This document shows positions 1-64,000 of a stretch of 64,000 bases of DNA, in pieces. Source of the stretch: an uncultured Colwellia sp. (GTDB lineage: Bacteria > Pseudomonadota > Gammaproteobacteria > Enterobacterales > Alteromonadaceae); the NCBI GenBank assembly GCA_913061475.1, contig CAJXUN010000003.1, positions 1-64,000 on the forward strand, given 5' to 3'. Every line of letters starts with the position of its first letter. Position 1 is the first letter of the stretch. The notes beneath the pieces were generated by a model. It was not told the origin of the DNA and searched no databases. It saw only the letters and a program-made list of their open reading frames with translations. The translations under genes were made by a program, and so were the position numbers.

Positions 1-109
1 TTTTACTGCTAAGTAATACTTTGAACTTGGATTTAGACTTGAATTCCAGTGTTTTTCAATTCTGGCTGTGTTTGATAGATATTACCGCTGCTAAATATTT
101 GTCACTCAA

Positions 110-1345
110 TTAATTTGAATATCCTTTGATGTGTTGCGATTGTATATCCTTACAACCTAAATACTCACGACAAATTTCATATTTACCCGGTATGGCACTC
201 ATTGATAACCATTGATCTTTTGAAATACTATTGGCGTTAACTTTATTGACTTGCGTAATAATATCTCCAGCTTGGAAGCCTGCGTCAATTGCCGGTAACC
301 CAGGCATAACATAACGGACAATAAAATTACCTGATAACAGTTTTCTAACCTCTAAGCCAAACAGATTGTATCTTGATTGAAACGGCTGTTCTTTATAGGA
401 TTCTAAATAAATCTTGCTGGTTTTATAATCGATAGTGGTAATAAATTGATTCAGTGTCGCATTACCAATAACCCAGTAATCGTCTTCGTCATCACTGTTT
501 ATAATATTACTCTTGATGCTCTTTATCTGAACATCGCCAAGGCTAATTTTCGGTAATGTCACTCGCTGATGCTCAGCTTTGCCACTCAAGCCAAAATCAG
601 CAGCAGTAACCTGCGCATCTGGTAACTTTATTTGATTAGCTTTTGGGTATTCAGAGCTTAACTTAAAATAATGCCGGCTGCCGGTATCAATAATAAATTC
701 ATGTTCGACTGTATGCCCGTTACCAAAGTCGATATTTCCTTCGACACTAATTTTGGTCATAAAGGTGTTGAACGCGAGACCTTTGATGCCGTTTGCCACA
801 TTATGCGGCTTATTGGACACACTGACTTGATTGGCTTTTTTATCGAATGTCCACACAAAGTGGCGTAATAAATCATGACCAATAACACCGTCATAAATAA
901 GTTCATCGGCAGTTTCGAAATAAGGTGTATTACTCACTTGCAGAAAAGCCCCTTGAAAATTGTTGACCTGCAGATCGCCAAATTTTAAAGTTCTCATGCT
1001 GGTTTGATAACCAAGCGAGTCATTTTCATCGCCCCAACCACCTAAGTTTAATTCGTAACCTTCTGGTAAATTGAGTGCTACCACTTTTGGGGTATCAAAC
1101 AAGAAGGTAAATGAAGCACCCGTATCAACCATAAACTTAAAACCGTCAACCCCATTCACCGTTCCATAAATAAAGACCTTTTCACCCACGTAATCGGTGG
1201 GAATTTTGAATTGGCTTTCGGTAGAACTCCATATTGGTTCAATATTATTATTAGCATTTCTTAGTTTAAGCACGTTTACGACACTACATCCACTAATCAG
1301 TAGTATTGACAAAATTAAGATCAACGACCGAAAGAAAACTGACAT
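110..1345 (-). CDS. Lipoprotein with two retropepsin-like aspartyl protease motifs and a C-terminal PDZ domain
   Basis: The 411-residue protein starts with a lipoprotein signal (hydrophobic stretch, then LISGC with Cys20). A D-T-G-A-S motif at 74-78 and a second D-T-G-S motif at 220-223 each follow a hydrophobic strand, as in retropepsin-like aspartyl proteases (gag-asp/Asp_protease_2 type) with two copies per chain. Residues about 335-395 look like a PDZ domain (GLEV at the start, later GFQAGDIITQVN). It is probably membrane-anchored and periplasmic, cutting or binding peptides; the substrate is unknown. The ATG at 1345 has a GGAG Shine-Dalgarno. A TGTGAAAT direct repeat lies about 110 bases upstream, the same as before two other units of this region, so control by the neighbouring response regulator is likely. 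Family is fairly sure, function is inference. Confidence 0.75.
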   Translation of the reverse strand: MSVFFRSLILILSILLISGCSVVNVLKLRNANNNIEPIWSSTESQFKIPTDYVGEKVFIYGTVNGVDGFKFMVDTGASFTFLFDTPKVVALNLPEGYELNLGGWGDENDSLGYQTSMRTLKFGDLQVNNFQGAFLQVSNTPYFETADELIYDGVIGHDLLRHFVWTFDKKANQVSVSNKPHNVANGIKGLAFNTFMTKISVEGNIDFGNGHTVEHEFIIDTGSRHYFKLSSEYPKANQIKLPDAQVTAADFGLSGKAEHQRVTLPKISLGDVQIKSIKSNIINSDDEDDYWVIGNATLNQFITTIDYKTSKIYLESYKEQPFQSRYNLFGLEVRKLLSGNFIVRYVMPGLPAIDAGFQAGDIITQVNKVNANSISKDQWLSMSAIPGKYEICREYLGCKDIQSQHIKGYSN

Positions 1346-1454
1346 TGCGACAACTCCTACATTCCATTTATGTTTATTCTGAATAAAATCTGCCCTGACT
1401 TTCGAGTAAAAGAACAGGTCAATAATGATAATGAGGATAGGTTATTATGAGGCG

Positions 1455-1473
1455 TGTGAAATAAGTGTGAAAT
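1455..1473 (-). promoter_or_regulatory. Direct-repeat box 1, putative OmpR-family regulator site
   Basis: On the plus strand the sequence is TGTGAAAT, AAG, TGTGAAAT: two perfect 8-mers with an 11-bp period. That spacing is typical of OmpR/PhoB-family response-regulator sites. The same element occurs at 4830-4848 and 8121-8139, each upstream of a minus-strand unit in the same region. CATAAT downstream of the box in the minus sense may be a -10 element for the PDZ lipoprotein gene. Binding is inferred. Confidence 0.55.
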
Positions 1474-1564
1474 TTATATAGCAGAAGACAATTCCGCCAC
1501 CGAACATTCATGACTAAATATAAAATTAATCTGCTGATAACAAAAATTGCGCAAAAGCCAATAA

Positions 1565-2854
1565 TTATTTTGCTAAGCTTGCGTCAGCAAACGAAACAGA
1601 AATTGTTGTCCCCTTGTCACTAACTACAGTTAACAACCAATTCTGATGTTCACACAAGCGTTTTACAATAGATAAGCCGAAACCGTAGCCCGTACTTTGA
1701 CTACCTTTTACCGCGGGTTCAGTTACCCGTGCAGAAATATAGGGTTCAATGCCTGGCCCAGTATCTTCAATGATTAATTGGTCATCAACATAACTGACTT
1801 TTACTTCACCTAAATCGGTGTATTGAAAGGCATTGCTAAGCAAATTATCAAGTAGCACCTTCAGCATGCCCTGTTGCGCAAACACCTGGGTATCACAATT
1901 ATCATTAACCACCACCTCAACCGGTTTACCTGCAAGTATATGGCTGTGATCTATTATTGATTGCTCAATCAAGGGTAGTAATTTTACCGACGCTTTTTTA
2001 ATTGATGTTTGTTCTTCTCTAGCCAAAATTAGTAAAGTTGTTACCGTTTGTTCCATTTGCATACTGGCATCGGCAATTCGACCAACAATATTTTTAGCAT
2101 CTTCTTTCGCTACACTTGTTCCTTGGTAGACCTCAAGCGCATTTTTTATGATGGCCAAAGGGGTTCTTAATTCATGACTAACATCACGCGTAAAACACTT
2201 CTCTCGCTCTAACGCCTGATTAATCTGCTGCATAGAGTTTTCCAGCGTGCGAGCTAAAATGCCAATTTCATTATGAGGAAATTGGTGGGCAAAACTATCA
2301 GGGATATGCTCAGGGGCAACACCGTCAACTAAATCAGCTAACTGCTTTAAGGGTCTGGCAGTTTTTCGCCCTAACATCCAAGCAATAACAAAAGCGACAA
2401 GCGTTAACATTACTCCACTTATTAATAAGAATTTTAGCACCCCATCTCGAATGGGACGTACTAACAATTTTTCGCTCACTTCAGCAACAAGGTAAACATT
2501 TTGGTGTTCAGGTAAAGTATAAAGGTGATAATGTCGTTCTTGTGCACCATAAAACTCTTTTCGGTTTGGCTCCTCGATAAACTGCTGTCTTACGTCATCA
2601 GGCAACTTACTTTTCGAGAAATAGAGGGTCATATAAGCATTTCTAACCTCTGGCCATTGCGCCGTTTGTTGATATCCAGACGTCAAGTAGCTCGCTTCTT
2701 GCAAAATTTCTCGCTCAATAAAGTTGTCTTCTAAATTGTATAAAAGCATAAAGCAGAATAAACCGTATATAGCTGACATGACTAAAGTGAATATACAAAA
2801 TTGCGCAACAATACGGCGGCTTAAACTGTGGAAATTTATGGTTTTATTGTTCAT
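1565..2854 (-). CDS. Sensor histidine kinase, two-component system
   Basis: 429 residues with the classical order: membrane helix about 16-38, an extracytoplasmic segment of roughly 100 residues, second helix about 141-162, HAMP linker about 163-215, HisKA with phospho-acceptor His227 in D-V-S-H-E-L-R-T-P, and a HATPase domain with an N-box (NAFQYTD), GPGIEP and a GYGFGLSIV G-box. It would autophosphorylate and signal to the response regulator whose gene overlaps its start by 11 bp. It resembles QseC/PmrB-type kinases in size and plan. The signal cannot be read from the sequence; linkage to an ABC exporter-like pair and a surface protease hints at envelope stress, which is inference. Confidence 0.93.
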   Translation of the reverse strand: MNNKTINFHSLSRRIVAQFCIFTLVMSAIYGLFCFMLLYNLEDNFIEREILQEASYLTSGYQQTAQWPEVRNAYMTLYFSKSKLPDDVRQQFIEEPNRKEFYGAQERHYHLYTLPEHQNVYLVAEVSEKLLVRPIRDGVLKFLLISGVMLTLVAFVIAWMLGRKTARPLKQLADLVDGVAPEHIPDSFAHQFPHNEIGILARTLENSMQQINQALEREKCFTRDVSHELRTPLAIIKNALEVYQGTSVAKEDAKNIVGRIADASMQMEQTVTTLLILAREEQTSIKKASVKLLPLIEQSIIDHSHILAGKPVEVVVNDNCDTQVFAQQGMLKVLLDNLLSNAFQYTDLGEVKVSYVDDQLIIEDTGPGIEPYISARVTEPAVKGSQSTGYGFGLSIVKRLCEHQNWLLTVVSDKGTTISVSFADASLAK

Positions 2855-3545
2855 TTTTTACATCCAGAGCAAAACCAACACCATGTACCGTTTTTAATAT
2901 TGGAAAATCAAAGGGTTTATCTAGTACATTGCGAAGCTGATAAATATGAGAACGAATAGCATCTGACTCCGTCGGTTCGTCTCCCCATAACTTTTGCGAT
3001 AACACGGAGCGACTGACTATCTGTGGATAGGCTTCTGCTAATATCGTTAAAATGCGAAAGCCCATGGCGTGTAAGTTAAGTAATTGTCCATTACGAGTGG
3101 CTTGCTTTCGTTTCCGATCTAGGCTTAAAGGGCCAAAGATTAACGTATCATCAGTTTGCAATAAGTGACGTCGAGATAATGCCATACACCGCACTTCAAG
3201 TTCCTGCAATGAAAAGGGTTTAGTTAAATAGTCATCCGCCCCCACGGTAAATCCAGATATTTTATCTTCAAGACTATCTCTGGCAGTTAGCATCAAGATT
3301 GGAATATGACGACTGGACCTTTCTCTCAATTGCTGACAAACCCCGTAGCCATCGATAACAGGTAAATTTAAGTCGAGTATGATCAGGTCATAGTGATGTG
3401 CTAAAGCCAGATCAAGGCCTTGTTGCCCCTGAGTGGCAAAATCAAATATATGGCCTTTTTCTTCCATATAATCCGCTATATTTCTGGCGATATTACGCTG
3501 ATCTTCAACCAATAATACATAAAGTGATGCCGTCTTTTTTGTCAT
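2844..3545 (-). CDS. OmpR-family response regulator
   Basis: The receiver domain carries the acidic pair (VED) near its start, the phospho-acceptor Asp in LDLNLP and Lys in LTKPF, followed by a winged-helix domain ending in RSHIYQLRNVLDKP...VHGVGFAL, as in OmpR/QseB regulators. The frame is open to a TTG at 3557 (237 residues), but ATG at 3545 with GGAAAG four bases ahead is the better start (233 residues). It overlaps the downstream kinase gene, so the two are cotranscribed. It is the best candidate to bind the three TGTGAAAT direct repeats at 1455, 4830 and 8121. No such box precedes its own gene, where only about 95 bases separate it from the DJ-1 gene. Confidence 0.92.
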   Translation of the reverse strand: MTKKTASLYVLLVEDQRNIARNIADYMEEKGHIFDFATQGQQGLDLALAHHYDLIILDLNLPVIDGYGVCQQLRERSSRHIPILMLTARDSLEDKISGFTVGADDYLTKPFSLQELEVRCMALSRRHLLQTDDTLIFGPLSLDRKRKQATRNGQLLNLHAMGFRILTILAEAYPQIVSRSVLSQKLWGDEPTESDAIRSHIYQLRNVLDKPFDFPILKTVHGVGFALDVKNEQ

Positions 3546-3642
3546 GACACTTTCCAAGAGTTCAACGCTAGGTCTAAATAATACCTAAAGGAAAACCCCA
3601 ACATTCATTGTTGAGGCACTGATTCATTTGCTCATATTTTAT

Positions 3643-4788
3643 TTACAAAAATAAAGTTTTTAACATATCTAACGCGGGTTTGTAATCCGGTTTTGCGACC
3701 AACAATTGATTTAAAGTGCTTTTGGCATCACTTGCCTTACCTAGCTTATACTGGGTTTGGGCAATTTGCATATCTAACATTGGATTGTTAATTGCTTTTT
3801 GAGCAATAGCCATCAATGTAAGGGCATTTTCAAACTGGAGGTCTGTTTCTGCTATTTTTACATAGTAGAAACCATACATACCAACGAGTGCGATATGATA
3901 TTGCTCTTGGCCTTTATCTTGATTTTTCATGGTAGCCAAAGTTTTTGCTGCTAACGTATCTCCCGCTAAGAACTCAGCTATTACCGCCATGGTTTTATCT
4001 TCATTATCTTGTTTTTCTAAAACGGGTGTCAGTCCGAGAAGCTTCACTAACTCTGTAGCAACATCGACTGTCGACGTTGGATTTTGACCGGTAATAAGTT
4101 GGCCATCAACCGCTACATGACTTAACATGATTTCACTTGATTGAAACTTAGCGCCACGCTCAGATAATTTATCTTCCAACATAAACTCGAATTGATTAAG
4201 CCATTTTTTGCCAAATAATTTTTCTTCTTTATTGGTAAAGCCGTTAATCGCTTTATTAGCAATAAGGTAACTACCATCCTTAAGTTTTACATCAACTAAA
4301 GCTGCTGGACCGTGGCAAACCGCTGCCACTACACCTTGTTGCTGATAAATATCGGCAATAATGGATTTAAGTGCCTCATCTTTGGGCAAATCGAACATTG
4401 CCCCTTTACCGCCAACAATAAATATTGCGTCATAGGCTTTGGCGTCAAGTTTAGCGGTCGCTATGGTGTTATTCAGTTTTGCCATAATCGCGGCGTCGGC
4501 CAAAACACGAGCATTGTATGACTTTGCCGGATTATATTTATCCGCTTCAACTTTACCACCGTTTGGACTGGCAATATCAACAACAATACCATTTGCTTTA
4601 AAAACTGAATACGCTTTGGCAAATTCATCAAATTCATAACCCGGTGCAGTTTCACCTTGCTGCTGACCGTAACCACTAACAATCATAATGACCTTTTTCT
4701 GTACTACCGTTGCACTTACTTGCACCGAGATTAGCAACAGGACAAATAAGGTAACAAGTTGATTTTTTGTCTGTTTTAAAGCGTTCAT
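3643..4788 (-). CDS. Exported DJ-1/PfpI (type 1 glutamine amidotransferase-like) protein with C-terminal extension
   Basis: From ATG 4788, preceded by a strong GGAGGAATAA, the protein has 381 residues; the frame stays open to 4851 but the extra residues lack a ribosome site. It begins with a signal peptide (hydrophobic run ending VSA). Residues about 30-240 form a DJ-1/PfpI domain with the nucleophile-elbow Cys158 in AAVCHGPAAL, close to Hsp31-like proteins. The last 120 residues are helical and TPR-like (an ALTLMAIAQKAI helix, then AQTQYKLGKASDAKSTL). Most DJ-1 family members are cytosolic, so export plus a repeat-like tail is unusual. It may act on glycated or damaged envelope proteins; that is inference. 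A TGTGAAA direct repeat lies 42-60 bases upstream of the start. Confidence 0.8.
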   Translation of the reverse strand: MNALKQTKNQLVTLFVLLLISVQVSATVVQKKVIMIVSGYGQQQGETAPGYEFDEFAKAYSVFKANGIVVDIASPNGGKVEADKYNPAKSYNARVLADAAIMAKLNNTIATAKLDAKAYDAIFIVGGKGAMFDLPKDEALKSIIADIYQQQGVVAAVCHGPAALVDVKLKDGSYLIANKAINGFTNKEEKLFGKKWLNQFEFMLEDKLSERGAKFQSSEIMLSHVAVDGQLITGQNPTSTVDVATELVKLLGLTPVLEKQDNEDKTMAVIAEFLAGDTLAAKTLATMKNQDKGQEQYHIALVGMYGFYYVKIAETDLQFENALTLMAIAQKAINNPMLDMQIAQTQYKLGKASDAKSTLNQLLVAKPDYKPALDMLKTLFL

Positions 4789-4829
4789 ATTTATTCCTCC
4801 AAGAATTAGCCACAGAATGACAAACGCGG

Positions 4830-4848
4830 TGTGAAAAGAATGTGAAAT
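4830..4848 (-). promoter_or_regulatory. Direct-repeat box 2, putative OmpR-family regulator site
   Basis: TGTGAAAA, GAA, TGTGAAAT on the plus strand; 11-bp period, one mismatch to the other two boxes. It is 42-60 bases upstream of the DJ-1-like gene start, a position fitting activation at a -35 region. It also lies just inside the 77-base gap after the ABC permease gene. Confidence 0.55.
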
Positions 4849-4864
4849 CAATAACTGTCTGACA

Positions 4865-7360
4865 TTAAGTCTCTGACATTAATTGTCTAACAGAACTACG
4901 CAGGTTGTTCCTACTGGCATACACACCTAATGCCGTAACCAAAAGCAAAATGATAAATAGGGTAGCAATTAACCAGATAAAATCAGCTTTATAAGTTAAT
5001 GAAAACTGAGATTGATATATTAACAAGCCAGCAAGGTAGGTACCCACTATAGCGCCCATTGCTGCAATAGAAGCGGTAACCAGCCACTCAATAACATTGA
5101 GTCTAAAACAGGTAGATCGCGAAAATCCAAAGCTCATAATAATACTGTTCTTTTTCTTCTCTTTAGATTCAAGCGCATTAATGGATGCCAAAATAACCAC
5201 ACAGGTCAGTGAAATAATGATAAAGGAAAAGCCACTAATCAATTGGGTGATCATGGCCAAAATCGAATCAAATATCGCAGTCATTTCAGTCAATGAAATC
5301 ATCCGTAGTGTTGGAAATTTTTGCCATAGTTCAGCTAATAATCTCCATTGCTGTGGAGCAAGTTCTAAACTCGCCATGCTGTAACGAGGAGCTTGAATAT
5401 GTGTTAATGCAGCGGTTGGCATTTGCACCCAAAAGGTAATTGAGCCTGCTCCCGGTTTAAACGCATGACTGGCGGATATTGCAAAAGTGAAACTTTGCTG
5501 ATCGATAACAAATGTTAAGCTATCGCCAATAACTAAGCCTAAGTCGGTCATAACTTCTTGCTCAACTGAAATTTGCTGCCAATTTTGGCTATCAGGCTGC
5601 TCTTTTCCCTGCCAGTAGTGTCCATCGACCAGTTTATTATTTTCTGGCATCGACTCATTCCAATGAAGGCGAATAGCGCGAGCAAATGTTGCTAAGCTTT
5701 CACTGGGTTTTTGACTGAACTCAGCAAGGGCCTGCTTATTTACTGCAACTAACTTAGCGTGCATATAAGGCTTAGCCTGACGAATAGTTACACCTTGCTG
5801 CTTTGCCAAGTTCTCAATAAAAGCAAGTTGTGGCACAGTGGCTTGCGACACCATAACATTACCATCATGTTGGCGTTGATACGACGCCATCGTCGAGCCA
5901 AGGTCTTTCAGCAGCATCAAAGTAAATAACAGCAGAAAAGTACATAAGCCTACGCCTATTATTTGCGTACTTTTACTTACTATGCGTTGTTTCATCATAA
6001 ACAAAGTAAAAGGTACTAACCCAGAAAAGTTTTGAGTAAACTTTTCTCCAAGCGTCAAAGTGATCCAGCTCATCAGTATCATCAACACGATAGTGGTCGT
6101 TATGGCTACGACCATCATCAAGGTTAACAGACCATTATCTGAGTATGTTATTGCTACGCCTGACAAGACAAATATACTGCTAATTTTGGTAAACCAGTGA
6201 CTTAGCCCTTTATTTTCACCATTAAACAGCTTAGTAACAGCGCAGCCGTGCAGAGAAAACCAAACCGGCGTATGAAATACGGCAAATAACACGACAACAG
6301 CACCGATCGATTTTAATATCGGCCGATAGTTCCACTGCCATAACAAATCAACAAATGCACTGTTTAACCAGCTAACAATCAACCAATGAAAACCTGTCGA
6401 TAATAAAATAACAACAGGAAGCAATAGCACTAAATTAATTATCCATTTAAAGCATGACACTTGAATACCAGCAAAACTTGATGCTCCTAGGCTCATGCAT
6501 ATCGCGGTAAAATATTGATCCTTTTTCATATGAACTTGAGTTAATTGCTCAATGGCAATTGCCGCCATAAAAAATAAGATGATGGACGCTAAGCCGATAA
6601 AATTTTCTGTTCGCTGCCAAAAAAGTGCTAGCGGATGATCACCTTGTTTATGCTGTATTTGCGCTGCGGGTAAATTTTTCTGCTGCCACCTGATAAGGCT
6701 ATTAATTTGCTTGGTGCTTGCCGCAATGAGATAACGATAATTAATCAGATCAGATGAAAAGCCTAATGCCTTCATATCCAAAATATTGATCATCGCACGC
6801 ATATCAACACTATGCCCTTCCATCAACCTGTCTGGTTCATGTTGCAGTACCCGTGATACCAAAAACAGGCTATTTGCTACCAACAATTGGTCACCAATAT
6901 TTAACGATAAGCTGGCAAATAGTCGAGCATCTAACCAGATTTCCCCTAACGCTGGCCCACCTAATGTTTGTTGACTAGGGCCTTGTAACTTACGCGAAGT
7001 TAACAGTTCGCCTTGCAGTGGATATTGCTTATCTACCGCTTTAATTTTGGCTTGTTGCCATTGACCATTATGAGTCAATGTCGCCTTAATTTGTTGGGTC
7101 ATAACAACATTATTCGTTAATGATGATACCTTAGAAAACTGCGCTGAAGATAACGTCTGTTGTTGACTGAGCACCGCATCAGCACCGAGTAAGCCTTGTA
7201 AATTTTTATCCAAATAATTTTGTATGCTTTCACTCGATTGGCTTAAGGTGACAATAAATAACAATAATACACCTTGAGTCCAACGCAACAGCCGCTGATG
7301 AGCATGGTGGTACTCTTGCTTATAAAAATGCCAGGCAAGCTTAATATTGTTAGTTAACAT
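4865..7360 (-). CDS. ABC transporter permease, FtsX/MacB fold, YbbP-like
   Basis: 831 residues, near the length of E. coli YbbP. After an N-terminal helix there is a large extracytoplasmic region (about 45-255), then a central block of membrane helices (about 255-490), a second extracytoplasmic region (about 500-690), and C-terminal FtsX-like helices (about 700-820). This duplicated layout is that of YbbP/FtsX permeases, which usually act on lipoproteins, lipids or peptides rather than small solutes. The ATPase gene ends 2 bases upstream, so the pair is one unit. Several terminal motifs match the family only loosely; the substrate is unknown. Confidence 0.85.
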   Translation of the reverse strand: MLTNNIKLAWHFYKQEYHHAHQRLLRWTQGVLLLFIVTLSQSSESIQNYLDKNLQGLLGADAVLSQQQTLSSAQFSKVSSLTNNVVMTQQIKATLTHNGQWQQAKIKAVDKQYPLQGELLTSRKLQGPSQQTLGGPALGEIWLDARLFASLSLNIGDQLLVANSLFLVSRVLQHEPDRLMEGHSVDMRAMINILDMKALGFSSDLINYRYLIAASTKQINSLIRWQQKNLPAAQIQHKQGDHPLALFWQRTENFIGLASIILFFMAAIAIEQLTQVHMKKDQYFTAICMSLGASSFAGIQVSCFKWIINLVLLLPVVILLSTGFHWLIVSWLNSAFVDLLWQWNYRPILKSIGAVVVLFAVFHTPVWFSLHGCAVTKLFNGENKGLSHWFTKISSIFVLSGVAITYSDNGLLTLMMVVAITTTIVLMILMSWITLTLGEKFTQNFSGLVPFTLFMMKQRIVSKSTQIIGVGLCTFLLLFTLMLLKDLGSTMASYQRQHDGNVMVSQATVPQLAFIENLAKQQGVTIRQAKPYMHAKLVAVNKQALAEFSQKPSESLATFARAIRLHWNESMPENNKLVDGHYWQGKEQPDSQNWQQISVEQEVMTDLGLVIGDSLTFVIDQQSFTFAISASHAFKPGAGSITFWVQMPTAALTHIQAPRYSMASLELAPQQWRLLAELWQKFPTLRMISLTEMTAIFDSILAMITQLISGFSFIIISLTCVVILASINALESKEKKKNSIIMSFGFSRSTCFRLNVIEWLVTASIAAMGAIVGTYLAGLLIYQSQFSLTYKADFIWLIATLFIILLLVTALGVYASRNNLRSSVRQLMSET

Positions 7361-7362
7361 GA

Positions 7363-8070
7363 CTACACCCTAAACATTTCATTTGATTCTTGCTTGTTAT
7401 GAGCTTCTGCCATTGAACAATCCATCAACGAACCGTCGGCCAGTAGAAAAGTATGTTGAGCACGTTGAGCCAAAACAGCGCTGTGTGTAACAACCACGAG
7501 ACCTGAGTTATTTTCTTGGCAACAAGCAAACAAAATGTCAGCGATTTCAGTAGCACTTTTTTGATCTAAGTTACCCGTTGGTTCATCAGCGAAAATAAAA
7601 TTGGGTTCAAAAACAAGCGCGCGTGCGATCGCCACGCGTTGTTGTTCTCCGCCACTTAACTCACTAGGCTTGTGATTTTTCCTCTGACTCAAACCAACTT
7701 TATCTAACCAAACCAAAGCTTTGTTTATTGCCTGTTTATCACCTCTTAACTTTAGTGGTAAAGCCACATTATTAAGTGCGGTTAATTCTGGCAATAAATG
7801 AAATTGCTGAAAAATAAAGCCAATATCAGCTCTTAAAAAATCCAATGTTTTCCTCTGCTCCGCTTTTACATAAGCAACTTGCCCTGCGGTAGGTTTTTCC
7901 AGTCCCGAGATCAGCATAAGTAAACTTGATTTTCCCGCCCCCGAAGGACCCGTTATCGCATATGACTCGCCTTGGAAAATGGATAAATTAAGATCGTTGA
8001 ATAAGGTCACTGTTGATTCATTTAACTGAAACGATTGGCTTATATTTTTTAATTCAATGTAACTGGACAT
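7363..8070 (-). CDS. ABC transporter ATP-binding protein, LolD/YbbA/MacB family
   Basis: 235 residues with Walker [11 protein letters not shown]-loop [14 protein letters not shown], signature [15 protein letters not shown], Walker [13 protein letters not shown] and an H-loop VVTHS. The GNLD after Walker B and the length are typical of LolD/YbbA/MacB ATPases that partner FtsX-fold permeases, such as the one encoded 2 bases downstream. This is the first gene of the minus-strand group, with a TGTGAAAT direct repeat 51-69 bases ahead of its ATG. Confidence 0.93.
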
Positions 8071-8120
8071 TGGTAGGGCTCATTATTAACGATAACAGGC
8101 CTCCAATTTAAAGTTTTTGT

Positions 8121-8139
8121 TGTGAAATGGATGTGAAAT
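8121..8139 (-). promoter_or_regulatory. Direct-repeat box 3, putative OmpR-family regulator site
   Basis: TGTGAAAT, GGA, TGTGAAAT: both 8-mers perfect, 11-bp period. It lies 51-69 bases before the ABC ATPase start and is the third copy of the element in 7 kb. Confidence 0.55.
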
Positions 8140-8235
8140 CAAGAGAGGGGTTTGAAATATTACTGTCAACTTTGTGCTATAGAAAAAATTAATGTCGACA
8201 GTTTTCTTGCTCGATTTTAAGTCCTCCGGCAATAA

Positions 8236-8510
8236 TCATATAATTTTCATCACATTATCAGGCATAGTTTTTTCTCTTCGTTTAATAGTAAACGTTGAGT
8301 TTTCGCCATTATGTATAAAAATAACCCCATCATCTTCAAAAGATGTTAGAAATTCAATTTTACCGCTACCACTAACAAGCCTTGTATCATCAGTACCTTC
8401 CCATGAAAATTCTAGTTCAGGCATTCGGGTATTAACAACATCCATATTCTCTTCTAAAGTGCCCAAGCTTCCATTTCGGTTAAGCGCCACTTACCAACAA
8501 ATTCATTCAT
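8236..8510 (-). pseudogene. Decayed small hypothetical gene (interrupted, internal deletion)
   Basis: At 8510 an ATG with GAGG upstream opens a frame reading MNEFVGKWRLTEMEAWAL and then a TAG at 8454-8456. The adjacent frame continues with ELEFSWEGTDD ... SGSG ... DGVIFIHNGENSTF and ends at 8236. Both halves resemble the ends of a small conserved hypothetical family I recall (start GKWRITEME-W, end EFSWEGND ... GRIFIH-DDS-F), whose middle is missing here. A gene that has lost a central block and its frame is the simplest reading. An 84-residue ORF starting inside at 8490 exists but lacks a good ribosome site. The plus-strand ORF across it looks like a shadow. Confidence 0.55.
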
Positions 8511-8654
8511 ATTTAAGCCTCAAAGTGTGGATAAAAAAAGACCTAACTCTTTCAAAAAAATGCTTTTATATATTGTCGCTGTGGCGGAGTCAATCGATAT
8601 ATCTTGCGACAAGTAAATTGAAAAGAACCGGCATAAAAACACACCATTTGTAAA

Positions 8655-8933
8655 TTATGTCCGGTAAAGCACTTTAATGACATGCCAACCAAATTTGGTT
8701 TTAACTAAGTGAGGCTCTAATATTGCGCCGCTAAAAGCTACTTTATCAAATTGAGGGACCATTTGACCTCGTTTAAACTCGCCTAAATCTCCTCCTTTTT
8801 TACCCGACGGGCATGAGGAATATTTTTTAGCTAACGTTTGAAACTTAGCTCCCTTGCCTAACTGCTTAATGATATCTTCGGCAATTTCTTTGTGCTTAAC
8901 CAATATGTGAAGTGCGTGCGCAGTAGCTGCCAT
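8655..8933 (-). CDS. ppiC: Parvulin-type peptidyl-prolyl cis-trans isomerase (PpiC)
   Basis: 92 residues, a single parvulin domain without signal peptide: HILVKHKE at the start, [36 protein letters not shown], and C-terminal [10 protein letters not shown]. Length and motifs match the cytosolic PpiC of E. coli (93 residues), which isomerises Xaa-Pro bonds. It stands alone, between a pseudogene and tRNA-Leu. AAAGG lies about six bases before the ATG. Confidence 0.93.
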
Positions 8934-9091
8934 GTAAAAGCCTTTTAAATGCTGTTTAAACTAAAATTTTACCAAACGAGAATAACAATAACACTCTCTT
9001 AACTTTTAAATATATCAAATAGAGGAATAAATCCAACAGAATTAAAATGTCGTAGACACCCTGCTGAGAAATAACCTCAAATTTCAGACAC

Positions 9092-9116
9092 AAAAAAACC
9101 GACTTTAATAGTCGGC
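9092..9116 (-). terminator. Rho-independent terminator after tRNA-Leu
   Basis: In the minus sense: GCCGAC, 7-base loop, GTCGGT, then seven T. It lies about 40 bases after the tRNA 3' end. Confidence 0.85.
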
Positions 9117-9153
9117 TTATCTTTGTTATAGCCCCTTAAGAACAAGGGAAGAA

Positions 9154-9238
9154 TGGTACCAGCGGTCGGACTCGAACCGACACGTCTTTCGACAGGGGAT
9201 TTTGAATCCCCCATGTATACCAATTTCATCACGCTGGC
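9154..9238 (-). tRNA. tRNA-Leu, anticodon CAA
   Basis: In the minus sense 85 bases fold as a type II tRNA: acceptor GCCAGCG with CGCTGGT, discriminator A and encoded CCA; anticodon stem GGGGA/TCCCC around loop TTCAAAA, giving anticodon CAA; a variable arm TGTCGAAAGACG, and T-loop GGTTCGAGTCC. The long variable arm and CAA anticodon identify leucine (UUG codons). Confidence 0.96.
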
Positions 9239-9290
9239 ATTTCTCTTACTATAACTTCAAGTCATGTATAACATTCTCGAAGAGGCAGGC

Positions 9291-9318
9291 ATTATACGAA
9301 ATATAATCCTGTTGGCAA
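9291..9318 (-). promoter_or_regulatory. Promoter for tRNA-Leu
   Basis: In the minus sense TTGCCA (9318-9313), 16-base spacer and TATAAT (9296-9291), followed by a GC-rich stretch GCCTGCC, as in stringently controlled stable-RNA promoters. The start would be about 45 bases ahead of the tRNA 5' end. Confidence 0.6.
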
Positions 9319-9325
9319 TAGTTTT

Positions 9326-9769
9326 TCACTTATTATAGCTTGAGTGCTGTATATTTGTTCGTGACACATCAGTAACCGGGTTTTTTAGCTCTTTTTCTAG
9401 CCAAAGCCTTGCATCAAATACGTTATCAAAAAAAGCATGCTTAATACCTGCAGCTTGGTATATCTTCGTAAATAAATATTCTGTTAGCTGTAATGTTGTG
9501 CAGTCGGCTAGGTTTAACGCTACGGCTTTTGTCGAGCCTTGGCGAATAAATTTCAAGTGATATTCGAGGCCGGCTTCAACACTAATCGCTTCACCTTTTG
9601 GCGTTATCAGAATGGCGTAGTTGCTTAAATCAACTTGCGTAATTGCCCGCAGTAACTTTTGGTGTAAATTATCCAAGTATTCAATATTCCAAGGCCCTTC
9701 AGCTGTAATAACGATAATATTATCCTCTATTGTAATCTCTAACATGCCATCTGGTGAAAAAATACTCAT
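9326..9769 (-). CDS. Unknown protein, possibly SpoIIAA/STAS-like fold
   Basis: 147 residues from the ATG at 9769, chosen because GGAGG lies seven bases ahead; an ORF start six codons upstream lacks this. Alternating strands and helices (ITIEDNIIVITAEGPWN ... YAILITPKG ... KAVALNLADCT ... DNVFDARLWLEKEL) suggest an alpha/beta domain like the SpoIIAA/STAS-like proteins of marine gammaproteobacteria, but no firm family motif is visible. There is no signal peptide or membrane helix. It stands alone, ahead of the tRNA gene. Confidence 0.6.
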   Translation of the reverse strand: MSIFSPDGMLEITIEDNIIVITAEGPWNIEYLDNLHQKLLRAITQVDLSNYAILITPKGEAISVEAGLEYHLKFIRQGSTKAVALNLADCTTLQLTEYLFTKIYQAAGIKHAFFDNVFDARLWLEKELKNPVTDVSRTNIQHSSYNK

Positions 9770-9914
9770 GAAAGTACCTCCCTGCAATAAATGTTATCGT
9801 TTAATATTGTATATTTACCGTTAACAGACACGGACAATGATAAATTATGCCGCATCACTTATACTTTTATAGGTCTTTTGCTAAACTAGCACAAATTTTT
9901 CTATTAATAATAAT

Positions 9915-10415
9915 ATGTCATTAGTTTCTAGTTCTTCCTTTCCTCGGGCTGGCTTTCGCCGCCGCATGGCTTCTTGGCTGTACGATGCGTTGCTAGCTAT
10001 CGCAGTTTACATGACTGCTGGCGCAGTTTCGTTTCTAATCATTTCGTTAATGGTTAACTTTGCCCTGTTTGATCTTCAAGGCTATCAACATTTAAGCGAT
10101 GCTATCACCAACACTTATTGGCTGTTGTGGCCAAATGAACTTTGGAAACTCGCTTGGGTAGCCTTTTTCTTTGTTTGGTTCTGGTCTAAAAGCGGCCAAA
10201 CTTTGGGGATGAAGGCATGGCGTATACGAGTCCAGAATCAAAATGGCACCAGAATAACAAAAACCACCGGTATTAAACGCTTGTTACCAACACTATTAGG
10301 TTTAGGTAATTTTGCTGTTTTAGTTGATAGAAAAAATAAATTGAGTTTACAGGATAGGCTGACAGATACTGAAGTTGTGCTGTTAACGCTTGAAGAAAAT
10401 AGAGGTAGGCTTTAG
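9915..10415 (+). CDS. RDD family membrane protein
   Basis: 166 residues. The N-terminal PRAGFRRRMASWLYDALLAI matches the RDD signature (Arg, then W-x-x-D in the first helix), with helices at about 22-46 and 75-93, and the typical second signature SGQTLGMKAWRIRV at about 98-111. RDD proteins are small inner-membrane proteins of poorly known role, some linked to ion transport. It converges on lptG with an inverted repeat between. Confidence 0.85.
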   Translation: MSLVSSSSFPRAGFRRRMASWLYDALLAIAVYMTAGAVSFLIISLMVNFALFDLQGYQHLSDAITNTYWLLWPNELWKLAWVAFFFVWFWSKSGQTLGMKAWRIRVQNQNGTRITKTTGIKRLLPTLLGLGNFAVLVDRKNKLSLQDRLTDTEVVLLTLEENRGRL

Positions 10416-10440
10416 CCTTTAAACTTCTTTTTATAGTATA

Positions 10441-10477
10441 AAATGAAGTGAAAAAACTTTTTTTTCTCACTTCATTT
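10441..10477. terminator. Inverted repeat between convergent genes, likely bidirectional terminator
   Basis: AAATGAAGTGA (10441-10451) and TCACTTCATTT (10467-10477) are perfect inverted repeats enclosing an A-run and a T-run. The hairpin lies between the RDD gene and lptG ends and could stop transcription from both sides. Confidence 0.5.
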
Positions 10478-10517
10478 GTGCAGCACTTATTGCTTTGTAG
10501 TTTTAATGAATATAGTG

Positions 10518-11585
10518 CTAACTCGCTCTTTTCTTCATTAAATACAAAGCGGCCCCGACAAAAATCACACTTGGCATAAAGGCACCAAATATTGCCGGTA
10601 ATTGATACACTAAGCTCAACGACCCTAGCACTTCATTAACGATGAAAAACAATATTCCTGTTGCTACGCCCATCATAATCCTTGCCCCCATTGATACTGA
10701 ACGTAATGGACCAAAGATAAACGACAACGCCACTAATAACATGACGGCTAAGGTTATTGGCTGTGCTATTTTGCGCCAAAATGCCAATAAATATCGACTT
10801 GGATCTTGCTTATTAGCATCTAAATAATCTAGATAATCATTTAAACCGCGTAATGACAATGATTCTGGCTTAACCGTTACCACACCTAATTTATCCGGTG
10901 TTAAGGTTGAGCTCCAAGACATCACTGGCTGACTCGCTTTGGTTATTTCTTTTGCGCTGATCATGGTTTCAATAACATCACGTAATTGCCAAGCATCTTT
11001 TTGATAGACGGCACTTTTCGCTGACACCCAACTCGACAATTTAAGCTGTTCATCAAAGCGATATATTTGAATGTTTTTCAAAGAACCTTGGTCTTGTACT
11101 TCACCGATATGAACAAAGTAATCACCATCTTTAGCCCACGTGCCGCCAGTAGAAGAAATTAAACTACCACCTGAAATTGCCTGAGAGCGCACTTGTCGGG
11201 CGGCGGCCTCACCTTGTGGCGCCAACCATTCACCTACCGCCATACTCACGACAATGAGTAACAAGGCGGATTTCATTACTGATTTAATAATATCAAGACG
11301 AGAAAGTCCCGCCGCTTGCATCACCACCAGTTCACTACTGCTTGCCATCATGCCCATACCAATTAAACCACCAATTAACGCTGACATGGGGAAAAATAAC
11401 GACACGTCTTGAGGGACAGCATAAAGCACATAAAGTGCAGCATGCGCTAAGTCATAATTGCCCTTACCTACTGACTTCATTTGTTCAACAAATTTAATAA
11501 TGCCGCTTAAACTGACAAATACCGCTAAGGTCAGAAAAGTGGTCGAAGCAATAACCCGACCTATATACATATCTAAAATACGCAT
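10518..11585 (-). CDS. lptG: LPS export ABC transporter permease LptG
   Basis: 355 residues with the LptF/G plan: three membrane helices at the N-terminus (about 14-125), a periplasmic beta-jellyroll domain (about 130-270) and three C-terminal helices. The start MRILDMYIGRVI and VMQAAGLSRLDI coupling region match LptG. With LptF and LptB it extracts LPS from the inner membrane and passes it to LptC/A/D. Its ATG overlaps the lptF stop by one base (TAATG), so translation is coupled. Confidence 0.95.
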   Translation of the reverse strand: MRILDMYIGRVIASTTFLTLAVFVSLSGIIKFVEQMKSVGKGNYDLAHAALYVLYAVPQDVSLFFPMSALIGGLIGMGMMASSSELVVMQAAGLSRLDIIKSVMKSALLLIVVSMAVGEWLAPQGEAAARQVRSQAISGGSLISSTGGTWAKDGDYFVHIGEVQDQGSLKNIQIYRFDEQLKLSSWVSAKSAVYQKDAWQLRDVIETMISAKEITKASQPVMSWSSTLTPDKLGVVTVKPESLSLRGLNDYLDYLDANKQDPSRYLLAFWRKIAQPITLAVMLLVALSFIFGPLRSVSMGARIMMGVATGILFFIVNEVLGSLSLVYQLPAIFGAFMPSVIFVGAALYLMKKRAS

Positions 11586-12709
11586 TAGGTAGCCACCTTA
11601 TGTTTAGAGAGTTTAGCCTTAAAAACACGACCACTTTTACGACCCTTAACCAGTAAACTAAAGCCTAAAATCAGAACAATAAAGTGCACAGGCCACAAAC
11701 CTATATATTGTGGAACAGAGCCTTTTTCTATGCCAGAGCGAATAGCGGTCAGCAGTAAAAAATAGCTTAAAAACAACAGTAATGCCGGTAGCATTTTACC
11801 AAATTTTCCTTGGCGTGGATTAACCACACTGAGTGGCACGGCGACAAGTGTCATAATAATACAGGCTAATGGAAAAGCGATGCGCCACTGGCTTTCAGCA
11901 CTAGTTTCTGGCGTTTGATCTTGATAAAGCTCCGCCGTCGGTATTGCACTGAGTTTTCGTCTTTTATGTGCCACTTTTTGATCTTGAATTTGAATATAGT
12001 ATTTATCAAATGCGACTTGTCGAAATTCTTTATTTTTTATATCATTTTGGTAACGAGTACCTGCGGAAAGTATCAAGCGCTGCGAACCCGTTTCCTCTTC
12101 AACAACTTGCCCCGTTGCGGCATAAACTAGACTTGAATCGATGACACTAGCATTGGCTGTACTTTGATCAGGCAGCTGCGCAACAAATACTTTTTCAAAG
12201 GTATTATCATCACGGTTTTTTTCATGGATAAAGACCACTGCTTTTTTGTTACCTGTAGTTTGAAAACGTCCAGCAATAAGTGAACTTAAGCCTGAATCAG
12301 CGGCTATTTGATCTTTAACTTGGTATTCATACTCGGCCGCCATCGGTGATAAATAAAGCGTAAATATCCCGGTAATAATAGCGGTAACAACACCAAGTAT
12401 TAAGGTAACACGTACCACATACCACTCACTGACACCGCAAGCATGTAGCACCGTCATTTCATTTTCAGCGTATATTCGACCGTACGCCAATAAAACCCCG
12501 AGAAAAAAACTTAACGGTAAAATCATCCCAGCAAGATCAGGAATTTTCAAACCAATGAATGTCATCACTAAATGACCAGGAATACCACCTTCAGAAGCGT
12601 CATCAAGCACGCGTACGAATTTATTGCTGATAAATATCGTCATAATGACGAGAAATACCGCAAGTTGGGTTTTAGCAACTTCTTTGAGTAAATAACGAAA
12701 TATAATCAC
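11585..12709 (-). CDS. lptF: LPS export ABC transporter permease LptF
   Basis: 374 residues, the usual LptF length. N-terminal MIIFRYLLKEVAKTQLAVF and LHACGVSEWYV coupling helix are characteristic; six helices flank a periplasmic domain (about 130-275), and the basic C-terminal tail is typical. It pairs with LptG in the LptB2FG LPS extractor. The divergent pepA gene 252 bases away is the conserved gammaproteobacterial arrangement. Confidence 0.95.
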   Translation of the reverse strand: MIIFRYLLKEVAKTQLAVFLVIMTIFISNKFVRVLDDASEGGIPGHLVMTFIGLKIPDLAGMILPLSFFLGVLLAYGRIYAENEMTVLHACGVSEWYVVRVTLILGVVTAIITGIFTLYLSPMAAEYEYQVKDQIAADSGLSSLIAGRFQTTGNKKAVVFIHEKNRDDNTFEKVFVAQLPDQSTANASVIDSSLVYAATGQVVEEETGSQRLILSAGTRYQNDIKNKEFRQVAFDKYYIQIQDQKVAHKRRKLSAIPTAELYQDQTPETSAESQWRIAFPLACIIMTLVAVPLSVVNPRQGKFGKMLPALLLFLSYFLLLTAIRSGIEKGSVPQYIGLWPVHFIVLILGFSLLVKGRKSGRVFKAKLSKHKVAT

Positions 12710-12961
12710 AAAGTGATCCTATAAAAACTTTCTATAAAACATGGTTTTTTTCTGACATACAGGCATTTTTTCAGTAAACTTGTCATTTTTAGCACTAAAT
12801 TAAATGTAAGCTTACTCGGTAATGCTGTGCAATCCGGCTATAATTATAGCCTTTAGCCGAATACATTTAAAAGCAAGCTTAGCGATTATTTACTGTTTTT
12901 AGCAAGCTAAATAGTATATTTTCAATAAAATATACACATTTGAGTCAAATTAGGAGACATC

Positions 12962-14467
12962 ATGGAGTTCAGTGTAAAAAGTGGCAGTCCGGAAAAACAA
13001 CGTAGCGCCTGTATTGTCGTCGGTGTTTTCGAACCTCGTCGTTTATCGGCTATCGCTGAGCAACTAGATGAAATTAGTGAAGGCTATATTAGCAACTTAC
13101 TACGTCGTGGCGATCTGGAAGGCAAGTCAGGACAAATGTTGTTATTACATCATGTGCCTAATATTCTTAGTGAACGCGTATTATTGGTCGGCTGTGGTAA
13201 AGAGCGAGAATTGGATGAACGCCAATATCGCCAAATTATCAGCAAAACCATTAATACCTTAAATGAAACCGGTTCAATGGAAGCGGTATGCTTCTTATCT
13301 GAATTGCATGTTAAAGGTCGTGATACTTATTGGAAAGTGCGCCAAGCGATTGAAGCAACACAAGATTGCCTATATAGCTTTAACAGCTTAAAAACCCGTA
13401 AAGAAGAGCCTCGTCGCCCTTTACGTAAAATTGTTTTTAATGTCCCAACGCGCCGTGAACTGCCAATTGGCGAACGCGCAATTAGCCATGGTTTAGCTAT
13501 CTCTGAAGGTATTACTACCTGTAAAAATGTCGCTAATATGCCGCCAAATATTTGTAACCCTGCTTACTTGGCCGAACAAGCACAAATTTTAGCGAATGAT
13601 TATGACAACGTCAGCACGCAAATCGTTGGTGAACAAGAAATGGAAGAACTCGGCATGGGCTCATATTTAGCCGTCGGCCGAGGCTCTGTTAATGAATCAT
13701 TAATGAGCATTATTAAATATAATGGCGCCGGTGATGATTCAAAGCCATTGGTATTAATCGGTAAAGGCTTAACCTTTGACAGTGGCGGTATTTCATTAAA
13801 ACCAGGTGCTGGTATGGATGAAATGAAATATGACATGGGTGGTGCAGCCGGTGTTTTGGGTGCTATGCATTCATTAGCGGAGCTGCAATTGCCTATTAAC
13901 GTAATTGGCATTTTAGCTGGCTGTGAAAACATGCCAAGCAGCAATGCTTATCGTCCTGGTGACATATTAACCACCATGTCTGGTCAAACCGTTGAAGTAT
14001 TAAATACTGACGCTGAAGGCCGATTAGTATTATGCGACGCATTAACCTACGTTGAACGCTTTGATCCTGAACTTGTTATCGATGTTGCTACCTTAACTGG
14101 CGCTTGTGTTGTTGCATTAGGCGCACATGCAACAGGCTTACTGAGTACTCACAATCCACTGGCACACGAGCTATTAAATGCTTCTGAGCAAAGTGGCGAT
14201 CGTGCTTGGCGCTTACCTTTATGGGATGACTATCAAGATCAACTTGAAAGTCCATTTGCTGACTTTACCAATTTAGGTGGCAAAGAAGCCGGCACCATTA
14301 CTGCCGCTTGTTTTTTATCTAAATTTACCAAAAAATACCATTGGGCGCATTTAGATATTGCAGGTACAGCGTGGCGTGGCGGTAAGAACAAAGGTTCGAC
14401 TGGTCGCCCGGTTAGTATGTTAACGCAATTTTTATTAAATCGTTCTGGCGCTGAGCAAGGCGAATAG
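12962..14467 (+). CDS. pepA: Leucyl aminopeptidase PepA (M17)
   Basis: 501 residues, close to the E. coli enzyme (503). The M17 signature NTDAEGRL is present, as are metal ligands in [10 protein letters not shown] (Lys, Asp) and KYDMGG. N-terminal residues 1-165 form the regulatory domain that in E. coli also binds DNA. The enzyme removes N-terminal residues from peptides with two bound metals. GGAG six bases before the ATG supports the start. First gene of pepA-holC-valS. Confidence 0.97.
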
Positions 14468-14498
14468 TTGACACTGAATTACGACGCGGAATAAAGTC

Positions 14499-14975
14499 AT
14501 GCAAACCCAAGCAATGTTCTACAGTATTGAAGAACAAAGTAAAGTATCAGGTGTTTCTGAACAGCAGTTACACTTGCACTATGCTTGCCTGCAAGCGGCT
14601 TACTTTTACCGTCAAAACCAGCGAGTATTTATTTATACCCAAGATCAAGAAAGTGCTCATGACATAGATGAAATGTTATGGGCTTTTGATCCTGATAGTT
14701 TTGTACCACACAACCTTATCGGTGAAGGTCCAAAACAAGGCGCTGCTGTTGAAATCAGCTGGCAAGTGCCGACGAACCGCCGAGCGGTTTTAATTAATTT
14801 AACGAGTGATGTACCCAACTTCGCTAACCAATTTTCGCATTTGATAGATTTTGTGCCCGCCGACGAAACTTTAAAAGAACAAGCTCGAAATCGCTTTCGT
14901 ACTTGTCGTCAATGGAATTTCAATGTAGCTCACCAAGTGGCTAGCGCACCAAAAACTATCAATACAACCAGTTAA
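14499..14975 (+). CDS. holC: DNA polymerase III chi subunit HolC
   Basis: 158 residues. [38 protein letters not shown] matches the chi core; [10 protein letters not shown] and [20 protein letters not shown] are the conserved later segments. Chi binds psi and SSB in the clamp loader. The place between pepA and valS is the classical one and confirms the assignment. Confidence 0.95.
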
Positions 14976-14997
14976 AAATCTTCTGACGGAAAATCTG

Positions 14998-17868
14998 ATG
15001 GAAAAAACATTTACCCCCGCAAATATTGAACAGTCCCTGTATAAAAGCTGGGAAGAACAAGGTTATTTTAGCCCTACGGGCGAAGGCGACAGCTACAGTA
15101 TTGCTATACCGCCACCGAATGTCACCGGTAGTTTGCATATGGGACATGCTTTTCAACAAACCATCATGGATACCCTCATTCGTTACCAACGTATGCAAGG
15201 TAAAAATACCTTATGGCAAACAGGCTGCGACCATGCAGGTATCGCAACACAAATGGTCGTAGAGCGTAAAATTGCCGCTGAAGAAGATAAAACTCGCCAT
15301 GACTACGGTCGTGAAGGTTTTATCGATAAAATCTGGGAATGGAAAGAAGAATCTGGCGGTACTATCGGCAAGCAAATGCGCCGATTAGGTAACTCTATTG
15401 ATTGGTCACGTGAACGTTTCACCATGGACGACGGCATGTCTGAAGCGGTACAAGAAGTGTTTGTGCGCTTATTTGAAGATGACCTCATTTACCGTGGTAA
15501 ACGCCTAGTAAACTGGGATCCTAAATTTCATACCGCTATTTCTGATTTAGAAGTTGAAAATAAAGATAAAAAAGGCCACATGTGGCACTTGCGCTATCCA
15601 TTAGCGGATGGCGCTAAAACAGCCGAAGGTCTTGATTATTTAGTGGTTGCAACAACCCGCCCTGAAACTATGTTGGGTGATACCGGTATTGCGGTAAATC
15701 CTGAAGACCCACGTTATAAAGACTTAATTGGTAAACAGGTTTTATTACCCTTAGTTAATCGTTTAATTCCTATTGTTGGCGATGAGCATGCTGACATGGA
15801 CAAAGGCACGGGTTGTGTAAAAATAACCCCAGCGCATGACTTTAACGATAATGAAGTCGGTAAACGTCACCAGTTACCACAAATCAATATTTTTGATAAA
15901 GACGCCGCAGTATTGGCAACGGCTGAAGTATATGACACCAAAGGTGAAGTATGTGATGCCTATGATGGCGCTCTACCTACTGAATTTGCAGGCATGGATC
16001 GTTTTGTTGCCCGTAAAGCTATCGTGGCTAAGTTTGACGAATTAGGTTTATTGGTTGAAGTAAAAGACCATGATTTAGTTGCCCCATACGGTGATAGATC
16101 AGGCGTTATCATTGAGCCTTTATTAACTGACCAATGGTACGTGCGTGTTGAAAAATTAGCGGGCCCTGCTGTTGACGCGGTAAAAGACGGTCAAATTGAA
16201 TTTGTCCCTAAACAATACGAAAACATGTACTTTGCTTGGATGAACAACATTCAAGATTGGTGTATTTCACGTCAATTATGGTGGGGACACAGGATCCCGG
16301 CTTGGTATGACGAAAGCGGTAAAGTTTATGTTGGTCGCACTGAAGCAGAAGTACGTGCTAATAACACCATCAGCGCCGAGACAAAACTTCGTCAAGATGA
16401 TGATGTACTTGATACTTGGTTCTCATCGGCACTTTGGACATTCTCAACATTAGGTTGGCCAAAAGACACTGACGATTTAAAAACCTTCCACCCTACCGAT
16501 GTATTGGTAACAGGTTTTGATATTATTTTCTTCTGGGTTGCGCGTATGATCATGATGACCATGCATTTTAACAAAGATGAAAATGGTAAATCTCAAATAC
16601 CCTTTAAAAAAGTCTACATGACGGGTCTTATTCGCGATGAAAATGGCGATAAAATGAGTAAATCAAAAGGTAATGTGGTTGATCCATTAGATATGATTGA
16701 TGGTATTTCACTTGAAGACTTACTAGAAAAACGTACCGGTAATATGATGCAGCCTAAGCTAGCGGCTAAAATTGCTAAGCTTACCAAGAAAGAATATCCA
16801 GACGGCATAGAAGCCCATGGTACTGATGCTCTGCGTTTTACCTTAACGTCGGTAGCCACAACCGGTCGTGATATTAGCTGGGATATGAAGCGCCTTGAAG
16901 GTTACCGTAACTTCACCAATAAATTATGGAACGCTAGCCGATACGTAATGATGAATACTGAAGAGTTTGATTGCGGACAATCAACTGCTGAAGGAAAGTC
17001 TGGCGAGATGGAGTTTTCACTTGCCGATCGTTGGATCATCGGTCAGTTCGAGCAAACAGTGAAAACTGTGCACGAAGCGTTTGATACCTATCGTTTTGAT
17101 CTTGCTTCACAAGCCTTGTATGAATTCACTTGGAATCAATTCTGTGATTGGTATTTAGAGCTAACAAAGCCGGTTTTATTTAAAGGTAATGAAGCTCAGC
17201 AACGCGGTACTCGTCACACCTTAGTTAACGTGTTAGAAGCATTATTACGCTTAATGCACCCTATCATGCCATTTATTACTGAAACTATTTGGCAACGTGT
17301 TCAACCCTTAAGTGACTTTGCTAAAAATGGCGAGTCAATTATGATTCAGGCATTCCCTGAGTTTAACGCCAGCAAATGTGATCAAACCGCCATTGATGAC
17401 TTAGAATGGGTCAAGCAATTTGTTATTGCCATTCGTAATATTCGCGGCGAAATGGATATTACGCCAAGTAAACCGTTACCTGTGCTGTTGAAAAACGTTA
17501 ATGCTGACGACCAACGTCGTTTATCTGAAAATAAGCAGTTTATTATTGCCTTAGCTAAACTAGAAAGTATTGAAGTATTAGCAAAAGATGATAATGGCCC
17601 GGCTTGTGCTGCTGCGGTAGTGGGTGATTTATCGGTATTAATTCCAATGGCTGGCTTAATCGATAAAGATGCTGAATTAGCACGTTTAGATAAAGCGATT
17701 GAAAAGCTAACAAAAGATGCTGCTCGTGTTCGTGGTAAGCTGAGTAACGAAAATTTTGTTGGTAAAGCCCCTGAAGCGGTCATCAATAAAGAAAAAGCTA
17801 AGTTAGCAGAAGCTGAATCAACATTGGCTAAAATGGTTGACCAGAAGGCTCAAATAGCTGAAATGTAA
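14998..17868 (+). CDS. valS: Valyl-tRNA synthetase
   Basis: 956 residues (E. coli 951). Class I motifs are clear: the HIGH equivalent HMGH in [15 protein letters not shown] (about 41-55) and KMSKS (about 546-550). The CP1 editing domain lies between ([12 protein letters not shown], about 222-232), then the anticodon-binding domain and the C-terminal coiled coil (about 890-956, rich in Lys/Glu/Ala) that contacts tRNA. It charges tRNA-Val. The hairpin 25 bases after the stop ends the pepA-holC-valS unit. Confidence 0.98.
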
Positions 17869-17893
17869 GTCATTCATTTATAGTAATTCTAAA

Positions 17894-17920
17894 AGCCAGC
17901 ATCATAGCTGGCTTTTTTTT
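17894..17920 (+). terminator. Terminator after valS
   Basis: AGCCAGC, loop ATCATA, GCTGGCT, then a run of eight T: a textbook Rho-independent terminator. Confidence 0.92.
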
Positions 17921-18174
17921 GTCATAAAAAAGTAAAATAATCTTCATTTTTTTTAGAGATTCCTAAATTCTAATGTGTTAATATCTTTTTGCGTTGAGTT
18001 TTTGCGTTTCGGGATAAGGAGAGATCATTTAGTCATTAGACTTTTGATCAGCCTAGACGTTTTAATATGTGTTACTGGAAACCTTTCTTTGTCTATATTA
18101 TAGATAGAGGGCATTTACTCCGTATATGGCCGTTTTGGCTAAACTTTAATTTTTGATCTGCGAGAAATGTTAGT
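17921..18174 (+). other. Gene-free stretch before the cold-shock gene, probably promoter and long leader
   Basis: With the valS terminator this is about 300 bases without a gene. It is AT-rich with T-runs and has no credible ORF on either strand. Cold-shock mRNAs of the cspA type usually carry long structured leaders, and the weak ribosome site just before the ATG fits thermosensitive folding. No exact cold-box match could be confirmed by eye. Confidence 0.35.
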
Positions 18175-18384
18175 ATGTCTGATACAGTAACTGGTAAAGT
18201 AAAATTTTTTAACGAATCTAAAGGATTCGGTTTCATTGAGCAAGAAAACGGCGCTGACGTTTTTGTTCACTTTAGTGCAATCTCTGGTGACGGTTTCCGT
18301 ACTTTGACTGACGGTCAAGCGGTAACTTTTAGCGTAAAACAAGGCCAAAAAGGTCCTGAAGCTGAAAACGTAGTTGCATCTTAA
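18175..18384 (+). CDS. CspA-family cold-shock protein
   Basis: 69 residues forming one OB-fold cold-shock domain: [16 protein letters not shown] includes RNP1 (KGFGFIE), and VFVHFSAI is RNP2. It ends [10 protein letters not shown] as in CspA/CspE paralogues. It binds single-stranded RNA/DNA as an RNA chaperone. It is monocistronic, with a long leader upstream and a strong terminator downstream. Which Csp paralogue it is cannot be decided from sequence alone. Confidence 0.95.
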
Positions 18385-18442
18385 TTTAGCATGCACACTT
18401 AGCTTTAGCTTCTTATATTGAGAAAATGCTAAAGTTTAAATA

Positions 18443-18470
18443 AAAAAACGAAACTTATGTTTCGTTTTTT
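18443..18470. terminator. Terminator after the cold-shock gene
   Basis: AAAAAACGAAAC, loop TTAT, GTTTCGTTTTTT. The flanking A and T runs allow termination in both directions; hemH converges from the other side. Confidence 0.88.
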
Positions 18471-18557
18471 TGTTTCTACCGCTAGCAAAAGTTAACTCAT
18501 TCTCCTACTCTCGATTTAAATCTCCAGTGACCTAGTTAAACTTATTTAATACTAAAG

Positions 18558-19577
18558 TTACTTATTAATATGCGGTTCGATCAATTCCACCATAGCAGCT
18601 ATATGCATATCGTCATCATTCAATGCTGGAATGTAATGGTATTGTTCACCACCTGCACAAAGAAAAACTTCTTTATTTTCGTGAACAAGCTCTTCTAAGG
18701 TTTCTAAACAGTCTGCGCTAAAGGCTGGGCTTATAATCGCAACATGATTATTACCTTCCTGCGCCAAAGTCGCCAAAGTTTCATCGGTATATGGTTTAAG
18801 CCATTCGGCTTTCCCAAAACGTGACTGAAAAGTCATAATATAATCATCTTTATCAAAACCTAATGCTTCAACCACTAAGCGTGTGGTTTTATGGCTGAAA
18901 CAATAATATGGGTCACCCTGCTCTAAAAAATATTTTGGCATACCGTGATATGAAAACACCAGTTTATCTGGCTTGCCGTGTGTTTCAATATGTCGGCTGA
19001 TACTTGCCGCTAATGCTTTAATATATAAAGGTTGATCATGATAGCCACTTTGAAAATGCACACTGGGGATCCAGCGCCAGGTTTTAATTTTATTAAAAAC
19101 AGCATCAAAAGTTGACCCAGTTGTTGGACCAGCATATTGCGGATATAGAGGTAGCACCACAATATTGTTTACACCCTGTTCTTGAAAGCTTTCTAAAGCA
19201 TTTGCAATCGATGGCGTGCCATAGCGCATCGCAACATCAACTAACACCTTATCACCATATTTTTCTGTCAGTATATTCTCAACTTTTACTTTCTGTTGTT
19301 TGCTGATCACCAATAACGGTGAACCTTCATCAGTCCAAATACTTTCATATAGCTTGGCTGATTTTTTAGGTCGAACACGTAAAATAATGCCATGCAATAT
19401 CATTAACCAAACCAAACGAGGGATCTCAACCACACGTGGATCTGATAAAAATTCACGTAAATAACGTCTTAATGCTCCTGCGGTTGGGCTATCGGGTGTA
19501 CCTAAATTAGTCAGTAGTACACCTGTTTTTGCTGTGAAATCATGAATTTTCTTAGTTTTTCCTGCGTACCTTGACAT
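18558..19577 (-). CDS. hemH: Ferrochelatase
   Basis: 339 residues. LLTNLGTPDSPTAGALRRYL at the start, VFSYHGMPKYF with the catalytic His, and ISPAFSADCLETLEEL with the acidic active-site residues are ferrochelatase hallmarks. It inserts Fe2+ into protoporphyrin IX in the last step of haem synthesis. It precedes a peroxidase-like gene on the same strand and lies near ccmABCDE, which handles haem for cytochrome c. Confidence 0.97.
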   Translation of the reverse strand: MSRYAGKTKKIHDFTAKTGVLLTNLGTPDSPTAGALRRYLREFLSDPRVVEIPRLVWLMILHGIILRVRPKKSAKLYESIWTDEGSPLLVISKQQKVKVENILTEKYGDKVLVDVAMRYGTPSIANALESFQEQGVNNIVVLPLYPQYAGPTTGSTFDAVFNKIKTWRWIPSVHFQSGYHDQPLYIKALAASISRHIETHGKPDKLVFSYHGMPKYFLEQGDPYYCFSHKTTRLVVEALGFDKDDYIMTFQSRFGKAEWLKPYTDETLATLAQEGNNHVAIISPAFSADCLETLEELVHENKEVFLCAGGEQYHYIPALNDDDMHIAAMVELIEPHINK

Positions 19578-19586
19578 AAATTTTCT

Positions 19587-20165
19587 CTACAAAATGGCGT
19601 TAACAGCGTTAACAAAAACGTCTGAATCTGGGGTTACTCGACTATTAAAATGTTTTATCGTTTTACCATCCGCACTGACCAAGTATTTATAAAAATTCCA
19701 CTTAGGTGCAGTCGTTTTGTCAGCTAACGCCTTAAAAATAGGGTGTGCATCACTGCCAAATACATGCACAGGCGATAACATGTTAAAGGTTACGCCATAA
19801 TTTACAAAACAAATATCGGCGGTATCTTTTTCATTATCTTCTTCTTGAAAAAAGTCATCTGAAGGGAAACCAATCACCACTAAACCTTGGTCTTTATATG
19901 CTTTATGTAGTGTTTCAAGTGCAGTAAATTGTGGTGTAAAACCGCAATGACTGGCAGTATTTACAATTAATATCGGCTTTCCGGCTGTTAATTCACAAAG
20001 ATCGAGAACATCTGTAGCGTGCAGTTTTTTTTCACTGTGCTGCATAAAAGACAAACATGTCGTTGGTTCAGCACTACCACTGGTATTGGCGATACTTGCT
20101 TCTGCTTTTACCTCAGTAATAAATGCCGTTAATGCGAATGTGGTGATCAAGCATAAATTTTTCAT
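19587..20165 (-). CDS. Exported glutathione-peroxidase-family protein
   Basis: 192 residues from ATG 20165, picked because AAGGGAA lies just upstream; a GTG six codons earlier is less likely. A signal peptide (MKNLCLITTFALTAF ... VKA) sends it to the periplasm. The GPx core is visible: peroxidatic Cys in NTASHCGFTPQF, and the W-N pair in KWNFYKYL. The usual N-Q-F-G-x-Q-E-P block is instead GFPSDDFFQEE, so the catalytic Gln and the nearby resolving-Cys region differ from standard enzymes. It probably reduces peroxides with a thioredoxin-like donor, but activity is uncertain. It ends 9 bases before hemH. Confidence 0.85.
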   Translation of the reverse strand: MKNLCLITTFALTAFITEVKAEASIANTSGSAEPTTCLSFMQHSEKKLHATDVLDLCELTAGKPILIVNTASHCGFTPQFTALETLHKAYKDQGLVVIGFPSDDFFQEEDNEKDTADICFVNYGVTFNMLSPVHVFGSDAHPIFKALADKTTAPKWNFYKYLVSADGKTIKHFNSRVTPDSDVFVNAVNAIL

Positions 20166-20183
20166 GTATTTCCCTTTAAGCAC

Positions 20184-20668
20184 AATCTATGGTGCGGACT
20201 ATGACGTTATATTATCGTAATTACCTAAGCAAAGAAATGAACCATGGCGAAGATAGTTTTTTGGCTCTTTGTCGTAAAATTGTAATGTCTAATAGAGACA
20301 CTAAACCCGGTTGTTTATACGTATAGACAAAATAAACCGATCACTTAATTACCACGAAAAGATGACATACAAGTCGTATATTTATAACACGCGGGGGTTT
20401 AGTAACATAAAACAAGGCCATCGATGTAGCTGTTTTAGAAAATACACTTTATCGAGCAATTTTCTGCAATCTCTATCTTAAGGTACTATGTTAACACACC
20501 GTTTTTAAATGACTGATATACCAACAGCTAAAAAAATACTCATGGGAATTAGGTGTATTATTTACTATCCAAGTTAATGAGAAAACTAACGCAGAAAATC
20601 TGTTACTAGCCTTTATTGAACGATATAGTATCATAGGCGCTGTTTACAGTGATTAATGTTGAAAAATA
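20184..20668. other. Long gene-free stretch between the peroxidase and ccmA genes
   Basis: About 480 bases without a convincing gene. An open stretch of 47 codons on the plus strand (20513-20656) has protein-like composition but no normal start codon or ribosome site; it may be a gene remnant. A near-palindrome GTTTATACGTATAGAC lies at about 20311-20326. The 3' end leads into the FNR-like box before ccmA. Confidence 0.3.
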
Positions 20669-20682
20669 GTGACATAAGTCAA
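20669..20682 (+). promoter_or_regulatory. FNR-like box at -41.5 of a putative ccmA promoter
   Basis: GTGAC-ATAA-GTCAA is an inverted repeat matching the FNR/CRP half-sites (TTGAC on the other strand). TATTAT at 20705-20710 can be a -10 element, putting the start near 20717 and the box centre at -41.5, the class II FNR position. FNR control of ccm genes is known in E. coli; here it is inferred. Confidence 0.5.
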
Positions 20683-20747
20683 ATCCTGTTCACATTTATT
20701 ACGTTATTATCATTCCATGTCGCAATACATTAGCTAAGTGAATAGGT

Positions 20748-21419
20748 TTGTCGAATTTAAACTCAGAAATTGAAATAACAGCCGCAAGCACAAATACGTT
20801 ATTAAGTGCTCGCGATTTGAGCTGTATTCGGGAAGAACGAGTATTATTTGAAGCGCTTAGTTTTAATATTGCCGCTGGCGACATTGTCCAAGTAGAAGGC
20901 CCGAACGGCGCTGGTAAAACCAGCTTATTGCGTATTCTTGCTGGTTTATCTCAACCGTACGATGGTAGTATTTATTTTCAAGACAATAATATTACTCAGC
21001 ACCGCGAAACCTTCCACCAGGAGCTACTTTATTTAGGCCACTTACCCGGCGTGAAAGACGAAATGACCGCACAAGAAAATCTTGAATTTAATCTTGCATT
21101 ACATGGTTTAGATAACAAAACTGCGGAAGCTACATTAGCAAAAGTTAACTTACTCGGTTTTGAAGATGCCCTTGCCTCACATTTAAGTGCTGGACAGCAT
21201 AGGCGCATTTCTCTAGCACGTTTATGGCAAAGCCAAGCTAAAGTTTGGATTTTAGATGAGCCTTTCACTGCTATTGATAAACTTGGGGTGGAAAAGCTAG
21301 AACAACTTTTTTTACAGCATGCCGACAACGGCGGTTGTGTTGTTTTAACCACCCATCAAGATCTCTCATTACCGGCTGAGCGCGTAAAGAAAATAACTTT
21401 AGCTTACAGGTTTTACTAG
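20748..21419 (+). CDS. ccmA: Haem exporter ATP-binding protein CcmA
   Basis: 223 residues with Walker [16 protein letters not shown], signature [14 protein letters not shown] and Walker [13 protein letters not shown]. The wording around LSAGQHRR is CcmA-specific. It powers the CcmABCD complex that releases holo-CcmE for cytochrome c maturation. The start appears to be TTG, as no ATG or GTG fits the family N-terminus; ccmB follows 11 bases later. Confidence 0.94.
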
Positions 21420-21430
21420 GGTAATTTTTC

Positions 21431-22114
21431 ATGACACTACTTTCTTATCGTGCAGCTTTCGCTTTGATCGTCAAAAGAGATCTGATGATAGCTTTTCGCC
21501 ATCGCGACGATATTATTAACCCATTATTATTTTTTGTTATTGTTGTCTCACTTTTTCCATTGGGTGTTGGGCCAGAGAGCACCATACTGTCACGTATTGC
21601 TCCCGGTATTATTTGGGTCGCGGCATTATTAGCCACCTTATTGTCATTAGATAGATTATTTAAGTCTGATTACACTGACGGTTCATTAGAGCAAATGCTA
21701 TTGAGCCCCCATCCTGTATTTATATTAGTTATTGCCAAAATTTTCGCGCATTGGTTACTCACTGGCTTACCGCTAATACTCATTGCGCCATTGTTAGCGG
21801 TGTTACTGCATTTGCATGAAAGTAGCTACGGCGCGCTAATGCTTACCTTATTTCTAGGCACGCCAGTGCTGAGTTTATTGGGCGCCATTGGCGTTGCTTT
21901 AACGGTCGGCATTAAAAAAGGTGGCGTACTATTAAGTCTACTGGTACTTCCGCTTTACATTCCCGTGCTTATTTTTGCCACTAGCGCAATTGATAGCGCG
22001 GCGATGAACTTACCTTATAACGGTCAACTTGCTATAATCGCGGCAATATTTTTTGCCTCGTTAACCTTAGCCCCTTTTGCTGTTAGCGCAGCACTAAAAG
22101 TGAGTACAAATTAA
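21431..22114 (+). CDS. ccmB: Haem exporter permease CcmB
   Basis: 227 residues, six hydrophobic helices, length as in the family. LIVKRDLMIAFRHRDDIINPLLFF at the N-terminus and DYTDGSLEQMLLSPHP are CcmB motifs. It is the membrane partner of CcmA. The next start codon, of ccmC, is only one base after its stop. Confidence 0.95.
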   Translation: MTLLSYRAAFALIVKRDLMIAFRHRDDIINPLLFFVIVVSLFPLGVGPESTILSRIAPGIIWVAALLATLLSLDRLFKSDYTDGSLEQMLLSPHPVFILVIAKIFAHWLLTGLPLILIAPLLAVLLHLHESSYGALMLTLFLGTPVLSLLGAIGVALTVGIKKGGVLLSLLVLPLYIPVLIFATSAIDSAAMNLPYNGQLAIIAAIFFASLTLAPFAVSAALKVSTN

Positions 22115-22115
22115 T

Positions 22116-22874
22116 ATGATGTGGAAATGGCTACACCCTTACGCAAATCCTGAGATTAGCTATCATTTTTCCGGTAAAATACTACCTTGGTGCGCACGCC
22201 TCGCGTTTATCTTTTTAAGCATTGGTATTACATGGGCGCTATTATTTGCGCCTGCTGATTATCAGCAAGGTGATACTTTTAGAATATTTTATTTGCATGT
22301 TCCTGCTGCGATGTTGTCGATGGGTATTTATCTGGGTATGGCAATTGCTGCACTATCAAGTTTAGTTTGGCAATTAAAACTTGCTGACGCTTCTGTCGCG
22401 GCTATGGCTCCTATTGGTGCGACGTTCACATTTATCGCACTAGTTACTGGCGCCGCATGGGGAAAACCTATGTGGGGAACATGGTGGATTTGGGATGCTA
22501 GACTGACCTCAGAGTTAATTTTATTATTTTTATATCTTGGCGTTATTGCCTTACATAATGCTTTTGAAGATAAGGCTTTAGCAGGAAAAGCCGCTGGGAT
22601 ATTGGCTTTAGTCGGTGTTATCAACTTACCTATTATCAAATACTCTGTAGAATGGTGGAACACACTTCATCAAGGCGCAACGGTGAGTAAATTAGGTAAG
22701 CCTTCAATGAGCGCAGACATGTTTTGGCCATTTTTGATCTGTTTTATTGGCTTTGCTTTTTTAGTGACCGCATTAATATGCCTACGTTTTCGCACCGAAG
22801 TATTAAATCGAAACAGCATGCGACCTTGGGTACGCGAATTAGTTGCTGATGAGGAGAAAGCTCATGCAGTTTGA
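22116..22874 (+). CDS. ccmC: Haem exporter protein CcmC
   Basis: 252 residues with six helices and the tryptophan-rich haem-handling motif WGTWWIWDARLTSE, flanked by His residues on the periplasmic side (YLHVPAAML and TLHQGA). CcmC loads haem onto CcmE. Its last codons contain the GAGGAGA ribosome site and start codon of ccmD (11-bp overlap), so translation is coupled. Confidence 0.97.
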   Translation: MMWKWLHPYANPEISYHFSGKILPWCARLAFIFLSIGITWALLFAPADYQQGDTFRIFYLHVPAAMLSMGIYLGMAIAALSSLVWQLKLADASVAAMAPIGATFTFIALVTGAAWGKPMWGTWWIWDARLTSELILLFLYLGVIALHNAFEDKALAGKAAGILALVGVINLPIIKYSVEWWNTLHQGATVSKLGKPSMSADMFWPFLICFIGFAFLVTALICLRFRTEVLNRNSMRPWVRELVADEEKAHAV

Positions 22875-23097
22875 TAGTATTAATGAGTTTTTAGCGATGG
22901 GCGGCTACGGCTTTTATGTCTGGTTATCTTATGGCGTAAGTATCGTTGCCTTAGCGCTATTAGTGTTTTCTAGTCTAAGCGAACATAAAAAAATTAAGCA
23001 AAAAATCAGTCAGCGCCAAAAACGCGAAATAAAATTACGTCAGGCAGCAGAGCTGCAAAAAGCACAAACTAGTGCAGACATCAGTCATAATATTTAA
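22864..23097 (+). CDS. ccmD: Haem exporter protein CcmD
   Basis: 77 residues from ATG 22864, which has GAGGAGA seven bases ahead; an ORF start 21 bases earlier lies inside ccmC without one. One membrane helix ([21 protein letters not shown]) followed by a strongly basic cytoplasmic tail is the CcmD pattern. It stabilises CcmC-CcmE and helps release holo-CcmE. Confidence 0.92.
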
Positions 23098-23108
23098 GAG
23101 GTAGTAGT

Positions 23109-23621
23109 ATGAATCCCCGTCGTAAGAAACGATTAACTATAGTCACATCAATCATCATAGGTTTAGGTGTTGTTGCCGGATTAGTTTTATACGCATTAAG
23201 TCAAAATATCGATTTATTCTACAAGCCGTCAGAAATATATAATGGTAAGGAAGATACCGGTCTTAAAGCGATAAATGGTCAACGATTACGCATTGGCGGC
23301 TTAGTGGTGCCGGGTAGTGTGCATCGTGACCCTGAGAGCTTAAAAGTAAGCTTCAAATTAACTGATATGAAAATGCCTATTGCGTTTTCAGCATCAGATC
23401 CAACGGTCACGGTAAGCTATGACGGTATTTTGCCAGACTTATTTCGTGAAGGCCAAGGTATCGTTGCTAATGGTGTATTGATGAATGGTAATACCATTGA
23501 AGCCAGTGAAGTACTTGCAAAACATGATGAGAACTATATGCCGAAAGAGCTCGCAGATGACATGGGCGAGAAGCATGTTAAACCTGATTACAGTAAAGCT
23601 CAGTTAGACTCAAAAACCTAA
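23109..23621 (+). CDS. ccmE: Cytochrome c maturation haem chaperone CcmE
   Basis: 170 residues: N-terminal basic MNPRRKKRL, single membrane anchor, periplasmic OB fold, and the haem-binding motif in [13 protein letters not shown], where the His forms the covalent haem bond and Tyr is the axial ligand (HxxxY). It carries haem to the CcmFGH lyase, whose genes are not in this window. A terminator follows 20 bases later, so the ccm unit here ends at ccmE. Confidence 0.97.
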
Positions 23622-23638
23622 TTAGGCGCACCGTTTTG

Positions 23639-23674
23639 TAAAAAAAGCGAACTAAAGTAATAGTTCGCTTTTTT
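23639..23674. terminator. Terminator after ccmE
   Basis: A-run plus GCGAACTA, loop AAGTAA, TAGTTCGC plus T-run; long stem, usable in both orientations. Confidence 0.88.
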
Positions 23675-23895
23675 ATTGCCTGCATAAAATAGCAGCATGC
23701 CAATCACTATTCCCTCTATTTAGTGAATGCCATAACGAGTTAATAACACCCGTTTTAATAAAAAGATTTTTCTTAAGCCCTATTAAGCTGAGCTATTCAC
23801 ATTTGGTAAACTGCAAACATAAAAAAACCCTGAAACAGCTTCAGGGTCGATCAAGTTGATCAATACACACTTACAACACTAACAAAGGAATACGT

Positions 23896-25209
23896 TTACC
23901 AGTTTCTTAATTTATGTCCTTTTAAGGCATAAAAAAGAATAAACAGGTAGCAAGGTAAGCCAACCATATAAGCTAATTGAGTGCTATCGAGCCACAATGA
24001 CAGCTTACCAAAAATTAATGGTAAAATAGCACCGCCCGAAATACCCATAATTAATAATGCCGAACCTTGCGCCGTGAACTTGCCTAAACCATCTAGGGCT
24101 AGAGGCCAAATTGATGGCCAAACTAACGCATGCGCAAGGCCCATTAAAGCAACAAATGTAACAGTATCTGGCAATACTTGAATGCCGCTCCACCCCCATA
24201 AAATATCGGCAATTAAGGTCGACTCTGTTGAAGAAAACATCACGCCAAAAATACAAATAGAGCCTGCAATCGCAGAGCCGATCAGTGCTTTCTCTTGAGA
24301 TATATATTTTGGAATACAAGTAACACCAATAATATAACCCAAGACCATAAACACCATAGTGTATGAGGTTAAGCCTGAAAAGTTAGGCACCGAAAGAGAC
24401 GCGCCATATAAGCCTATAGTATCGCCGGCAATGACTTCAACACCAACATAGGCAAATAACGCGATGGCACCAAGAATAATTTGTGGATATTGCGTAATAC
24501 TGGTTTTCTCGTCTGCAGAGTCGGCACTTTCGGTATCAAAATTAAGCTCAGGTAATGCGGAGAATTTCACTAAGGCAATTAAGGCGAATAAAATAACCGC
24601 CATAATAATATAAGGCTGTACAAGACGCGCCGACAATTCAGCTAACTTCTCTGCTTTGGTGATTTCATCTAACGAGGCTAAATAGCTCTCAGAAAAATCC
24701 CCCATACCTGACAAAATTAATACCGTAAAAACTATTGGGACGATTACGCCAGCACTTTTATTGATTAACCCCATAATACTGATCCGCATTGCTGCGCTTT
24801 CTTTTGGGCCAATATGAACAATATAAGGATTTGACGCCGTTTGTAGAATCGTCAAGCCGGTAGCTAAAACAAATAAGCCCACGAGAAAAAATAAGAAATT
24901 TGCACTTAACGCGGCGGGGATATGTAATAGCGCACCGAAGGCCATAATAGCTAGACCTAATGCCATGCCATTTTTGTAGCCGGTTTTTCGCAGCACATAC
25001 GACATCGGTAGTGCCATAAAAGTGTAGGCAATATAAAAAGCAAAAGTGACGAAAAGCGCTTGGAATTCATTTAATTCACAGATCACTTGTAAAAACGGTA
25101 TCAGTGAACCGTTAAGCCAAGTGACAAAGCCAAAAATAAAAAACAAAATGCCAATAATGGCCATGGGTAACACGCTACTACGTCGCTGAACTGTCATTGT
25201 TGTTTCCAT
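23896..25209 (-). CDS. nagP: N-acetylglucosamine MFS transporter NagP
   Basis: 437 residues with 12 membrane helices and FucP/NagP-family features: FFIFGFVTWLNGSLIPFLQ in helix 1, LPMSYVLRKTGYKNGM loop, TGLTILQTASNPYIVHIGP in helix 4, and FVALMGLAHALVWPSIWPLALDGLG late. This subgroup imports GlcNAc by proton symport in Shewanella-type bacteria, and the gene follows nagA here. ATG 25209 has GAGGAAA just ahead. The upstream 114-base gap holds a 14-bp tandem repeat, which could affect expression relative to nagA. Confidence 0.92.
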   Translation of the reverse strand: METTMTVQRRSSVLPMAIIGILFFIFGFVTWLNGSLIPFLQVICELNEFQALFVTFAFYIAYTFMALPMSYVLRKTGYKNGMALGLAIMAFGALLHIPAALSANFLFFLVGLFVLATGLTILQTASNPYIVHIGPKESAAMRISIMGLINKSAGVIVPIVFTVLILSGMGDFSESYLASLDEITKAEKLAELSARLVQPYIIMAVILFALIALVKFSALPELNFDTESADSADEKTSITQYPQIILGAIALFAYVGVEVIAGDTIGLYGASLSVPNFSGLTSYTMVFMVLGYIIGVTCIPKYISQEKALIGSAIAGSICIFGVMFSSTESTLIADILWGWSGIQVLPDTVTFVALMGLAHALVWPSIWPLALDGLGKFTAQGSALLIMGISGGAILPLIFGKLSLWLDSTQLAYMVGLPCYLFILFYALKGHKLRNW

Positions 25210-25251
25210 AATTTCCTCATGCGCTTGTTACGCTTTTAGTTATAGTTTTTA

Positions 25252-25321
25252 TTTTCTATATATTGTTTTCTATATATTGTTTTCTATATATTGTTTTCTA
25301 TATATTGTTTTTTATATATTA
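25252..25321. repeat. Five tandem copies of a 14-bp AT-rich unit between nagA and nagP
   Basis: Four perfect copies of TTTTCTATATATTG (from 25252, 25266, 25280 and 25294) and one degenerate copy (25308-25321), ending three bases before the nagA stop codon in window order. It fills most of the nagA-nagP gap. Such arrays can change length by slippage. Confidence 0.95.
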
Positions 25322-25323
25322 TT

Positions 25324-26478
25324 TTATGCGTCGTGCTTAAAACATGATTTAGCGTTATAACAACATTGCCCGGCAATCCATGTTGATTGAACGTTTAAAT
25401 CATTATCAAGCACAATGAAATCAGCTTGTTTGCCGATAATAAGCTGCCCTCTCTGCTCTTCGTTGATGTAGTTTGCCGGATAATCTGAAGCCATACGGAT
25501 AGCTTCATCTAAAGGTAACTTTAAATGCGTGTGAGCATTTTTTACCGCTGTCGCCATATCAAGTACCGAGCCGGCTAATTCACCCGTGCTAGACGTTAGT
25601 TTGCCCTGTGCCAAGTGCACATGGCGATCAAAAAAGGCAAAAGTTTGATCATCAGTACCAACCGGCGGCATAGCGTCAGTCACTAAAAATATTTTACCAA
25701 CAGGTTTGGTTTTAAGCGCAAGTTGACAACTAGCATAATCAACATGATGACCATCAACAATCAAACCACATGCTGTGTTGTCATTTATTAATGCACAGCC
25801 GGTAACACCGGGCTCTCGGCCTTGTATCGCTGACATGGCATTAAATAAATGCGTAAAGCCGGTAGCCCCTGCTGCTACAGCCAATTGCGCTTGCGCGTAA
25901 CTCGCATTACTATGACCAATAGAAACAAAAATCCCTGCAGCAACCATACGTTGAATATCTTTGCTAGCTACGGTTTCAGGCGCCAAAGTGACTAATACTT
26001 TACCGATATCTTGGCGCTCAAGTACCCGCCATTCTTCTTCACTAATATCACGAATAAAGTCCTCACTGTGAGCACCTTTTTTAGCGACAGATAAATGAGG
26101 ACCTTCAAAATGAATACCCATAATTCCGGGCGTTTTACTTGCTATCGCACTGGCAATAGCATCAGCAGCTTGTGCCATCACCTCAATCGTATCAGTAATT
26201 AGCGTTGGTAGCATAGCCGTTGTGCCGAACTTGGCGTGGGCAGCCATGATGGTTTTAATACCAGCTAAAGTTGGTGTGGCATTAAATAATACACCACCAC
26301 CACCATTAACTTGTAAATCAATAAAACCCGGTACAACTAAGCCGCTAACCTGTTCGCTAAAATTGCTTACTTCATCATCAAAACCAATAATAGTGCCGCC
26401 CTCAATAATGAGAACTTTATTATCTTGATAGCTTTTACCATCGAATAAGCGCTGCGTAAGAATTCGCTTGATAGTCAT
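25324..26478 (-). CDS. nagA: N-acetylglucosamine-6-phosphate deacetylase
   Basis: 384 residues of the amidohydrolase fold. Family motifs: PGFIDLQVNGGGG, GIHFEGPHLSVAKKGAH with the metal-binding Glu, IGHSNA, FTHLFNAMS, VDGHHVD and the catalytic Asp in LVTDAMPPVG. It converts GlcNAc-6-P to glucosamine-6-P plus acetate. The ATG overlaps the stop of the SIS-isomerase gene (TAATG), so the two are translationally coupled. Confidence 0.97.
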   Translation of the reverse strand: MTIKRILTQRLFDGKSYQDNKVLIIEGGTIIGFDDEVSNFSEQVSGLVVPGFIDLQVNGGGGVLFNATPTLAGIKTIMAAHAKFGTTAMLPTLITDTIEVMAQAADAIASAIASKTPGIMGIHFEGPHLSVAKKGAHSEDFIRDISEEEWRVLERQDIGKVLVTLAPETVASKDIQRMVAAGIFVSIGHSNASYAQAQLAVAAGATGFTHLFNAMSAIQGREPGVTGCALINDNTACGLIVDGHHVDYASCQLALKTKPVGKIFLVTDAMPPVGTDDQTFAFFDRHVHLAQGKLTSSTGELAGSVLDMATAVKNAHTHLKLPLDEAIRMASDYPANYINEEQRGQLIIGKQADFIVLDNDLNVQSTWIAGQCCYNAKSCFKHDA

Positions 26479-27506
26479 TATACTGTCCGCGTGACCTTTT
26501 TAAGACCTTTCGGCTCATCTGGATTAAAGCCTCTTGAAACAGCAACGTGAGCAACATCTAAATAAAAGCGTTGCAACACCACTAATGGTGCAAGTCTTGG
26601 ATGTATTTCGATGTCTAATTGTTTTAACGTAACTACATCAGCGCCACGCGCTAACATTTCGTTTATCTGTTCACCATGGGCGATGGCACTTTCATCATCA
26701 ACCTGACAGTTTAAAATAGCTAACCCTTGTTCAACTAACGTTACTGGGCCATGTAAAAACTCGGCACTAGAAAAAGATTCGGCATGAATACTACAAACTT
26801 CTTTTAACTTAAGTGCCATTTCTTTGGTGATGGCATATCCTAAACCACGCCCCAGTACGACCATGTTTTTAACCCCTGCAATAGATTCTGGCGTTAACTG
26901 AGCAGGTGTATCAATCATGGCTTGCATGGCAGCAGGAAGTGACGCTAAAGCAGCAATTAACTCGTCATTTTCTGTCCAATAGGCGGTTAATTGCAATAAT
27001 GCTGATAATGTCGCTAGGTAGCTTTTAGTTGCTGCAACTGATATTTCTGCCCCCGCTTTTAGCGGTAAAACATCATCAACAACTTCCGCCAATGGTGAAG
27101 TTTCGTCATTCACTAATGCCACACAATATGCACCTGCAGCTTTTGCCATCTTAGCCTGAGCAATAATGTCAGGGCTACGACCCGATTGTGAAATAACAAT
27201 GACTAACGCTTGCTTGAGTTTCAATTGCTTGCCATAAACACTTGATACTGACGGAGCAGCAGCAAACGTAGGTACGCCAGCTTCGATTTCAATTAAATAT
27301 TTACCAAATACGCCGGCATGATCAGATGAGCCTCTACCAATGATCATCACCATTTTAGGATCTAATTTACGCAGGTTTTCACCAATGACGTTAACTAGGG
27401 CCTGATTAGCTTTTAGCTGGTTTTCAACTACTTTAGGCGCCTGTTTGGCTTCTTGTTCCATAATAGTTTGAGTAACATTCGGTTGGGTCACATTTTCATG
27501 GGTCAT
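26478..27506 (-). CDS. nagB-II: SIS-domain glucosamine-6-phosphate deaminase, NagB-II type
   Basis: 342 residues with two SIS domains (about 45-170 and 200-330), related to the isomerase half of GlmS but without the glutaminase half. Sugar-phosphate binding motifs GRGSSDHAG and VISQSGRSPD are present, with the C-terminal NPDEPKGLKKVTRTV typical of the family. In Alteromonadales such proteins replace classical NagB, making fructose-6-P and ammonia. AAGGTAGCACC precedes the ATG. It lies between nagK and nagA. Confidence 0.93.
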   Translation of the reverse strand: MTHENVTQPNVTQTIMEQEAKQAPKVVENQLKANQALVNVIGENLRKLDPKMVMIIGRGSSDHAGVFGKYLIEIEAGVPTFAAAPSVSSVYGKQLKLKQALVIVISQSGRSPDIIAQAKMAKAAGAYCVALVNDETSPLAEVVDDVLPLKAGAEISVAATKSYLATLSALLQLTAYWTENDELIAALASLPAAMQAMIDTPAQLTPESIAGVKNMVVLGRGLGYAITKEMALKLKEVCSIHAESFSSAEFLHGPVTLVEQGLAILNCQVDDESAIAHGEQINEMLARGADVVTLKQLDIEIHPRLAPLVVLQRFYLDVAHVAVSRGFNPDEPKGLKKVTRTV

Positions 27507-27612
27507 GGTGCTACCTTAATTTAACCTGTAATTAATTTTTTCGCCAAAATCCCGTTTGAGAAGTTGGCAATAAAGTCTGAAATATTGTAATGCGCTTAAC
27601 TATTGCTAAGCT

Positions 27613-28500
27613 CTAAAGCATCTGCTGACGAGCATAAAAAACCGCGCCCACTTCGGGAGAGTTTAATGGTGCTGATAAACTATTTTGCACCTCTTGCGCC
27701 AACCAAGGTAATAACCTCGGCGTTAAGCCACCAATGAGTGACAGGCGAGGTGGGCAACATTTTGATAATTGAGTTGCAACATTATCGATATAATTCGCGC
27801 CCTCTTTAACAATGGCTAGCGCCAAGGCATCACCTTGTTCAGCGGCATCAAAAACTAGATTAGCCATTCGAGCATAAAAAGCGGCAGGTTTACCTGCAAT
27901 AGCTTCCACAAGCTCAACACCGGTTTTGACATTAAGTAGGCTCAGCAACTTATCGTTGAGTGAGCTGTTGGCAATTAGGCCGTCTAATGATAATAAAACT
28001 TGTTTTGCTGCTTGCAAACCAAACCAAGCACCACTGCCTTTATCACCATGCGGAAAGCCATGAGCGCCAACAATGTAAGGCTCACCATCGACATAAGAAA
28101 AACCACAAGAGCCAGTGCCTGAAATAATCACCGCGCCATCTTCACCTTGATGCGCACCTAAACAGGCAATTAATAAATCGGTTGTTAAATGCATTGCCTT
28201 GAATGGATGCTGCCAGTTGTTCATTTGTTCAAACAGTACCGGTAGATTGACGCCCGCTAAACCAACACCCGCAACAATATTACCCAGTGATGATTCTGCA
28301 ATATTAGCATCAGCCAAAGCTAATTTAGCCGATGTAACAATTGAGTGAGTTGCCTGTTCAAAACCATGTAATGGATTGCCTGGGCCAGAAATCCCGGTTC
28401 CGAGGATTTTATTGTCAGCAGACATAACGATAGCCTTGCATTTACTACCACCTCCGTCGATACCTAAAAATATATTATTATTGTTATCACTACTTAGCAT
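27613..28500 (-). CDS. nagK: N-acetylglucosamine kinase (BadF/BadG ATPase family)
   Basis: 295 residues from ATG 28500, chosen for the GAGGTCGAG just upstream; the frame is open 33 bases further. ASKHA-fold motifs: FLGIDGGGSKCKAIV (phosphate 1), GAVIISGTGSCGF (phosphate 2) and LSLIGGLTPRL near the end. It phosphorylates imported GlcNAc. First gene of the nagK-nagB-II-nagA-nagP unit, with a NagR-type palindrome 78 bases upstream. Confidence 0.92.
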   Translation of the reverse strand: MLSSDNNNNIFLGIDGGGSKCKAIVMSADNKILGTGISGPGNPLHGFEQATHSIVTSAKLALADANIAESSLGNIVAGVGLAGVNLPVLFEQMNNWQHPFKAMHLTTDLLIACLGAHQGEDGAVIISGTGSCGFSYVDGEPYIVGAHGFPHGDKGSGAWFGLQAAKQVLLSLDGLIANSSLNDKLLSLLNVKTGVELVEAIAGKPAAFYARMANLVFDAAEQGDALALAIVKEGANYIDNVATQLSKCCPPRLSLIGGLTPRLLPWLAQEVQNSLSAPLNSPEVGAVFYARQQML

Positions 28501-28577
28501 CTCGACCTCGTGTCTGCACCACGTTATACCCACTATCGCTAGGGCTGAACTTTATCTGTATTAATCTTAACCACAAA

Positions 28578-28591
28578 TGACAGCGTTGTCA
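28578..28591. promoter_or_regulatory. NagR-type operator before nagK
   Basis: TGACAGCGTTGTCA, one mismatch to the palindrome TGACAGCGCTGTCA, flanked by AAA and TTT. It lies upstream of nagK and would control the four-gene catabolic unit. Confidence 0.75.
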
Positions 28592-28661
28592 TTTGTTTTT
28601 TACTTTATTTTAAAAATTTCTCTCAATGATGTTTCACAACACCAATAAGACAATGATTTTA

Positions 28662-31337
28662 TTAAGAATCATTCTCTATTATGCTAACTCTGGAGCTACG
28701 TTTACCATCAAAAGAACGGCTTCTTAGCTTAATATCGCCGCTAACGTTGACAGGATGTTGGTAAGTTTTCCATGCGCCATTCGCTACTTGATATTCAATA
28801 ACTAAACCAGGAAAGGCAACATTGGCTCTAAGCTCGCCATCAACTATTATCGCGCCAACATTCGGTAAGCGATAAAATACCTGATCAGCTTCTAACTTTG
28901 GTAACGCTTTCTGGCCAATAATATTGGCGAAAATACGCCACTGTTCATCGCGTAGTGCCGCACGTTTTTCATCAAATTGATTGCTATCTTGGCTATATTG
29001 AGCACCTTGATAATTATAAGGAACTGCCCAATCGGCTTTATGCCATGCCCTTTGTGCTAAGGCATATAAGCGTGGAAAAATTTTGTATTCTGCCATGCTA
29101 TCTGTGCGCGTATTCTCACTCCAAAGCTGACCTTGAATACCGTAGAAGGTTTTGCCTTTTGCTAACTTACTTTGACGGTCATCAGCACGGTATGGATTGT
29201 CTTCACGATCTAGCCAAATTTCGGCATGTGCGGGCAAGTTATCAGGCATAAACTGAAACACCTTTTCGGTATTGGTATGCCTTGAAGCCCAGTAATAACC
29301 ATGCTCTTTTGGATCCGCCTCATATGGGAAATCGAAATATAAAACATCGGGGCTAGAAATAACTATCTGCCAATCTCTATTCGCTAATTCATGCACTTTT
29401 TCATGACCGCCCCAAAACAATACGTCCCAAGCATTTGATTGCACAATAGCTGGCATACGCTCTTTTCGGGTATGCGACAAGCCATCGCTCCATCCTGCAG
29501 TTTCAATATCTAGATCTGACAAAATACCCGCAACGCGTTCAATAAAGTAAGCGCCTAGCTCGCTCATGTTTTTAACGCCATGGGTATTATTCGCCACAAA
29601 GGCCTTGCAGGCTGGAGAGTCGACCCAAGCTCCGGCAGTTTCATCAGCGCCAATATGATAGCGGGTTAATGGTTGACCGGCATCCGCATGTATTTGCTTT
29701 ACTTGCGTCATCACTTCGTGCACAAAGGCGTATGACGATTCGAGGCATACATTAATGGTGTTGTCATTATAAAACTGTACTGAAGAATATTCGGTTGTAT
29801 CTAATGGATCATACAAATTAAATTGTTGTGCTTTTGCTTCGTTCTCATCAATGGCATATTTATTCGTTCTTACGGCCATAGCTTTAATAGCGGCACGAGA
29901 GTGACCTGGCATATCTAGTGATGGGATCACCTGTATATGTCTAGCACTCGCCGCTTGTAATATTTCTTGATAATCAGCAACACTGTAATAACCATTAACA
30001 CTGGCGTTAGCATCAACTCCTGCGCCTAATTGTGGCTGTAAACACGCTTGGTCTGTTAAATCAAAGCAGCGGTTTGCACTGACTTGCGTTAGCTCCGGGA
30101 GTGATGGAATTTCAAGTCGCCAGCCCTCATCGTCTCCTAGATGTAAATGTAATTTATTCAGCTTATAAGCCGCCATTTGATCAAGCAAACGTAAGATAAA
30201 TGCTTTTGAGTGAAAATTTCGCGCGACATCCACCAGCAAACCGCGAAATTGGTAATGTGGCTCGTCATCAACGCTTAACTGTGCCACCTTAAGGTTATTT
30301 GGCATCACTAAGCTAGCAAGAGATTGCAAACCATTGAATACACCTGCACTGTCAACACCAATAATTTCTATCGCTTGTTTAGTGATATTTAATTGATAGC
30401 TGCCCAACATCTTGCTCGCATCAGGTACAACAGATAATTGAGTGGCAATACCAGTGACTGCTTGTTTAACGCCTAAACGCTGCAAACGAGCCAATGCAGC
30501 TTCAACTTCAACTAACTCAACATTTTTATAGCTAACATTAATACCTTGATCAAGATTTACGCGTTCTGAACCGCGGTTAACCTTGATGTATTTAGGCGTT
30601 GGAATAACAGTATCGCTAACGTCAATTAACTCGCTGCCTAGTTTAAGGTTTCTTTGATACAAGGCTGCGCTATTTAGCCATTGTGTTTTATCATTGGCAC
30701 TGCGTTTAAATTGTTTATTCGCATCTGTAAAAGGCACAACAAATGGCAAGGTTTCTAAGCCAGTTTCCGCGTCAATGCCTGCCATGGTACTTTTAATGAC
30801 TTGTGGCTTAGCACTTTGCCGACCACCTGTATTGGTGACACTGACAATGTAATTGGGAATCGCATCGGTTTCTGATAACGACCAAAACATCGCACGATAA
30901 ACAATGCGTTTGCTTTCATTTTCAGCAAAGCCTTTAAAGTTATCAGTTAGTGAGAGCTGATGTAAATCGCCATTAATGTGCTTAACACTAAACTCTGTAC
31001 TTTCAAAAGATTGAATAGGCGCAATTTGGCTAAAATGAATTTGCCAATCATTAGCTGCAATGGCTTGTTTCGCAGTTAGCGTCAACTCCACTTCAAAACA
31101 TTTACCATCGGCAACATCTCGCTGGCATTTATCGCTGGGGATATTCGTGACAACTCGGTGTTTAACCTCTAGATTGTTGGCAATATTGCTTATATCATTA
31201 GCATTCGCCGATTGTAGCAGCATGCTTTTATTGACTTGCTCTGTCGCACCTTCGGGCGTATTAGCTGGCATCTGCTGTTCACAGCCAGTTGCGACTAGTG
31301 CACTAGCCAGCATTAATACCATTGTTTTTCTCATCAT
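28662..31337 (-). CDS. hex: Surface/periplasmic beta-N-acetylhexosaminidase, GH20 lipoprotein
   Basis: About 891 residues from ATG 31337, which has GGAAGG six bases ahead; the frame is open nine codons further. Signal with lipobox LVATGC. Order: N-terminal carbohydrate-binding domain (CHB_HEX, about 50-200), GH20b domain (about 255-370), GH20 barrel (about 375-780) with the catalytic D-E pair in YHIGADETAG, then a C-terminal beta domain. It releases GlcNAc from chitooligosaccharides. Two NagR-type palindromes lie in the divergent promoter region shared with the sulfotransferase gene. Confidence 0.95.
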   Translation of the reverse strand: MMRKTMVLMLASALVATGCEQQMPANTPEGATEQVNKSMLLQSANANDISNIANNLEVKHRVVTNIPSDKCQRDVADGKCFEVELTLTAKQAIAANDWQIHFSQIAPIQSFESTEFSVKHINGDLHQLSLTDNFKGFAENESKRIVYRAMFWSLSETDAIPNYIVSVTNTGGRQSAKPQVIKSTMAGIDAETGLETLPFVVPFTDANKQFKRSANDKTQWLNSAALYQRNLKLGSELIDVSDTVIPTPKYIKVNRGSERVNLDQGINVSYKNVELVEVEAALARLQRLGVKQAVTGIATQLSVVPDASKMLGSYQLNITKQAIEIIGVDSAGVFNGLQSLASLVMPNNLKVAQLSVDDEPHYQFRGLLVDVARNFHSKAFILRLLDQMAAYKLNKLHLHLGDDEGWRLEIPSLPELTQVSANRCFDLTDQACLQPQLGAGVDANASVNGYYSVADYQEILQAASARHIQVIPSLDMPGHSRAAIKAMAVRTNKYAIDENEAKAQQFNLYDPLDTTEYSSVQFYNDNTINVCLESSYAFVHEVMTQVKQIHADAGQPLTRYHIGADETAGAWVDSPACKAFVANNTHGVKNMSELGAYFIERVAGILSDLDIETAGWSDGLSHTRKERMPAIVQSNAWDVLFWGGHEKVHELANRDWQIVISSPDVLYFDFPYEADPKEHGYYWASRHTNTEKVFQFMPDNLPAHAEIWLDREDNPYRADDRQSKLAKGKTFYGIQGQLWSENTRTDSMAEYKIFPRLYALAQRAWHKADWAVPYNYQGAQYSQDSNQFDEKRAALRDEQWRIFANIIGQKALPKLEADQVFYRLPNVGAIIVDGELRANVAFPGLVIEYQVANGAWKTYQHPVNVSGDIKLRSRSFDGKRSSRVSIIENDS

Positions 31338-31400
31338 ATGAAGCCTTCCCAGTGTAACGTTCATGTCAATTATATTTACTTATAGTGTTAACATCGCTCA

Positions 31401-31420
31401 TTTTGACAGCGCTGTCAAAA
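31401..31420. promoter_or_regulatory. NagR-type operator, hex-proximal
   Basis: TTTTGACAGCGCTGTCAAAA, a perfect 20-base palindrome, 64 bases ahead of the hex start. Confidence 0.82.
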
Positions 31421-31490
31421 TAATTTTATACTTTTAAAGCTAATAAAATTCTTCATTCATAACTTATCTACCAGCACAAACTTGATTGTT

Positions 31491-31504
31491 TGACAGCGTT
31501 GTCA
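31491..31504. promoter_or_regulatory. NagR-type operator, sulfotransferase-proximal
   Basis: TGACAGCGTTGTCA, second palindrome of the hex/sulfotransferase interval, centred 91 bases from the first one and about 105 bases before the sulfotransferase start. Two sites could allow looping. Confidence 0.72.
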
Positions 31505-31610
31505 CTAACACTTATCCTAAAATCTGTTTTTGCAGATATTCACCACTTGCTCTGCAGGCATAGAATGCCCTAGATATTAACGACACCGACAAAGCTTAAT
31601 GGAGCTATTA

Positions 31611-32714
31611 ATGAGTTGTTCACAAAAACCAATATTTATTCACATTCCAAAAACCGGTGGAACAAGCATTAATTGCGTTATGAAAAATACACCATGGCAA
31701 ACAACATTAGATTTTCACTATCGGCACTTAGACTTTGACACTAAAACCTCGACCTGTGGCGACATTTTTGAATTAAAAAATAAAAATACTTTTGTCAAAG
31801 AGTTCATATTTATGATGCTGCGACATCCTATCGACAGGCTAATTTCTGAATACTATTACATTCGAAAAAATCACGAGTTCATGGGATTATTATCAACAGC
31901 GCCAAGCTGTTTTGAGGAGTACATCGATAATCCTCAAACAGCAAATTACATGTTAAAATTTCTTGATGGCCAGCAAATATATAATAACAATGAAATCACA
32001 CTACTTCGTGCGAAAGAAATTATAAACCTGATAGATGAACTTGATATTCATGTTGGTATTTTTGAAGAATACAACCGCTCATTGGCTTATTTTAGCGACG
32101 TTGGTGACTTTCAATGGCCCGAAAAATTAGCAATAAAACGGGCCACGCTTAATCGACCGACGATACAACAGGTTTCTCCAGCAATACAAGCTAAAATCAT
32201 TGCCAAAAACCAACTGGATATCATGCTGTATGAGCACTGTAGAGAGCGATTACTAGCACGAACACAGCAACTTGAAATTACAAAAATAAAACACACAGGT
32301 GGTAAATTAGATTTTGTTATCCCTTACACTTTATGGAATTGCATTCTCGATATAGAGTTGCAAAATCGAAGCTTCATTGAGGAAAACAAAACATTTTTTG
32401 TCACCTTAAATACTTATCTTCATAAAACTACAGACAATGGGAAGGACTACGCCAAAAACTGGTTAAAGCTCTTTAAAAAGTCTGTTGCTCTATATTTTAA
32501 AGGTAGTAAATTTGCCAAGCAAATTAAACAAATATCAAGGCGTTGCCCTATCGATGAGATTATCGAAATTGCAAAAATAATTGATTATGCATCTTCTAGC
32601 CCCTCATTAGGTTTAGATCTTGGTCAAGCAAAAATAAAGCTGCCATTAACATCGGTAATGGCAGACGCTATGACTGGCGCTGATCGAATAGAAAAAGGTA
32701 GGATACAATGGTAA
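31611..32714 (+). CDS. Sulfotransferase-family protein (Sulfotransfer_2-like)
   Basis: 367 residues from ATG 31611, which has GGAG six bases ahead; an in-frame ATG at 31599 lacks a ribosome site. PIFIHIPKTGGTSI (about 6-19) is the 5'-phosphosulfate loop of PAPS-dependent sulfotransferases, and FMMLRHPIDRLISEYYY (about 80-96) is the 3'-phosphate-binding Arg/Ser motif. The C-terminal 170 residues match no family I recognise. There is no signal peptide, so it should act in the cytosol, on an unknown acceptor. It is the only plus-strand gene between hex and the halogenase genes and shares the operator region with hex, so it may belong to the GlcNAc regulon. Confidence 0.8.
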   Translation: MSCSQKPIFIHIPKTGGTSINCVMKNTPWQTTLDFHYRHLDFDTKTSTCGDIFELKNKNTFVKEFIFMMLRHPIDRLISEYYYIRKNHEFMGLLSTAPSCFEEYIDNPQTANYMLKFLDGQQIYNNNEITLLRAKEIINLIDELDIHVGIFEEYNRSLAYFSDVGDFQWPEKLAIKRATLNRPTIQQVSPAIQAKIIAKNQLDIMLYEHCRERLLARTQQLEITKIKHTGGKLDFVIPYTLWNCILDIELQNRSFIEENKTFFVTLNTYLHKTTDNGKDYAKNWLKLFKKSVALYFKGSKFAKQIKQISRRCPIDEIIEIAKIIDYASSSPSLGLDLGQAKIKLPLTSVMADAMTGADRIEKGRIQW

Positions 32715-32720
32715 TAAGTA

Positions 32721-34268
32721 CTAAATTTTTTGTAGCCCATGTTCTTTAATCATATTAATTAAAGCGCGATGGTTTGGTAAGCTCGCTTGAATTTTTGCCT
32801 GCATCTTAAGGTTGTGTTGAAAGTGTTGTTGCGCAAGCTTGTCGTCATTGTATAAATAATGCTGTGCACTAACGTCGGTTTTAAAATTTAAGCCATATAA
32901 AACATACTGAATACTCGCGATTGGAAAAACGTCATATTGCGCATCAGTATCATTCAAGTGTGGGGGATGATGCTTCCACAACGCTAAACTTTCAATTAAT
33001 CGCTCAGACATAGACTCTGGCTGCATATTATCACGCCAATATACTTCATCAGTTCGCTCCGTTAATACATAATGCAATTTAAGAAAATCGACTATGGCTT
33101 GCCACTTTTTTGTGAAACCATGATTAAACTGCTTAGCGATAATTTCCATACTGTTAAAATCTGTCGGCAAACGCTCACTTATCCACTCAACAGAATTATC
33201 GACTAAGATCAATGCTGAGGCCTCAAGTGGCTCTAAAAAGCCAGCAGACAAACCAATGGCAACACAGTTTTTATGCCAAAATTTCTCTCGGTAACCTGAA
33301 TTAAAAGGTATTTTTCTAAAACTTAGGTTTTTAGCTTTTGGACCAATGTGTTGCTCTAATGTTCGCATCGCATTTTCATCACTGGTGTGATTACTCGAAT
33401 AAACATATCCCATACCTTTGCGACTGCTCAGGCCTATATCCCAAATCCAACCCGCTTCTTTACCTGTGGCAATAGTATGACAAGCAATATCTTCTTCGTC
33501 ATCATATGGAACTTGTGTGGCAATGGCAGTATCATTAAAGAGGATTTTGTTGGTGGGTAAAAATGGCACTTTCATGGTTTTGCCGATTAATAGTGCAGCA
33601 AAGCCCGAACAATCGACGAAGAAGTCTCCGGAAATTTTACCGCTTTTTTCACACACTACAAATTCAATATACTCATTGGCGTTTTGACCAACATCAATCA
33701 CTTTATCCACAACATGCTGCACGCCAAGTTCGACGGCTTTTTCTTGAATGAGCTTTGCCACTTTTACCGCATCAAAATGATAAGCATAATTGAGAATCGA
33801 TTGATATTCTGGTGTGACAATTTTTTTTGGCGCTAAACCAGCTTCACAAATTTGGTCTTGAAAATCAACAGCCTCAGCAAATCTGCCATATTGATGGCGA
33901 TTTTCATCTTTTTGCCAATAAGCCGTTAAATCAAATTTTCCATAACCACTAGGTACATTAAACGGGTGATAATAGAACTCTTTATCTGAATTCAATCGCC
34001 AACTAACAAATTTTGCCCCTTGTTTAAAAGTAGCATCACAACGCCTGATTAAATCGGTCTCAGAAATACCTATTGTACTCAGTGTTTTTCTCATGGTTGG
34101 AAATGTGCCTTCACCAACTCCTACCGTAGGAATATCGTCAGATTCAATCAAGGTAATAGACACGTCAGAGTTTCCACCACGACAATGCTGCTTTGCTAAC
34201 ATTGCTGCCGTGATCCAGCCTGCAGTGCCACCGCCAACAATAACGATTTTTTTAATTAATTTGCTCAT
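32721..34268 (-). CDS. Flavin-dependent tryptophan-halogenase-family protein (distal copy)
   Basis: 515 residues. FAD-binding IVGGGTAGW at 10-18; Lys82 in ATFKQGAKF is at the place of the catalytic Lys of PrnA; Glu349 in FLEPLEASAL corresponds to the PrnA active-site Glu, with Ala after it instead of Ser. The halogenase motif W-x-W-x-I-P reads W274-I-W-D-I-G here, so Pro is replaced by Gly. It is the last gene after TonB receptor, halogenase paralogue, SapC and cupin genes. The substrate is unknown; free Trp is only one option. Confidence 0.88.
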   Translation of the reverse strand: MSKLIKKIVIVGGGTAGWITAAMLAKQHCRGGNSDVSITLIESDDIPTVGVGEGTFPTMRKTLSTIGISETDLIRRCDATFKQGAKFVSWRLNSDKEFYYHPFNVPSGYGKFDLTAYWQKDENRHQYGRFAEAVDFQDQICEAGLAPKKIVTPEYQSILNYAYHFDAVKVAKLIQEKAVELGVQHVVDKVIDVGQNANEYIEFVVCEKSGKISGDFFVDCSGFAALLIGKTMKVPFLPTNKILFNDTAIATQVPYDDEEDIACHTIATGKEAGWIWDIGLSSRKGMGYVYSSNHTSDENAMRTLEQHIGPKAKNLSFRKIPFNSGYREKFWHKNCVAIGLSAGFLEPLEASALILVDNSVEWISERLPTDFNSMEIIAKQFNHGFTKKWQAIVDFLKLHYVLTERTDEVYWRDNMQPESMSERLIESLALWKHHPPHLNDTDAQYDVFPIASIQYVLYGLNFKTDVSAQHYLYNDDKLAQQHFQHNLKMQAKIQASLPNHRALINMIKEHGLQKI

Positions 34269-34325
34269 TTTACTTCCTCAAAAACAACTTTATTTTTTGC
34301 GATTAAACTGCAATGTGGGCAGATA

Positions 34326-35345
34326 CTATTTAAGTTGGCGAATGAGCCACTTTTTTAACGCTTTTTTGGTTTGATCATCCCAAGGAGCTAACATGCCAAG
34401 CGCAGCTTTGGGAATATGTTGATGCTTATCATTTTGATCTGAAAATACGTAATAATTAAAAAAGGCCTGCCACGCATTTTTATCTTGCTGGGGTAAGTCC
34501 CTAAAAGTCATCATCGCCATCATTAGGTTGTCGGCGGGCACTGGCTTTTGCTCACCAACAATTGAGCCACCAGCCCAATAATTTATCAATAAATTGACAC
34601 CACCCGTCGCCTGAACGTGATGCCACCATAATGCAGGGATATAAATCGCATCACCCGGCGCTAAATCGGCAGTGAGTGCTGCATTTAAGGCGACTTTAAA
34701 CTTAGGGAATTTTTCAAAATCTGGCCGAGCAAAATCAACTAAACTCACTGGTGCACCAGCGGGTGTGAAGTCCATTGGTCCGACATATAAGTTTTCAATT
34801 TCTTCAGGTGGAAATAAGGTGAAAGTGCGATTTCCGGTGACCACACAGGCAATATTTTCTGCGTCATCATGATGAGCAGACACCACGGAATTGTTACCTA
34901 GCCATATTCTAGGTTTTGATAATGAGGAGAATAACTCAAAGGGATTCTCCTCAATAAATTTAGGAAAATACTCTTCGATTAACGCACTTTGTAGCGCTAA
35001 GCTATCAGCACTTTCATTACTGCTATTATGAAGAACCTCAGCCAAAAACCCATCAAGGGAGCCTACTTCACGTTTGAAATTTAACGCTGTTAAGGTTTTA
35101 TTGTAAAAAAAACGCCCACGTTCTTCTGCCGGTAAACGGGCAAACTGTACATCGCCACCAACATACATTGACCGCAAATAATCCCAAAGCTCTTCAATTC
35201 CCATGTTAGCTTTGTTTATGATTGGCCAATCATTAACAAAGCCTCTTAATACAGCAGGCTCATGCAGTGGCGCTATTTCATTTTCAAACATGGCTTTATC
35301 GACATTATGCCAACAAGCAATACCTTTCAGGGCTCTTTTTGTCAT
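34326..35345 (-). CDS. Cupin-8/JmjC-like Fe(II)/2-oxoglutarate oxygenase-type protein
   Basis: 339 residues. The metal site is visible as H158-x-D160 in SAHHDDAENIACVVTG, with the distal His in IPALWWHHV, and the substrate-side Asn164 is conserved. Cupin_8 proteins are related to FIH-type hydroxylases acting on protein or peptide side chains, and this subgroup recurs beside TonB receptors and 'tryptophan halogenases' in marine and caulobacterial genomes. The target here is unknown. It sits between the SapC and distal halogenase genes, all minus strand. Confidence 0.85.
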   Translation of the reverse strand: MTKRALKGIACWHNVDKAMFENEIAPLHEPAVLRGFVNDWPIINKANMGIEELWDYLRSMYVGGDVQFARLPAEERGRFFYNKTLTALNFKREVGSLDGFLAEVLHNSSNESADSLALQSALIEEYFPKFIEENPFELFSSLSKPRIWLGNNSVVSAHHDDAENIACVVTGNRTFTLFPPEEIENLYVGPMDFTPAGAPVSLVDFARPDFEKFPKFKVALNAALTADLAPGDAIYIPALWWHHVQATGGVNLLINYWAGGSIVGEQKPVPADNLMMAMMTFRDLPQQDKNAWQAFFNYYVFSDQNDKHQHIPKAALGMLAPWDDQTKKALKKWLIRQLK

Positions 35346-35360
35346 ACTTTTTTGCTCGGT

Positions 35361-36077
35361 TTAGCTTGGTGTAAAATTAGCTTTTAGTTGTAACAAACGA
35401 TTAAATTGCCCTAAAGACGCCAAGTGTGCGTAAATAGCAGGTAAATATTTATGATGATAGAGCTGTAGTACAACGTCATCATCTAGCTCATTAAGTGCTT
35501 CTTCACTTATTTTATAGATACCGTTTATTTTTCGCTTTCCCTCTTCACCTAAGCTAAGTGTCAGCTCTGCTGGCTCAATCAAATTATGCTCAACCAAAAA
35601 GTCGACAAATACATCACTTGCGACGTCACGGGCTAAAATATCAGTGAGTAACTGAGTCACTTCAGTTGTCTCTGCAGAGGGTTGTCCGCCTTCATCAAAA
35701 ATTGCGAAACCTTCGCTATTATTGAGCAACTGACTATTTTCATCAATGCACAACATCATACTTGCTTCATCGGCACTTGCTGCACCTGCGGAGAAAGGAT
35801 AACGCTTAATATTTACTGGGACATAATTTGTTTTTACTTTACCGTCGGAAAAAACTACGTTTTCACCATTTTCAAGGCCCATTAATGCGACACTTTTAAA
35901 CTTGCCGGTTTCAGATTGTTTGACGAAGACAATCGGAAAATTAGTCGAAGCTGGTAAGAATTCAAATGCCATTAACGGCACCATATTTTGCTGAGCAATA
36001 TGGCTATAGCTACGATCTACTTTAACGCGTAAATCGCAATGTTTTACTGAATCTAAAGGAACTACTTTACTTGTCAT
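35361..36077 (-). CDS. SapC-family protein
   Basis: 238 residues matching the SapC family (PF07277): HIAQQNMVPLMAFEFLPASTNFPIVFVK near the N-terminus, then VALMGLENGENVVF, YVPVNIKRYPFSA and CIDENSQLL. There is no signal peptide or membrane helix. The family is named after a Campylobacter S-layer-associated protein, but its biochemical role is unknown; in proteobacteria it is usually linked to TonB receptors and halogenase-like genes, as here. Confidence 0.9.
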   Translation of the reverse strand: MTSKVVPLDSVKHCDLRVKVDRSYSHIAQQNMVPLMAFEFLPASTNFPIVFVKQSETGKFKSVALMGLENGENVVFSDGKVKTNYVPVNIKRYPFSAGAASADEASMMLCIDENSQLLNNSEGFAIFDEGGQPSAETTEVTQLLTDILARDVASDVFVDFLVEHNLIEPAELTLSLGEEGKRKINGIYKISEEALNELDDDVVLQLYHHKYLPAIYAHLASLGQFNRLLQLKANFTPS

Positions 36078-36136
36078 GATTAATACCTCGTTGCTCGACC
36101 TACGCGCAATGAATATAGGTGAGTTCTTTATAATTG

Positions 36137-37687
36137 TTATATTTTGTTGATGCCATATTGCTTAATATTATTGATTAATTTTCGATGAGACTGCAGTTGC
36201 TTACTCATTTTTTTAGCGTGTTGACTTAATTGATTAGCAGCAATATCCGCTTGATTAGCATAAGGAAAACGGCTAGTTATATCATTAATTTGTGTTTTGA
36301 AGTCCATGCCATAAAGCACATATTGATAATTTTCAAGTTGGAAAACTTCATATTTACTGGCAAAATCAGATGCGCTAGGAAGGTTATATTGCCAATATGC
36401 CAATTTTTCTAATAGGCTATCAGGAGCGGTACTCGGATCCGTATTATCGAGCCAAAATTTATGGTCAGTACGCTTGCTTAGATAATAATGTAGCTTAATA
36501 AAATCTATTACGCGATCCCATGCATAACGGCTGATACTATTGAATGACTTTTCAGCATAAGCCATACCATCAAAGTTTGTCGGCAGCTTTTCTGCAAGTA
36601 ACTTAGCGGTCGCTTCTACGGTCAGTAATGCAGTCGCCTCGAGTGGTTCAACAAAACCTGCAGCAAGACCTATCGCGACACAGTTTTTATGCCAAAACTT
36701 TTCTCGATAACCTATCTTCATCTGAATTTTTCGTACCGATAAGCCAGCACATTCTTCACCAATATATTGCCTTAAGATCTGTTCTGCACGCTCGTCAGAA
36801 GTATGACTTGATGAGTAGACATAGCCAACACCACGACGCTGAGTTAAGCCGATATCCCATGTCCAGCCTGCTTCGTGCGCAGTAGAAATGGTAAAAGGCG
36901 GAATTTCTTTGTCGGAGTCGCTATAAGGTACTTGCAACGCTAAAGCTCGGTCAACTAACAGTTGATCGCCTTTGTCGACAAATTTAACTTTCAAGGTTTC
37001 ACTGATCAGTCGAGCAGAAAAACCAGAGCAATCAACATAAAAATCGGCAGAGAGTTGACGACCATCTTGGCAAAAAAGCGTATGAATACTGCCATCATCA
37101 GCAAGCGAAACATCAGCTATCGTGCCAAAAACATGTTTGATCCCTAATGACTTTTGGCCATGTTCTGCAAGGAAGCTAGCAAATTTACCAGCATCCAAAT
37201 GGTAAGCATAAGCCAACGAACTTTGATAAGGTCTATCCGTCATGCGTTTAGGCCCCAAATTTAATTCGCAAATTGCTGTTTGGAAGCTAACGTATTCACT
37301 ATAACTATGTTTTTTTTCAGCCATTAACCAGTAAGGTGTTAAATCAAATCCCGGAGTATGAGGATAGTTAAATAAGTGATGATAGGAGTGCCGCTGATTT
37401 GTAGTCGGTGCATGTAACCAGTCGTTAAATTGAATAGATTGTTTAAACGTTACATCACAAGACTTTATAAAATCAGCTTCATCTACACCGATCAATTGCA
37501 AAGTTTCGCGCATGGTTGGCACAGTACCTTCACCAACGCCTATAGGCGGAATATCGGCTGATTCGATTAACGTAATACTAACGTCAGGTGACGCTGAGCA
37601 ATTGAGCTGCTTCGCTAAAATACAGGCACTAAGCCAGCCAGCAGTGCCGCCACCAACAACTACGATATTTTTAATCGTTGTACTCAT
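36137..37687 (-). CDS. Flavin-dependent tryptophan-halogenase-family protein (receptor-proximal copy)
   Basis: 516 residues from ATG 37687 (GGA five bases ahead); the frame is open seven codons further. It has VVVGGGTAGW for FAD, a Lys in VTFKQSIQF at the catalytic-Lys position, and FVEPLEATAL for the active-site Glu. The W-x-W-x-I-P motif reads GWTWDIG, with Gly in place of Pro, the same change as in the paralogue at 32721-34268. The two proteins share the whole layout and are old duplicates. First gene after the receptor, from which a hairpin terminator separates it. Confidence 0.88.
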   Translation of the reverse strand: MSTTIKNIVVVGGGTAGWLSACILAKQLNCSASPDVSITLIESADIPPIGVGEGTVPTMRETLQLIGVDEADFIKSCDVTFKQSIQFNDWLHAPTTNQRHSYHHLFNYPHTPGFDLTPYWLMAEKKHSYSEYVSFQTAICELNLGPKRMTDRPYQSSLAYAYHLDAGKFASFLAEHGQKSLGIKHVFGTIADVSLADDGSIHTLFCQDGRQLSADFYVDCSGFSARLISETLKVKFVDKGDQLLVDRALALQVPYSDSDKEIPPFTISTAHEAGWTWDIGLTQRRGVGYVYSSSHTSDERAEQILRQYIGEECAGLSVRKIQMKIGYREKFWHKNCVAIGLAAGFVEPLEATALLTVEATAKLLAEKLPTNFDGMAYAEKSFNSISRYAWDRVIDFIKLHYYLSKRTDHKFWLDNTDPSTAPDSLLEKLAYWQYNLPSASDFASKYEVFQLENYQYVLYGMDFKTQINDITSRFPYANQADIAANQLSQHAKKMSKQLQSHRKLINNIKQYGINKI

Positions 37688-37767
37688 ATCAATCCAATGC
37701 ACGCTCATGCGCGGTAATAATTTTTATAGTTTATTAAGATGCGATATTTACAGGGGTGCTGTAAAGG

Positions 37768-37795
37768 TAAAAAGTCGAGCCTAAGCTCGACTTTT
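37768..37795 (-). terminator. Terminator or attenuator between the TonB receptor and halogenase genes
   Basis: In the minus sense AAAAAGTCGAGC, loop TTAG, GCTCGACTTTTT. It is 20 bases after the receptor stop. Partial read-through would make the receptor much more abundant than the halogenase/SapC/cupin proteins. Confidence 0.85.
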
Positions 37796-37816
37796 TCATT
37801 ACATTAACATTTTAAC

Positions 37817-40483
37817 TTAGAAGTTAAGACGTACACCGGCAACAAAACGACGTCCGTTAGAGTATATTGACATAACACGTGCCTTATCAATGTTGTACTC
37901 AACAATTTCTTCATCTGTAATATTTACAGCTTCAAGCGTAAATGTTGTGTACTCATTGAAATTCCAGTTAGCACTGGCATCCCATTGACCAAATTCGTCG
38001 TTATAAAGCTCATCACCGTTAAAATGTTGACCTTTATACCATTCACTTCGGTAGTTATACATTACACGTGCACCAAAAGTATCATTTTCATAATATGCTG
38101 ATAAATTTAGCATATTCTGAGAAGTCCCTTCAATTAAACCTGAGCCAACTTTAGCTGGGTCACGCTCTTCATCAGTGTCAGTGTTAGTATAAGTATAGTT
38201 AGCTGTAAAACCATAGCCGCCAAAGTCGTGTTGGACACTAAACTCTAAGCCATCAATTAAGCCGCCAAAACCATTACCAGGCTGAGTAAACTCAACTGGA
38301 ACAAAAACACCTTCTTGTTCGTAAAATCGGTCTTGAACATCAACTGTACTAGTGCGCAGAGTATTAATGTCTTTAACAAAGTAAGCTGCAGAGAACATTG
38401 ACGCTTCGTCGTAGTACCACTCATATGACATATCAAATTGGTTAGCAATAGTCGGTCTTAGTTGCGGATTCCCACGTGTACCGGTATTAGTCTGAACAGT
38501 TGATAATGAGCCAAATGATTCATTACCTGAAATGTCTTGCCAATTTTGACGTGCCATTACCCGTGCTGCTCCAATACGAAGAATCTGGTCTTCAGCAAGG
38601 TCAAAGGCAATATTGAAACTCGGTAAGAATTCAGCATAGTCGTTGTCCTGACTTACCCACTCTAAGCGTGAAGGGTTTAACCACTCACCATTAAGAGTTT
38701 TCAAACCGGATGAATCTTGTGAGAACTCGTAACCCGATGATGTTTGCTCTGTTGATACGTAACGAACACCGACATTACCGCGGAAGCCTTCACCAGAAAA
38801 ATCACCTTGAACATACAACGAAAGGATATCTTCTTCTACTTCCCAGATTTCACCTAAATTGTCATGAATGGCATAAGCGGCACCTGGACCAAAAGCCATG
38901 CTTTCCATAACGCTACGGTTGTGTGCTAATTGATTGGTAATATTGCCATTGGCGGCAACATCAACATTCACACTACCTAATGCATTTAAATCACAATCAG
39001 CAAGGGTTGGGCAGTTTGCAAAAATGCTTTGCATGGTGCCATTCCAATCGGAATTAGGATCTGTAGCTTGAGTAGCATGCCAACTATAAGCATGGCGCCC
39101 TTGCGTACGTTTTGCAGAGCGATATTTTACACCTGTTTTAACCGCGCTAAAAACACCAAATTCAACCGGTAGTTCAAAGTCAAGTTGAGCAAAGTCTTCT
39201 TCATCAGTAGCAGGTTTAGCGCCACCCCATATCCAACCTGCAGTGAAGTTAGAACCATCAGATGGGTCAACACCAAAATCTACAGAAGGAGTACCCGTAA
39301 GATCATAATCATATCCCGCAGTCATTGCGTTATATTCCCATGAAGTTTCACGTAATGTGCCACCTTCAGCTTTAGTTGTTCCTATTTCAAAATTCACTGT
39401 GAAGGCGTCCGCTTCATAGTCAACGTCTAAATGAAATTGCTCTGTTTCTGTTTTTGAAACACGGTTAATAAAGTTATATGCTGCGCGTCCATCATTGTCA
39501 GAGGTTGCTAAAATTGCGCCATTTTTAACGTTAGTCGCATTAGCTATCGCTGTAGCACGATCTCCCGTCGGGAAATTAAGTAAATTAGCATTTTGATTGT
39601 CAACATCCATTTCTGACGATAGGGCATTAAAAGTTAACAATAACTTATCTGATGGTGCGTATTGCAATGTCGCAAAGTACGTTGAACGTTCACGATCTTG
39701 TAGGAAACGCGGTGCACCTATGTTACGTGGAATACTGTAGTCATCATCATCTGACTCATCCCATGCTAACACTTCAAGACCTTGGCGCTCTAACGTCCGG
39801 TCTTGTTGCACAGCAGAAATCATAAAACCAAAGGTTTCATCTTCAGTTTTCCAAGAATACATACCCGCTATTTGAGGATCAGTTTCTTCTGATTGATCCG
39901 AGTACTGTGCTTCGAGTGAAAGGCTAACCGTGTTTGCATCCATCTCTAAAGGACGACGAGTATTTAGAATAACTGTACCGCCTAAAGAACCTTCATCAAG
40001 TGAGGCTGTTGGTGATTTATGAACCTCTAGGCCTTTAACGATTACAGATGGCAGCATGGTGTAGTTAAAACTACGATTAGCTTCATCTAAAATAAACCAG
40101 TCAGCCGTGCCAACCGTTTGGCCATTTAATAATGTCCGGTTATATTTAGGACCAGCACCACGAATGGTAATTTTTTCACCTTCACCAAACTCACGACTTA
40201 CAGCAACACCCGTAATACGTGAAAGTGTTTCAGCAACGTTTTTGTCAGGGAATTTGCCGATATCTTCTGCGGTAATAACATCAACAACACTGTCAGAAAA
40301 GCGCTTAGCATTAATGTTTTCTTTCAAAGAGCCGCGAATACCAGTAACTTGAATTCGTTCTATTTCTTTCTCGGCTTTAGCAGCATTATCTTCTGCGGCC
40401 ATAGCAAATGGTGAAGCACCACCTGCAAGGACCATAGCGATACTACTCGCCAATACGCCTTTTTTAAATTTTTTAGATGACAT
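37817..40483 (-). CDS. TonB-dependent outer-membrane receptor, GlcNAc/chitooligosaccharide regulon
   Basis: About 888 residues from ATG 40483 with AGGGA ahead; a GTG six codons earlier is less likely. Signal peptide (VLASSIAMVLAG ... FAMA), a TonB-box-like stretch near IERIQVTG, plug domain (SVVDVITAEDIGKFPDKNVAETLSRITGV, then TIRGAGPKYNRTLLNGQ), and a 22-strand barrel ending in RRFVAGVRLNF with terminal Phe. It is of the TIGR01782 TonB-Xanth-Caul type common for carbohydrate uptake. Two NagR-type palindromes 54-89 bases upstream point to chitooligosaccharide import. SusD is absent, as usual in proteobacteria. Confidence 0.93.
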   Translation of the reverse strand: MSSKKFKKGVLASSIAMVLAGGASPFAMAAEDNAAKAEKEIERIQVTGIRGSLKENINAKRFSDSVVDVITAEDIGKFPDKNVAETLSRITGVAVSREFGEGEKITIRGAGPKYNRTLLNGQTVGTADWFILDEANRSFNYTMLPSVIVKGLEVHKSPTASLDEGSLGGTVILNTRRPLEMDANTVSLSLEAQYSDQSEETDPQIAGMYSWKTEDETFGFMISAVQQDRTLERQGLEVLAWDESDDDDYSIPRNIGAPRFLQDRERSTYFATLQYAPSDKLLLTFNALSSEMDVDNQNANLLNFPTGDRATAIANATNVKNGAILATSDNDGRAAYNFINRVSKTETEQFHLDVDYEADAFTVNFEIGTTKAEGGTLRETSWEYNAMTAGYDYDLTGTPSVDFGVDPSDGSNFTAGWIWGGAKPATDEEDFAQLDFELPVEFGVFSAVKTGVKYRSAKRTQGRHAYSWHATQATDPNSDWNGTMQSIFANCPTLADCDLNALGSVNVDVAANGNITNQLAHNRSVMESMAFGPGAAYAIHDNLGEIWEVEEDILSLYVQGDFSGEGFRGNVGVRYVSTEQTSSGYEFSQDSSGLKTLNGEWLNPSRLEWVSQDNDYAEFLPSFNIAFDLAEDQILRIGAARVMARQNWQDISGNESFGSLSTVQTNTGTRGNPQLRPTIANQFDMSYEWYYDEASMFSAAYFVKDINTLRTSTVDVQDRFYEQEGVFVPVEFTQPGNGFGGLIDGLEFSVQHDFGGYGFTANYTYTNTDTDEERDPAKVGSGLIEGTSQNMLNLSAYYENDTFGARVMYNYRSEWYKGQHFNGDELYNDEFGQWDASANWNFNEYTTFTLEAVNITDEEIVEYNIDKARVMSIYSNGRRFVAGVRLNF

Positions 40484-40536
40484 CGACTTTCCCTTACACA
40501 CGTTTTATATAGTAGTTATTTTGTATAACCTTAAGA

Positions 40537-40550
40537 AGACAGCGCTGTCT
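40537..40550. promoter_or_regulatory. NagR-type operator, receptor-proximal
   Basis: AGACAGCGCTGTCT, a perfect palindrome with A/T replaced at both ends, 54 bases before the receptor ATG. Confidence 0.72.
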
Positions 40551-40558
40551 TTTATTGA

Positions 40559-40572
40559 TGACAACGCTGTCA
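40559..40572. promoter_or_regulatory. NagR-type operator, receptor-distal
   Basis: TGACAACGCTGTCA, 22 bases centre to centre from the neighbouring site, so two dimers would sit on nearly the same face, two helical turns apart. Confidence 0.72.
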
Positions 40573-40759
40573 TTAGCTAACTAAAACCTTACACAATAAT
40601 TTTAACTTTGGCTACACTTGATTACAAATTAATCGATAAATAATTGTTAACTCTTTGATAAATTTAAGTATAAAGTTTATCCAAAAGTAAATGTATTTAC
40701 TAGATAGTCATAAATAACTTTCTATGCTTAGTATTTTTAACACACTGTTTTCAATGCTA

Positions 40760-42400
40760 TTATTGTGCATTAAGATAATAATTCATCAACTGTTTTGTTG
40801 AACAATCATGGGTTACTGCCACGGAACCTGTTTCTAATTCCTGCTCAATATTGGCTGCTAAGCCTTTACCAAGTTCAACACCCCACTGATCAAATGAACA
40901 TATTTGAAGAATAATGCCCTGAACAAAAATTTTATGTTCGTAGAGCGCAATAAGTTGTCCTAAGCTGTGTGGGTCAATACGCTTAAGTAAAAGGGTATTA
41001 GTCGGCCTGTTACCTTTATGAACTTTATGTGGAGCAACTTTATCGATATAGTCTTGGGTGCGTCCTTTCGCTTTTAGGTCCTCACGTACTTGTTGTTCAT
41101 TGACTCCAGTCATCAGTGCTTGTGTTTGAGCAAAAAAGTTCGCCATTAAGGTTTTATGATGGCCTTTAACCGGCGTTACACTCGCTACTGAGCCAATAAA
41201 ATCTGCTGGTACAACATTATTACTTTGATGTAAATATTGGTAAAATGCATGTTGGCCATTAATACCAAGCTCTCCCCAAATTGACGGCACTGTTGCGTAA
41301 CCAATTTCTTTGCCCTCCCAGTTAACAGACTTGCCATTACTTTCCATTTCAGCTTGCTGTAAATAAGCGGCTAACATGTGCAACGTCTGATCGTAAGGTA
41401 AAATTGCTTGAGACTTTGCCCCTAAAAAAGTGGTATTCCAAACACTGAGTAACGCCATGATCACGGGCATATTATGCTCAAGGGTTGCAGATTTAAAATG
41501 GTTATCCATGACGTTTGCGCCGGCCAAAAGTTGCTCAAACTTATCAAAACCTAAGTCAAGCGCCACAGCTAAACCTATTGCAGACCAAAGTGAAAAACGG
41601 CCACCTACCCAATCCCACATAGTAAAAATGTTCTCTTGTTTGATACCCAGAGACATGGCATTTTCCACATTAGCGGTAACGGCAACAAAATGTTTTGCGA
41701 CTGACTTTTCATCAAAAGAAGCTGCGGTTAGCCAGTTAATTGCTGTTTTGGCATTGATCATGGTTTCCGTGGTGGTAAAGGTTTTACTGGAAACGATAAA
41801 GAGTACTTTTTCAGGCTCAAGCGGTCGCAGTATTTCAGCAATTTGGGCACCATCGACATTTGAAACATAATGCACATTGACACTATGGTCACTGTATTGT
41901 TTCAACGCCTCGGTGACCATTTGCGGACCTAAATTTGAACCACCAACGCCAATATTAACAATATCGGTAATGCGCTTTCCTGAGTAGCCTAGCCATTGCC
42001 CTTGCCTGACTTTTTCAACGAATTCGGACATTTTTTCTAATTGCTGATTGACCTGCTGACTGATGTTTTCGCCATTAACCTGTAACTTTTCACTTACAGA
42101 ACCTCGCAATGCAGTATGCAGTACAGCTCGATCTTCAGTACTATTAATTTTCTCTCCGGCAAACATTTTACTCCGCCAATTTTCTAAATCACATTCTTTT
42201 GCTAATGCAACTAGAGCCTGCATCGTCTCGCTATCAATAAGGTTTTTGGAATAATCGAGCAACATTTTTGGTAGCTCAATAGAGAATTTCGCAAAGCGAT
42301 TTTCGTCGGCTGAGAATAAATCATTCATGTGTTGAGATTTTTTCTCTTCAGCCAATTTGACTAAATTTTTCCAGCTAGCTAGCGTTTGTCGATCCAACAT
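40760..42400 (-). CDS. pgi: Glucose-6-phosphate isomerase
   Basis: 546 residues (E. coli 549). Family signatures are intact: VGGSNLGPQM, SSKTFTTTET, DWVGGRFSLWSAIG and GINGQHAFYQYLHQ, with the final KGxxA block GVELGKGLAANIEQEL. It interconverts glucose-6-P and fructose-6-P. A NagR-type palindrome 46-59 bases before the start ties it to GlcNAc catabolism, whose end product is fructose-6-P, so it would feed glucose-6-P needs when growing on chitin sugars. Divergent from nagR. Confidence 0.97.
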   Translation of the reverse strand: MLDRQTLASWKNLVKLAEEKKSQHMNDLFSADENRFAKFSIELPKMLLDYSKNLIDSETMQALVALAKECDLENWRSKMFAGEKINSTEDRAVLHTALRGSVSEKLQVNGENISQQVNQQLEKMSEFVEKVRQGQWLGYSGKRITDIVNIGVGGSNLGPQMVTEALKQYSDHSVNVHYVSNVDGAQIAEILRPLEPEKVLFIVSSKTFTTTETMINAKTAINWLTAASFDEKSVAKHFVAVTANVENAMSLGIKQENIFTMWDWVGGRFSLWSAIGLAVALDLGFDKFEQLLAGANVMDNHFKSATLEHNMPVIMALLSVWNTTFLGAKSQAILPYDQTLHMLAAYLQQAEMESNGKSVNWEGKEIGYATVPSIWGELGINGQHAFYQYLHQSNNVVPADFIGSVASVTPVKGHHKTLMANFFAQTQALMTGVNEQQVREDLKAKGRTQDYIDKVAPHKVHKGNRPTNTLLLKRIDPHSLGQLIALYEHKIFVQGIILQICSFDQWGVELGKGLAANIEQELETGSVAVTHDCSTKQLMNYYLNAQ

Positions 42401-42445
42401 TATCCGTCCTTAATTAGGAAATATACTGTGCACTTTATTAACAAA

Positions 42446-42459
42446 TGACAGCGCTGTCA
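42446..42459. promoter_or_regulatory. NagR-type operator between pgi and nagR
   Basis: TGACAGCGCTGTCA, a perfect palindrome flanked by AAA and ATTTT. It is close to pgi and about 140 bases from the regulator start, so it could serve both divergent genes. Confidence 0.82.
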
Positions 42460-42598
42460 ATTTTAAAAGAATAAACAATAAATGAGCACAGTATTTTTAT
42501 TTTGCTTGAATATTTACTAATTAAGGTTGCTGATAGTTAATAGAAACAATACTCTTAAGCTAATAGAGGGTTTTACAAACAATAATTTAAGGCTTTAA

Positions 42599-43633
42599 TT
42601 GTCAATGAAAGCAACGATCAACAATGTCGCTGAACAAGCAGGTGTGTCAATAAAAACGGTTTCTCGTGTGATGAATAACGAACCATCAGTACGCCAACTC
42701 ACTCGAGATAAAGTCATGGCCGTCGTTGAAGCGCTCAATTATCAACCCAACTTAGCTGCGCGAAACTTAGCGGGTACCAAGTCTTTCAGCATTGCTTTTA
42801 TTTATGATAACCCAAATGCCTATTACATCATCGATATGCAAAATGGTATTTTATCCGCATGTAAAAAACAAGGCTTTGAGTTATTGATCCACCCCTGCGA
42901 TGCTAAAGCTGATAGCTTGTTAACTGAAGTCACAAAAATGGTGAAACATTCACGTATAGCCGGTTTAGTGCTAACACCGCCATTTTCTGAGCAACCAGAA
43001 TTTGTTCAACAAATGAAAGATCTTGATATACAAGTCGTTCGAATTGTGTCCGGTGATATTGCCCCTGACGATATTGCCCCTTGTATTATGGTTAACGACT
43101 ACGCAGCAGCGCAAAGCATTACCCAGCACTTAATCGATTTAGGTCACCAAGATATTGGCTTTATCGCCGGAGAGGCTGAGCATAGATCTACGGTTGAGCG
43201 ACTGAAAGGTTATAAACAAACACTAGACGCCAACAAGATAACATTAAATGAAAATTTGATTATAAAAGGCGAGTATTCTTTTGAGTCTGGGGTTAATGGC
43301 GCTAAGCAGCTCATGTCTTTAACAAAAAAACCTAGTGCGATTTTTTCATGTAATGATGAAATTGCCGCGGGCGCATTATTTGCCGCACGTTTAATGGGTA
43401 TTTCAATTCCAGAGCAACTATCGATTACCGGCTTTGAAAATAGCCCTTTTTCACGTCAAACTTGGCCTACGTTAACCACGGCAGACCAACCAAACCAACA
43501 AATTGCCGAAGATGCCGCCAATTTACTGATTGCTTGTGCTCGAAAGCAAAATATAAACCTTGAAGCTAAGCAATACACCCCGCAACTTGTTATCCGAGAC
43601 TCTACGGGAAAAGCGAGTAAATTCTCTGATTAA
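42599..43633 (+). CDS. nagR: LacI-family repressor NagR
   Basis: 344 residues: helix-turn-helix ATINNVAEQAGVSIKTVSRVMNN at the N-terminus, hinge YQPNLAARNLAG, then a periplasmic-binding-like sensor domain (about 60-335). AAGG lies six bases from a TTG at 42599 but 12 bases from the ATG at 42605, so a TTG start is possible. It is the only LacI-type regulator in the locus and the palindrome TGACAGCGCTGTCA (central CG, LacI style) occurs six times around it. LacI-type NagR proteins of Alteromonadales respond to GlcNAc-6-P or a similar intermediate. Confidence 0.9.
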   Translation: MSMKATINNVAEQAGVSIKTVSRVMNNEPSVRQLTRDKVMAVVEALNYQPNLAARNLAGTKSFSIAFIYDNPNAYYIIDMQNGILSACKKQGFELLIHPCDAKADSLLTEVTKMVKHSRIAGLVLTPPFSEQPEFVQQMKDLDIQVVRIVSGDIAPDDIAPCIMVNDYAAAQSITQHLIDLGHQDIGFIAGEAEHRSTVERLKGYKQTLDANKITLNENLIIKGEYSFESGVNGAKQLMSLTKKPSAIFSCNDEIAAGALFAARLMGISIPEQLSITGFENSPFSRQTWPTLTTADQPNQQIAEDAANLLIACARKQNINLEAKQYTPQLVIRDSTGKASKFSD

Positions 43634-43655
43634 GAAAATACCCGTTATCAGTAAA

Positions 43656-44264
43656 TTAAAGCGAGTATCCTTTGATAAACATCGCGATACTCGATTTTAA
43701 GTAACTGTCGACTTCGGCTGCAGAAACCTGCTTTTTGGTATTAAATTCGATACGCATCCAGCATTCTCCTTTCGCCATATTCAAAAATTGTAACGCGGCA
43801 AATTTAGGATCAGGAATTTTTAGCTGTTGCTTATGATTAAATTCAGCCATTAATTTCGCTACTTCATCGGTAAGTCGTTCAGGGCCTTCTTTATAGAACA
43901 GTTCCGATAACTGTGGATATGATTTTGATTCATAAGCACAAATTTTATGAATGGCCAACGCTTCTTTAGAGGTTAACATCGCCAAGAAGCGTTGTGCTAA
44001 GATTAACAATATTTCAGCTGGCTCACTGGTGTTGCTAACCGAAAACTCGGTCATTTGATAGGAATCGCACTTTTGCTTTATCGATGCGGCAAACAATTCA
44101 TCTTTATTACCAAAGTGACTATAAACCGTTTGTTTTGAGACATTGGCGTTTTTGGCAATCAAGTCCATGCTGGTTGAACTATACCCTTGCTCGGTAAAAA
44201 GCATAGTGGCTGCCTCAAGTATTTGTTTTCTTTTACTTTCACTTTTACTTCTAACATTTACCAT
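43656..44264 (-). CDS. TetR/AcrR-family transcriptional regulator
   Basis: 202 residues from ATG 44264 (a TTG at 44285 is also in frame). N-terminal helix-turn-helix: RKQILEAATMLFTEQGYSSTSMDLIAKNANVSKQTVYSHFGNKDELF; the C-terminal part is a ligand domain of the AcrR/TetR_C kind (AEILLILAQRFLAML). Divergent from an RND efflux pair, so it probably represses that operon and itself through the CTAGTTT palindrome at 44519. It converges with nagR, 22 bases apart. Confidence 0.9.
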   Translation of the reverse strand: MVNVRSKSESKRKQILEAATMLFTEQGYSSTSMDLIAKNANVSKQTVYSHFGNKDELFAASIKQKCDSYQMTEFSVSNTSEPAEILLILAQRFLAMLTSKEALAIHKICAYESKSYPQLSELFYKEGPERLTDEVAKLMAEFNHKQQLKIPDPKFAALQFLNMAKGECWMRIEFNTKKQVSAAEVDSYLKSSIAMFIKGYSL

Positions 44265-44518
44265 ACAAGCGTTCACCACTATCAATTAAAATAACTAACG
44301 AAAAAATACTGTTTATTCTGCCGCGCAGGCCTCTGGTAAGCCCTACGACTACAATTGTGCTGCATAATACAAATTAATCTAGTCCTACCGCAACTTATTC
44401 AACTCAAGAACATGCTCCGACTAATTTTTGCCGTTAAAAGCCCAACAACCATGCGTAAAATATCAACAGATAGAAATTTACCATTGGCACTAACATACAC
44501 TAAATTAAACTGGACAGT

Positions 44519-44552
44519 CTAGTTTGATTAAACTAGATTCATTAGTCTAGTT
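44519..44552. promoter_or_regulatory. Putative TetR-family operator
   Basis: CTAGTTT-GATT-AAACTAG is a perfect inverted repeat (44519-44536), and a third half-site CTAGTT follows at 44547-44552. It lies 29-62 bases before the efflux start codon, covering the likely promoter. The surrounding TetR-efflux intergenic stretch (44265-44580) shows no gene. Confidence 0.6.
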
Positions 44553-44580
44553 AATAGTTTTTTATTTTAAGGTCAGTTCA

Positions 44581-45723
44581 GTGTTTAAACTTCAATACGC
44601 CAAAATTATAACGTCGGTTGTCAGTTTCCTTTTAACCCTGACTTTGCTAAGTGCTTGTTCAAAACCAGCAGAAGTAGCCAAAGAAGAAAACAGCTATCAC
44701 CACAGCGCCAATATTCAAACAGTGTCACCTAGTATGACTTACGATATTACCCGCGAATATATCGGCAAAGTTGTCAGCAAACAGCTAACGTCACTAAGCT
44801 TTGAATATGCTGGTAAGGTCAGCAAAATTTATGTCGATAGCGGCGACAGCGTGAGTGAAGGTCAAATACTTGCCGAGTTTGATACTGAACTATTAACAAT
44901 TAAGCGCCAAGAAATTCAAGCAACTATCGAACAATTGCATGCCCAAGCAGAACTTAATCGTCTGAATTTATCGCGGATCAACAAGTTAAGTACTAAAGGC
45001 TATAGCTCTAGGCAAGCACTCGATGAACTTGAAACCGAGAAAAAGATCATCAAGGCTGATTTATCTCGTCAACAAGCAAACATTGCCAGTATTGACTATC
45101 AAATTTCAGGCACAAAACTCCATGCGCCGTTTGACGCGGTAATAAATACGCGTGCAATCAATGAAGGTGAAAATTTCAGTGCTAATCAAGCCGCATTTGA
45201 ACTGAGCCAACAAGCGCATCATGAAATATCTGTAGGCGTGCCGGTGAATGTCGCCAGTCGATTAGTGGTTGGTCAAGCCCTCACTGTGATACTAAATAAT
45301 CAAATCCTCACCACAAAACTATTAGTTATTGGCAAACAGGTCCATGAGGTTAGCCGCACCATTGAGTTACGTTTGGCATTGAGTCAGCAAGCGAATTTTT
45401 ATAATGGTCAATTAGCACAAGTACAAATTAAGCAAAATATTTCACAAGCCGGGTTTTGGTTACCATTATCAGCACTAACTGACGGTATTCGTGGCCAGTG
45501 GAATGTTTATCAAGTGACCAAAACAGACAATGAATTATTTGTTATCTCTGCGACAACCGTTGAGGTTAAATACACCAGTTTAGATGCTGCGTATATTACC
45601 GGCTTGCCCTTAGTACCGCAGGATATTATTGTTGCTGGCGTCCACCGTTATGTACCTAGACAAATAGTTAAACGAGCTACAGAGCAAACAACCTCGATAG
45701 CAAAATCAGGGCACGCATTATGA
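44581..45723 (+). CDS. RND efflux membrane fusion protein (lipoprotein)
   Basis: 380 residues with a GTG start and AAGGTCAG ahead. Lipobox LLSAC (Cys26). Biotinyl-lipoyl-like hairpin (FEYAGKVSKIYVDSGDSVSEGQILAEFD), coiled-coil alpha-hairpin about 110-180 (TIEQLHAQAELNRLNLSRINKL), then beta-barrel and membrane-proximal domains. It is an AcrA/MexA-type periplasmic adaptor. Its stop overlaps the pump start (ATGA). No outer-membrane channel gene is nearby, so TolC would be shared. Confidence 0.93.
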   Translation: MFKLQYAKIITSVVSFLLTLTLLSACSKPAEVAKEENSYHHSANIQTVSPSMTYDITREYIGKVVSKQLTSLSFEYAGKVSKIYVDSGDSVSEGQILAEFDTELLTIKRQEIQATIEQLHAQAELNRLNLSRINKLSTKGYSSRQALDELETEKKIIKADLSRQQANIASIDYQISGTKLHAPFDAVINTRAINEGENFSANQAAFELSQQAHHEISVGVPVNVASRLVVGQALTVILNNQILTTKLLVIGKQVHEVSRTIELRLALSQQANFYNGQLAQVQIKQNISQAGFWLPLSALTDGIRGQWNVYQVTKTDNELFVISATTVEVKYTSLDAAYITGLPLVPQDIIVAGVHRYVPRQIVKRATEQTTSIAKSGHAL

Positions 45724-48700
45724 TACGCTCGTTTGTTAAAAATGGCCGATTAATGTCTTTAGTGATCACACTATTAGTGGTCGCCGGCCTAGGCGCATTG
45801 GCGAATTTACCTCGTACGGAAGATCCGCGAATAACCAACAGAATTGCCAGTGTTATTACACAACTACCGGGTGCAAGTGCAGAACGAATTGAAGTGCTGA
45901 TTAGTGAAAAAATAGAACAAAAACTCAGAAAGCTACCAGAAATAGATTTACTGACCTCAAATTCTCGCCCTGGCATTTCAATTGTTCAAGTTAAATTGCA
46001 AGATGAGACCGTGGATACTAAGCCAGTTTGGTCACGTGTTAGAGATTTGCTCAACGATCTGAGCCCAAGCTTACCGGTCGGCACATTAACGCCGATATTG
46101 GAAGATGACCGAGGTTACGCCTACACGCAAATCATCGCACTCAATTGGCAAGGTAGTGACGTGCCGAATGTCGCCACATTAGGCCGCTATGCTAACGAGC
46201 TACAAAATCAACTTAAGCTTGTACAGGGTACTGATTTAGTCGAGATATATGGTCGAGGTGCAGAGGAGGTTTTGGTTGAACTAGATCCAATTAAAAGTAG
46301 TCAGTTAAAGCTATCGGTTAATGAGGTATCAGAAACCATTCGTTATGCCGATGCCAAAGTATCCGCGGGGCAATTGACCAATCAATTTAATCAGATGCAA
46401 ATAGAGTTAACCGGTGCATTACACGATACGGACCGGATCAGTAATATCCCAATAAAAACCGATAACAATGGCAATTTAATGCGCTTGGGCGACATTGCTG
46501 AAATAAAAAAAACCGTCAGCTACCCGCCAACGGAAATCGCTATGGTTAATAGCCAGCAAGCGGTCGTTGTTGCAACTCGCATGCTGCCAAACTTGCGTAT
46601 CGACCAATGGAGCGCGGCAGTAAAGAAAAAATTATCTAGTTTTGCCGAAACATTACCCAAGAATGTCACCATGGAAGTGATATTTGATCAAAGCAGTTAT
46701 ACCGAAACCCGCTTGAGTGATCTGGTCAGTAATATCGCGGTAGGTTTTGCGATTATTGCCATTGTATTGTTGATCACGTTAGGCTGGCAAGCGGCGTTAA
46801 TTGTTGCGCTATCATTGCCATTAACCGTGTTATTTACCTTATCTGTGATGAATTTTTATGGCCTTCCTATCCATCAAATGTCAGTAACAGGCTTAGTTGT
46901 TGCATTAGGTATCATGGTTGACAATGCCATTGTAATGGCTGATACGGTAAAAACTAACCGCGAAAACGGTCAACGCCGACTTGATGCTGTATCCAATGCT
47001 GTTAATCATCTTTGGTTGCCATTACTCGGTTCGACACTAACCACGGTTTTAGCCTTTATGCCGATTGTATTAATGCCCGGACCTGCGGGAGAATTTGTCG
47101 GTGGTATAGCGCTAAGTGTTATATTTTCACTGGTTGGTTCTTACATCATATCTCATACCATAGTTGCCGGGTTAGCTGGGCGCTTTATTGGTCAGCGTCG
47201 TAATAAAAGTGCAACGCGTTGGTACCAGCGAGGTATTACCTTACCGACATTAAACCGTGCTTTTGTTAGCCTACTAAGTTGGTCACTCAAACACAGAATA
47301 CTGATGATAGCTTTAGTATTTTGTTTACCGTTATTAGGCTTTATTGCTGCTAAACAATTACAAGAACAGTTTTTCCCTGCCTCGGATCGTGACATGTTTC
47401 AAATTGAACTTTTTTTGCCGTCACAGAGCAGCATAATAAATACCAAATACGTGAGCACACAACTAACCGGATACCTTGAAACCCTCGATGGTATTGAAGA
47501 TGTACGCTGGTTTATTGGTAAAAATGCCCCTTCTTTTTACTATAATTTAATGCCAACAAAAGATGGCGCGCAATATTACGGACAAGCGATGGTCACAGCG
47601 AGCAGTTTTCAGGTCGCAAACCGGTTAATTCCCGAGATTCAAAAAGCCCTTGATGAAATGTTGCCTGAAGCGCAAATATTGGTCAGAAAACTCGAACAAG
47701 GCCCGCCGTTTAATGCGCCTGTAGAATTAAGAATTTTTGGTCCAAATTTAGATCGATTAAAATCTATTGGTGATGATATTCGTGCGTTTATGTCTGAAAC
47801 TCAGGATATTACCCATAGTCGAGCAACACTGCAGCCGGGCACACCAAAAGTTTGGGTTAATATTGACGAAGCAAAAGCTAATTTAGCGGGCTTATCGTTA
47901 GTAGCAGTGGCACAACAGCTCAATACCACACTGTCTGGCCAAACGAATGGCTCTATAATTGAGGCAACAGAATCAATTCCAGTGCGTGTCCGAATCGGTA
48001 ATGAGCAGCGTGATGATTTAGCCGCCTTAGAAAGCATGAATATTATTATTCCAAACTCAAACCAAACTATTCCACTGACGGCCATTGCTGATTTAGAAAT
48101 TAAAGCCAGCCGCGGCGCAATACCACATCGTAATGGTGTACGAGTAAACGTTATTGAAGGCTATATTCGCGCGGGTGTTTTACCTTCAGTCGTACTAAGT
48201 CGAATCAAAGAGAAAATGGCTACCGCTGATTATCAATTACATCATGGTTACGAAATCGAGTTCGGCGGTGAATCAGCAGAGCGCAATAAAGCAGTTGGTA
48301 AACTTATGGCTAGTGTGGGCTTGATATTGACCTTGCTACTCACGGTTGTTGTGCTGTCATTTAACTCATTTAGATTAAGCGCAATTATATTTTTGTCGGC
48401 ATTTCAATCTATCGGCTTAGGTTTACTGAGTGTTTATGTTTTTGATTACCCCTTTGGCTTTACCGTGATTATCGGTTTATTGGGCTTAATGGGACTGGCG
48501 ATCAATGCAGCGATAGTCATTATCGCTGAATTAAAAATGGATAAGCAAGCTATCCAAGGCGATAGTGCAGCCATCATCCGCTGTGTACAGAGCTGTGCTC
48601 GTCATATTAGCTCAACCACTATTACTACAGTAGGAGGATTTTTACCGTTAATTTTAGCTGGTGGTGGCTTCTGGCCACCTTTTGCTGTCGCGGTCGCCGG

Positions 48701-48809
48701 TGGTACTGTACTGACTACGATATTATCGTTTATCTTTGTACCGGCAGCGTTTTCATTATTTAGCGAGCGCAATTCATTCGAACTGACCAAGCAACCAATA
48801 TTAGGTTAA
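45720..48809 (+). CDS. RND efflux pump, inner-membrane permease (HAE1/MMPL-type AcrB family)
   Basis: 1029 residues with the twofold RND layout: helix 1, a periplasmic loop of about 300 residues, helices 2-6, the repeat of loop and helices 8-12. The proton-relay motif VALGIMVDNAIVMADTV in helix 4 contains the Asp, and LPRTEDPRITNR near the N-terminus is typical of the subgroup. It should export hydrophobic or cationic compounds by proton antiport; no exact substrate can be read. Starts inside the adaptor gene's last codons. Confidence 0.95.
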   Translation: MIRSFVKNGRLMSLVITLLVVAGLGALANLPRTEDPRITNRIASVITQLPGASAERIEVLISEKIEQKLRKLPEIDLLTSNSRPGISIVQVKLQDETVDTKPVWSRVRDLLNDLSPSLPVGTLTPILEDDRGYAYTQIIALNWQGSDVPNVATLGRYANELQNQLKLVQGTDLVEIYGRGAEEVLVELDPIKSSQLKLSVNEVSETIRYADAKVSAGQLTNQFNQMQIELTGALHDTDRISNIPIKTDNNGNLMRLGDIAEIKKTVSYPPTEIAMVNSQQAVVVATRMLPNLRIDQWSAAVKKKLSSFAETLPKNVTMEVIFDQSSYTETRLSDLVSNIAVGFAIIAIVLLITLGWQAALIVALSLPLTVLFTLSVMNFYGLPIHQMSVTGLVVALGIMVDNAIVMADTVKTNRENGQRRLDAVSNAVNHLWLPLLGSTLTTVLAFMPIVLMPGPAGEFVGGIALSVIFSLVGSYIISHTIVAGLAGRFIGQRRNKSATRWYQRGITLPTLNRAFVSLLSWSLKHRILMIALVFCLPLLGFIAAKQLQEQFFPASDRDMFQIELFLPSQSSIINTKYVSTQLTGYLETLDGIEDVRWFIGKNAPSFYYNLMPTKDGAQYYGQAMVTASSFQVANRLIPEIQKALDEMLPEAQILVRKLEQGPPFNAPVELRIFGPNLDRLKSIGDDIRAFMSETQDITHSRATLQPGTPKVWVNIDEAKANLAGLSLVAVAQQLNTTLSGQTNGSIIEATESIPVRVRIGNEQRDDLAALESMNIIIPNSNQTIPLTAIADLEIKASRGAIPHRNGVRVNVIEGYIRAGVLPSVVLSRIKEKMATADYQLHHGYEIEFGGESAERNKAVGKLMASVGLILTLLLTVVVLSFNSFRLSAIIFLSAFQSIGLGLLSVYVFDYPFGFTVIIGLLGLMGLAINAAIVIIAELKMDKQAIQGDSAAIIRCVQSCARHISSTTITTVGGFLPLILAGGGFWPPFAVAVAGGTVLTTILSFIFVPAAFSLFSERNSFELTKQPILG

Positions 48810-48867
48810 GCACTCAATACATAAGCGAGTGCTTGAAGTTGTTATGGCTAGTAATAGATAAGAATTA

Positions 48868-48900
48868 AAAAACGCAAAGTGTCACCACTTTGCGTTTTCT
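48868..48900. terminator. Bidirectional terminator between the RND pump and the small membrane protein genes
   Basis: AACGCAAAGTG, loop TCAC, CACTTTGCGTT with A-run before and T-run after; stops the pump transcript and, from the other strand, the 52-residue gene. Confidence 0.88.
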
Positions 48901-49059
48901 TTATGCGTCTGGATTAAAACCGCTTTTGATTTTTTCTATACGTTCTTGGTGTCGGTGATGCGCCTTTAATGCTGCGACAGCAAATGCACCAACAATCGCT
49001 ACAATCGGGATAAGTAGCGATAACGTTTCAGGTTGTAATAAAGTTTTTAACCATTCCAT
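48901..49059 (-). CDS. Small membrane protein, 52 residues
   Basis: ATG at 49059 has AGGTTAT a few bases ahead, and TAA is at 48901-48903. The protein starts MEWLKTLLQPETLSLL, has one hydrophobic helix at about 13-32 (IPIVAIVGAFAVAAL) and a basic amphipathic tail (HHRHQERIEKIKSGFNPDA). It lies 29 bases after rraB on the same strand and directly before a terminator, as the last gene of a transcript. Its arrangement recalls PspB-like one-helix proteins but no family is recognised. Too short for most ORF calls, hence easily missed. Confidence 0.75.
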   Translation of the reverse strand: MEWLKTLLQPETLSLLIPIVAIVGAFAVAALKAHHRHQERIEKIKSGFNPDA

Positions 49060-49088
49060 CGGATAACCTATTTATTTTTGTTAGTTGT

Positions 49089-49439
49089 TTATTCTTCGAA
49101 ATACGTGCCCCAACCATCATAATCAACTTTGCACTGTTTTGCTAATTCAAACATCTTTTTTGTTTCATCAAAAATAATGTCAAAATCCAACGCTTGTTCG
49201 GTGACAATATCAAAAGCAAAAACTTTTTCGCCATTTTCTAACTCAGCTTCTTCGGGTTCTTCTATTTCTAAGCCCATTTTAAAGGCCGCAATGGCAGCTT
49301 TTTCTAAGACATCAAAATCAACACTAGAAAAGTGATGTTCGATTGTGTGGTGAACTTCTTCATTCGTGCCATCTTCAACCAAGGCCGCTATTAACTGCTC
49401 AGTATGCTCTTGCCATTGTTGCAATTCTTCATCAATCAT
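49089..49439 (-). CDS. rraB: Ribonuclease E inhibitor RraB
   Basis: 116 acidic residues. FSSVDFDVLEKAAIAAFKMGLEIEEPEE and the C-terminal KVDYDGWGTYFEE are RraB hallmarks. It binds RNase E and modulates degradosome composition in E. coli. It lies 17 bases after the acyltransferase gene. Confidence 0.95.
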   Translation of the reverse strand: MIDEELQQWQEHTEQLIAALVEDGTNEEVHHTIEHHFSSVDFDVLEKAAIAAFKMGLEIEEPEEAELENGEKVFAFDIVTEQALDFDIIFDETKKMFELAKQCKVDYDGWGTYFEE

Positions 49440-49456
49440 TGTTCTATCTCACTTGG

Positions 49457-50212
49457 TTACTTATTTAATGATTTTTTATCATTTAATAATGTTAGCTCAC
49501 GGCCAGTCTCAATATTTAATTGTTCAATTTTAGCTAGCATAGCGCTACGAGTTTGATTTGTTACGCTACGTATTTTTTCTTTATCTTCGCTAGATAACGT
49601 AATAGGCGCTAAAAACTCTATAACCATTTTACCGTTATTCCAGCGATTCAAATCGATAGTTTTATGCGAGTTACTCGCACATACCGGCACAATAGGCACT
49701 TCCGCTTTTGCTGCCGTTCGAAACGCGCCGGTTTTAAACGGTAATAAGCCACGACCATAACTGCGCGTACCTTCTGGAAAAAGCCAGACAGATAACTTCT
49801 TTTCACGAATTTTTCGCGCCGTCGTATCAATGGTACCCATAGCTTTATTTTTATTTTTTCTATCAATTAAAATATTACCGGTGAGCCAATACATTTGACC
49901 AAAAAACGGGATCCACTTTAAACTTTTTTTGCCGACACTAACGGTTCCACGTTGCACAGCACCACTGACAGTAAAGATGTCATAGCTATTTTGATGATTA
50001 CAAATATAGACCACGGGACCAATATTTTTTGCTGAGTCAGGTATGCGAATCTCAACCTCTAGACCCAGAATTTTTGAAACTAGACCAAGATATTTAGCGG
50101 TATGAAAGACATTATCGCGATGAAATGGACGCAGCAAACAAAATAAACAAGAACAAATAGAGATGATAACTAAAGCTAAAGTCATCAATATGACACGAAT
50201 AACAGCTAACAA
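49457..50212 (-). CDS. plsC: 1-acyl-sn-glycerol-3-phosphate acyltransferase (PlsC-like)
   Basis: 251 residues. N-terminal membrane anchor, acyltransferase block I CNHQNSYDIF (HX4D), block III FPEGTRSYGRG and block IV VPIVPVCAS. It acylates lysophosphatidic acid at sn-2 to form phosphatidic acid at the inner membrane. The neighbours mlaA and an acyl hydrolase suggest a small envelope-lipid cluster. Confidence 0.92.
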   Translation of the reverse strand: MLAVIRVILMTLALVIISICSCLFCLLRPFHRDNVFHTAKYLGLVSKILGLEVEIRIPDSAKNIGPVVYICNHQNSYDIFTVSGAVQRGTVSVGKKSLKWIPFFGQMYWLTGNILIDRKNKNKAMGTIDTTARKIREKKLSVWLFPEGTRSYGRGLLPFKTGAFRTAAKAEVPIVPVCASNSHKTIDLNRWNNGKMVIEFLAPITLSSEDKEKIRSVTNQTRSAMLAKIEQLNIETGRELTLLNDKKSLNK

Positions 50213-50324
50213 AGGGCATTCCTAAAAAATTTATGAGGCGTGATTATACCTTTAATTTATAAAATAGCTAAGCCTAGAACTTAGCTTTCTGGCGAACATT
50301 TAATATCTGTAAGTTTAATTGAAT

Positions 50325-51080
50325 TTAACGCGCTACCTGAATTTCACGATATTTTTTATAAAGTAATTTTAAATGTTCGTATTCAAATGCAGACCCCGAG
50401 GCATAATATCGAAAAGGTAATGAAGCCCTTGTATCAATAGCGTCTAATAGTGAAATAAATAATTCATCTTCAGTATTCATCTTCAACTCGTCAATAACGT
50501 CCTGATATATTAGATTATCAAATGCAAGTCCGGCGGTATCACGCAGCGACGAAGGCCCCAATAGTGGTAGGACTAAATACGGCCCTGCATCAACTCCCCA
50601 GTACCCTAATGTTTGACCAAAATCTTCATCTTGCTCAGCTAAACCTATCGGTGTAGCGACATCAAACAGGCCGGCAATCCCTATTGTAGAATTCAGCGCA
50701 AAGCGTGTTAAGGTTTCACCTGCCACTGATAGTTTCAACTGTAATAGCGAATTAATAAAAGTCGCTATTTCACCCAAATTATTAAAGAAATTACTTACCC
50801 CAGTTTCAATAACATCCGGTGTGATCTGCTGGTAACCGGCAATTATAGGTAATACAACATACTCATCAGCTTTAGCATTAAAATAATACATCCGACGATT
50901 AAACCCTTCCCAAGGATCGGTATAGGCACTAAGAATTCCAAGTTCTTCGTGATTATCTGGTAATTTAACTCTCGGCGCTATTGCGTCACTTTCCAACCTT
51001 GGTGCAGAGGAGCATGCGACTAACAAAAAAGTACATAAGATGACCAACAAACTAGACCACTTGTTTGAAAACGTTCGCAT
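50325..51080 (-). CDS. mlaA: Outer-membrane lipid-asymmetry lipoprotein MlaA (VacJ)
   Basis: 251 residues; lipobox LLVAC, then DPWEGFNRRMYYFN, VSNFFNNLGEIATFINSLLQ, GIAGLFDVATPIGL and DFGQTLGYWGVDAGPYLVLPLLGPS, all MlaA signatures. It removes phospholipids from the outer leaflet of the outer membrane and passes them to MlaC. Its ribosome site (AAGGAGGAG) lies in the last codons of the upstream hydrolase gene, with stop and start overlapping as TAATG. Confidence 0.96.
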   Translation of the reverse strand: MRTFSNKWSSLLVILCTFLLVACSSAPRLESDAIAPRVKLPDNHEELGILSAYTDPWEGFNRRMYYFNAKADEYVVLPIIAGYQQITPDVIETGVSNFFNNLGEIATFINSLLQLKLSVAGETLTRFALNSTIGIAGLFDVATPIGLAEQDEDFGQTLGYWGVDAGPYLVLPLLGPSSLRDTAGLAFDNLIYQDVIDELKMNTEDELFISLLDAIDTRASLPFRYYASGSAFEYEHLKLLYKKYREIQVAR

Positions 51081-52372
51081 TAGTTTACTCCTCCTTGAAA
51101 GGTGGTTTGTAAATATTCAACAAAACTTATTCGATCGATATTGCCACAATGACCGCCACGAGGAAAAATTTTTGCTCGCTCAGCAAAGATTGACTGCAAG
51201 TAGTCAATCTCTCCTGCTTTTAAAATAATATCGTCTTGGTTAGTTACCAAGTAGATTTTCTTCGAGGTTTTTAAATAATCTTCTATCGCGTGCAAGCTAT
51301 AACGATAAATCAAATCCGCCTTGGTTGTACTAGCATCTAACCGCTGAGCCCGAGGCAACATAGCACCGTCAAAATAGTCACCGAAGGTAACATCACTGGC
51401 ACGTTGCATAGAGTGGCTTAAACTTTCAAACTTATTGATACGATGGTTTTTATAAGTAATTGCCCCAGCATTAAAACTAGCGTCTAAAGCAAATATCATA
51501 TCTGATGACGACATCCTGAACGAAGCACCAATTAATAGTTTTAATTCTGCTTCAGTTAAATTGGCATTTTTAAACAAGCTAAAGATAGAGCCTTGATCAA
51601 AGTTTGAAGACTCTTGTGCGGCATAACCATCAGAAAAGCGCGCGAATATTTCATCAAACATCGCAACAGCAGCTTCGCGATTATTACGCAGATCAAAATA
51701 CTCATCTAATATAGTGACCGAATTATATAAACTCACGGGGGGGTTAATCAGTAATACTTTCTCAAAATTAAATGCCTGTTTTTGTTCATCAAGTAATGCG
51801 ATAAATGCCGAGTGTGCGCCGCCTAAACTGTAGCCAGTAATTGAAAATGATGAAGCTTCAACCTCATCTTCGGTTTGAACTTGTGCCCATACTAAATTCA
51901 TCACTCGATATAAGTCTTCGGCATCATGCGCTAAGTCGCCAGGCATGTAAGTGATGTTGGTTGAATTCACGATAAAATTAGCAAAGGTCGGCGATGACAA
52001 GGAAATCACATGATAACCTTGCTGATAAAAGCTCTTTTGCAGACTTTTCATTTTCGCACTCTCGTAACTTGCGCCAGTGCCGGCAATAATAAAAATCAAC
52101 GGTGCTTGGCTATCTTGTTTGATCAAAGAATATTGCATCTTTTTGTTAAACCAAAACACCTCTGGAATGTCATTCAAAGGTTTAATAGTGATGCGTTTGT
52201 TAATGATGTTTAATGACTGGGGTAGATCGGCTGCTGCTTCTTGGCAATAACCTGTTACGGTCGCTTGATAACTAGAATAGGCTAAATCACAGGTCGTGTT
52301 AAGCAATGCAACTTCATCCTTCTTAATGCTACATGCTGACAATAGGATGATGAGTAAAACACTGAAAATACG
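51080..52372 (-). CDS. Alpha/beta-hydrolase lipoprotein coupled to mlaA
   Basis: 430 residues from GTG 52372, chosen because AAGGAG lies seven bases upstream and the product then starts with a clean lipoprotein signal (MRIFSVLLIILLSAC); the frame is open 81 bases further. The nucleophile elbow is GYSLGG (G-x-S-x-G), with an oxyanion-type IAGTGASYESAKM, and a late His in RGGHCGNID. It may be an acyl hydrolase or lipase in the periplasm. Translation coupling to mlaA suggests a linked role in phospholipid turnover; this is inference. No closer family is recognised. Confidence 0.75.
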   Translation of the reverse strand, partial: RIFSVLLIILLSACSIKKDEVALLNTTCDLAYSSYQATVTGYCQEAAADLPQSLNIINKRITIKPLNDIPEVFWFNKKMQYSLIKQDSQAPLIFIIAGTGASYESAKMKSLQKSFYQQGYHVISLSSPTFANFIVNSTNITYMPGDLAHDAEDLYRVMNLVWAQVQTEDEVEASSFSITGYSLGGAHSAFIALLDEQKQAFNFEKVLLINPPVSLYNSVTILDEYFDLRNNREAAVAMFDEIFARFSDGYAAQESSNFDQGSIFSLFKNANLTEAELKLLIGASFRMSSSDMIFALDASFNAGAITYKNHRINKFESLSHSMQRASDVTFGDYFDGAMLPRAQRLDASTTKADLIYRYSLHAIEDYLKTSKKIYLVTNQDDIILKAGEIDYLQSIFAERAKIFPRGGHCGNIDRISFVEYLQTTFQGGVN

Positions 52373-52706
52373 CACTGAGTTTCTCCTTAGCTCGTGGGTT
52401 TGAAAGTTTATTAGTATGGACAATATATTACTTGAGTAATGCTGTGTAATCACGATGATTTACAAGGTTGTTGTCATTTGCCTTACGTTTGAAAAACATC
52501 AGCTTGGGTAATCAAATAGCCAGCGCTATATTCTAACTTTTGTCCTAATAAAAGTATCTAATTTAAAATTATTATAAGAAAAAAAAGCAAATTTTCTTCC
52601 TAGTTATTTTTCATTGTCTATAGTTAGTTCACGCTTGAAACTAATATAAAGTTTTGCAAGCACATCGAATTTCATTCTTATTTCTAATTTACTCTAGGTA
52701 GATTTA
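52373..52706. other. Divergent intergenic region, no gene seen
   Basis: About 330 bases between the hydrolase gene (minus) and the outer-membrane protein gene (plus), very AT-rich near 52560-52620, without credible ORFs, repeats or RNA features. It must hold both promoters; no sigma70 motif stands out firmly. Confidence 0.4.
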
Positions 52707-53519
52707 ATGCGTAATAGGATTTTCATGACGACAACTTTCATCATTAAGCTAAGCCGTACTTTTATTGCACTGCTATTGTGTAGCGCAATGGCTAATGCTG
52801 AAAATATCCAGCAAAACATTTTGCCTTTGCCAGCTAAAGCACTGGCAACTATCGATAACAAGCAGGAAAGTCATTTATCACTAAACACCTCTAACGTATG
52901 GAGCCAACCTGCACTGAGCGTCAACCCTAGCAACAACAGCATGACAGGCGAGCAAGAAACAATTGAACAATTGTTTTTAGTTGATGATATTAAGACGTTA
53001 CAAAAACAAATAGACCTACGATTTAAAACAGGACTATATAGTTTAAAAAATAATTATATTTTATCTCCCTACTATAGCTCATTAATCTCATATCAATTAT
53101 TACGTTCAGAAACTATCGACAATGACTTATATCAATTTGGTCGGCTGAGCGCCGAAACGGGTTACAGTAGGGCTGAATACTTTCAAAAACCAAACTTTAA
53201 GGTATATATTCGCAGCGCTTACAGTGTTCTACATAAGGGTAGGTTTGATTTATCATTAACAGCGAGTGTTGAGCATATTCAAATATCGAAGAACCATAAC
53301 AATTTAGCTGCCATACAACAGCCACTGATTAATAGTCAAAGTAACGTCCCGGCAACGTCAGCTACCATAGGTGTTATTGGTAGCTTCGACTTATCAGAAC
53401 GTTGGAGTTTAATTGGCGCACTGACTTCAAGTCATATAGACAACAAAAACATTCATGATATTTTACCGCAAGAAAATAAGCGCCATATGGCCCTTATTGG
53501 TACAACATACTCATTTTAA
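52707..53519 (+). CDS. Unknown exported protein, probable outer-membrane beta-barrel
   Basis: 270 residues; signal peptide ending AMANA (about residue 30), then alternating short amphipathic strands (FKVYIRSAYSVL, FDLSLTASVEHIQI, SATIGVIGSFDLSERWSLIGALTSSH) and terminal Phe in LIGTTYSF, the usual mark for outer-membrane assembly. Residues 35-105 look less barrel-like and include TGEQETIEQLFLVDDIKTLQKQID, a helix. No family is recognised. It lies alone, convergent with an RstA-like regulator. Confidence 0.6.
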   Translation: MRNRIFMTTTFIIKLSRTFIALLLCSAMANAENIQQNILPLPAKALATIDNKQESHLSLNTSNVWSQPALSVNPSNNSMTGEQETIEQLFLVDDIKTLQKQIDLRFKTGLYSLKNNYILSPYYSSLISYQLLRSETIDNDLYQFGRLSAETGYSRAEYFQKPNFKVYIRSAYSVLHKGRFDLSLTASVEHIQISKNHNNLAAIQQPLINSQSNVPATSATIGVIGSFDLSERWSLIGALTSSHIDNKNIHDILPQENKRHMALIGTTYSF

Positions 53520-53625
53520 TATTTTTATTTTAGATTCATTTATATCAGTCGCTATAAAACTGGCATAACCGCCGCTAGCTATTTAATTTTAATATTAACT
53601 TAATCACAGTTTTACTTAGTACTGG

Positions 53626-54354
53626 CTACGCAACCGTCTCATTTAAGATATAGCCTTGGCCCCAAGCCGTTTCAATACGCACACCCGCCATACCTTCATG
53701 GATTAATTTATCACGCAACTTAGAAATTCGGACATCAACAGTGCGCTCAACACCATTATATTGACGATGCAGCAAAACATTATAAATTGCATCGCGGGTC
53801 ATCACTCGACCTACGTTTTTGCTCAACAGGGCTAATAATTGGAACTCAAAGGTGCTTAAGTTAACTATTTCACCATTTACTTCACATTTAGTCGCTTGGG
53901 GATATAAAGCAATGTTACCAAGTTTACAAACATATGATGGCCGAATTTTATTGACTGGCTTTCGACGTAAAACTGCGTCAAGGCGAGCTTTTAATACACT
54001 AGGTGATACCGGCTTACTAATATAGTCATCGGCACCTAGTTGAAAAGCATTGACTTGGTCTTCATCTGAGTCTCGTGCCGTTAAGACCACAATGGGACCA
54101 TGATAGATTTCTCGCAATTCATTGCAAACATGAAAGCCATCAAGTTTAGGTAAACCAATATCTAAAAGAACTAAATCAGGCTGATGGATTAAAGTTGCCC
54201 CTTTGGCTAAATCACCACTAAAAACTTGTTCAACAATAAAGTTAGACTTTTCTAGGAATGATTTTATTAAGTTAGATACCATACGGTCATCTTCGATTAA
54301 TAGTATTTTTTTCATACTATTATCCACATCGATTTCTTTATTCAAACCCAACAT
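53626..54354 (-). CDS. Orphan OmpR-family response regulator, RstA-like
   Basis: 242 residues from ATG 54354; a GTG at 54366 and an ATG at 54315 (MKKILLIEDD, closest to the family start) are alternatives. Receiver domain with VLLDIGLPKLDG (phospho-acceptor Asp) and YISKPVSP (Lys), then a winged helix: LSTFEFQLLALL, VERTVDVRISKLRDKL, WGQGYIL. The DNA-binding half is like RstA. No histidine kinase gene is adjacent; the nearest is a hybrid kinase 3 kb away, which has its own receiver. Confidence 0.9.
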   Translation of the reverse strand: MLGLNKEIDVDNSMKKILLIEDDRMVSNLIKSFLEKSNFIVEQVFSGDLAKGATLIHQPDLVLLDIGLPKLDGFHVCNELREIYHGPIVVLTARDSDEDQVNAFQLGADDYISKPVSPSVLKARLDAVLRRKPVNKIRPSYVCKLGNIALYPQATKCEVNGEIVNLSTFEFQLLALLSKNVGRVMTRDAIYNVLLHRQYNGVERTVDVRISKLRDKLIHEGMAGVRIETAWGQGYILNETVA

Positions 54355-54539
54355 AATTACTTCCACAAATAAGCGCTAAATTAAGTTGGCGCAGTATACG
54401 TACAATAAAGCAGCAAAAAAGTGTGATTATGTTGCTAGGCCAGTAACATAATGTAATCACGGTAGAAAATTTTATTATCGGCAGATCAGCATATTAAGCC
54501 ATATTACTATCAATGCAACGATGAAAAAAACTCAATAAA

Positions 54540-54571
54540 AAAGCCAATTCAGGTTAAATGAATTGGCTTTT
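54540..54571 (-). terminator. Terminator after the acyl-CoA dehydrogenase gene
   Basis: AAAGCCAATTCA, loop of seven, TGAATTGGCTTT; in the minus sense it is followed by a T-rich stretch. It is 25 bases after the dehydrogenase stop. Confidence 0.85.
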
Positions 54572-54595
54572 GAACGGAAAAGTTAAACGCGATCG

Positions 54596-56374
54596 TTAAA
54601 AAAGATCTTCAGGGATATCAAACATTGCACTTTGACCAGATTTTGCTGATGTGATCAATGATTGGCAACGTGGTAATAAGCGCGAAAAGAAATAACGAGC
54701 TGTATGCACTTTACTTTGGTGGAATGCACTATCATCACTCGCTGCTAATGATACTTCAGCCATTTTCGCCCAAATATACGCCATAGCGGTATAACCAAAT
54801 ACGTGCAAATAATCATTTGCTGCACAACCAAGCTCTTCTGGTGAGGCTTGAGCCGCCGTAAGTAAATATTCTGTTAATGCGGCTAACTCATCTATTGCAG
54901 TAGCCAACGGCTGCGTGAACTCTTGCATATCGTCAGCTTTTGTTTCTGTGATATATTCACGTACCTCTTCAACAAACACCAGTACTAATCGGCCTTTGCT
55001 ACCCGCGACCTTACGCGCCAACAAGTCCATGGCTTGAATGCCATTGGTACCTTCATAAATTTGTGCGATACGAGTGTCGCGCACTAATTGCTCTTGTCCC
55101 CATTCTCTAACATAACCATGGCCACCAAAAACTTGTTGACCGGCAACGGTATTTTCAAAACCAAGATCGGTAAAGAATGCTTTAGCAATTGGTGTCATCA
55201 GCGCAACGAGCTGGTCCGCTTTTGCTTGTGCTTCACCAGTGCCATAGGTCGCAATATCTAACTGCATGGAAATGTAGGTTGATAGTGCACGAGAGCCCTC
55301 ATTAAGCGCTTTCATATTTAATAGCATACGACGCACATCACCGTGCACTAATAACGAGTCTGCTTGCGCATTGGGTGATTTTACGCCTGATAGTGAACGA
55401 CCTTGAATTCGATCTTTGGCATATTCTAAAGCATTTTGGTACGACCGCTCCGCAGCACCTAATCCCTGAATACCAACACCAATACGTTCAAAATTCATCA
55501 TGGTGAACATACAAGCTAGGCCTTTATTGAGCTCGCCGACTAAATAACCTTTAGCGCTATCAAAATTCATCACACAAGTCGCTGATGCATGAATACCCAT
55601 TTTATGTTCAATCGAGCCACAACTTACTTGGTTTTGTTCACCTAGCGAGCCGTCATCATTAACGTGAAATTTCGGCACTAAAAACAATGAAATACCTCGA
55701 GGGCCAGCAGGAGCATCAGGTAATTTTGCTAACACTAAATGAATAATATTTTCAGTCAGATCATGTTCACCGGCAGTAATAAATATTTTCGTACCCGAAA
55801 TCAGGTAGCTATCATCTGCTTGTGGGATTGCTTTAGTTCTGATCATGCCTAAATCTGTACCGGCATGAGCTTCCGTTAAACACATACTCGCCGTCCAATC
55901 TCCTGCATACATACGAGTTAAATAACGTTGCTTCAGCTCCTCACTACCATGCTTTGCTAATGACAGACCTGCGCCAGCCGTTAAGCCAGGATAAAGAGAA
56001 AAAGAAATATCTGCCGAACATAACATTTCTTCATGTAGTGCTGTCAACATTTTAGGCATACCCATGCCACCAAAATCAGGCTCTCCTCCTAATGATGTCC
56101 AGCCGCCTTCTACGTAAGTATTAAAGGCTTCTTTGTAGCCTGGTGCAGTCGTGACTTTTCCATTATCAAAAGTAACACCGACTTCATCGCCATTGCGAGA
56201 CAGTGGCGCGATTTCTTGTTCGGCAATTTTCGCACATTCTTGTAAAATAGCTTCAGCCGTTTCTCGGTCAACACGTTCAGCTAATGTTGGTAATGACTGC
56301 CATAATTTATCAGCGTTAAACACGTCATATAACAAAAAATTCATATCTTTTAAGGGCACTTGATAGTCAGCCAT
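54596..56374 (-). CDS. Acyl-CoA dehydrogenase (large, DmdC/AcdB-type with C-terminal extension)
   Basis: 592 residues, of the long subgroup. Acyl-CoA dehydrogenase signatures: MCLTEAHAGTDLGMIRTKA (FAD/substrate loop), ISGTKIFITAG, FERIGVGIQGLGAAERSYQNALEYAKDRIQGR, and QQVFGGHGYVREWGQEQLVRDTRIAQIYEGTNGIQAMDLL with the Glu of the catalytic base position. The C-terminal 110 residues form the Acyl-CoA_dh_C-like extension. It likely oxidises medium or branched acyl-CoA, or methylmercaptopropionyl-CoA; which cannot be told here. A GTTTGA-N7-TCAAAC palindrome lies upstream. Confidence 0.92.
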   Translation of the reverse strand: MADYQVPLKDMNFLLYDVFNADKLWQSLPTLAERVDRETAEAILQECAKIAEQEIAPLSRNGDEVGVTFDNGKVTTAPGYKEAFNTYVEGGWTSLGGEPDFGGMGMPKMLTALHEEMLCSADISFSLYPGLTAGAGLSLAKHGSEELKQRYLTRMYAGDWTASMCLTEAHAGTDLGMIRTKAIPQADDSYLISGTKIFITAGEHDLTENIIHLVLAKLPDAPAGPRGISLFLVPKFHVNDDGSLGEQNQVSCGSIEHKMGIHASATCVMNFDSAKGYLVGELNKGLACMFTMMNFERIGVGIQGLGAAERSYQNALEYAKDRIQGRSLSGVKSPNAQADSLLVHGDVRRMLLNMKALNEGSRALSTYISMQLDIATYGTGEAQAKADQLVALMTPIAKAFFTDLGFENTVAGQQVFGGHGYVREWGQEQLVRDTRIAQIYEGTNGIQAMDLLARKVAGSKGRLVLVFVEEVREYITETKADDMQEFTQPLATAIDELAALTEYLLTAAQASPEELGCAANDYLHVFGYTAMAYIWAKMAEVSLAASDDSAFHQSKVHTARYFFSRLLPRCQSLITSAKSGQSAMFDIPEDLF

Positions 56375-56418
56375 TACATTCTCCGAACAGGTAATTTAAA
56401 CAAATAATTAAAACACTC

Positions 56419-56437
56419 GTTTGAATATATATCAAAC
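56419..56437. promoter_or_regulatory. Inverted repeat, possible fatty-acid regulator site
   Basis: GTTTGA-ATATATA-TCAAAC, a 19-base perfect inverted repeat 45-63 bases before the dehydrogenase start. The half-site resembles the GTTTG/CAAAC halves of PsrA/FadR-type operators known for gammaproteobacterial beta-oxidation genes; orientation and spacing differ, so the regulator is uncertain. Confidence 0.4.
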
Positions 56438-56527
56438 ACAGTAAAAGTAAAGTGATAACTAGAAATTCGCATGCCATTAAAAATTAAAGTAAGCTTGAGT
56501 TGTTGCTATTTCGTGATAAGGGTCATT

Positions 56528-57487
56528 GTGAATTTTTTTGCTGCTGTCGTTATTTTAATCTTGTTTTTTCCTAATACAACTTGGGCGAAACAAGTAAATT
56601 TTAATAAAAAGACAACTGATACCCATGTGCAGTTTAATTATCAATGGCTAGATCAAGCTCAACAAACACAGTCACTGAGTTTTGCTATTGAGAAAAAACA
56701 ACTATTTGATCGCTTTAGAAATTTTAAAAGCTATAAAGCCATTCATGCCAGAAAATACATTGATCAACGAATGAGAAGAAAATTAAAACGAACCCCGATA
56801 CCCGATGTAAAAATAAAATTTTTAGGTCATAGCGATAATTTACAAATTGAACTTAAAGGCGAAAATCAAGCAGCCATTGATAAAGCGTATCAAGCCATAG
56901 CTCAGCTTGAAAAAGACCTAATGCAAGAACATCTAACTCGTAACTTTTATACCCAGTTTATTACTTATGACAATAGCTACGCGATTAAGCCTGACCACGT
57001 TCGCTTCGCAGAAGAATCCGTAGCTGACTTTGCATTAATAAAACCGATTATATTAGACAATGTTTCTATTCAAAATGTGCGTAAAGTCAGTGATTATGTG
57101 CTCGGATTTGTCCAAAGCATTCCATATTCGACCTTAGAGTCAAGAGTAACCTCGAGCGGAGCAGGTTTTAATCCACCGCTTCAGACACTGTGGGAGAACC
57201 AAGGGGATTGCGATAGTAAAGTAACACTGACTGCGGCTATTTTTAGAGCACTAATGCCACGAATTAAAATGATGTTGGTTTTTATTGATAACCATGCCCT
57301 GCTGGCAATTAATATTCCACCAGAAGGCGATGAAATTACCATTACTGTCGATGGCTTAGAATATGTTCTAGCTGAGCCAACGGGGCCTGCGATGATGCGT
57401 GTTGGAGAGTTATCAGCTGACTCTGAATTTGCCATCCGAAATGGTCGTTATTATGCCGAAGCTTTTTTCGCCCAACCGAGTAGTTAA
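56528..57487 (+). CDS. Exported transglutaminase-like protein
   Basis: 320 residues from GTG 56528, which has AAGGG five bases ahead and yields a clean signal peptide (MNFFAAVVILILFF ... TWA); the frame is open to an ATG at 56471 with poor ribosome site. The C-terminal half has the transglutaminase/NlpC-like thiol pattern: Cys in WENQGDCDSKVTLTAAIFRAL, His in FIDNHALLAI and an acidic residue in YVLAEPTGP. The N-terminal half is basic and shows no known domain. Possible periplasmic peptidase or crosslinking enzyme. Convergent with the hybrid kinase, 10 bases apart. Confidence 0.7.
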   Translation: MNFFAAVVILILFFPNTTWAKQVNFNKKTTDTHVQFNYQWLDQAQQTQSLSFAIEKKQLFDRFRNFKSYKAIHARKYIDQRMRRKLKRTPIPDVKIKFLGHSDNLQIELKGENQAAIDKAYQAIAQLEKDLMQEHLTRNFYTQFITYDNSYAIKPDHVRFAEESVADFALIKPIILDNVSIQNVRKVSDYVLGFVQSIPYSTLESRVTSSGAGFNPPLQTLWENQGDCDSKVTLTAAIFRALMPRIKMMLVFIDNHALLAINIPPEGDEITITVDGLEYVLAEPTGPAMMRVGELSADSEFAIRNGRYYAEAFFAQPSS

Positions 57488-57497
57488 ACGCTTTACG

Positions 57498-60400
57498 CTA
57501 AATGACCTGCGATAGAATACTTTCTCGCAACGCTGGCAAGCTAATAGGTTTTGCAATATGTAAACTCATACCTGCCGCTAAGCATTGCTGTTTATCCTCT
57601 TCGCGCGCATGTGCCGTCATCGCAATAATTGGTAAGTCGCTATATTGTGATTGAGCACGTATATGCCGAGTTGCGGTTAAACCATCCATAATTGGCATTT
57701 GAATATCCATCAGAACGATATCAATATTTTCCTGCGGCAATTTATCGAGTGCTTCTTGACCATTTTGCGCAACGATCACCGTCGCCTGCAATGACTCTAA
57801 TAACTTAGTTGCTACTAATTGATTAACAATATTATCTTCAACTAACAATATTTTTAACCCCGATAAACTTGCCGATTTAGCTGGTAACGCATCAATTTTC
57901 TCATCATCGCTCGCAGTTGCAAAGCTTGTCGAAATTCCAGTTAATACCTTGGCTAGTTTAGCAATAACGTTTCGATATAGTGGCATTTCCAGCAACAGAT
58001 AATTCACCTTATGTTGATTTAACTGCTCAAGTAACTTAAGTGATATTACGCTGGATACTGGCTGACATAGCGCTAATACAGCGACACCTTGCTGTATTAT
58101 GTCTAACTCACTGTCGCTAAAACCTTGTGGATAACGATGGCTATCAATAAAGAGTATTTTTTGCTCTGAAGCCTTTATCGTTGTCAGCTCTGAAAAGTTT
58201 GAGATGTTTGTTACTTGTTGCGCAATATCGGTAAAATTCTCAACTAATTTATCTGGTATATTCACCACTAAATTAACCAAAGAAAAATTCGAAAACTGAG
58301 TTTTAAATTTAGTCACATACTCATGCAAATCATTACGACTAACGCTATTAGCCCTGGCTAAGCTCGTCGGTAGCGATAAAGTAAATTCAGCCCCTTGGCC
58401 TAAAGTGCTTTCAATCGAAATATCTCCGCCAAGCAGTTGAGTAATATGTTGGCATATTGATAAGCCTAATCCCGTGCCACCATAAACCCGAGTCATTGAC
58501 TCATCGGCTTGTTTAAATGCTTCAAATAAGCCTGACTGCTTTGCTTTCTCGATACCAATACCTGTATCTTTTACCTTAAACAACAGTAAAGCATTGTCCG
58601 TTTCAGGGTCGGCAACCGATAATGATACCTTAAGGTCTACTTGCCCCTTAGCAGTAAATTTAATCGCATTATTAAGCAAGTTACTTAGCACTTGCACTAA
58701 ACGCAGAGTGTCAGTGTATATTTGCAACGGTACTTGGCTATCAATACTAACACTCAGGCTTAAGTCTTTGCCTGCTAACGCGGCAATATTTAAGTTGAGA
58801 GCTTGTGATACGATACTGTCCAGTTCAATCAGTTCCTTATGTACCGACATATTTCCTGACTCAACCTTTGCAGAATCAAGTAACTCATTAACTAAGTATA
58901 ATAGCGTGTTTGAAGCAGTTTCGGCGTTAGTTAAATATTGTTCCTGCACTTTATTTAAGCGACTTTGTTGCAAGAGGAAAAACATCCCTTGAATAGCGTT
59001 AATAGGCGTGCGAATTTCATGGCTCATATTGGCCAAAAATTGACTTTTGATTTGGTTCGCTTCTTCCGCTTGATTTTTTGCCCGTTTCAACGCCTGATTA
59101 ATCTTAAATTGTTGCGTAACATCGCGAATAAGCACGATGCTACCGAGCATGGCATTATGCTCACCATAAAATGGTGCTTTATAAACTTCATAAGTATTGT
59201 CTTCGCTTGAAACTATTTCTTGATGTGCGACAGAGAATTGTTCAGGCTGACGACTTCCAATACTCTCTGCGACTTTTTCACCGAGGTCGGTCGCAATAAA
59301 GTCGCTAATTTGGCAACCTAATATATCCGCTTCTTTTTGCAGTACTAATTGTTCAACCGCCTGATTACAACCGATCAACCGACCTTGTGGATCATTAAAT
59401 AGAATAAAATCTGGAATGGCATTCATCACTGAGCGCAACAAGGCATAGTCTCGCTGATGTTGCTCACTTTTGTAAAATAGTGCTTGGGTTTTTTCTTTCA
59501 CTCTCAGATCAAGTTCACTATTTTGATCTTTTAAACGCTGCATTAAACTGCGATTTTGGCCAAATAAATCTTCTACAATTTTAAACCAATGGCGCCATTC
59601 TTCCGATGGTTTTATTTTGCCGGGGTCACCGGCTGAGCAATTTTCAATATGGCTAATAAATTTTTTCGAAGGTGCAATAAACGAGCGATGTGTCACATAA
59701 TAAATCACGCTTAATAAACTTAACAGGCCAAAAAAGATACTCGCAAATATCGTTAAAAAGCGTTGATTAATGGCAGCATAAAAATCATTTTTTTGATGAT
59801 ATTCAAGTAAAACCCAATCGTTAATAGCTAATTTTTTTCGCTGAATAATCCAATCCCCAATATCAGAGCTTGGCGTAAGATTTAGTAGCGATTGATAGCT
59901 GAGTTGATTTAATTGTGCTGGTGCAGCATCACTAAAAGCTGTACGCGCGCTAAGCGTAAGATTATCACTGTTCTTGTGTAATAAAACGTGACTATGCTTA
60001 TCGACAATGATGTAACCATGGCCTTCCTCTTTGACCTCTGGTAGGTAGTGATATAATCCCGCGGTATTAATATCAATCAATACTGCCCCTTTCATAACAT
60101 TATCTAAATAAACTCCCATACCTAAGGCGGTATTTAAGCCTTTACCTGCCGAATCAACATAAGGGCGCGACCAAAACTGTTCATCAGTAGATTTTGACGC
60201 TTTGATTTTTAACATCAAACTATTCGTTAAGCTTTGATCACTATATTGCCAAATACTCCTAGGTACCCAAGGATATAAATTAACAAATCGTCGCATGGAA
60301 ATGTAATAAAGCCAGTTAGCTTCTTTAATTGACTCTTGGGCAGTGACAAATGCAGGGGTCAAAGCATTTGCCATAATCAACTCTTGCGTAAATGACTGAT

Positions 60401-60794
60401 TAAATGCATCAATACGGCCAATTCCGGTGATATTACCGCTCATTATGCGGCTATTTGCGCTTAAGTCTTGTCGAGTTTTATCAAGATAAAAATACTTACC
60501 TTCTTGACGCAATGGCGGAGTTTTTTCAGGTAACTCATCAGGAAAACGTAAATAATACTGCGCTAAATCACGCATGCTAGCGAGTGTTTCTACTGTACTG
60601 GTAAGTTTATTATTCAGCTGCACGCTAAACTCTGTGACCTGCGCTAGTTTTTCATTATGGTGCGACAAGCGAGCAAGATAGTAATTATAAAACGTAACAA
60701 TAAAAGTCAGTAGCATAATGCCAGAAAAAACCACAATGACTGATTTATTATAGCGCTGAAAAAGTTGCTCTTTTGAATTTTTTACAAACACCAA
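57498..60794 (-). CDS. Hybrid sensor histidine kinase with PAS and receiver domains
   Basis: 1098 residues: membrane helix about 18-38, a periplasmic double-Cache-like sensor of about 310 residues, second helix about 348-370, coiled-coil linker, PAS domain (VMNAIPDFILFNDPQGRLIGCNQ), HisKA with His in FLANMSHEIRTPINAIQG, HATPase (LLNNAIKFT, KDTGIGIEK, GGTGLGLSIC), a degenerate receiver-like segment, and a C-terminal receiver with Asp in IVLMDIQMPIMDG. An Hpt domain is absent, so phosphotransfer would need a separate Hpt protein. No partner regulator adjoins it; ligand unknown. Confidence 0.93.
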   Translation of the reverse strand: MVFVKNSKEQLFQRYNKSVIVVFSGIMLLTFIVTFYNYYLARLSHHNEKLAQVTEFSVQLNNKLTSTVETLASMRDLAQYYLRFPDELPEKTPPLRQEGKYFYLDKTRQDLSANSRIMSGNITGIGRIDAFNQSFTQELIMANALTPAFVTAQESIKEANWLYYISMRRFVNLYPWVPRSIWQYSDQSLTNSLMLKIKASKSTDEQFWSRPYVDSAGKGLNTALGMGVYLDNVMKGAVLIDINTAGLYHYLPEVKEEGHGYIIVDKHSHVLLHKNSDNLTLSARTAFSDAAPAQLNQLSYQSLLNLTPSSDIGDWIIQRKKLAINDWVLLEYHQKNDFYAAINQRFLTIFASIFFGLLSLLSVIYYVTHRSFIAPSKKFISHIENCSAGDPGKIKPSEEWRHWFKIVEDLFGQNRSLMQRLKDQNSELDLRVKEKTQALFYKSEQHQRDYALLRSVMNAIPDFILFNDPQGRLIGCNQAVEQLVLQKEADILGCQISDFIATDLGEKVAESIGSRQPEQFSVAHQEIVSSEDNTYEVYKAPFYGEHNAMLGSIVLIRDVTQQFKINQALKRAKNQAEEANQIKSQFLANMSHEIRTPINAIQGMFFLLQQSRLNKVQEQYLTNAETASNTLLYLVNELLDSAKVESGNMSVHKELIELDSIVSQALNLNIAALAGKDLSLSVSIDSQVPLQIYTDTLRLVQVLSNLLNNAIKFTAKGQVDLKVSLSVADPETDNALLLFKVKDTGIGIEKAKQSGLFEAFKQADESMTRVYGGTGLGLSICQHITQLLGGDISIESTLGQGAEFTLSLPTSLARANSVSRNDLHEYVTKFKTQFSNFSLVNLVVNIPDKLVENFTDIAQQVTNISNFSELTTIKASEQKILFIDSHRYPQGFSDSELDIIQQGVAVLALCQPVSSVISLKLLEQLNQHKVNYLLLEMPLYRNVIAKLAKVLTGISTSFATASDDEKIDALPAKSASLSGLKILLVEDNIVNQLVATKLLESLQATVIVAQNGQEALDKLPQENIDIVLMDIQMPIMDGLTATRHIRAQSQYSDLPIIAMTAHAREEDKQQCLAAGMSLHIAKPISLPALRESILSQVI

Positions 60795-60925
60795 GAAGCC
60801 CTACTAATACCGGTTAACATATAAACGTAAAGTGAGGGTGGCGATAACTTATCCTCAATTTAGGCTCAACTTTATAACTTAATATTAAATCAAAGCAGCG
60901 ATAGAGGATAGCATTGAAAAATTTA

Positions 60926-60958
60926 ACGGTGATATCCTGACAAATAGCCCATCACCGT
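60926..60958 (-). terminator. Weak hairpin after the phoH remnant
   Basis: ACGGTGAT (60926-60933) and ATCACCGT (60951-60958) are perfect inverted repeats with a 17-base loop; in the minus sense a short T-rich stretch follows. The long loop lowers confidence. Confidence 0.4.
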
Positions 60959-61005
60959 CACATTACTTTTTATATAAATTTTTATATAAGTTTTGCCTAT
61001 TTTTT

Positions 61006-61440
61006 CTATAAATTCTCTTCGGCAAATGATGCTAAACGACTACGTACCACGCCGTTTAAGTTGATGGTACTGCTACCGGGAAAGTCCTTAAAACGTTCAA
61101 CAATATAAGTTAATCCAGAGGTTACCGCGGTTAAATAATTACTATCAATTTGCGCGAGATTTCCCGAACAAACGAGTTTAGTGCCTTCACCACAGCGGGT
61201 AATAATAGTTTTCAATTGTGAAGCGGTGAGGTTTTGGCATTCATCAAGCAAGACAAGGGCGTTTTGAATACTACGACCACGCATAAAATTAACCGATTTA
61301 AACTGAATGTTAGCCTTATCCATAATGTAATTAAGACTACCATTCATATTTTCGTCTTGCTTATGTAGCACCTCTAAAGAGTCTGTTATCGCCGCCAACC
61401 AAGGCGCCATTTTCTCTTCTTCAGTTTTCCTAAGATCCAC
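61006..61440 (-). pseudogene. PhoH-family ATPase, C-terminal fragment
   Basis: 144 residues matching only the end of a PhoH/YlaK-type protein: KMAPWLAAITDSLEVL, IQFKSVNFMRGRSIQNALVLLDECQN (Walker B) and ITRCGEGTKLVCSGNLAQID. Intact proteins of this PIN-PhoH type have about 460 residues and carry Walker A earlier, which is missing. The sequence loses similarity a few codons before the GTG at 61440, exactly where the toxin remnant ends, so a deletion has joined two genes. A stable fragment is possible but ATPase activity is not. Confidence 0.85.
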
Positions 61441-61442
61441 AC

Positions 61443-61523
61443 CTAGGTTGTCAAAAACTTAAGCTTGCGAATCGACTCTAAATCTTTTCTTGCATAACCT
61501 CTAAGTAAGAATAGAGTAATCAT
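61443..61523 (-). pseudogene. Truncated toxin gene after the antitoxin
   Basis: The antitoxin stop overlaps an ATG (TAATG), the usual coupling of toxin-antitoxin pairs. The frame gives only 26 residues: MITLFLLRGYARKDLESIRK and six more, ending at 61443. ARKDLESIRK is like the start of ParE/RelE toxins (about 90-100 residues), but the rest is gone and phoH sequence follows directly. Confidence 0.6.
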
Positions 61524-61771
61524 TAATCGTACTTTCCAGAATCTAACCCATCTATAAAATCATTCCCGTCCATAAGATCAATTTCATCAATATTTTCAAA
61601 ACGTGATCGAACAAGCTCCATTTTCAATTCTTCAATACGGCTGTATTCTTCACTAGACAAAATCACTGCAACAGGGTTGCCGTTCTTCTTAATTTCAATA
61701 GGTTCCGATTGAACTTTCAAAAGGATCTGCCCGAAATTAGTTTTTGCTTCGTTTGCATCTAGTGTAAGCAT
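61523..61771 (-). CDS. Phd/YefM-type antitoxin
   Basis: 82 residues. LDANEAKTNFGQILLKVQSEPIEIKKNGNPVAVILSSEEYSRIEEL is the typical Phd/YefM DNA-binding fold; the acidic C-terminus (ENIDEIDLMDGNDF) would wrap the toxin. It appears intact while its toxin is truncated, so it is an orphan antitoxin that may still autoregulate or counter a related toxin elsewhere. GAGG lies upstream of the ATG. Confidence 0.88.
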   Translation of the reverse strand: MLTLDANEAKTNFGQILLKVQSEPIEIKKNGNPVAVILSSEEYSRIEELKMELVRSRFENIDEIDLMDGNDFIDGLDSGKYD

Positions 61772-62014
61772 CTTAGAGACCCTCGTTTATAATATTACAC
61801 ACTAGCAATATCAACCCAAACGGTCAAATCGAACGATTTTTCAATTTAGGCTTTATCAATATTGGAAGCTGTTAATTCAAGTACCAAAACAAAAATAGCT
61901 CAGTCTGCTTAAAGTTATTTAGTGGTAACAAAATACCTATTTATGATGATAATGAGCACTCATATAATGAAGAGAAATTAGCTATCTTATTGAGTACCAG
62001 TTTTGTTTTGAATG

Positions 62015-62431
62015 CTACGACTTGTTTGTGAAAAGAGCATCCACTATAGGACAGTCATCTATTGAATAGTTGCTGCCTTTACACTGATTCACCATTTCAT
62101 TTAATGCTAACTGAAGACGTTGCAAATCATCTATTTTTTCTTGTACAACTCTTGCTTGCTGCATTGCCATTGCCTTTACCTCGCCGCAATAATGATCAGG
62201 TTCATCGATGAATTTAAGCAAGTCTTTGATCTGCTCTATCTTAAAACCAAGATCACGGCTTCGTCTGATAAAATTTAGCCGCTTAATGTGTGACAAGGCG
62301 TACACTCTATGCCCACCTACGGTTCTTGAAGGCTCAGGCATTAGCCCGATTTTTTCATAATAATGAACTGTTTCGACCTTACATCCTGATGCTTTGGCAA
62401 GTTGCCCAATAGAGTATTTTTGACTATTCAT
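62015..62431 (-). CDS. merR: MerR-family regulator, mercury type
   Basis: 138 residues. Winged HTH YSIGQLAKASGCKVETVHYYEKIGLMPEPSRTVGGHRVY, dimerisation coiled coil, and three metal-binding Cys in DHYCGEV, NQCKGS and DDCPIV, as the Cys82/117/126 set of Hg(II)-sensing MerR. It binds the divergent mer operator and untwists the promoter when Hg is present. The other genes of the cluster (merT-like, merP) support this. Confidence 0.85.
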   Translation of the reverse strand: MNSQKYSIGQLAKASGCKVETVHYYEKIGLMPEPSRTVGGHRVYALSHIKRLNFIRRSRDLGFKIEQIKDLLKFIDEPDHYCGEVKAMAMQQARVVQEKIDDLQRLQLALNEMVNQCKGSNYSIDDCPIVDALFTNKS

Positions 62432-62441
62432 GTAAAACTCC

Positions 62442-62472
62442 TTGAACCTATAGTTACTACAGGTTCTATACT
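62442..62472 (+). promoter_or_regulatory. MerR-type divergent promoter/operator
   Basis: TTGAAC (62442-62447), 19-base spacer containing the dyad AACCT...AGGTT, and TATACT (62467-62472). The overlong 19-base spacer with an inverted repeat inside is the hallmark of MerR-activated promoters. It fires toward the GDCCVxC-merT-merP genes. Confidence 0.85.
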
Positions 62473-62496
62473 AGCATAAACAAACTAAGGATCTAT

Positions 62497-62718
62497 ATGG
62501 CTGAGATTATTACAAAGTCACAACTAAAATGCCCTGAATGCGGGCATACAGAGTTAATTGAAATGCCAACAAACTCTTGTCAATGGTTCTCTGAATGCAC
62601 TTTTTGTAAAGCGCTACTAAAGCCTATCAAGGGCGATTGTTGTGTATTTTGTTCCTATGGCTCGGTTCCATGTCCTCCAGTTCAGGAGGATGGATCGTGT
62701 TCAAGCTGTGGAGATTAA
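62497..62718 (+). CDS. GDCCVxC domain protein, putative metal-binding
   Basis: 73 residues with ten Cys, including a zinc-ribbon-like CPECGH, a second pair in CTFCKALL, and the diagnostic GDCCVFCSYG. GDCCVxC proteins are small heavy-metal-associated proteins often next to mercury genes; their role is not settled (metal buffering is likely). First gene after the MerR-type promoter; AAGG lies ahead of the ATG. Confidence 0.85.
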   Translation: MAEIITKSQLKCPECGHTELIEMPTNSCQWFSECTFCKALLKPIKGDCCVFCSYGSVPCPPVQEDGSCSSCGD

Positions 62719-62719
62719 A

Positions 62720-63115
62720 ATGTCTATAAGTAAGTTATTAGAAAAGCGTTACCTGAAATGGATCACCCTCTTCATTGCTAGTGGAACTTTGCTTTGCTGT
62801 GCCTTGCCTATTTTGCTTGTGACATTAGGATTTGGTGCTGTCGTTGCTAGCTTAAATTACAACATTCCAGCACTGCTATTTCTTGCAGAACACAAGAGCT
62901 GGACATTAACAATAGCAGCTCTTATTTTGATGGTTTTAGCTTGGGTTATTTGGCGGCCAAATCAGCATTGCCCATCAGATCCTGCTTTATCTGCGCTTTG
63001 TATTAAATCGAGACAATGGAATAAAAGAATCTTTTGGCTAAGTTTGTTGATCTGGTTAATTGGCTTTTTCACTAGTTACCTTTTATTACCCATTCGTAAC
63101 TTACTTGGTCTATAG
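62720..63115 (+). CDS. merT: MerT-like mercuric ion transporter
   Basis: 131 residues from ATG 62720, which has GGAG ahead; a longer frame from 62642 overlaps the previous gene without a ribosome site. Three or four helices; Cys-Cys-Ala-Leu-Pro in helix 1 (LLCCALPILLVTLGFG) is the MerT metal-binding motif, and CPSDPALSALC gives the cytoplasmic Cys pair. It moves Hg(II) from MerP through the inner membrane. It is longer than classical MerT (116 residues). Confidence 0.82.
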   Translation: MSISKLLEKRYLKWITLFIASGTLLCCALPILLVTLGFGAVVASLNYNIPALLFLAEHKSWTLTIAALILMVLAWVIWRPNQHCPSDPALSALCIKSRQWNKRIFWLSLLIWLIGFFTSYLLLPIRNLLGL

Positions 63116-63127
63116 CGGAGCAAAAAA

Positions 63128-63430
63128 ATGAAAAAATTTTTATTATTCACGTTGATTATAGCTTTATTTACTTCATTGTCAGCCAAGGCCAAGACAATCG
63201 AAGTTGAGGTACACGGTATGACTTGTGCCTTCTGTGTTGACAATTTGAATAGAAAATTCAATAAAATGGAAGGAGTATTAAAAGTTCAAGTTAGTTTGAA
63301 GACGAAGAAAGTTAGGATAGAAACAGAAGCAGAATTACCAACTATTGAGATGATTAAACAAGCAGTATTGGATGCTGGGTTTACCCCGATAAAAGTAACG
63401 GTGCTCTCTAATGAAAAAGCTAAAAAATAG
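63128..63430 (+). CDS. merP: MerP-like periplasmic heavy-metal-binding protein
   Basis: 100 residues: signal peptide (FLLFTLIIALFTSLSAKA), then one HMA domain with the metal-binding motif GMTCAFC and VKVQVS/ETEAELPTIEMIKQAVLDAGF following. It delivers Hg(II) to MerT. Its end overlaps the next ORF by 20 bases. Confidence 0.88.
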   Translation: MKKFLLFTLIIALFTSLSAKAKTIEVEVHGMTCAFCVDNLNRKFNKMEGVLKVQVSLKTKKVRIETEAELPTIEMIKQAVLDAGFTPIKVTVLSNEKAKK

Positions 63431-64000
63431 AATTAAATCAATCGCCATTATTACACTGATTTCAATACTCAATGTACAAACCGCTCATGGTATGGGATTG
63501 AAATCATTTGTCGCGTTACCTATTGATAAACATGGTTATGTTATTAGGTTTTCATATGAGCACTTAACAGGTGGTGACAAAGATAATTTTATTACAAGCG
63601 TTGCCTATGGCCTCAGTAATGACCAAGCACTACTTATTGCCCTACCCTACAAAGTAAAACCAAGGGAGGAAGAACGAGTTGGTGATCTATCAGCTTTATA
63701 TCGCCGCACTGTAATACAAAATGATTTTTTCTTAGGCACTTCAAGACTGGCATTACTAGCTGGTGCTGTTGTTCCTAGTGATAATGATCGAGATCCAGCA
63801 GTCCAAGGAGGATTTGTTTATACATTCTTCAAAGGTAGATATGAATTCGATATTGATGCACTTTATCAAGCTGGTATTAATAACCGTCCTGATAGCGGTC
63901 GATATGATATATCTTGACAATATCGTTTATCTCCTCCAGTTTACCCTGATTGGGGTATTGAATCTGAATTAATTGCGGTTACAGAGCTTAATGGAAGATG
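63411..64000 (+). pseudogene. Exported protein interrupted by in-frame TGA, runs off the window
   Basis: ATG 63411 leads to a signal peptide (IITLISILNVQTAHG) and beta-strand-rich sequence like putative outer-membrane transport proteins of the phenol/metal-associated type (FVALPIDKHGYVIRFSYEHLTGG, SVAYGLSNDQALLIALPY). A TGA at 63915-63917 stops it after 168 residues, yet the same frame stays open and protein-like beyond (QYRLSPPVYPDWGIESELIAV) to base 64000. TGG (Trp) to TGA by one base change would explain it. It could be a true nonsense mutation or a sequencing error; no selenocysteine element was seen. Confidence 0.65.

Follow-up and report, generated by a model that had tools for sequence, protein, structure and literature searches.

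A variable cassette of halogenase-family flavoenzymes, SapC and a cupin behind a putatively GlcNAc-controlled TonB receptor

Results

Genes of the locus

The window, the whole stretch of DNA analysed here, comprises 64,000 nt (positions 1-64,000, forward strand, of contig CAJXUN010000003.1) from an uncultured Colwellia sp. It contains a TonB receptor gene followed on the same minus strand by genes for flavoenzyme 1, SapC, a Cupin_8 protein and flavoenzyme 2. The initial annotation had named a receptor, two halogenase-family enzymes, SapC and a cupin-8/JmjC protein, and each of these families was matched by profile.

37817..40483, minus strand, TonB-dependent receptor of the TIGR01782 type (649 bits, cut-off 310), plug motif TADWF, signal peptide by inspection
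36137..37708, minus strand, flavoenzyme 1, Trp_halogenase family (PF04820), G-type, WTWDIG (436.8 bits)
35361..36077, minus strand, SapC family protein (229.2 bits)
34326..35345, minus strand, Cupin_8/JmjC-type protein, predicted Fe(II)/2OG oxygenase, FIH-like (219.7 bits)
32721..34268, minus strand, flavoenzyme 2, Trp_halogenase family (PF04820), also G-type, WIWDIG (409.7 bits)
31599..32714, plus strand, Sulfotransfer_2 protein, convergent to the cassette (family match)
42599..43633, plus strand, LacI-family regulator, NagR-like from context only (family match)
40760..42400, minus strand, phosphoglucose isomerase, PGI (family match)
28662..31364, minus strand, GH20 beta-hexosaminidase (family match)
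25324..28533, minus strand, amidohydrolase, SIS-domain protein and BadF-type kinase (family matches)

We take the last three to be NagA-like, NagB-II-like and NagK-like, respectively. The flavoenzymes, SapC and the Cupin_8 protein carry no visible signal peptide, so they are probably cytosolic. Clusters of this type have presumably been annotated before, with an unexplained role. Since two Xanthomonas GlcNAc papers reportedly name genes of this kind, we do not claim an undescribed cluster type.

Operators and the NagR regulon

The window was scanned with the pattern TGACAGCGCTGTCA, which we take to be the consensus of NagR-like operators, allowing up to three mismatches. There were seven matches against 1.87 expected, a number reached in 0 of 100 shuffles. 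One of them, at 7536 with three mismatches, is chance-like; the other six are as follows.

40559..40572, NagR-like operator 1 upstream of the receptor, TGACAACGCTGTCA, 1 mismatch, 76 bases before the receptor start
40537..40550, NagR-like operator 2 upstream of the receptor, AGACAGCGCTGTCT, 2 mismatches, 54 bases before the receptor start
42446..42459, NagR-like operator between pgi and the regulator gene, 0 mismatches
31404..31417, NagR-like operator preceding the GH20 gene, 0 mismatches
31491..31504, NagR-like operator, 1 mismatch
28578..28591, NagR-like operator preceding the kinase gene, 1 mismatch

Operators before both the receptor and the catabolic genes, with a LacI-family regulator nearby, point to a NagR regulon. 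GlcNAc control of the receptor, as initially proposed, is thus supported at the level of sequence by the operators, the LacI-family gene, the adjoining amidohydrolase, SIS, BadF-type kinase, GH20 and PGI genes, and by the related genomes, in which NagR-like operators precede 27 of 31 receptors with a WF/WY plug motif as against 13 of 166 other receptors. The paired arrangement upstream of the receptor is also found in relatives. The WF/WY motif marks NagR-type receptors and not the presence of a cassette.

The NagR regulons of two Xanthomonas species include a GlcNAc kinase and TonB-dependent receptors (PMC5343134), and a table of PMC2996990 contains Shewanella omp-Nag and nagR. TonB receptors are common to these LacI-type NagR regulons and the window. 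Unlike the window locus, the regulons come without mention of flavoenzyme, SapC or cupin genes in the available text of the two papers, and the words 'halogenase' and 'SapC' have no occurrence in that of PMC2996990. Searches within PMC1790865 and PMC7142613 found no halogenase-type terms.

A hairpin between receptor and enzymes

A terminator before the second gene, setting unequal stoichiometry, had been suggested. Folding confirms a terminator-like hairpin at this boundary:

37769..37796, minus strand, terminator-like hairpin of 12 pairs between receptor and enzyme genes
32640..32664, minus strand, weak terminator-like site 3' of flavoenzyme 2, from the terminator scan

The 81-nt stretch with the boundary hairpin has a folding energy of -22.5 kcal/mol (z = -4.25), equalled by 1 of 200 shuffles. 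The terminator scan of the region did not list this hairpin; it gave 10 sites against 7.1 expected, and its single sites accordingly carry little weight. In 86 of 130 cases from related loci, where 6.4 were expected, a terminator-like hairpin lies between the receptor and the enzyme genes, so that unequal stoichiometry would be a property of a conserved architecture. Promoter-like sites occurred at chance (22 found, 22.5 expected), and we therefore claim no internal promoter.

Two types of flavoenzyme

Both window flavoenzymes match the whole PF04820 domain and have the GxGxxG FAD motif (GGGTAG, within GGGTAGW), the conserved Lys (FKQ) and the conserved Glu (EPLEA). These catalytic residues are K89 and E357 in flavoenzyme 1, and K and E are also present in flavoenzyme 2. 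As first read, W-x-W-x-I-G replaces W-x-W-x-I-P in both enzymes (WTWDIG and WIWDIG). The Gly is found in 82% of a 150-member G-type clade, and the solved structure 2pyx has WIWDIG; on these sequences, WxWxIG is common and no peculiarity of the window. The G-type clade further has GEGT where others have GEAT, and Q after the catalytic Lys. A free-tryptophan motif of the kind given in PMC8269204 was not seen by eye, the window enzymes having YVLYGMDF and YVLYGLNF in contrast to the YYHGLPPYS-like sequence of tryptophan halogenases.

Operon flavoenzymes split into the G-type, mostly first in the operon and related to 2pyx, 9lu2 and 9ltb, and the P-type, related to Xcc4156, 9luq and BrvH. In the tree, both window enzymes fall inside the G-type clade with support 1.0; BrvH and Xcc4156 lie outside the tree and were placed by bit score. 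The nearest solved relatives of the window enzymes are 2pyx (448-479 bits), 9lu2 (L11-2; 390-510 bits) and 9ltb; 9ltb and 9lu2 carry Ala in place of the Gly, unlike the window enzymes and 2pyx. PMC7336383 refers to 2pyx as a halogenase without a name and cites unpublished work for it. The PF04820 relatives BrvH (6frl), Xcc4156 (6y1w) and 9luq are the best matches of a cassette P-type enzyme, that of locus L050 (463-624 bits). BrvH is closest to the P-type, which the window lacks, and it has WxWxIP (PMC5945002) in contrast to the WxWxIG of both window enzymes.

Flavoenzyme 1 is closest to relatives from nag loci. The enzyme that follows flavoenzyme, SapC and cupin is of the P-type in 38 of 39 sets; the window, with two G-types, is the sole exception, and this is its unusual feature.

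Cupin, SapC and other partners

The Cupin_8 triad HxD...H (H158, D160, H242) is intact in 67 of 67 sequences and is shared with FIH (E 1e-20) and JMJD5 (E 1e-13), the nearest solved relatives. The equally invariant Arg173 (67/67) sits where FIH presumably has its 2OG-binding Lys, a residue absent from the window cupin. In other 2OG oxygenases, Arg can replace this Lys.

The predicted model of SapC is confident (pLDDT 94.9) and had no significant match in the PDB (best E 0.28) or among viral structures (best E 0.13). We rejected SapC as an RRE-like peptide-recognition domain, the low-ranking winged-helix matches being meaningless at such scores. SapC stands alone in 22 of 79 loci, and in a phylum-wide sample none of 30 SapC loci had a partner match within its flanks, which reached up to 1.5 kb.

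DUF6445, a partner family in other cassettes, has a prolyl-hydroxylase-like 2OG-oxygenase fold. In 5 of 27 nag loci, a Sulfotransfer_3-like gene occupies the position of the window Sulfotransfer_2 gene. Both families are side-chain modifiers by kind.

Linkage to receptors

Among the 54 full-length Trp_halogenase genes (>300 bits) of 8 genomes, 47 lie up to 6 kb downstream of a TIGR01782 receptor on the same strand, where random placement would put about 3% within 6 kb on either side; 6 of the 54 are without a nearby TIGR01782 receptor. The linkage also holds in 65 of 80 loci from many proteobacteria. The recurrence with TonB receptors expected at the outset was found in Caulobacter, sphingomonads, Rhodanobacter/Dyella-type bacteria and many gammaproteobacteria; for Xanthomonas and Brevundimonas, also expected, the 80 loci included no record of either name. 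Clusters unlinked to such receptors had been named as counter-evidence, and the 6 unlinked flavoenzyme genes leave the link standing, with SapC often alone.

The cassette families occur behind NagR-type receptors and behind receptors without a NagR-like site; the cassette of L050, for example, adjoins GH3, GH1 and sugar-MFS genes (Pfam). The cassette is thus not tied to one sugar. Behind 27 NagR-type receptors, it ranges from a cupin only (L151) or a flavoenzyme only (L265, L296) up to the four genes of the window, a range that speaks against a single, invariant multi-step pathway. Close relatives also differ, including L103, of the same genus as the window. By sequence, enzyme composition varies at one fixed slot behind receptors of several sugar-locus kinds. 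In a sample of 80 receptors (duplicates and one locus from a tenth genome left out), a cassette lies directly downstream of 35, is absent from 37 and falls at an edge in 8; the 37 receptors without one indicate that modification is not generally needed.

Among the 27 NagR-type loci, the cupin accompanies 3 of 3 TADWF receptors (window, L151, L042) and 0 of 24 others. The TADWF receptors form one clade, and the association therefore counts as one event. L151 and L042 are the nearest relatives of both the window receptor and the window cupin, a match that operon co-inheritance alone could explain.

Candidate sites on the receptor

No column of the mature-receptor alignment draws a sharp line between receptors with and without a linked cassette. 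Among the aromatic columns linked to the cupin and shared by the window receptor, the best is W474 (0.87 vs 0.22), in a loop that aligns poorly. It was rejected as the cupin acceptor, being absent from the receptors of the receptor-flavoenzyme-SapC-cupin loci L055, L086, L090, L093 and L095 and found in several receptors without a cupin. Linked receptors resemble one another in their signal peptides more than mature identity predicts, the pairs not being independent, and a Phe before the hydrophobic stretch occurs in 0.82 of 78 cassette-linked as against 0.33 of 42 unlinked receptors. The signal peptide was dropped as a leader, because cassette-free sisters such as L183 also have the Phe motif and the examined Sphingomonas and Caulobacter receptors do not.

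Discussion

The recurrence of such enzyme cassettes behind many sugar receptors suggests that the enzyme target is to be sought at the receptor. Our best explanation, which we advance tentatively, is that cytosolic tailoring enzymes serve the receptor, most likely by modifying its side chains. In favor of this reading are the linkage to receptors of several kinds of sugar locus, the variable enzyme sets, the shared nearest relatives of the window receptor and cupin, the intact cupin triad, the partner families of side-chain-modifying kind and the recurrent hairpin. A part of the transcripts would read through the hairpin, leaving the enzymes scarcer than the receptor. The enzymes would have a target common to cassette-linked receptors, the likeliest being amino-acid side chains of a receptor precursor that has yet to be exported. 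The flavoenzymes could halogenate or hydroxylate an aromatic residue, the FIH-like oxygenase could hydroxylate Asn, Asp or His, and SapC could be an adaptor or chaperone. The modification might adjust how the receptor binds or gates, or how well the cell resists phage or colicins. Flavoenzymes are known to modify residues in proteins, as proposed here: QhpG, GoxB and LodB act on residues in the maturation of protein cofactors. For peptides, MibH acts on a lanthipeptide (PMC8269204). Against receptor modification, no clean acceptor residue emerged from the alignment, many sampled receptors have no cassette, modifying a precursor in the cytosol ahead of export would be unusual, and SapC is often alone and its fold gives no clue.

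Alternatively, the enzymes may modify a small aromatic compound, such as an indole, a phenol carried on fragments of chitin or glucan, or a signal in free form, imported via the receptor or made when the sugar is present. The cytosolic location of the enzymes fits this possibility, and secondary-metabolism flavin halogenases work on small molecules. The P-type relative BrvH, which has been purified and crystallised, shows slow bromination of free indole in vitro and none of tryptophan, and no natural substrate could be assigned to it in that work (PMC5945002). However, the same families stand behind receptors whether or not these have a NagR-like site, the glycosidases next to them differ, single-enzyme cassettes occupy the same slot, and no recurring export gene was noticed, as judged by gene size only. 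We consider a small-molecule target rather unlikely.

Less probable still is that the G-type enzymes, with Pro changed to Gly in WxWxIP, are flavin monooxygenases or sensors oxidising a protein or metabolite, and that only their P-type partners halogenate. WxWxIP has been suggested to stop halogenases from acting as monooxygenases (PMC5945002), and the Gly, the GEGT and the Q of the G-type would agree with a changed chemistry. Yet every member of either clade (100%) keeps the catalytic Lys and Glu, and the matches of the window flavoenzymes to the QhpG, GoxB and LodB models of NCBIfam, which would favor an oxidising role, are weak (19-30 bits, cut-offs 240-400) and span short stretches only. 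That the enzymes share no target with the receptor and are stress or housekeeping genes carried in sugar loci by co-inheritance would agree with the frequently solitary SapC, the unlinked flavoenzyme genes and the cassette differences among close relatives, L103 included, but is improbable given the same-orientation linkage across many proteobacterial groups and the conserved receptor-hairpin-enzyme architecture.

Extended beyond the window, modification of the receptor would become a widespread modular proteobacterial system for oxidative editing of TonB sugar receptors. The cell would halogenate, hydroxylate and perhaps sulfate side chains of its own receptors while these are still in the cytosol awaiting export. 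The exchangeable parts of the system would be BrvH/Xcc4156-type halogenases, G-type flavoenzymes, FIH-like cupins, DUF6445 oxygenases and SapC, and the receptor would be the missing natural substrate. This generalization is speculative, and we regard it as doubtful. The linkage of flavoenzymes to receptors, their two operon positions and the varying fixed slot nevertheless turn the question of the BrvH substrate into a mass-spectrometry test, for which the window offers one outer-membrane protein that should be GlcNAc-inducible. In addition, DUF6445 gains a fold and a likely chemistry.

Organization of the receptor unit

In the window, the TonB receptor gene (TIGR01782) is followed by two flavoenzymes of the Trp_halogenase family (PF04820), which enclose SapC and Cupin_8.

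Features of the receptor unit and its flanks
37817-40483, minus strand: TonB receptor, first of the five-gene unit, with an N-terminal signal peptide
36137-37708, minus strand: flavoenzyme 1
35361-36077, minus strand: SapC
34326-35345, minus strand: Cupin_8
32721-34268, minus strand: flavoenzyme 2, end of the unit
31599-32714, plus strand: Sulfotransfer_2 gene, convergent with the cassette, its end 6 bases from flavoenzyme 2
40537 and 40559: NagR-like operators before the receptor
42599-43633: LacI-family regulator

The receptor probably starts at ATG 40483, with AAGGGA in front. By inspection, no signal peptide was found in flavoenzyme 1, SapC, Cupin_8 or flavoenzyme 2. The surrounding genes match amidohydrolase, SIS protein, BadF-type kinase, GH20 hexosaminidase and PGI families, and further NagR-like operators lie before the kinase gene, before the GH20 gene, and between pgi and the regulator. 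The regulator scores under every specific NCBIfam cut-off, and therefore the name NagR is given from context only. Beside this nag locus, genes read as a TetR-like regulator, a membrane-fusion protein and an RND-type efflux pump occupy 43656-48809. The Sulfotransfer_2 gene stands where five related nag loci have a Sulfotransfer_3-like gene.

Genes of the unit's kinds are reportedly named in Xanthomonas GlcNAc studies. Beside TonB receptors they are commonly annotated, which makes the cluster type a known one; the window carries a variant of it. A second halogenase gene adjoins brvH, according to the available part of the BrvH paper (PMC5945002), and that part has no word beginning TonB or SapC.

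Flavoenzymes are linked to TonB receptors

Eight genomes were searched with family models, counting flavoenzymes above 300 bits and receptors over the TIGR01782 cut-off and leaving out seven matches under 100 bits; receptor candidates were scored for 43 of 52 and 43 of 55 in two of these genomes. This count gives the linkage without selection bias toward SapC or flavoenzyme loci. Of 54 flavoenzyme genes, 47 lie within 6 kb downstream of a TIGR01782 receptor on the same strand, one is in a different orientation and six are more distant; about 3% would be expected by chance within 6 kb on either side. Conversely, 32 of the 74 receptors have such a linked flavoenzyme. Among 80 distinct receptors from nine genomes, enzymes follow directly in 35 and are absent in 37, and eight lie at an edge.

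We also sampled 79 SapC loci from genomes of the window's family, including its own (sample A), 60 further stretches of the same genome set picked for receptors, of which L204 has none (sample B), and the best 80 of at least 593 loci from a flavoenzyme-alignment scan (sample C). In these best 80, a receptor lies within three genes in 65; 12 are receptor-free by models, two are near SapC or cupin only, and one is at a contig edge. One of the 12, L245, has a receptor visible in its gene string. In three others (L295, L297 and L301), flavoenzymes with the G-type motif adjoin Alginate_exp-like proteins, not TonB receptors, the L297 match being under the cut-off. In nine sphingomonad/Caulobacter-type loci (L246, L250, L255, L257, L260, L274, L275, L277, L287), cupin and SapC are divergent from the receptor and a G-type flavoenzyme, and their fetched stretches contain no P-type flavoenzyme. 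In one extra stretch from the window's own genome (L036; contig C9:76509-80811), a third flavoenzyme (WQWRIP, 620 bits to PF04820) lies behind another TIGR01782 receptor and adjoins a gene for a 1449-aa protein.

A variable cassette at a common slot

Receptors were assigned to the WF/WY-plug class by [DGQ]W[FY] within residues 60-260, and NagR-like sites were counted with at most two mismatches within 350 bases upstream. In the sampled loci, 27 of 31 receptors of this class have such a site, versus 13 of 166 others. These 27 loci share a slot, usually flanked by regulator/pgi and a GH20-sized gene (Pfam-checked in the window only). Its cassettes differ: cupin alone (as in L151), cupin with SapC, a single flavoenzyme, flavoenzyme with SapC, or SapC with two flavoenzymes, in some cases joined by DUF6445 or by a Sulfotransfer_3-like gene (that of L087 has a TPR match under Pfam's cut-off). 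Since most of the 27 were selected via SapC or flavoenzyme, they gauge the frequency of empty slots poorly.

In the tree (224 sequences), the flavoenzymes fall into a G clade (150 members, support 1.0; at the sixth motif position G in 123, A in nine, D in ten, P in five and other residues in three) and a P clade (64 members, all P, support 0.998), with ten in neither. Catalytic Lys and Glu are present in 100% of both, and G61/A, Q90/L, F176/Y, W439/F and M468/Q (G clade/P clade) are diagnostic. By bit score, the solved relatives are 2pyx, 9lu2 and 9ltb for the G-type, and Xcc4156 (6y1w), 9luq and BrvH (6frl) for the P-type. The G-types may either halogenate or hydroxylate; PMC5945002 states that WxWxIP is thought to block monooxygenase action. 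Immediately behind the receptor (n=111), 98 flavoenzymes are G clade, 12 P clade and one neither. The last flavoenzyme after flavoenzyme-SapC-cupin is P clade in 38 of 39 cases, the sole exception being the window's flavoenzyme 2.

Flavoenzyme 1 neighbours the nag-locus enzymes of L053 and L087 in the tree, flavoenzyme 2 the G-type enzymes of L055, L270 and L090, from receptor-flavoenzyme-SapC loci with or without cupin, and both receptor and cupin are closest to L151 and L042, cupin loci with no adjoining flavoenzyme. SapC gave no informative nearest neighbour. Because the nearest loci differ, the window's cassette looks like a mosaic, at large tree distances (0.3-1.5).

Receptor and first enzyme are separated by a median of 106 bases, enzyme genes from one another by 15. 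Of 133 receptor-enzyme gaps, 130 were evaluable, and 86 of these contain a hairpin with a T-run, versus 6.4 expected from mononucleotide shuffles; the window's own stretch, with its hairpin at 37769-37796, has a folding z of -4.25. As read from sequence, this architecture would fit plentiful receptor and scarce enzymes.

Possible target of the enzymes

We tentatively rank the receptor precursor as the most likely target, because the enzymes occur behind receptors with and without NagR-like sites (among the latter L050, beside GH3, GH1 and sugar-MFS genes), can stand singly at one common slot, and belong to families of which some members act on side chains. Counting against the precursor, the receptors offer no clean candidate acceptor residue, many receptors lack a cassette, and SapC is also found independently. 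A small aromatic, co-imported or sugar-linked, ranks not far behind it as a candidate.

In Cupin_8, H158, D160 and H242 are present in 67 of 67 members and Arg173 is invariant; FIH and JMJD5 are the nearest solved relatives. DUF6445 (PF20043), missing from the window's cassette, is a common additional gene in other loci (L050:12905-13609, L299:12863-13555 and 19 others). It is named by Pfam in L050, and a model derived from it gave 20 matches in the best 80 of at least 593 flavoenzyme-scan loci. Its alignment has an invariant PHxD, a His further on and a conserved Arg. Among solved structures, its model (pLDDT 94.9) resembles an algal prolyl 4-hydroxylase and human OGFOD1, with E 1e-4 to 9e-4 at probability 1.0 and TM 0.3-0.5. 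The predicted fold is that of an Fe(II)/2OG oxygenase, and the residue pattern reads HxD...H...R.

SapC gave a confident model with no significant match among solved structures. It lacks partners in 22 of the 79 family loci, one further locus having no SapC call, and the flanks of all 30 best-scoring phylum-wide loci gave no match to its partner families. In L071, a stand-alone SapC lies beside mraZ-mraW (Pfam), where the division/cell-wall cluster begins, and the stand-alone SapC genes of L084, L097, L104, L110 and L115 sit in a similar gene-size pattern. Six phylum-wide matches (G265, G225, G237, G257, G253, G316) lie within far longer frames of ~550-660 aa, with a 482-aa frame also in G257; these are possibly fusions, which might point to SapC's partner.
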